A stretch of DNA of 21,188 nucleotides from a virus: positions 1-21,188 of the IMG/VR virus record IMGVR_UViG_3300042294_002087. One strand, given 5' to 3'. Position 1 is the stretch's first letter, and every line of letters begins with the position of its first letter. The notes below the pieces were generated by a model. That model did not search any database and was not told where the DNA came from. It worked only from the letters and a program-made list of their open reading frames with translations. Below, piece after piece: positions 1 through 21,188 of this stretch. The translations under genes and the position numbers were made by a program.

Positions 1-272
1 TAGATTACGTTAACAACACAATATCCGGTACTGCATTAGAGGTATCTAATACTAATTTGCCGTACACATTAGTAAGTTCAATACCGCCAACACCGCCAAC
101 ACCCTGCTTTAATTGGTACAATAATTCGGGTGCCAACTGGTTAGGCGATTACGTTGCATGTGATGGAACTTCTTACCCGGCTGCAACATTAACCCCTGGG
201 CAGTTTGTATGCGCACAGGGTACACCCTTTACATTAACAGGCACCGATTTAGAACAAGGCGCACAATGCTAA
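1..272 (+). CDS. Tail-side protein, C-terminal fragment (5' end outside window)
   Basis: The frame beginning at base 3 is open from the window edge to the TAA at 270-272, so this is the last 89 or so residues of a longer protein and the TTG at 57 is not a convincing start. The fragment has a proline-rich linker (PPTPPTP), then a Cys/Trp/Gly-rich end with W-LGDYVACDGT, a TLTPGQ stretch and a final Cys. Cysteine-containing C-termini of this type occur on Bacteroidota phage tail-side proteins; I recognise the style but cannot name a family. The next gene follows after 4 bases, so they probably share a transcript. Tail or adhesin role is inferred from position only. Confidence 0.6.
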   Translation, partial: DYVNNTISGTALEVSNTNLPYTLVSSIPPTPPTPCFNWYNNSGANWLGDYVACDGTSYPAATLTPGQFVCAQGTPFTLTGTDLEQGAQC

Positions 273-276
273 TAAT

Positions 277-966
277 ATGACCCCCGTAACCGGCCAAAAG
301 CTAAACATATACAGATACAACTCAATCGCAATGACCGATACGCTTATTGCATGTGCAAGAAATTGCACATTCAGCGTGAACGTAAACGAGATGGAAACCA
401 CAGGAATAGCATCCGCATGGTTCAAAGAATCACGCCCGGATGTGGCTTCGTGGAGTATCTCCTGCGATGGCTTGGTGGTGTTAGATGACTATTCGTACCT
501 GTTCATGCTCAATTCCCAACTTGCCAGGGAGATAGTATCGTTTAAGTTTGTTATTGATAACGGTACTGCCGGAGGGTTGGTTATTGTATCGGGCTTAGTA
601 TGGTTACAATCAATCTCATTACAGGGCAATAATAAGGATATAAGTACCTACCAGGTAAACTATCAAGGTACTGGGGCGTATTCATTAGCAGGCACAACCA
701 TAACGCCTACAGGGGTGGTTATTAGCGGTACAACTACACAAGTGCTGCAATATACTGCCGGGGGCGGGGAAACTTCTATCGTTATACCGGGCGGGGCGGG
801 AAAGACTATGCTTTATGGTAGCCGTGGCGGTACATCGTTTGAAACGATTGTTTATTCGGGAGTACCGGGTACGGGGGCGAAGTGGACTATCTCAAGTGGT
901 ACGCTCGAAGTAGATGCCGGAGTGCCATTCTTTACGGGTGAGAAAATTATTATTTTAGTACAATAA
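277..966 (+). CDS. Hypothetical phage structural/adhesin-like protein
   Basis: This is a 229-residue protein with no signal peptide or membrane segment. The first half (residues about 1-115) is mixed alpha/beta and contains several Cys residues. The second half is rich in Gly, Thr and Val with short beta-strand-like stretches (TPTGVVISGTTTQV, AGGGETSIVIPGGAGK), as in trimeric tail-fibre or adhesin tips. It starts at ATG 277 in a TAATATG context with no Shine-Dalgarno. It lies 4 bases after the preceding partial gene and 9 bases before the secreted fibre-like gene, which fits a tail/host-recognition operon. I do not recognise a named family; virion location is inferred. Confidence 0.6.
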   Translation: MTPVTGQKLNIYRYNSIAMTDTLIACARNCTFSVNVNEMETTGIASAWFKESRPDVASWSISCDGLVVLDDYSYLFMLNSQLAREIVSFKFVIDNGTAGGLVIVSGLVWLQSISLQGNNKDISTYQVNYQGTGAYSLAGTTITPTGVVISGTTTQVLQYTAGGGETSIVIPGGAGKTMLYGSRGGTSFETIVYSGVPGTGAKWTISSGTLEVDAGVPFFTGEKIIILVQ

Positions 967-975
967 ACCTATACT

Positions 976-2274
976 ATGTTACAAAGATTATTATTAATTA
1001 CCCTTACTTTATGCAGCCTATCAGCATCCGCTCAATGGCAGCAAACGGGTTCTAAGGTACGTTACGTTAATGGGTTGGGTATTCCCACTAAGGATACGGC
1101 TGCCGGGGTGAGTGCTGATAGTTCGCAGATATTGATAAGGCCGGCTGATAGTTCGCTTTACATTAAGTATAAACGTACATGGGTGAAGGTTGGTGCAGGG
1201 GGAGGTGGTACCATTGGGGGGAGTGGTACTACGAACAGGGTGCCTAAGTTTACCGCAAGCACAACACTCGGTAACTCATCCATTGTGGATTCGGCTTCTG
1301 CGGTGGCTATGACTATTAACGCTTCAGGCAATATTGGAGTAGGTACAACAAACGCCTCGAATAAATTTGTTGTAAGTAATGCAGGGCTATCGGGATTCGA
1401 GGTAGCCCCAACAGGAGGAGTATCAAGTGGAGTATTATTACAGGCATACAATCGTAACACTTTAGCCTACATGGCTCAATCTTATTACGCATTAGGGCAT
1501 ACGTGGAATGTGGGTACTGCTGCTGCAACAAGGGCTATGGATATTGCATCGGGCGGGGCGGTACTGATAAATACCACCACCGATAACGGAGTAGATAAAT
1601 TACAGGTGAATGGAAGCATGAATGTAAGCACACTTGCAACGGCTCAAAATTTATCGGTTACGAATAACGCAACAATATCAAACAAATTAGCCATAAGGAC
1701 AACAACACAAACTGCTAATTTAACTGTATTAGGAGGTTACTCTATTGGAGGCTCAATTCCAACAGACTGGAATTTTATGTCAGCAGGCAGAGCAGGAGTT
1801 GTAAGTTCAAATAAAGGATTCTATTTTGATATTATAGGTGGTAGTTATGCAGAATTTTCAACATTTGATTGGGGAACATCGCAGCCTTATAATATGGTAT
1901 TTCAAGGCAATGGGGGTAGATTGCTTGTAGCAACCACTACCGATAACACGGTTGATAGATTACAAGTCAACGGCTCAATCTCCGGTATCGGAATGAAACA
2001 AGCCTACGTTACCAAAACAGGCGCATACACCGCCACCAATGATGACTACGTTATTGATTGTACTTCCGGTACTTTCACCGTTACGCTTCCTGCATCATCG
2101 GGTCGCACAGGTAGAATACTAATCATTAAGAATAGCGGAGCAGGTACGATAACCGTTGATGGTAACGCATCCGAAACTATTGATGGGGCTGCTACCTACG
2201 CAATATCCGTACAATATGGAACTATTCAAATAATGTCAGATGGCACCAACTGGAAAATTATCTCTAAATTCTAA
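976..2274 (+). CDS. Fibre/adhesin-like protein with Sec signal peptide
   Basis: The 432-residue protein begins with a classic signal peptide (basic MLQR, hydrophobic core, probable cleavage after SASA before QW). After a linker with a Gly-rich hinge (residues about 74-83) come repeated units of the G-xx-GVGTT / NTTTDNGVDKLQVNGS type near residues 117, 198, 235 and 318, the 'versions' repeat common in Bacteroidota phage fibres and surface proteins. The last 90 residues (YVTKTGAYTATNDDYVIDC onward) form a compact beta domain found at fibre ends. There is no S74 chaperone peptidase. A signal peptide on a fibre-like phage protein is unusual and may mean it is displayed on the host rather than assembled directly into virions. 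The repeats are visible; the location is inferred. Confidence 0.72.
   Translation: MLQRLLLITLTLCSLSASAQWQQTGSKVRYVNGLGIPTKDTAAGVSADSSQILIRPADSSLYIKYKRTWVKVGAGGGGTIGGSGTTNRVPKFTASTTLGNSSIVDSASAVAMTINASGNIGVGTTNASNKFVVSNAGLSGFEVAPTGGVSSGVLLQAYNRNTLAYMAQSYYALGHTWNVGTAAATRAMDIASGGAVLINTTTDNGVDKLQVNGSMNVSTLATAQNLSVTNNATISNKLAIRTTTQTANLTVLGGYSIGGSIPTDWNFMSAGRAGVVSSNKGFYFDIIGGSYAEFSTFDWGTSQPYNMVFQGNGGRLLVATTTDNTVDRLQVNGSISGIGMKQAYVTKTGAYTATNDDYVIDCTSGTFTVTLPASSGRTGRILIIKNSGAGTITVDGNASETIDGAATYAISVQYGTIQIMSDGTNWKIISKF
1681..1920 (+). other. AT-richer segment inside the fibre gene, flanked by homologous repeats
   Basis: By hand count this 240-base stretch is about 37% G+C, while the first 60 bases sampled upstream (1081-1140) are 50%. 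It lies between two similar coding repeats, one near 1569-1616 (NTTTDNGVDKLQVNGS) and one near 1930-1977 (ATTTDNTVDRLQVNGS). This layout fits exchange of a fibre module by recombination between the repeats, but that is inference. Confidence 0.4.
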
Positions 2275-2282
2275 TACCTTTG
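2275..2282 (+). promoter_or_regulatory. Possible Bacteroidota -7 element (TACCTTTG) just before gene at 2287
   Basis: TACCTTTG matches TAnnTTTG and ends 4 bases before the ATG at 2287, so a transcript from it would be nearly leaderless. No TTG is present at the expected upstream spacing (only CTG at about 22 bases), which weakens the call. Confidence 0.35.
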
Positions 2283-2286
2283 TAAT

Positions 2287-2628
2287 ATGATAACAGCAAT
2301 CGCCCTTTCAATCGCACTAACTACAACCGCACCCGTGCAAGTGCAAACGCAAACGGATACTATTCCACACTCAATACAAATTAAAGATGTTGAGTCCAAC
2401 AAGTTTACAAAAGATACCACTTCGCAAATAACGTGGAGTATATTCGGACTCACAGGAGATAGTGATGCCGGATGTACGGCATACGTGGTAGCCTATGACA
2501 AGAAAGGCCGTAAAGTAATGGATGCAAACGTACCTATCCCGCCTTCTATTTTAGAACAATGGGGTAACTATGCAAAACTTATAGATAATTATATCATCTC
2601 ATTGTATAAAGTTCAAAAAAAGAAATAA
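2287..2628 (+). CDS. Small exported hypothetical protein
   Basis: This is a 113-residue protein with an N-terminal hydrophobic segment (residues about 2-14, rich in Ala, Leu, Ile and Thr) that looks like a Sec signal peptide, followed by a Gln/Thr-rich linker. The mature part has a DSDAGCTAYVVAYDKKGRKV beta-hairpin-like stretch and a basic KKK end. It stands directly before the lysis cassette, and its TAA overlaps the next ATG by one base (TAATG), so the two are probably translationally coupled. I do not recognise the family. Export is inferred from the N-terminus. Confidence 0.6.
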   Translation: MITAIALSIALTTTAPVQVQTQTDTIPHSIQIKDVESNKFTKDTTSQITWSIFGLTGDSDAGCTAYVVAYDKKGRKVMDANVPIPPSILEQWGNYAKLIDNYIISLYKVQKKK

Positions 2629-2810
2629 TGGAGCAGCACGTAGATAGCACATCGGTAAAGGGGTTACTATTCACAATGGGTTTATGGATGTTAGCACACG
2701 TTACCGCCTCGCAGGTGGCTACCTACTGCACAATACTATCGGCAATCGTTACTATTATTGTAAACATACAAAAGTTTAAACATGGCAAAGACAAGCATAG
2801 GACTGACTAA
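2628..2810 (+). CDS. Holin-like small membrane protein
   Basis: The 60-residue protein has two hydrophobic segments (about residues 10-24 and 27-47) separated by a short polar turn, then a strongly basic, hydrophilic tail (KFKHGKDKHRTD). Small size, one or two membrane segments and a charged C-terminus are the usual holin features, and it is followed by a second membrane protein, a spanin-like protein and an endolysin. Its start overlaps the preceding stop by one base and its end overlaps the next gene by 29 bases. Holin families share little sequence, so the call depends on topology and neighbours. Confidence 0.55.
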   Translation: MEQHVDSTSVKGLLFTMGLWMLAHVTASQVATYCTILSAIVTIIVNIQKFKHGKDKHRTD

Positions 2811-3033
2811 CGTAAACTACCCCGCCCCGAAATGGTACCGCAAATCCAAAAGGGTTATCGGGTTGTTATCCGGCCCCACCGTGTTGGCGGTATTTCAGAT
2901 ATTTAAACTAACTGACCACCAAATGGCAAGCGTGGCAACGGTAATAGCTTTCCTTCCTACATTATTAGAGGTATTTTCCGCAATACTTGCAAACGGCGAA
3001 CAATATGCAGCTATCGATGAAAAGCCCGAATAA
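2782..3033 (+). CDS. Second holin-like or holin-partner membrane protein
   Basis: The protein has 83 residues, with a basic N-terminus (WYRKSKR) followed by two hydrophobic helices (about residues 25-42 and 48-69) and a short acidic end. It overlaps the upstream 60-residue membrane protein by 29 bases in another frame and the spanin-like gene by 17 bases. Two adjacent small membrane proteins suggest a holin with an antiholin or a two-component holin, but the sequence does not tell which is which. Confidence 0.55.
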   Translation: MAKTSIGLTNVNYPAPKWYRKSKRVIGLLSGPTVLAVFQIFKLTDHQMASVATVIAFLPTLLEVFSAILANGEQYAAIDEKPE

Positions 3034-3505
3034 TTCGGACAGTTGGGTAAAGTGGTGGGTACTTGCAATGGTTTTGCTATTCGTGCTGATTATGACATCA
3101 TGCAATAGTGTAAAGAAATCGCAAACCACTACGCAGGAGCAAACTACAACAATATACCTACGTGATACGGTACACGTTAAGGTAGTGGATACCTCACGCA
3201 TCGTAACCGAACTACAGGAATTTAATACAAAGACTATTGAACTATACGATACCGTGTATAAAGATGTGCCTGTATTACGCCAACGGATAATATACGAAAA
3301 CGTAAAGCAGCAACGCACCGAATCGCAGGTAGGTATTACAAAGGATAGTGTAGCGGGTAGCGTGAGTAATACGGTTGCACTTAGCAAGGTAGAATCAACA
3401 AGCAGTAAGAAATCTAATCGCGTACCTTTTATCGGAATTATAATCGGAGGTATTGTAATAATTATAATCTATGGCATCCGTAAAACCTATCGTTTCTTTA
3501 ATTGA
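3017..3505 (+). CDS. Candidate unimolecular spanin (u-spanin)
   Basis: Starting at ATG 3017 gives 162 residues; ATGs at 2987 and 3005 lie deeper inside the upstream gene and would precede an otherwise normal lipoprotein signal. Residues 11-28 are hydrophobic and end in a lipobox-like MTS-C (Cys29). A long polar, coiled-coil-prone periplasmic region follows (about 30-130). A second membrane helix, rich in Ile and Gly, lies at about 138-153 and ends in a basic cytoplasmic tail (RKTYRFFN). An N-terminal lipid anchor plus C-terminal membrane helix is the layout of phage T1 gp11, a u-spanin joining the outer and inner membranes for the last step of lysis. The gene sits between holin-like genes and the endolysin. 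Function is inferred from topology and context. Confidence 0.6.
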   Translation: MKSPNNSDSWVKWWVLAMVLLFVLIMTSCNSVKKSQTTTQEQTTTIYLRDTVHVKVVDTSRIVTELQEFNTKTIELYDTVYKDVPVLRQRIIYENVKQQRTESQVGITKDSVAGSVSNTVALSKVESTSSKKSNRVPFIGIIIGGIVIIIIYGIRKTYRFFN

Positions 3506-4040
3506 GTATAAGGCTATGTTTGATTCCATGCAAGTGGATGAGGATAAAGCAGCCGAAATAGCAAAAGCCGTTGCACTAATTACTAAAGGCAAGCAGCGTT
3601 ACCTTTCCGTTACTGCAAAACTCAATCTCAAATGCCCGTGGTACGCTCTGGGGATAGTTCACTACCTCGAAGGCAGTTGCAATTTCTCAAAGCATATCCA
3701 CAATGGCGATCCATTAACCGCCCGTACATGGCAAGTACCTGCAGGCCGGCCATTACTACCGCCACAATTTGGTAAGTCATACACATGGGAGGAATCAGCA
3801 GAAGATTGGTTTAGGTTAAAGAATTGGCACAAATGGCAAGATTGGGGGGTGCAAGATATGTTGTATAGATTTGAAGCAAATAACGGATTCGGGTATCGTA
3901 AGCGGTCGGTTGCTACTCCTTACCTATGGAGTTATAGCGATCATTACGACAAAGGCAAATTTGTAGCGGATGGAAAGTACAATCCCGAAGCCGTGAGCAA
4001 GCAAGTCGGGGCGGCAATTTTGCTTAAGGAATTGATGTAA
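3471..4040 (+). CDS. Lysozyme-like endolysin
   Basis: The 189-residue protein shows the pattern of a phage lysozyme-like family: HYLEGSCNF (likely catalytic Glu67), then HNGDPLTARTWQVPAGRP, a Trp-rich block with LYRFEANNGFGYR, and an end with PYLWSYSDHY, GKFVADGK and VSKQVGAAILL. These positions recur together in phage and bacterial peptidoglycan hydrolases of this group, which cut glycan strands. There is no signal peptide, so it needs the holin to reach the wall. It overlaps the spanin-like gene by 35 bases, which keeps the lysis cassette compact. The family match is from memory of the motif pattern. Confidence 0.75.
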   Translation: MASVKPIVSLIEYKAMFDSMQVDEDKAAEIAKAVALITKGKQRYLSVTAKLNLKCPWYALGIVHYLEGSCNFSKHIHNGDPLTARTWQVPAGRPLLPPQFGKSYTWEESAEDWFRLKNWHKWQDWGVQDMLYRFEANNGFGYRKRSVATPYLWSYSDHYDKGKFVADGKYNPEAVSKQVGAAILLKELM

Positions 4041-4062
4041 TTTTACACTACAATTATAAATC

Positions 4063-4473
4063 ATGGCAGTATTTAATAAATTCAACCCGTTCGTAGAGGC
4101 AGTTGCTGAAAAGGTACACAATTTGGGTTCAGACCAACTTACTCTTGCACTAACTAATACCTTACCCACATCGGCAAATAGTGTGCTTGCAGACATTACG
4201 CAAATTACATACACCAACCTTTCTACCCGTAACCTCACTACTTCTGCATCTTCGCAGACTGCCGGGCTTTACAAGTTGGTAGTGAATGACATTACTCTGA
4301 CATCCACAGGTGGTAGTACCGGGCCATTCAGATACTTAGTAGTTTACAACTCTACGGCTGCGGGCGGGCCTTTGATTGGTTGGTATGATTACGGTACTTC
4401 ACTAACCTTGAATAGCGGTGAATCTTTGGCAGTTGACTTTGATGGCACGAATGGACTATTAACAATACAATAA
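4063..4473 (+). CDS. Conserved phage structural-type protein
   Basis: The 136-residue protein begins MAVFNKFNPFVEAVAEKVHN and continues with SDQLTLALTNTLP and VLADITQITY, the pattern of a widespread tailed-phage family usually annotated as a structural or hypothetical protein. The rest is beta-rich with a final GESLAVDFDGTNGLLTIQ strand pair. Its stop overlaps the next ATG by one base (TAATG). It sits 22 bases after the endolysin and heads a second structural block. The exact virion role is unknown to me. Confidence 0.62.
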   Translation: MAVFNKFNPFVEAVAEKVHNLGSDQLTLALTNTLPTSANSVLADITQITYTNLSTRNLTTSASSQTAGLYKLVVNDITLTSTGGSTGPFRYLVVYNSTAAGGPLIGWYDYGTSLTLNSGESLAVDFDGTNGLLTIQ

Positions 4474-4904
4474 TGGCAGATAACGTAGGATATACACCGG
4501 GGAGCGGTGCAACAATCGCAGCAGATGATATAGGGGGTATCCTGTTTCAAAGGGTGAAGCCTGTGTGGGGTGTTGATGGAGTTGCACAGGATGTAAACGA
4601 AACTACCCCTCTGCCCGTAACTGCCACACAGGAGTTAATGCAGGCTATCGAAGCGATGCGGATGGCTATACACGCTTTAACCCGTACTATTGGACTTGCG
4701 CAGGTTAACCCGCTCACAGGGCGTATGCTTGTTGACCCATCGGGGGTTACTTCGCCTGTATCCGGTACGGTATCTGCCAACCAATCAGGTACCTGGAACA
4801 TAACCAACCTTGCCACCATTGGCGGTGTGGCTGCTAACTCACAGGTTCAATCATTTGAGAGAATGACTGCCGATAATTTAAGAAGAAATATAAACGTAAC
4901 ATAA
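4473..4904 (+). CDS. Conserved phage tail-side protein (VGYTPGSG family)
   Basis: The 143-residue protein starts MADNVGYTPGSGATIAADDI and then GGILFQRVKPVWG, a start seen in many tailed-phage proteins next to tail or receptor-binding genes. A short helix (LMQAIEAMRMAIHALTRTIG) is followed by a low-complexity beta part with SGTVSANQSGTW and a basic RRNINV end. It is coupled on both sides by one-base TAATG overlaps. No biochemical function is known to me; a structural role is inferred from conservation and position. Confidence 0.62.
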   Translation: MADNVGYTPGSGATIAADDIGGILFQRVKPVWGVDGVAQDVNETTPLPVTATQELMQAIEAMRMAIHALTRTIGLAQVNPLTGRMLVDPSGVTSPVSGTVSANQSGTWNITNLATIGGVAANSQVQSFERMTADNLRRNINVT

Positions 4905-6337
4905 TGCCTACAACTAACGGAAATAGACAGATATTAGATTTGAAGAGATGGGAGCAAGTAACCCCTGCACCTTCGGCATCAGCAGCAGGTGCATTCATTG
5001 CATCTTCCCGGCACTTTAAGCAGAATCAGTTATATGTCAACGGTGCAACTACTGCCTGGCTTTATAACCCTAATGAAGATGGATGGGTGCAACTTCCTTC
5101 GCCAGCATTAGCCGGGTCGGTATCAGCCGGGGCATCCGCTACCGCAGGGGCATGGAGTACAGGTACAACTATTGGCTCATCGCTGACTGCAACGGCAGGT
5201 ACTACCTCTACAATTACAACCAACCAAACTATCGCCCGCTCACTTGCAGGGTATTCAATACACATCTTATCCGGGCCTAACGCAGGAGTTACGCTGCAAA
5301 TCGTTTCTAACACTATTGGAACTAACGCAATTATTACCGTAGCAACACAGGCATCGGCTTTCTCTGCTTCTACGGTTTATCGTTTATGCACTCCGGTATG
5401 GTATGTACTGGGTGCAGGTACTTTGGCAGCAGGTTCTTTCCGTAAATATGACTACGCAACAAATACATGGACTACCCTATCTCAAACCGGATTGGCTGCA
5501 TCACTTGCCACGGATGGCAAACTGATAGCAACACCTTCTTGGTATGACCAGGATTATGTGGCATTAGCTTCCGGTACGGCAACATCCGCAACGGCAACCA
5601 CTTTGGTAAATACCGGTAAGACATGGACTGCATCTCAATGGATTAACTCACAGGTTAGAATTGTAAGCGGAACAGGGGCAGGGCAACTTCGTACGATTAC
5701 GGCAAACACAACCGACACGCTCACCGTTGCAACGTGGACTACAACACCGGATGCAACTTCGGTGTATCAAATTAGCGGGAATGATAACTTCCTGTACTAC
5801 ATGGGTAATGGTGCAGTTACCATGTACCGATACGATATAGGTGCCAACACCTGGAGTACCTTATCCCCCGGTGCAGCAAGGGCAGCAGCACCCGGAGCGG
5901 GGATGTCAGGGCATTGGATTTATGGTGTTACTAATAGCACATGGACAAACGAATCAGCTATTATCAACGGGCGTAGAATCTACTCATTCAGAGGTAGTGC
6001 AGGTGCCGTACTTGATTACTACGACATAGCCGCTAACACATGGGTATCGGGTGTAACGTATGCACCTTTGACCGAAACATTCACAACGGGTACAAAGTAT
6101 GCGTACTACGCAGATAACATTTACATACAAAAGGATGCCACAAACAGGTGGTTCAAATACCATATAGCAGGTAATGCGATGGATGGATGGAATACTATGC
6201 CTGTAGTGCAAGGCGCTGCCATCGTTGGGGATACGGCTTTTGATGTTGAATATCAAGATGGGGCAACGGTTATAATCTATGTGTATATGTTGATGAACAC
6301 ATCAACTCTAATGTTCAGACAAATGGCAATTCAATAA
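4904..6337 (+). CDS. Kelch-like beta-propeller structural protein
   Basis: The 477-residue protein contains at least five blade-like motifs of the form Y-D-x(3)-N-x-W-x(2)-L: LYNPNEDGWVQLP, YDYATNTWTTL, YRYDIGANTWSTL, YYDIAANTWVSG and FKYHIAGNAMDGWNTM. This is the kelch signature of a beta-propeller. Two related insertions interrupt the blades, one centred on ILSGPNAGVTLQIVSNT (residues about 100-165) and one on IVSGTGAGQLRTITANT (about 225-295); both end in a TSVY-type strand. There is no signal peptide. Its context suggests a virion surface protein, perhaps binding carbohydrate or protein. The repeats are visible in the sequence; the role is inferred. Confidence 0.65.
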   Translation: MPTTNGNRQILDLKRWEQVTPAPSASAAGAFIASSRHFKQNQLYVNGATTAWLYNPNEDGWVQLPSPALAGSVSAGASATAGAWSTGTTIGSSLTATAGTTSTITTNQTIARSLAGYSIHILSGPNAGVTLQIVSNTIGTNAIITVATQASAFSASTVYRLCTPVWYVLGAGTLAAGSFRKYDYATNTWTTLSQTGLAASLATDGKLIATPSWYDQDYVALASGTATSATATTLVNTGKTWTASQWINSQVRIVSGTGAGQLRTITANTTDTLTVATWTTTPDATSVYQISGNDNFLYYMGNGAVTMYRYDIGANTWSTLSPGAARAAAPGAGMSGHWIYGVTNSTWTNESAIINGRRIYSFRGSAGAVLDYYDIAANTWVSGVTYAPLTETFTTGTKYAYYADNIYIQKDATNRWFKYHIAGNAMDGWNTMPVVQGAAIVGDTAFDVEYQDGATVIIYVYMLMNTSTLMFRQMAIQ

Positions 6338-6338
6338 T

Positions 6339-6494
6339 ATGACACAGGCAGAAACTAAAGAAATACTATCACGGCAAATCAATCAACTTGAGATGCTGAT
6401 TTCTGCCGCAAAGCAGAGGGGAGACTTGAAGGCAGCCATACAATTAACAACTGAATTAACCGAGGCAAAGGATGCTTTTAACGCTATTACGTAA
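6339..6494 (+). CDS. 51-residue helical small protein
   Basis: ATG 6339 lies one base after the TAA of the propeller gene and gives a 51-residue protein ending at TAA 6492-6494. It is strongly helical and charged, with alternating Lys/Glu and Leu/Ile positions (QINQLEMLISAAKQRGDL, AAIQLTTELTEAKDAF), typical of a short coiled coil. It overlaps the next gene by 23 bases. Its spacing, codon pattern and lack of other coding frames support a real gene. Function unknown; it could be a small structural or chaperone-like protein. Confidence 0.6.
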   Translation: MTQAETKEILSRQINQLEMLISAAKQRGDLKAAIQLTTELTEAKDAFNAIT

Positions 6495-7215
6495 TACTGG
6501 AGCAACAGGCAATACCATTGTTGCGGATAGGGGTGAATACACCCTAACGGGTAACGTAATAGATTTAAGAAGTGCATTTCAGATAGCTGCAACGGTAGCA
6601 GCCTTCACCCTATCCGGTGGTGATGCTAACTTTCAACTGGGCAAAACCGTTGTAGCCGATACGGCTACCTACACGCTGACCGGAAACGATGCAGGCACAA
6701 CCGCAGCACGTAGAATCGCAGCCGATCAATCAACGTATGTACTCACAGGGTTCGATGCCAACTTCCAAGTAGTCAAATCAGTCGCAGCCGATAGAGGTAC
6801 ATTTGTACTTACCGGAAACGATGCCGGGGTTATAGCTTCACGTGCTATTGCAGCCGATAGGGGAACATTTACGCTTATAGGCAACGCAGCCACAATAGAT
6901 ATACTTCGCACACTCGTAGCGGACAAAGGCACTTATCTACTCACAGGCAACGATGCCACATTGCAGAAAGAAGGGGATGCCGTACTCACCGCCGAACGTG
7001 GTATATTTATACTCACAGGTTTTGATGCGAATCTCATTGTACCTTTGTATCAGTTCAACTCAAACGTAACAATTCAATCAGCGCAAACTACACAGGTAAA
7101 TATTGTAAGTCAGCAGAATAGTACCGTTACTATTGATAACGAACAAAGCACAACGGTAACAATACAGAAATCAAATGATTATAACGTAACTATAACCTCA
7201 ATATTTGAATCATGA
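6472..7215 (+). CDS. 22-residue tandem-repeat structural protein
   Basis: The 247-residue protein holds eight copies of a unit of about 22 residues (residues 17-195) with consensus AADRGT(Y/F)xLTG(N/F)DA followed by a variable half. The last two copies are 24 and 23 residues. A second region (about 196-247) carries a looser VTI-type repeat (SNVTIQ, STVTID, TTVTIQ, YNVTIT). Such repeats probably form a beta-solenoid or stacked fibre shaft. There is no signal peptide. It overlaps the small helical gene upstream by 23 bases and the next gene by 4 (ATGA). A role in the tail or capsid surface is inferred; the LTGNDA repeat is familiar from phage structural proteins. Confidence 0.65.
   Translation: MLLTLLRNTGATGNTIVADRGEYTLTGNVIDLRSAFQIAATVAAFTLSGGDANFQLGKTVVADTATYTLTGNDAGTTAARRIAADQSTYVLTGFDANFQVVKSVAADRGTFVLTGNDAGVIASRAIAADRGTFTLIGNAATIDILRTLVADKGTYLLTGNDATLQKEGDAVLTAERGIFILTGFDANLIVPLYQFNSNVTIQSAQTTQVNIVSQQNSTVTIDNEQSTTVTIQKSNDYNVTITSIFES
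6520..7056 (+). repeat. Eight in-frame tandem repeats of about 66 bp
   Basis: These bases encode the eight 22-24 residue units of the LTGNDA protein. The copies differ in sequence at many positions, so they are old or selected to diverge, and are not a fresh slippage product. Confidence 0.7.
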
Positions 7216-7484
7216 TCTACAACGGAACTAACGTAACGATAAAACTAACAGAGCAAGGGGTTAATTTACACAACCCTACTTCTGCCGACATTTACTACAA
7301 AAAACCCAATGGGGAAACAGGTTCATGGGGAGCAACTATTATAGCTAACCATGAGATAACCTACACCACAACGGTTGGCGATATAGATGTTCCAGGCGTT
7401 TGGATATTGCAGGGGTTCGTTGTAAAGGCCGGGGTAACTTACAAAACTTCAATCGCACAAATGATTGTGGAAGCAAGTTTATGA
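7212..7484 (+). CDS. Ig-like/BppU-type tail-associated protein
   Basis: The 90-residue protein follows a pattern common in phage tail-side Ig-like proteins: a start with NGTNVTIKLTEQG, an IYYKKPNGETGSW strand pair, an ITYTTTVGDIDVPGVW turn and an LQGFVVKAG strand, ending in a V-E-A-S-L strand. The PNG / YTTT-GD-D-PG-W-LQG positions match small beta-sandwich proteins such as the N-terminal part of BppU-like baseplate proteins. It overlaps both neighbours by 4 bases (ATGA), so it is translated with them. The fold is a moderate inference; the exact role is unknown. Confidence 0.55.
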   Translation: MIYNGTNVTIKLTEQGVNLHNPTSADIYYKKPNGETGSWGATIIANHEITYTTTVGDIDVPGVWILQGFVVKAGVTYKTSIAQMIVEASL

Positions 7485-8473
7485 CATTATCAGATATAGC
7501 ACGTTCATACAGGGATAAGTACGGTATGCAAATGCCATCGCTCAAACTTGCACGTATAATGTATAATGAAAATAAGCTATCATTCAAGCACGTGGAAGCA
7601 GCACGCAGCATCCTGCGAAGGATTGAGGGAAAGAATCAGAGTCCGGAAAAAGCAATCAAAACCAAATATTATATGCCGAATGACAGACCGAAAAACCCGT
7701 ATAAGTTACCGGAATCGTATCAGGAAGAACGCAAGCCGTATAAGCTACCGATTGCCTGTAACAACATTCTTTTGATTTCTGATTTACACATTCCATACCA
7801 CGATATTAATGCCGTTACATTAGCACTTAATTACGGAGTTGAAAATAAGATTAACACTATTTTAATCAACGGGGATTTAATAGATAATCACCAAGTAAGC
7901 AGGTTCGAGCGTGATCCAAAGAAGCGCTCGGTTAAACAGGAATTTGATGCAACAAAGCAGTTTCTTCGGGTATTACGTGCCACGTTCCCGGATGCTCATA
8001 TCTATTGGTTAAAGGGCAACCATTGTATAAGATGGGAAAAATTCCTGTTACAAAAAGCATCCGAAATATGGGATGACCCGTATTTTCATCTGGAGGAAAG
8101 ATTACGCCTAAATGAAGAAAGGGTACATCTGTTAGATGATAAGGTACTTGTAAAAGCAGGGAAGTTATCTATAACTCACGGGCATCACATATTCAAGGGT
8201 GTATTTGCCCCGGTATCACCTGCACGTGGAGCGTTTCTAAGGGCAAAGCAGACCGTTATTGTTGGGCATCTTCATAGGGCATCCCATCATCCGGAGATTA
8301 CTTTGGATGGAGAAGTTATCAGTTGTTGGAGTACTGGCTGCCTTTGTGAACTTAGACCAGACTATTCGCCATTGGTAAGCAATAGCCAACACGGATTCGC
8401 ACACATTACTATTGAGAAAGATGGCAATTTTCATGTTAAGAACTTTCAGATAATTAACGGCAAATTGTACTAA
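7481..8473 (+). CDS. Calcineurin-like metallophosphoesterase
   Basis: The start at ATG 7481 overlaps the previous stop by 4 bases and gives 330 residues; an in-frame start at 7400 would lie inside the previous gene and is unlikely. All metal-binding motifs are present: SDLHIP (Asp101, His103), NGDLIDN (Asp132), KGNH (Asn180, His181), THGHH (His233, His235) and GHLHRA (His263, His265). Residues 1-50 look like a small helical domain (IARSYRDKYG, ILRRIEGK) separate from the enzyme. Phage enzymes of this class act on phosphodiesters in nucleic acids or nucleotides; the substrate here is unknown. It ends the rightward structural block, next to an HExxH gene. Confidence 0.85.
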   Translation: MTLSDIARSYRDKYGMQMPSLKLARIMYNENKLSFKHVEAARSILRRIEGKNQSPEKAIKTKYYMPNDRPKNPYKLPESYQEERKPYKLPIACNNILLISDLHIPYHDINAVTLALNYGVENKINTILINGDLIDNHQVSRFERDPKKRSVKQEFDATKQFLRVLRATFPDAHIYWLKGNHCIRWEKFLLQKASEIWDDPYFHLEERLRLNEERVHLLDDKVLVKAGKLSITHGHHIFKGVFAPVSPARGAFLRAKQTVIVGHLHRASHHPEITLDGEVISCWSTGCLCELRPDYSPLVSNSQHGFAHITIEKDGNFHVKNFQIINGKLY

Positions 8474-8475
8474 CC

Positions 8476-8709
8476 ATGAAAGTAATCCATCGCAAGTTAG
8501 GGAAGGAAAAAGCGTATGGATTAGCCCACATAGATTCCAATACCATTGAGATAGATAGCCGACTGAAACCTAAGCATAAGTTAGAGATTACAATTCACGA
8601 AGCGTTGCACATACTTTATCCGACTGATTCGGAAACTGCCATTGTACGGAAATCAAAGCGGTTATGTGCGGTGTTATGGCAGGAGGGGTATAGGAAGGTG
8701 GAAAAATGA
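8476..8709 (+). CDS. Small HExxH metallopeptidase-like protein
   Basis: The 77-residue protein has HEALH at residues 42-46, a zinc-binding HExxH motif preceded by LEITI as in minimal metallopeptidases, then a Glu in YPTDSETAIV that could be the third ligand and an LWQEGYRK end. It is shorter than the usual M78 or SprT-type enzymes, so it may be a stripped-down relative or a zinc protein without protease activity. It starts 2 bases after the phosphoesterase stop and is the last rightward gene before convergent leftward genes. Confidence 0.6.
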   Translation: MKVIHRKLGKEKAYGLAHIDSNTIEIDSRLKPKHKLEITIHEALHILYPTDSETAIVRKSKRLCAVLWQEGYRKVEK

Positions 8710-8726
8710 TAGGCCTTCCACCTATC
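8696..8726. other. Competing inverted repeats at the end of the HExxH gene
   Basis: AGGTGGA (8696-8702) can pair with TCCACCT (8717-8723), while GATAGG (8708-8713) can pair with CCTATC (8721-8726) over a 7-base loop. The two hairpins exclude each other. They lie between convergent genes but have no T-tract, so I do not call a terminator. Confidence 0.35.
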
Positions 8727-8783
8727 CGGCAATGCTGACTTTTGTTACTGGGTGTCGACTCATGCTATTGGAACCCACTATCT

Positions 8784-8879
8784 TTACTTATCCTTACTCC
8801 GGTGCTTATTCTCATACTCACCGATTCTGTATGCCATGATAAGGGTTCCGAAGAACATTGCTGCAATAATGTAAATCAT
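8784..8879 (-). CDS. 31-residue membrane microprotein
   Basis: The ATG (8879-8877) overlaps the TGA of the upstream DnaA-like gene in an ATGA arrangement, and the frame runs 31 codons to TAA at 8784. The sequence is one hydrophobic helix (IYIIAAMFFGTLIMAYRI) followed by a charged tail (EYENKHRSKDK), so a single-pass membrane protein with its basic tail probably inside. Translational coupling and a clean membrane-plus-tail layout favour a real gene despite its size. Role unknown; similar phage microproteins can affect host membrane or superinfection, but nothing here proves that. Confidence 0.5.
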   Translation of the reverse strand: MIYIIAAMFFGTLIMAYRIGEYENKHRSKDK

Positions 8880-9310
8880 AAAATTACGTTAAGGTTTTCA
8901 ATATGGGTTTTGTACTCGTTATCGAACTTTGAAGTAAGGCTATTATTAACTGATTTCTTAGCGTGGATAACGCTGGTATGATCTCTGCTGCCGAATATAC
9001 CGCCCACCTCTGATAAAGTGATTTCCGTTTGATTCAGCAAATACCACATGGTTATGTGGCGGGCTACTACGATATTTCTCATCCGGCTTTTAGATTGCAA
9101 AGACTCAAACGGTATTCGAAAGTAGTTACTGCAAGTTTTAATGATGTTATCTATTTGCAGTTTTGAGTTCAATACGATAGGTACATTGACTTTCCCTTTC
9201 ATACCGGGGAGAGCAAAGTAGCTTATCCTTTGCTTTGGCGTGGATGGCAAGTAAAGAGTAATAAAGGGGGATGCGTTTAAGCGTTCTGTTTTGAGTTTTT
9301 TGGTTAGCAT
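8876..9310 (-). CDS. DnaA domain-IV-only DNA-binding protein
   Basis: From ATG 9310 the protein has 144 residues. Residues about 54-125 match DnaA domain IV: NIIKTCSNYFRIPFESL, then the basic loop SKSRMRNIVVARHITMWYL and the signature GSRDHTSVIHA (GxRDHTTVxHA in DnaA), whose Arg and His residues read the DnaA box. No AAA+ ATPase domain is present, so it can bind but not itself oligomerise with ATP like DnaA. The longer frame from 9382 would place its start before a terminator hairpin and is rejected. The gene lies downstream of that terminator, so it may need readthrough or its own promoter. It could direct replication at the DnaA-box-like site near 16961 or act as a regulator. Confidence 0.78.
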   Translation of the reverse strand: MLTKKLKTERLNASPFITLYLPSTPKQRISYFALPGMKGKVNVPIVLNSKLQIDNIIKTCSNYFRIPFESLQSKSRMRNIVVARHITMWYLLNQTEITLSEVGGIFGSRDHTSVIHAKKSVNNSLTSKFDNEYKTHIENLNVIL

Positions 9311-9336
9311 TGTGCATTGTTTGAAATTGAAGTGAT

Positions 9337-9365
9337 AAAAACCCCCCGACACTTCTGCCAGGGGG
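9337..9365 (-). terminator. Rho-independent terminator after the leftward 129-residue gene
   Basis: Read on the minus strand, CCCCCTGGCA (9365-9356) pairs with TGTCGGGGG (9351-9342, two G-T wobbles) around a GAAG tetraloop to give a 10-bp stem, followed by TTTTT (9341-9337). It begins 10 bases beyond the stop of the gene at 9375-9764 and lies upstream of the DnaA-like gene, so it would separate or attenuate the two. Its sequence is related to the terminator at 16924. Confidence 0.78.
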
Positions 9366-9374
9366 AAACCAAAA

Positions 9375-9764
9375 CTAACCACGAGATAGTAAATTTACGT
9401 ATTCTGCGCTGAATGGCAAGGCAAATAACTCTTGCATTAATACCCGGCTTACCAAAATTGCCCCATTGTTATAAGTTGAACGGATAGACTTGTAAGGGAT
9501 ATGCATTTCGTTAAAGTCTAAATCTTCAAGCATACGCTCCTTTGTAGGGTATTCCTCATACCGATTAGCGTTCGGGCTAAAGATTTCATACACCGTGCGA
9601 ATATCTACTAACTCCGTGCGCTGCATGTAAAATTTGATGGTGTAGATAGGCTCTCCGGCATCATCGTAACATACGAAGGAGTTACCTTTGCGGTCATACT
9701 GTAAGCCCGTACGCTCTGCATACTGTTGGGCTAATTGCGGGGTTGAAAGTACTACTGTTGTCAT
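9375..9764 (-). CDS. 129-residue hypothetical protein
   Basis: A soluble protein without a signal peptide or membrane helix. It opens with TPQLAQQYAERTG, then has a GNSFVCYDDAGEPIYTIKFY beta-hairpin region and an alpha-rich second half. The frame is clean, starts 11 bases after the 55-residue gene on the same strand and is followed at once by a strong terminator, so it is a real member of the leftward operon behind the repressor. I do not recognise the family. Genes in this position in phages are often host-takeover or counter-defence proteins, but no motif here supports a specific role. Confidence 0.62.
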   Translation of the reverse strand: MTTVVLSTPQLAQQYAERTGLQYDRKGNSFVCYDDAGEPIYTIKFYMQRTELVDIRTVYEIFSPNANRYEEYPTKERMLEDLDFNEMHIPYKSIRSTYNNGAILVSRVLMQELFALPFSAEYVNLLSRG

Positions 9765-9775
9765 GTGTTTGGTTT

Positions 9776-9943
9776 TTATGGTTTGAGTTTGGGTTTACAT
9801 TTGAAGATGGCAACGAGATTGCCAGTATAACTATCTAATCCATCTTGGAAGTTTTCAGCTAAATAAAATCCTATATCATTAGTCCAATTAATTTGCACTA
9901 AACAAGGGAATGATTCTCCCGGGAATGAATTGTTAATTATCAT
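9776..9943 (-). CDS. 55-residue hypothetical protein
   Basis: ATG 9943 to TAA 9776 encodes 55 residues with an LVQINWTNDIGFYLAENF stretch, a GNLVAIFKCKPKLKP end, and alternating hydrophobic residues that suggest a small beta-rich fold. It starts 4 bases after the stop of the 47-residue gene and ends 11 bases before the 129-residue gene, so it fits the leftward operon exactly. Function unknown. It is shorter than common gene-calling limits. Confidence 0.52.
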   Translation of the reverse strand: MIINNSFPGESFPCLVQINWTNDIGFYLAENFQDGLDSYTGNLVAIFKCKPKLKP

Positions 9944-9947
9944 ACAA

Positions 9948-10091
9948 TTAATATAATGAATGAATGGTTAAAACTCCGGTGTATTTATTATCTCGCCTAA
10001 TCCTTACACATTGCTTCTTCGCATCGTGCAAACTTTGAGCGAGGATAATATCTCGCAGGATGTTGTTAAAGTAGATTAGGTAGGTGTTCAT
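9948..10091 (-). CDS. 47-residue hypothetical protein
   Basis: ATG 10091 to TAA 9948 encodes 47 residues: NTYLIYFNNILRDIILAQSL, then a basic patch (KKQCVRIRRDNK) and a GVLTIHSLY end. It lies 38 bases beyond the repressor stop and 4 bases before the next leftward gene. The helical N-terminal half and basic middle could suit a small nucleic-acid-binding or regulatory protein, but this is a guess. The support is operon spacing and an uninterrupted frame. Confidence 0.5.
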   Translation of the reverse strand: MNTYLIYFNNILRDIILAQSLHDAKKQCVRIRRDNKYTGVLTIHSLY

Positions 10092-10129
10092 GTGTCAAAG
10101 ATATAATTCTATTCCAATACCACCCAAAT

Positions 10130-10306
10130 TTATTTTATACTTTTTTTCAATTCTTTTAGTATCTCTTTGATTTTCAATGATTCATCTTCCGTAATTTGCG
10201 ACTTACCATTACGAAATTCGTGTAATTTCAGTTTACGGATGCCCGCTTTTCTTTCAATTTCGGTAAGGTTTAACATTCTGTCTTGTAAGATTGTGTGTAG
10301 ATTCAT
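10130..10306 (-). CDS. 58-residue HTH repressor (XRE/Cro-like)
   Basis: ATG 10306 to TAA 10130 encodes 58 residues. LTEIERKAGIRKLKLHEFRN reads as a helix-turn-helix (Ala-Gly at the turn, recognition helix KLKLHEFRNGK), followed by ITEDESLKIKEILKEL, the usual third and fourth helices of a Cro/XRE fold. It is shorter than most XRE repressors and has no added domain. It begins just left of a region with two divergent promoters sharing one 17-bp palindrome, the expected place for an autoregulated phage switch protein. The HTH is visible; the target site is inferred from position. Confidence 0.68.
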   Translation of the reverse strand: MNLHTILQDRMLNLTEIERKAGIRKLKLHEFRNGKSQITEDESLKIKEILKELKKSIK

Positions 10307-10324
10307 GATTAAAATATATTTTTA

Positions 10325-10355
10325 CAAACCTACAAAATAATTTTGGTAGTATCAA
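10325..10355 (-). promoter_or_regulatory. Leftward promoter of the repressor operon
   Basis: On the minus strand a TTG (10355-10353) is followed after 20 bases by TAGGTTTG (10332-10325), a full match to the Bacteroidota pattern TTG-N19-21-TAnnTTTG. The repressor ATG is 18 bases downstream, giving a short leader. Confidence 0.68.
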
Positions 10356-10357
10356 AA
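10341..10357. promoter_or_regulatory. 17-bp palindromic operator shared by divergent promoters
   Basis: TTTTGGTAGTATCAAAA is symmetric about its central G except at one position on each side (G/A with T/C). The left arm contains the TTG of the rightward promoter (10343-10345) and the right arm contains the TTG, read in reverse, of the leftward promoter (10353-10355). A bound dimer would cover both -33 elements. The adjacent HTH protein is the obvious ligand; that assignment is inference. Confidence 0.62.
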
Positions 10358-10373
10358 CTATTTCCAATCTTTG
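10343..10373 (+). promoter_or_regulatory. Rightward promoter of the recombination/replication operon
   Basis: TTG (10343-10345), 20 bases, then AATCTTTG (10366-10373) matches TAnnTTTG at seven of eight positions (first T is A). The ATG of the RecT-like gene is 20 bases further on. It overlaps the leftward promoter and the palindrome. Confidence 0.58.
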
Positions 10374-10393
10374 AGTCCTAAAACTTTAAACAC

Positions 10394-11089
10394 ATGAACA
10401 TCGTAAAACACACCGCCACCGAAATAATGAGCATCGGTAAGGCGTTTGCGGAATCGGGAATGTTTCCCGACATCAAATCCGCTGCTCAAGCAATCGTAAA
10501 AATTCAAGCAGGTGCTGAGTTGGGTATCGCACCTTTTGCGGCAATGTCCGGTATCCACATTATTAGCGGTAAGCCTACCATTGGGGCGGGCGTTATGGCT
10601 GCAATGGTAAAAGCATCGGGTAAGTACAACTATCGGGTAACGGAGCAGACCGACAAAGTATGCTCTATTATTTTCTACGAAGGTGCTGAAATCATTGGCA
10701 CTTCTACCTTCACTATCGAAGATGCAAAGAAAGCAGGTACTAAAAACACCGAGAAGTTTCCCCGTAATATGCTATTTGCAAGGGCTATGAGTAACGGTGT
10801 TAAGTGGTACACTCCGGATGTATTTGCAGGGCCGGTGTACGTGCCAGAGGAAATGGAATCAGTAGGTATTAATGGCAGCATTTACGATATAGCTGCCGAA
10901 ACATGGAAAACCAAACGCATCCTAACAGATGAGCAATTCCAAAACGCTATCGTAAAAATTCAAGATGGGGAATGTATCAAAGGCAGTACCGTAACCGTTT
11001 ACGATTGGGTACGTACAGAATGCCAACTTACCGAAGCACAACAATCAACATTTAACCTTTTAAACACTACAGACAATGGAACTGATTAA
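10394..11089 (+). CDS. RecT-like single-strand annealing protein (putative)
   Basis: The 231-residue protein has the layout of a RecT-like phage family: an N-terminal helix block with AGAELGIAPFAAMSGIHII, then GKPTIGAGVMAAMVKASG, a middle strand pair (IGTSTFTIEDAKKAG), and KFPRNMLFARAMSNGVKWY followed by PDVFAGPVYVPEEM. The last 60 residues are variable. Proteins of this kind pair complementary single strands during phage recombination and repair. It is the first gene of the rightward operon, its stop overlaps the next gene by 14 bases, and an SSB-like gene and a nuclease lie further downstream. I assign it from the motif pattern only, so the subfamily is uncertain. Confidence 0.55.
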   Translation: MNIVKHTATEIMSIGKAFAESGMFPDIKSAAQAIVKIQAGAELGIAPFAAMSGIHIISGKPTIGAGVMAAMVKASGKYNYRVTEQTDKVCSIIFYEGAEIIGTSTFTIEDAKKAGTKNTEKFPRNMLFARAMSNGVKWYTPDVFAGPVYVPEEMESVGINGSIYDIAAETWKTKRILTDEQFQNAIVKIQDGECIKGSTVTVYDWVRTECQLTEAQQSTFNLLNTTDNGTD

Positions 11090-11537
11090 ATTTAACCACA
11101 CTACAAAGGAAGAGCGCACACAGGTTGTACGTGAAATCTTCCAAGAAGTATTAGAGGGCCGCATTAACCCTATGGAGTTACACATCCGGATGAAATGCCT
11201 GGAGGAAGTAGTAAAGCAACTTACCTCAATGCCTGCGTACAAAGCCATCGTACTGGATGATGCTGAGAAACATGGCAAGTCCTTTCAGTATCACAATGCG
11301 AAGGTTGATATTCGGGAGGTTGGGGTGAAGTATGATTATAGTAACTGCGGGAGTATGACACTTCATGAATTGTACACAGAACAAACCTTAATAAATAATT
11401 CAATAAAAGATTTTGAAACGTATTTAAAAGGTGTTCCAAAAACAGGAATTGAAGTAGTTAATATTCATGGCGAAGTAGAAACTCATTACCCACCTGCGAA
11501 AACTTCTACCACGAGTGTAGCGGTGACGCTTAAATAG
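11076..11537 (+). CDS. Hypothetical protein of the recombination module
   Basis: The 153-residue protein is helical in its first half (TTKEERTQVVREIFQEVLEG, MKCLEEVVKQL) and has a conserved-looking VKYDYSNCGSM turn, a second helical stretch with an FETYLKGVPKTGIEV block, and a Thr/Ser-rich tail. It overlaps the RecT-like gene by 14 bases. Proteins with a KYDYSNCG motif occur next to recombination genes in Bacteroidota phages, but I do not know their activity. A partner of the annealing protein is one possibility. Confidence 0.55.
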   Translation: MELIKFNHTTKEERTQVVREIFQEVLEGRINPMELHIRMKCLEEVVKQLTSMPAYKAIVLDDAEKHGKSFQYHNAKVDIREVGVKYDYSNCGSMTLHELYTEQTLINNSIKDFETYLKGVPKTGIEVVNIHGEVETHYPPAKTSTTSVAVTLK

Positions 11538-11546
11538 AAAATGGCA

Positions 11547-11637
11547 ACCACCTTGGCGTAATCGGGAATGAATACCGACTTGGGATAACGCCCCCGTGTT
11601 ATGCGGGGAGATACAGGTTCGAATCCTGTAGGTGGTT
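11547..11637 (+). tRNA. tRNA-like element with enlarged D-loop (possibly degenerate)
   Basis: A 7-bp acceptor stem (ACCACCT 11547-11553 with AGGTGGT 11630-11636) and a canonical T-arm (ACAGG-TTCGAAT-CCTGT, 11613-11629) are perfect. GCGT (11556-11559) pairs with ACGC (11588-11591) as a D-stem, but the loop is 28 bases instead of about 8-11 and holds a small hairpin (TCGG/CCGA). CCCCG/CGGGG (11592-11596, 11604-11608) makes an anticodon-type stem with a 7-base loop TGTTATG. Position 33 is G, not the universal U, and the central triplet would be UUA; shifting the stem by one would centre GTT (Asn) but breaks pairing. CCA is not encoded. It sits cleanly between two genes. It may be a decayed tRNA, a regulatory mimic or an unusual tRNA. 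Confidence 0.5.
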
Positions 11638-11646
11638 CTAAATCAT

Positions 11647-11667
11647 ACCGGCTCTGATTAACCGGCT
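11647..11667 (+). repeat. Short direct repeat before the AT-rich gene
   Basis: ACCGGCT occurs twice 14 bases apart (11647-11653, 11661-11667), just ahead of the ATG at 11673. Each copy contains the palindrome CCGG. It could be a small operator or the edge of an insertion; evidence is weak. Confidence 0.3.
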
Positions 11668-11672
11668 TTGTT

Positions 11673-12041
11673 ATGAACGATTATAAAGAGAAAATTCAAT
11701 TACTCATTGATTATCTAAAAGAAAAGCAGCCATTCCGGAATAAGGAGGTTTGCGAATTGTTTAAAGTAAGTCTTGCATTATCAACAGTATTGAGAAATGC
11801 AGGGTATTTAGAGAAAAATAAAGATGGGGCATTTATTGCCACCGATTTGATTACTTCACTTACATTTGATATTTACACTACATTAATGAGTGAGTATCAT
11901 AAAAAAATGAATGAAAAGTACGTATCTCAAAAAACACAAAAACCAGTAACAATACAAGATTTCTTAAAAAACAGAATGGGTAAAAACGATGCTAAAGAAT
12001 TAGCAACCGCAATTTACAACGTAATTAAACCATACCTATAA
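11673..12041 (+). CDS. AT-rich HTH-like hypothetical protein
   Basis: The 122-residue protein is Lys/Glu-rich and almost all helical. Residues about 17-47 (QPFRNKEVCELFKVSLALST, then VLRNAGYLEKNKDG) look like a winged helix-turn-helix, followed by a helical second half with KNRMGKNDAKELATAIYNVI. By hand count the gene is about 30% G+C, far below the 47% of the gene at 13523, which suggests recent acquisition. It follows the tRNA-like element by 35 bases and stands alone between the recombination and SSB genes. A regulatory or DNA-binding role is a guess from the fold. Confidence 0.52.
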   Translation: MNDYKEKIQLLIDYLKEKQPFRNKEVCELFKVSLALSTVLRNAGYLEKNKDGAFIATDLITSLTFDIYTTLMSEYHKKMNEKYVSQKTQKPVTIQDFLKNRMGKNDAKELATAIYNVIKPYL

Positions 12042-12079
12042 CTATTAAAGGCGCTGGCTCCCTATATCCAGTCTTAAAC

Positions 12080-12346
12080 ATGGCTACATTCTACACAGGC
12101 AGCATCTGCCTATCAGACATCCCGAAAGAGAAAATTACCGAAGCCAAAAACGGTAAGAAGTATCTTAACCTTACCCTATGGGTGAATGATACCGCCGATC
12201 AGTACGGTAACATTGGCAGCATTCAAGTATCACAGACTAAGGAGCAAAGGGATGCACAGGAAAAGAAGCAGTATATTGGGAATTTTAAGGCACCGAATAC
12301 ACAGGTAGCCGCTGCATCTATTGATGACCAAAGTTTACCCTTTTAA
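12080..12346 (+). CDS. Small SSB-like single-stranded DNA-binding protein (putative)
   Basis: The 88-residue protein reads as a small OB-type beta fold: KKYLNLTLWVND strand pair, a YGNIGSIQVSQTKEQRD turn, and a KKQYIGNFK strand. It ends in DDQSLPF, an acidic, hydrophobic tail like the DDDIPF tail through which bacterial SSB recruits replication and repair proteins. It is about half the usual SSB length, as in some phage versions. It lies between the recombination and DNA modification genes. The tail is visible; DNA binding is inferred. Confidence 0.5.
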   Translation: MATFYTGSICLSDIPKEKITEAKNGKKYLNLTLWVNDTADQYGNIGSIQVSQTKEQRDAQEKKQYIGNFKAPNTQVAAASIDDQSLPF

Positions 12347-12353
12347 CTCACCA

Positions 12354-12377
12354 GGGAGGGGCAAATCAACCCCTCCC
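12354..12377 (+). terminator. Perfect 8-bp hairpin after the SSB-like gene (possible terminator)
   Basis: GGGAGGGG (12354-12361) pairs perfectly with CCCCTCCC (12370-12377) around an 8-base loop. It begins 8 bases after the stop codon. Only TTAATC follows, so termination may be partial or it may be an mRNA-stabilising hairpin. Confidence 0.45.
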
Positions 12378-12390
12378 TTAATCACAAACC

Positions 12391-12585
12391 ATGACCATCC
12401 ACCAATACATCGAAAGAAAATACTTTCGGCTAAACACTATGGCTACAATCCGCAACGGGGTACTTTACCATTGGGTTAATAATCGTTGGATGCCGAACAA
12501 GGAATTTGAACGGATATACCCTTTGCCGAATAAGGTGGGGAAGCAGTTGACTAATTTGGATTCACGGAAGAATAGCCTACTATGA
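12391..12585 (+). CDS. 64-residue hypothetical protein
   Basis: A basic, aromatic-rich small protein (HQYIERKYFRLNTMATIRNG, then VLYHWVNNRWMP and a KLTN-poor tail). It has no signal peptide or membrane helix. Its stop overlaps the ATG of the methyltransferase by 4 bases (ATGA), so the two are translated together. I do not recognise the family; coupling suggests a role linked to the modification genes, but nothing more can be said. Confidence 0.5.
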   Translation: MTIHQYIERKYFRLNTMATIRNGVLYHWVNNRWMPNKEFERIYPLPNKVGKQLTNLDSRKNSLL

Positions 12586-13523
12586 TTGAGTTAAATAAGA
12601 TTTACAACGAGCCATGTTTGGAAACGCTAAAACGTATGCCTAACGATTTTTTAGATTGTGTAATTACTTCCCCTCCTTACTGGCAACTTAGAGATTACGG
12701 CTATGAAGGGCAATGGGGTTTAGAGCCAACGTACAATCAATACCTTGAACACCTTTGGGAATTAATGGATGAAATATACAGGGTATTGAAACCAGATGGC
12801 ACTTGTTGGGTTAATTTGGGGGATACTTATGGTACTCAATCGGGCGGATTAAAAGGTAAAAGCACTTTTGACCCGAAAAATAAAAATGCAACTATTCAGG
12901 TAATTGAGCAATCCAAAACAATACACAAATGCCTCCTCCTTATCCCTCACCGTTTTGCCATTGGTTGTATTGATAGAGGTTGGATAGTTCGCAACGATAT
13001 AGTATGGGCAAAGCGTAATGGTATGCCTGAATCAGTTACTGATAGGTTTAGCAAAAAGCATGAGTATTTTTTCTTCATGGTAAAATCAGAAAAGTATTAT
13101 TTTGATTTAGATGCGGTGAGGTCTAAGCACATACACGCAAACGATAAAAGAAATGATGGGGAACGGCATATTTATAAAGAAGGTGTTAAATCTATGAATA
13201 ACGATATGTTGGCCACAAATGCAGTATCATTTAACCCATTAGGCAAAAACCCCGGCAGCGTTTCTGATTTTTGGGATATACCTACAAAGCCATCTTCTAA
13301 TCAGCATTATGCAGCGTATAACGATGAATTGATAAAGAAGCCTATTTTAGCCGGATGCCCTGAAGGTGGTATAATCTATGACCCGTTTATGGGTACTGGC
13401 AGCACGGCTGAATCGGCATTAAGGGCTAACCGTAAATTTATCGGCAGCGAAATGTCAGAAAAGTATATTGATATTGCCAACAAAAGATTAGAGCCTTATT
13501 TACTTCAATCAACATTATTCTAA
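12582..13523 (+). CDS. N4-cytosine/N6-adenine DNA methyltransferase (beta class)
   Basis: The 313-residue enzyme has the catalytic motif IV TSPPYW at residues 29-34 near the N-terminus and the SAM-binding motif I DPFMGTGST at 267-275 near the C-terminus, the order of beta-class amino-methyltransferases. LRDYG, QWGLEPT and GTCWVNLGDTYG between them are typical of a phage family. The SPPYW form leans to m4C but does not exclude m6A. It overlaps the upstream gene by 4 bases and the nuclease gene by 1. No restriction enzyme partner is seen, so it probably protects phage DNA. The target sequence cannot be read from the protein. Confidence 0.88.
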   Translation: MIELNKIYNEPCLETLKRMPNDFLDCVITSPPYWQLRDYGYEGQWGLEPTYNQYLEHLWELMDEIYRVLKPDGTCWVNLGDTYGTQSGGLKGKSTFDPKNKNATIQVIEQSKTIHKCLLLIPHRFAIGCIDRGWIVRNDIVWAKRNGMPESVTDRFSKKHEYFFFMVKSEKYYFDLDAVRSKHIHANDKRNDGERHIYKEGVKSMNNDMLATNAVSFNPLGKNPGSVSDFWDIPTKPSSNQHYAAYNDELIKKPILAGCPEGGIIYDPFMGTGSTAESALRANRKFIGSEMSEKYIDIANKRLEPYLLQSTLF

Positions 13524-13948
13524 TGAAACAACCCCCCCTCTGGAAGATAAGATATAACACCGCCCATTATAATTACACTTTAGAGCGTACCCCGAACGTG
13601 GTAAAGGATGGATTCTACACCGGGCCCCCTACGCCTATGGTAACGAAATCCAATGGGCTGACTACGTTTATTATTAACTTCCTGAACTGGTCGGGCTACC
13701 GGGCTACACGAATCAATACTATGGGCAGGCAGATTAACGGGAAGTTTATCCCATCCGCAACAAGGAAGGGTACGGCTGATATTTCGGCAACCGTGAAAGG
13801 AAAATCAGTTATGATAGAAATTAAAGTAGGTGCCGACCGCCCCCGCCCTGAACAACTTGCCGAGCAGCAAAGGGAACGGCAAGCGGGGGGGATTTATGAG
13901 TTTGTGCATACGCCGGAGGAATTCTTTTTATTATTTGATAAATTATAA
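13523..13948 (+). CDS. VRR-NUC/PD-(D/E)XK-type nuclease (putative)
   Basis: The 141-residue protein has the order expected for a VRR-NUC-like fold: a basic N-terminal region, then GTADISATVKGKSVMIEIK with the Asp and E-x-K pair of a PD-(D/E)XK centre, QLAEQQRERQAGG with a conserved Gln-helix, and an FVHTPEEFFLLF end. Such phage enzymes cut branched or structured DNA in recombination and replication. It sits between two methyltransferase genes and 3 bases before the second. It is 47% G+C, against 33% for that neighbour. The catalytic residues are visible; substrate is inferred. Confidence 0.65.
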   Translation: MKQPPLWKIRYNTAHYNYTLERTPNVVKDGFYTGPPTPMVTKSNGLTTFIINFLNWSGYRATRINTMGRQINGKFIPSATRKGTADISATVKGKSVMIEIKVGADRPRPEQLAEQQRERQAGGIYEFVHTPEEFFLLFDKL

Positions 13949-13951
13949 ATT

Positions 13952-14656
13952 ATGTTTAGTTACTACGGAAGTAAATCAAAAATAGTGGACTATTATCCAC
14001 CACCAAAATATAATAAGATAATTGAGCCATTTGCAGGTAGTGCAAGGTATAGCTTGAAGTATTGGCAGAATGATGTTTTACTTGTAGATAAATACCCTGT
14101 TATAGTTGATGTATGGAACTATCTTAAAAATGCAAGTGAGCAAGATATTTTAAAGCTACCAATATTGAAAAAAGGTGATGATGTTAGAAAATTTGGTTTG
14201 ACAAAAGATGAAATGCTTTTACTTGGATTTTCTTGTCAAGCAGGAGTATCAACCCCAAACTATACTACATCAAAATTGGGCGAGCAAAACTCAAAAACAT
14301 TTTTAAAGAATATTGCAAGTCAACTACACAAAATAAGACATTGGGAAATAAAACTTTTAAGCTACGATGAACTTGAAAATAAAGAGTGTACGTGGTTTAT
14401 TGACCCGCCTTATCAGTTTGGTGGCCACAAATACAAGCATAGCAATAAGACAATAGATTTTAATAACCTTTCTGAATGGTGCAAGAGCAGAAATGGTCAA
14501 GCAATAGTATGCGAAAATACGAAAGCTAATTGGTTGCCATTTAAAGGCGTAGTTGATTTAGTAGGAACTGTTAAGATTAAAACTACCGAAGCAATATGGT
14601 CGAATCATAAAACTAACTATGATAACCAACAGTTAACTATATTTGACACCCTATAA
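13952..14656 (+). CDS. D12-class adenine-N6 DNA methyltransferase (Dam-like)
   Basis: The 234-residue enzyme begins with YYGSKSKI (motif X), has EPFAGSARYSL (motif I SAM site, residues 25-35) and WFIDPPYQ (motif IV, DPPY at 151-154), the alpha-class order of Dam and D12 enzymes that methylate adenine in DNA. It is near the low end of D12 length (about 230-290). By hand count the gene is 33% G+C, distinctly AT-richer than the nuclease gene before it, so it was probably acquired separately. A second methyltransferase with another fold nearby suggests protection against more than one host restriction system. Confidence 0.85.
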   Translation: MFSYYGSKSKIVDYYPPPKYNKIIEPFAGSARYSLKYWQNDVLLVDKYPVIVDVWNYLKNASEQDILKLPILKKGDDVRKFGLTKDEMLLLGFSCQAGVSTPNYTTSKLGEQNSKTFLKNIASQLHKIRHWEIKLLSYDELENKECTWFIDPPYQFGGHKYKHSNKTIDFNNLSEWCKSRNGQAIVCENTKANWLPFKGVVDLVGTVKIKTTEAIWSNHKTNYDNQQLTIFDTL

Positions 14657-14668
14657 CCACCACCACCC

Positions 14669-16870
14669 ATGCACCAATACACCGACTACCAATCACTTGG
14701 ATTAAAAGTCATCCCCATACAATGGGATAGCCAGGCTAAACAACCCGTATCACATCGCAACTGGTCTAACCCGGATGACTTGCACCTCCGCCCTACGGAT
14801 AATGGGTTAATGATTCTTACAGGCAATAACTACGGATGCCTTGACTTTGACCTAAAGAATACAAAGGATAGAGAACTATTCAGTAAGTGGATGGCTATTA
14901 TAACCAACGAGGCATCGGAAATCTTTAGCAAGGTATTCATTGAGCAAACCCGCAACGCAGGTTACCACGTATGGCTAAACTACGCAGCACTACCGAGCAA
15001 AACACCGCTTGCAGAATCCCCGGAGGGTAACGAGGTTATCGCCCTGTATTCTAATGGGCCTGTAGTTTACACATTTCCAACACCCGGCTATACAGAATTT
15101 CACCAAAGTATGGAAGATGTGCAGGAGTTAACCGAATCGGAGTACAACTACCTTATAGAAGTTTCACAATACTTTAACGAATACAAGCCAAAGTATGACC
15201 CAAGCAAGAAAGCTATCAGCTACCCCGCGGGGTATGAATCGCAGTTGGCAGAATTTGACAAGGGTATTACAGATGAAGCGTTTGACACTATTTTGCAATC
15301 AATAGGATTACTACCCATACAGGGCTACCGCTACGGTAAGAATGATAAGTTTCAAGCCTACCGCCGCAAGGGTAGTGATTCGGCCGGCATATCCGCTAAA
15401 GTGTACTACAACGCTCGCAGGGTTATGATATTCTCGGCATCCATGAGTAACTTTCCCCATTGGCACAACAAAGAGCAGTATCCTGTCTGGTGCTTGCCTC
15501 CATCGTTTATTCTGTTCTACCACCTCGGCAGGGATTGGAATGCCGTACTCAAACACATAGGCATTGAACCCGTAGAACAGGGTTACCCGTTTAGTATTTT
15601 CCCACAAATTATTAACAATTCGCTGCACGAAGTAGCAACTGAAATGAGTCTTTGCCCGGAGTTTCTCGCAACCGCCGGAATATGGACTATATCCTCGCTT
15701 GCAGGGAACTGCTATACATCCGACTTCCACAATGTTAAAAACATCGTATTTGCCATAATGATTGCCCCGGTATCGGTTGGTAAGACTCCGGCATTCAAAG
15801 CTATGTGTGAGGAACCATTAGCCGACCTGCTGAAATCAGAAGATGCAGCCTACAAATTAGCAATGGATAACTGGCTACTTGAGAAAGCAGCCGCTAATGT
15901 CAATAAGGAATCATTCAGCAAGCCTAAACCCAAACGCTTTCACCCATTCGCAGTTGATGGCACAACGGAGGGTTACATAGCCCTAATGCAAGACCAGGAG
16001 GCAGGGATGGGTGTTTACCATGATGAAGCGGAAACTATCCTAAATGCAGGGGCGCATAAAGCGAATAACGATGCCATATCTTTCTTTACTCAAGCATTCA
16101 CCGGAGGCAGGTACACTCAAATCAGAGCGGATCGGGAGAAAGAAAGGGTAGTTAAATCTCTTAACATATCCCTTTTGATGGGAACGCAGCCATCAAGGTT
16201 AGCACACATATTCGGGGCTGATAAAATTCAATCAGGATTCGCAAGCCGTTTCCTAATGGTAAAATCCGATTACATAAAACTCAATGAAGATGCCGACCCG
16301 TTTAGCGGTGGCCGGCAAATGTGCAAGGAGTGGAAGGACTTAGTTACTCACCTTTACCGGATTAACAAAGAATTTGCAGCCGGGGATTGTGCGCCCATAC
16401 GAATTGAGATTACACCGGATGCGAAAACACTGTACACGAAGTACTACAGGCAGAATTTAGCGGATGCGAATAGCCGGATGGCAGGCAAAGCGGAGCAGTA
16501 CATAATGGGCGCGGAAGCTAAAATGAGCGCATACTTTCCCCGGATGTGTCATGTGGTAAGTATCTGTCATAATCCACTAAAACCCGTTATAACGGTGGAA
16601 ATAGTCAACAAAGCATATAACCTGTACAGGTACTATGCAGAGAGTACTATATCGATAATTAGTGAGTTATGCGCTGAAACCGAATCCGGACTGCCTGCAG
16701 ACCTTCGCCTGTTAGTTGATAACCTACCGCCAAAGTTTACCACAAAGGAGGTAGATTTGCTATGTATTAGGTTCAACATTAAGCCTAAGAGGTTTTTTAA
16801 TGCGATTCGTAGGGCTGACTTTGCAAGGGTGATTAAGAGGGTTGCGCATGGGCAGTATGAGAAAATGTAG
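14669..16870 (+). CDS. Primase-polymerase/helicase fusion (DUF3987-type)
   Basis: The 733-residue protein joins a prim-pol domain to a helicase-type ATPase. Residues 1-145 carry the archaeo-eukaryotic primase motifs: LDFD (Asp59, Asp61), NAGYHVWL (His100) and a third motif with Glu122 and the SNGPVVYTFPTPGY turn. The second part (about 305-720) matches DUF3987: Walker A APVSVGKT (366-373, Ala in place of the first Gly), Walker B YHDEAE (Asp452, Glu453), and GFASRF, a likely arginine-finger region. It would prime and unwind phage DNA. It is the last gene of the rightward operon, followed by a terminator and an origin-like region. Confidence 0.8.
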   Translation: MHQYTDYQSLGLKVIPIQWDSQAKQPVSHRNWSNPDDLHLRPTDNGLMILTGNNYGCLDFDLKNTKDRELFSKWMAIITNEASEIFSKVFIEQTRNAGYHVWLNYAALPSKTPLAESPEGNEVIALYSNGPVVYTFPTPGYTEFHQSMEDVQELTESEYNYLIEVSQYFNEYKPKYDPSKKAISYPAGYESQLAEFDKGITDEAFDTILQSIGLLPIQGYRYGKNDKFQAYRRKGSDSAGISAKVYYNARRVMIFSASMSNFPHWHNKEQYPVWCLPPSFILFYHLGRDWNAVLKHIGIEPVEQGYPFSIFPQIINNSLHEVATEMSLCPEFLATAGIWTISSLAGNCYTSDFHNVKNIVFAIMIAPVSVGKTPAFKAMCEEPLADLLKSEDAAYKLAMDNWLLEKAAANVNKESFSKPKPKRFHPFAVDGTTEGYIALMQDQEAGMGVYHDEAETILNAGAHKANNDAISFFTQAFTGGRYTQIRADREKERVVKSLNISLLMGTQPSRLAHIFGADKIQSGFASRFLMVKSDYIKLNEDADPFSGGRQMCKEWKDLVTHLYRINKEFAAGDCAPIRIEITPDAKTLYTKYYRQNLADANSRMAGKAEQYIMGAEAKMSAYFPRMCHVVSICHNPLKPVITVEIVNKAYNLYRYYAESTISIISELCAETESGLPADLRLLVDNLPPKFTTKEVDLLCIRFNIKPKRFFNAIRRADFARVIKRVAHGQYEKM

Positions 16871-16893
16871 TTGGTTACGATACATAACCGACT
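16869..16893 (+). other. 9-bp hairpin at the stop codon of the primase/helicase gene
   Basis: AGTTGGTTA (16869-16877) pairs with TAACCGACT (16885-16893) over a 7-base loop, with one G-T wobble. It has no T-tract, but a strong terminator follows 30 bases later, so it may protect the mRNA end or aid termination. Confidence 0.4.
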
Positions 16894-16923
16894 GAGATAA
16901 TATTTCATGTGGTGTTTTGGTTT

Positions 16924-16952
16924 CCCCTGGTGTTTCTACATCGGGGGTTTTT
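16924..16952 (+). terminator. Rho-independent terminator after the replication operon
   Basis: CCCCTGGTGT (16924-16933) pairs with ACATCGGGG (16938-16947, two G-T wobbles) around a TTCT tetraloop, giving a 10-bp stem followed by TTTTT. The upstream GTTTTGGTTTC also matches the start of the leftward terminator at 9365. Confidence 0.8.
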
Positions 16953-16960
16953 GTTGTTTA

Positions 16961-16969
16961 TTATACACA
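16961..16969 (+). promoter_or_regulatory. DnaA-box-like site
   Basis: TTATACACA fits the general DnaA-box form TTATNCACA. One copy only is seen, 8 bases after the terminator T-tract. The window also encodes a DnaA domain-IV protein (8876-9310), so a phage-specific interaction is possible. A single 9-base match can occur by chance. Confidence 0.35.
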
Positions 16970-17036
16970 TTGATGCCGTGTTTGATTGATAAAACCAACA
17001 TTTGTGAGCGATAAACTATATCATTTCGTTGCCATC

Positions 17037-17262
17037 AAATTCTCAATATTCTCACCTACTGAGAATTTATAACTAATTGATAATCATAGGCTAACTACCC
17101 ATATTCTCACTTGCTCGAGAATTTAAAGAAATAATAATTCTATATATTTATATATCTAATACTATACTATACTAAAGGGTGAGTGAGAATTTGAGAATAT
17201 TGAATAATTCACTCATTATCAATGTGTTACGTGAGAATTTGACATGGAATATGTGAGAATTT
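17037..17262. repeat. Nine iteron-like GAGAAT(T/A)T repeats
   Basis: Forward copies start at 17061, 17117, 17185, 17193 (GAGAATAT), 17233 and 17255; reverse copies start at 17037, 17046 (ATATTCTC) and 17101. Several extend to GTGAGAATTTG. Copies at 17037/17046 and at 17185/17193 are close pairs in opposite orientation on either side of an AT-rich core. This density and symmetry are far above chance. They look like binding sites for one protein. Confidence 0.68.
17125..17175. other. AT-rich core, possible DNA-unwinding element
   Basis: By hand count 45 of 51 bases are A or T, including TATATATTTATATAT and a run of ACTAT repeats (17161-17174). Iteron copies flank it on both sides, as in many origins where DNA melts. 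Confidence 0.45.
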
Positions 17263-17292
17263 GGTGGTTTGGGCGGTATGTGAGTACCTTTG
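17261..17292 (+). promoter_or_regulatory. Promoter of the small-terminase-like gene, overlapping the last repeat
   Basis: TTG (17261-17263), 21 bases, then TACCTTTG (17285-17292) is a full match to the Bacteroidota pattern. The ATG at 17317 lies 24 bases downstream. The TTG overlaps the end of the repeat at 17255, so a protein bound to the array could control it. Confidence 0.65.
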
Positions 17293-17316
17293 TAATTAAA
17301 TAGAGGTTTTTAGATT

Positions 17317-17586
17317 ATGGCAAAGGGAAAAAAGACTGGAGGCAGAACAAAAGGGGCGGTTAATCACTTCACCCGCTCGGTACGTGAGGTTATTACTGAT
17401 GCGTTCCACGAAATGCAACTTAAGCCAGGGGTTAATATGTTGGAATGGGGCGAACAAAATCCCACCGAATTTTACCGCTTGGCATCCAAACTAATCCCGC
17501 TACAGGTTGCCAACGATCCCGACAACCCAATGCCGACTACCATCATTCAGATAATACCCGACACCAAATCCCACCCGATTGTATAA
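17317..17586 (+). CDS. Small terminase subunit-like protein (putative)
   Basis: The 89-residue protein has a basic GKKTGGRTKGAVNHFTRSV start, a helical DNA-binding-like region, and the block LEWGEQNPTEFYRLASKLIP seen in proteins that lie near terminase genes in Bacteroidota phages. The last 20 residues are Pro/Ile-rich. It starts behind a clear promoter and an iteron array that could be a packaging or replication site. The expected large terminase is not adjacent; a glycosyltransferase gene follows instead. I am fairly unsure of the terminase role. Confidence 0.45.
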   Translation: MAKGKKTGGRTKGAVNHFTRSVREVITDAFHEMQLKPGVNMLEWGEQNPTEFYRLASKLIPLQVANDPDNPMPTTIIQIIPDTKSHPIV

Positions 17587-17650
17587 ATTGTGTATCTATT
17601 GTGGAAAACAAAAGTGTAGGTTACAGATGAACCACTCCAAAGATATTTGC

Positions 17651-17658
17651 TATCTTTG
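17651..17658 (+). promoter_or_regulatory. Possible -7 element before the glycosyltransferase cluster
   Basis: TATCTTTG matches TAnnTTTG and ends 19 bases before the ATG at 17678. No TTG stands at the usual spacing upstream, so the promoter may be weak or regulated, or the match may be chance. Confidence 0.35.
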
Positions 17659-17677
17659 TGAAACACGAGCAGAAACC

Positions 17678-18337
17678 ATGCACATACATTACAACTTCGC
17701 TACACGTAGCCGGCCCGAAAAGATGGCTGCCGCATTCGCTACCATTCAGGCATATTCACACTCGAAGAAGTACACAGTAGGGTTAACGGTTGATGATGAT
17801 GACACCGTTACGCTAAACTCGAATGAGTTATCCGACCTGCTAAAGTTCCCCAATGTGTTTATCACAATGGGTAAATCCAAAAGCAAGGTACACGCCATCA
17901 ATCGGGGCATGGAAGGATGGCAAGGCGATATTGTTGTGAATATGTCCGATGATATGCGATTTCTTAAGCAGGGTTTCGATATTGACATTATCAACGCATT
18001 TGAGGGTAACTTAGACCTATTCATTCACTTTCCCGATGGGCGGGTTAATCACCTGCTACCTACAATGAGTATCATGGGTAGAACGTATTATGAGCGGTTC
18101 GGGTACATCTACCACCCCCAATATGAATCCCTTTGGTGCGATAACGAGGCTATGGATGTGGCAAAGCAGATAAATGCGTATAAATACGTAGATAAGCGGA
18201 TATTTGACCACTACCACCCGGCATGGACTGGTGAGCCTGTAGATGCGCTGCTTAATCATACTCAATCGTTTTTCCGTGCTGATGAGATAACCTATATCCG
18301 GCGGTCGAAAGCCGGGTTTCCTAAACAGAATGTATGA
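17678..18337 (+). CDS. Glycosyltransferase family 2-like protein (first)
   Basis: I start at ATG 17678 (219 residues): MHIHYNFATRSRPEKMAAAF begins with the first beta strand and R-x-R-P of GT2 enzymes, and a possible promoter element lies just upstream. Asp-rich VDDDD (39-42) and KSKVHAINRGMEGWQGDIVV lead to the metal-binding SDDM (90-93), the DxD-type motif for nucleotide sugar. The C-terminal half has WCDNEAMDVAKQ and an HYHPAWTGEPVD stretch. A longer form from TTG 17579 would add a CxxC...CxxC stretch; I think that less likely. It overlaps the next gene by 4 bases. Donor and acceptor are unknown. Confidence 0.72.
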   Translation: MHIHYNFATRSRPEKMAAAFATIQAYSHSKKYTVGLTVDDDDTVTLNSNELSDLLKFPNVFITMGKSKSKVHAINRGMEGWQGDIVVNMSDDMRFLKQGFDIDIINAFEGNLDLFIHFPDGRVNHLLPTMSIMGRTYYERFGYIYHPQYESLWCDNEAMDVAKQINAYKYVDKRIFDHYHPAWTGEPVDALLNHTQSFFRADEITYIRRSKAGFPKQNV

Positions 18338-18876
18338 CCCTATCAATCCTAATCTGCACCCTCCCACAACGCATAGGCTATCTTTCGCAGTTGCTCCAGG
18401 TACTTACACCGCAACGCACACCAGAGGTTGAAGTTCTAACCGAATCAGATAACGGTGCAATGACTACAGGGCGCAAACGTAATCTACTCCTGCAACGAAG
18501 TACAGGAAAGTACGTGGTATTCATTGATGATGATGATATGGTTGCAAGTACCTACGTTAAAGACATCCTAACGGCAGCCGAATCTAATCCGGATGCTATC
18601 GTATTTAACGGCACAATGACCACAGATGGCAGGGATGAGCGTAAGTGGTACATATCAAAGGATTACGGCTATGAGGCGAAGGGCGGGGCTTATTACAGGT
18701 ACCCGAATCACATTGTACCCATACGCAGGGAGATAGCGCTGGCATTCCCTTTCATGGATATACGTATCGGTGAAGATTATGCGTGGGCAACGGCTATACA
18801 CAATGCTGGGTTGATTAAGAGTGAAGTGAAGATTGAGAAGGAATTATATCACTATCAATTTAGAACAAACAAATAA
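18334..18876 (+). CDS. Glycosyltransferase family 2-like protein (second)
   Basis: The 180-residue protein has LSILICTLPQR at its start, TGRKRNLLLQRSTGKY (46-60), and VVFIDDDDMV with the metal site at 65-68, the GT2 hallmark. GEDYAWATAIH near residue 150 matches the ED-type general-base motif of the family. It is short for GT2 and has no membrane segment, so it is cytoplasmic. It is coupled by ATGA to the first glycosyltransferase and by 1 base of spacing to the next gene. It probably adds a second sugar in the same chain. Confidence 0.75.
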   Translation: MTLSILICTLPQRIGYLSQLLQVLTPQRTPEVEVLTESDNGAMTTGRKRNLLLQRSTGKYVVFIDDDDMVASTYVKDILTAAESNPDAIVFNGTMTTDGRDERKWYISKDYGYEAKGGAYYRYPNHIVPIRREIALAFPFMDIRIGEDYAWATAIHNAGLIKSEVKIEKELYHYQFRTNK

Positions 18877-18877
18877 C

Positions 18878-19114
18878 ATGCAATTACCTGCAACACAATG
18901 GTTAGTTAATAAGCTAAGCGAAATTCAAAAGCAATGTAGTGAGTTGGGATGGAAGGCATACAACGAAAAGAAACAGGAGATAGTTAACCAGGCAAATCAA
19001 ATGTTTGCAGAGCAGATAGCAAAGGCGCACGGCAGAAAGATAATTAGGGCATCAAAACCTAACTTTAAGGAAATGACAGGGGAGGAGTATTACAACGAAA
19101 ACTACACTAAATGA
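18878..19114 (+). CDS. 78-residue helical hypothetical protein
   Basis: I start at ATG 18878, one base after the glycosyltransferase stop; an upstream start at 18833 would overlap that gene by 44 bases and adds little. The protein is nearly all helix (TQWLVNKLSEIQKQCSEL, QANQMFAEQIAKAHGRK) with a NFKEMTGEEYYNENY end. Similar small proteins appear in Bacteroidota phage genomes, function unknown. Its stop overlaps the FkbM gene by 4 bases (ATGA), so it belongs to the sugar/methyl operon. Confidence 0.55.
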   Translation: MQLPATQWLVNKLSEIQKQCSELGWKAYNEKKQEIVNQANQMFAEQIAKAHGRKIIRASKPNFKEMTGEEYYNENYTK

Positions 19115-19710
19115 GATATAGCCAAAACAACGAGCAGGACATAATCCTATCCTACTTCCAATCCCGAAAAGGTTTCTTTCTTGACATTGGGGCGAATGAT
19201 GGACAAACTTTGTCCAATACCTACGCATTGCAGCTACAGGGTTGGAGCGGTGTACTGGTAGAGCCATCCGAAGAAGCATTTAACCGCATCTTAGCCAATC
19301 CTATGGTACATAAGTTCAACGTAGCAATAGGCGAAACGGATGGCCATTGTACGTTTCATGAGATGGGAAACCATTTAGGCAAGGGCGATGTATCCCTACT
19401 TAGTACAATCAAACGCAACGAAACTAAACGATGGCCGGGTACGGAGTTCAAAGAGCGAATGACAGAGGTTTGGACTTACAACACCCTGGTAAAGAACTCC
19501 CCATTTAAATACTTTGATTTCATCTCTATTGATGCCGAGGGCGTGGATTATGAGATACTCGAACAAATTAACCTTAAGCATACGCAGATGGTATGTATTG
19601 AACATAATGGTAATGTAGATTTATTTCACCTGATTAAGGACTACTGCAATAAGGCAGGATTAACGAAATGTTTATTAACTAATTTAGAGAATGTAATATG
19701 GGCCAGATAA
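19111..19710 (+). CDS. FkbM-family methyltransferase
   Basis: The 199-residue enzyme shows the FkbM layout: NEQDIILSYF, then the SAM-binding FLDIGANDG (23-31), VLVEPS, a middle MSL-like segment with VSLLSTI, and FISIDAEGVDYEIL with the conserved Asp-Glu-Gly pair near the C-terminal half. FkbM enzymes often O-methylate sugars, which suits its place between glycosyltransferases. It overlaps the next gene by 13 bases. Methylation of a glycan made by its neighbours is the natural inference. Confidence 0.8.
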   Translation: MRYSQNNEQDIILSYFQSRKGFFLDIGANDGQTLSNTYALQLQGWSGVLVEPSEEAFNRILANPMVHKFNVAIGETDGHCTFHEMGNHLGKGDVSLLSTIKRNETKRWPGTEFKERMTEVWTYNTLVKNSPFKYFDFISIDAEGVDYEILEQINLKHTQMVCIEHNGNVDLFHLIKDYCNKAGLTKCLLTNLENVIWAR

Positions 19711-20435
19711 CATCCGGTAAAGTAATTGTATCCCTTTCATCCACAGGCAGGGAGAACTACAACGAGGCACAATTAGGACTGATTCGCAGCATAGACCGCA
19801 AGGCACCCGACTACGATACTCACTTTCGTAGTGTGGATGGGTATGTGGATGAATACCTTGAACGTAAAATATACCTCGGTGACTGGCCTAATACAGTGAA
19901 GTGGGGTAAGTCATGGAATCACCAGAATATGCCGTATCAATTCAAGCCGTTCATGGTAGCGGAGGCATTGGAGATGGGATACCGGAAAATCATTTGGTGC
20001 GATTCCACAATCCGGGTACACCAGAATCCCGATCCATTGTGGGCATTAGCTGCCGAACATGGAATAGTAGCATGGAACAACGAAGGCCATCCGTTACACA
20101 AGTACATACCCGACCATCAAATCAAGTTCTTAGGGCTAAATAGCTATAGGGATGTGATTACCATGTACCAGATTATGGCGTGTTGCATTGTGTTTGACTT
20201 CGACCATCCTAAGACTATGCCTATCTTTGAGAAATGGATTGAGGGTGCAAAGAAAAATTGCTTTCATCACAACGAATCTATTAATCCGCAATTTATCAGC
20301 AGCCGACATGACCAAGCGTTATTATCCGGGTTGATGAATCTTGCAGGTATTCCGGTGCAGCCGTACGGAGGGTTAGCATACAGGCACTATCTACCTGTTG
20401 AACCTTATTTTATTAACTGGGGGGTAAAAGATTAG
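19698..20435 (+). CDS. Glycosyltransferase-like protein (third, GT-A type)
   Basis: The 245-residue protein has a first strand KVIVSLSSTG, then MPYQFKPFMVAEALEMGYRK leading to IIWCDSTIRV (Asp102 in a WCDS motif where nucleotide-sugar enzymes carry their metal-binding Asp), a substrate region with GIVAWNNEGHPL, and SRHDQALLSGL, which resembles the H-D-Q motif of GT8-like and GMA12-type enzymes. It overlaps the FkbM gene by 13 bases. No membrane helix is seen. The GT-A fold is likely; the family is uncertain. Confidence 0.55.
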   Translation: MGQITSGKVIVSLSSTGRENYNEAQLGLIRSIDRKAPDYDTHFRSVDGYVDEYLERKIYLGDWPNTVKWGKSWNHQNMPYQFKPFMVAEALEMGYRKIIWCDSTIRVHQNPDPLWALAAEHGIVAWNNEGHPLHKYIPDHQIKFLGLNSYRDVITMYQIMACCIVFDFDHPKTMPIFEKWIEGAKKNCFHHNESINPQFISSRHDQALLSGLMNLAGIPVQPYGGLAYRHYLPVEPYFINWGVKD

Positions 20436-20436
20436 T

Positions 20437-21048
20437 ATGGACTTCACCAAAGAGCAATTCATTAACTTTTGGGGCAGCAATGGCTACTATGAAGCGTTTA
20501 CCTATGGGATAGGCATACAGGAGGTAATTAACCGTACTATTGTGCCATTCAGCAATAAAACCTGCTTAGAAATAGGATGCGGTGGCGGTGTATTTACTAA
20601 GGTACTATCAGAGCAGTTCGATGTTGTAATCGGAATAGATGTAATACCAATACATGATGGAGTAAGGTATCATAATGTGAAGTACATTGAGTTGGATAAT
20701 CAAGATTACAAATGCACAGGCATACCGGACAACTCAATCGACTTCGTTTTCAGTTACGGAGTATTTTGCCACTTTTCAAATGATGCCATCAAAGAGTATC
20801 TGCAATCTATTTACAGAGTGATGAAAAAGGGCGGTGATTGTGTGATAATGATTAGTAACTTTGATAAACTTAAAGCAGAGTTCCCCGATTTCGATGACTG
20901 GACTAAATACAAGTTAGGAGATAGAATGTTAATCGGGCATTTTTACCAAGATGACAGAACGGTTGATATAATGAAGCATAAATTCAAAATAGTAAGCCGT
21001 AACCTAACACCCGACCACAGGGATATTGTGGTACATCTAAAGAAATAA
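20437..21048 (+). CDS. Class I SAM-dependent methyltransferase
   Basis: The 203-residue enzyme has motif I CLEIGCGGGVF (43-53), motif II acidic residue in VVIGIDV (Asp68), NSIDFVFSYGVFCHF (motif IV) and YRVMKKGGDCVIMI (motif VI), the usual Methyltransf_11 order. It starts 1 base after the previous stop. In this cluster it may methylate a sugar or another small group; its specificity cannot be read from sequence. Confidence 0.8.
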   Translation: MDFTKEQFINFWGSNGYYEAFTYGIGIQEVINRTIVPFSNKTCLEIGCGGGVFTKVLSEQFDVVIGIDVIPIHDGVRYHNVKYIELDNQDYKCTGIPDNSIDFVFSYGVFCHFSNDAIKEYLQSIYRVMKKGGDCVIMISNFDKLKAEFPDFDDWTKYKLGDRMLIGHFYQDDRTVDIMKHKFKIVSRNLTPDHRDIVVHLKK

Positions 21049-21049
21049 T

Positions 21050-21188
21050 ATGGGCTACACACACGAAACAACACGCATAATAGACCCCTACCTGCCTATC
21101 GTTCAATCGGTGGTAGATTTAGGAGCGCAAAACGATTACAGGGTGCCATTACCTGCCCCATACACTAAAGATTCTTACTATGCAGGCA
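21050..21188 (+). CDS. Start of another protein, possibly SAM- or nucleotide-binding (runs off the window)
   Basis: ATG 21050, one base after the previous stop, opens a frame that stays open for 46 codons to the window edge. A VVDLGAQNDYRVPLPAPY stretch looks like a Rossmann SAM or nucleotide-binding loop (V-D-L-G) in a small-molecule transferase. The family cannot be fixed from the fragment; cluster context favours another sugar or methyl enzyme. Confidence 0.5.
   Translation, partial: MGYTHETTRIIDPYLPIVQSVVDLGAQNDYRVPLPAPYTKDSYYAG

Follow-up and report, generated by a model that had tools for sequence, protein, structure and literature searches.

Gene layout and promoters

The window analysed here is a stretch of 21,188 nucleotides from an IMG/VR virus record, in which two gene sets diverge from a short spacer (Table 1). 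The leftward set begins with the gene of a small helix-turn-helix (HTH) protein, and the rightward set is an operon of recombination and replication genes that opens with a RecT-like protein. These gene directions, with a Cro-like protein encoded to the left, agree with an earlier note on this DNA. The genes of both directions look early, since the leftward ones also include a DnaA-domain protein.

Table 1. Features of the early region, in window coordinates
Feature	Position	Strand	Basis or remark
DnaA domain IV-like protein, leftward set downstream of P2	8876-9382	-	PF08299, E 1e-20
P2, second leftward promoter, TTTG-N21-TATCTTTG	10096-10128	-	directly behind the HTH stop codon
Degenerate O2, TAAAATAAATTTGG (on the - strand)	10124-10137	.	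type A phages have lost the left arm
HTH protein of XRE/Cro-like type, 58 aa, putative autoregulator	10130-10306	-	predicted structure, neighbours
PL -7 box, TAGGTTTG	10325-10332	-	reads CAAAccTA on the given strand
O1, candidate operator, CAAAATAATTTTGG	10333-10346	.	match to the P2 dyad motif
17-bp near-palindrome, TTTTGGTAGTATCAAAA	10341-10357	.	7/8 pairs match
PR -33 box, TTTG	10342-10345	+	
PL -33 box	10353-10356	-	CAAA as written, TTTG on the - strand
PR -7 box, AATCTTTG	10366-10373	+	one mismatch to TAnnTTTG (T-12 is A)
ssDNA annealing protein, RecT-like, opening the rightward operon	10394-11089	+	PHROG 561, E 5e-24

The promoters follow the Bacteroidota sigma-A form (TTTG, 19–21 nt, TAnnTTTG). 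PL is a perfect TTTG-N20-TAnnTTTG, P2 is likewise perfect in the window, and PR reads TTTG-N20-AATCTTTG. PL and PR lie where the earlier note had placed them, both with 20-nt spacers, PR carrying one mismatch. Only 0.03% (0.0003) of spacer shuffles contain an overlapping back-to-back pair of this kind, and the divergent pair is therefore a significant signal; taken singly, PR had a frequency of 0.009 and PL of 0.06 in the shuffles. The whole window holds 6 perfect promoters against 1.35 expected. In Flavobacterium johnsoniae promoters, G at -10/-9 is disfavoured and almost never found, and the -33 motif is also weak (PMC6847099); the -7 box of PL in the window, TAGGTTTG, has G at both of these positions.

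Scanning IMG/VR with the RecT protein gave 80 loci, and HTH-family and other RecT queries added more. The divergent promoters are conserved in relatives whose RecT is 61–100% identical. Among 26 distinct spacers of HTH-bearing phages, PL is perfect in every one, with 19–20 nt spacing and a -7 box of TAGG, TAGT, TACA, TACT or TATT followed by TTTG. PR has at most one mismatch in 15 of the 26, and its -7 box is not recognisable in the 11 type C spacers. The gene adjoining PL is often exchanged for other small ORFs, and in several relatives (L083, ~4950–5915; L103; L110–L112) the spacer is followed not by RecT but by an AAA-type ATPase that is not homologous to it (MNLQKAQRKQTMLRLNLSAPSGAGKTYSALLLAK). 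Because the spacer is kept despite these exchanges of flanking genes, it is a separate module.

Relatives carry 0–4 variable small ORFs between PL and the HTH gene, and the window none. In the relatives read, P2 always follows directly on the HTH gene, whose other neighbours change. ORFs of 64–154 aa occupy this interval in L011, L023, L025, L026, L029, L030 and L103. They gave no informative Pfam or PHROG match except for one DUF7448, and no anti-CRISPR gene was identified among them by these searches. Such variable ORFs are candidate accessory or counter-defence genes.

Operator candidates

The earlier note had described a near-palindrome at 10341–10357 with its arms on both -33 boxes, and this is indeed present. 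Alone it is not significant, because 17-mers with at least 7 of 8 matching pairs are at chance level (11 in the window vs 10.1 in shuffles), and 16% of shuffles of the divergent spacer contain one. Given both -33 boxes, three of the four remaining dyad pairs match in the window (P ~0.10); over nine alleles, 18 of 37 pairs beyond the boxes match vs 32% expected (P 0.02, kinship not corrected). The interior differs between alleles (GTAGTAT, GCAATAT, GTACTTC, GTAATTA, TAATTC, GAATATC, GTAACTTC), and the arms stand 6 to 8 apart. In the HTH-less relatives L037–L041, PR is kept with TTTGGTTGGTA and the CAAA arm is lost. Comparison of the spacer in relatives, which the earlier note had proposed, thus bore out the divergent promoters but not the palindrome, whose interior is not kept. 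The arms are simply two inverted -33 boxes, and 10341–10357 is not supported as the operator.

A better-conserved dyad lies at P2 in most relatives. The promoter itself is kept in relatives, the sole exception being L029, which has no recognisable -7 box. Phages of HTH types B, C and D have the P2 -33 box as the right arm of CCAAA-N4-TTTGG, a dyad that is exact in 16 of 19 non-A relatives and has one mismatch in L029, L030 and L015 (the last reads GCAAAAATTTTTGG). The 305 kb scanned contain 16 exact copies of the motif, one in each of 16 sequences, vs 1.0 expected; among other arm spacings only k=7 gave more than one match (four copies of one sequence). L097, which lay outside the 305-kb set, has an exact P2 dyad too. 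The dyad starts 2–4 nt behind the HTH stop codon in 19 of 20 non-A sequences, GCAAAAATTTTTGG standing there in L015, and the exact motif was found in only 1 of 29 HTH-less relatives. The dyad thus accompanies HTH genes. The relatives in these motif counts are related and so not independent samples; Fisher tests on the dyad, which treated them as independent and used slightly different tallies, are a guide only. Type A phages, the window included, have lost the CC arm (TAAAATAAATTTGG). With the group's best-conserved dyad at P2 in most relatives, the "minimal single-site" switch of the earlier note gives way to a circuit that, as read from sequence, is not single-site: three promoters and, in most relatives, two dyads.

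A matrix of the P2 dyad, built after P2 was seen, was scored at every position of 22 sequences (~4,700–21,000 positions each). In 18 of the 22, one of the two top-scoring positions is a site that precedes the recT start by 60–61 nt, here called O1. In L003 it ranks fourth (11.2 bits), and in type D (L026, L029, L030) a similar site lies on the PL side (-41/-38), not at O1. The window O1 contains a perfect 13-bp palindrome, CAAAATAATTTTG, at 10333–10345, and has P 0.003 by dinucleotide shuffle and 0.0145 with all promoter boxes fixed; other O1 alleles give P 0.007–0.13 with the boxes fixed. It is imperfect relative to the P2 motif, and TTTGG is promoter sequence in its own right. Since O1 includes the -33 box of PR and reaches to the edge of the PL -7 box, occupation of this site could block both promoters, an effect that the earlier note had assigned to the palindrome at 10341–10357. 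These results suggest that O1 is a better operator candidate than 10341–10357.

Two other candidates were set aside. The best match to the P2 motif in the window, at 17637–17650 (CCAAAGATATTTGC), lies inside an ORF and was taken as coincidence. The P2 dyad was considered as an RNA hairpin, but folding predictions gave only -3 to -5 kcal/mol, which is weak; O1 precedes the start sites of both PL and PR and so would not be transcribed from either. Within window 10089–10103, the P2 -7 box ends 4 nt before the ATG of a 47-aa ORF, and P2 possibly gives a leaderless mRNA for this ORF (9948–10091) in the window and some relatives.

The HTH protein

The AlphaFold model of the HTH protein has four helices (pLDDT 84.6). 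Its structural neighbours are mostly of the XRE type, including the AcrIIA15 N-terminal domain, Aca11, C proteins, SinR and P22 c2, and the matches are modest (Foldseek E above 0.1; Z 5–7.5, below 8). The top structural neighbour, HNF-1A (Z 7.5), has 7% identity and was attributed to a general resemblance among helical proteins. No family matched at E 0.001, and Pfam scores fell below the curated cut-offs (HTH_26, 16.0 bits vs 22; HTH_19, 15.1 vs 30.2). The profile of the protein gave nothing meaningful against PDB sequences, and a PF01381 search of the relatives gave one weak match below cut-off. The nine aligned members have G-x-RKLK in common, within the putative HTH. The three main spacer alleles do not covary with HTH types A and B, as all three occur with both. 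An XRE-like fold is likely, and the best reading is that of a small XRE-like autoregulator that would act through an O1-type dyad.

Proposed circuit and alternatives

We propose that the locus serves as the early-transcription hub of a tailed phage. Host RNA polymerase would fire PL, leading to the HTH gene (after 0–4 small genes in relatives), and PR, leading to the recombination and replication genes, and P2 behind the HTH gene would supply further small genes and the DnaA-domain protein. The HTH protein would then bind, as a dimer, the short dyad CMAAA-N4-TTTGG. At O1, which takes in the PR -33 box as well as PL spacer sequence as far as the PL -7 box, a single dimer could shut both promoters; at O2 it would cover the -33 box of P2 in most relatives, whereas the window has only a degenerate O2. 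Early transcription would thereby be shut off by feedback, and the circuit would not be an immunity switch. Autoregulation by the HTH protein through O1 and O2 is, in our judgement, about evenly poised between right and wrong.

Alternatively, there may be no operator, the symmetry being a by-product of overlapping inverted -33 boxes and A-rich UP-like DNA in strong host promoters, with the HTH protein acting elsewhere. The chance-level palindrome count, the unconserved interior and the retention of PR without a CAAA arm in L037–L041 all fit this explanation, which we consider doubtful, as it leaves unexplained why the upstream arm CCAAA starts with CC, why the arms always stand 4 bp apart and why the dyad is nearly absent outside HTH-bearing phages. 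The model of the earlier note, with an HTH dimer on exactly 10341–10357 touching both -33 boxes symmetrically, draws on the well-paired window palindrome, on fuller TTTGG-N5-CCAAA versions in L003, L008 and L029 (N6 in L030), and on the excess of matching free pairs over the nine alleles, which is not corrected for kinship. However, its arms are already accounted for by the promoters and their spacing varies; moreover, the arms of the P2 dyad point the other way, and a single dimer could therefore not read the two sites alike. We regard this model as improbable.

The binder of the dyads might also be a host regulator or the DnaA-domain protein instead of the HTH protein. The leftward gene set does encode a DnaA domain IV protein, but the dyad tracks the HTH gene, adjoins the stop codon of that gene and hardly occurs in relatives that lack it, making such a binder very unlikely. 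We also take the P2-type dyad to be unlike a DnaA box, which counts against the DnaA-domain protein.

Comparison with known systems

The proposed circuit resembles those of anti-CRISPR-associated repressors such as Aca2 (PMC8434428) and the 65-aa Aca10 (PMC9410881). In both cases, a small HTH gene closes, or nearly closes, a set of small phage genes, and the inverted repeat overlaps the repressor's own promoter, as the candidate O1 does here. The acr-aca operon layout (PMC8434428, PMC9410881) is matched in relatives, whereas no small ORFs precede the HTH gene of the window. Unlike in Aca systems, no anti-CRISPR gene was identified at this locus, the candidate site reaches into a divergent promoter for replication genes as well, and there is a second dyad, downstream of the gene for the regulator. 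We think it unlikely, on present evidence, that virulent Bacteroidota phages have in the PL unit an accessory operon of Aca type, possibly for anti-defence, whose regulator gates PR and P2 as well through one dyad motif; if true, this would couple accessory-gene shut-off to replication timing. In Aca10, a short repeat overlapping the -35 box, ATTTG CAAAT, is not the true binding site (PMC9410881). This false repeat is very like the repeats here and is a warning for the palindrome at 10341–10357.

Lambdoid Cro/CI and P22 c2 also place an XRE-like HTH fold between divergent early promoters. Unlike in those systems, no integrase was found in the relatives, no second repressor gene was seen and there is no triple operator. 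Restriction-modification C proteins are small dimeric XRE autoregulators with a fold related to the HTH model, but the gene beside the HTH gene is not a restriction enzyme, and DNA methylase genes lie further off, in the rightward operon. Our search of the open-access literature found no paper on early-transcription regulation in Bacteroidota phages, about which little seems known. The proposed circuit is of an ordinary phage kind in a little-studied virus group, and its conserved dyad, small regulator and three host-type promoters make it directly testable.

Life style and host

A lysis-lysogeny reading of the switch is not supported by the relatives, as tyrosine and serine recombinases (PF00589, PF00239) were absent from 12 of them (up to 39 kb, possibly incomplete). 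With no integrase found in these relatives, a lysogeny switch is not the leading idea. In one 39-kb relative, scanned with one methylase from another, there are matches to portal, terminase, protease and endolysin as well as to glycosyltransferase and methyltransferase. In cultured phages, RecT matches are distant only and none covers 80% of the query; the nearest complete portal matches are from Cellulophaga phages (30%). This portal similarity and the promoter type point to Bacteroidota as the probable hosts of the virus. Among GTDB genome contigs there are two RecT relatives, in a Saprospiraceae MAG (L094) and in Pedobacter (L095), with no HTH-type hub in the ~300 bases upstream of RecT.

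Other features

Searches against Rfam gave no match. A tRNA-Lys (ctt) of 92 bases was called at 11547–11638 of the window, inside the rightward early operon. The leftward operons of L018 and L026 contain many GMPQG/LPHGMPQ-type tandem repeats in ORFs and overlapping frames, and this region differs between relatives. At 17040–17270 of the window, multiple direct and inverted copies of TGAGAATTT (GTGAGAATTTG, AATTCTCA-like) lie in an intergenic region before an ORF at 17317. This ORF is preceded by a promoter-like TTTG of its own, at 17260. This repeat region could be an origin or an operator cluster.
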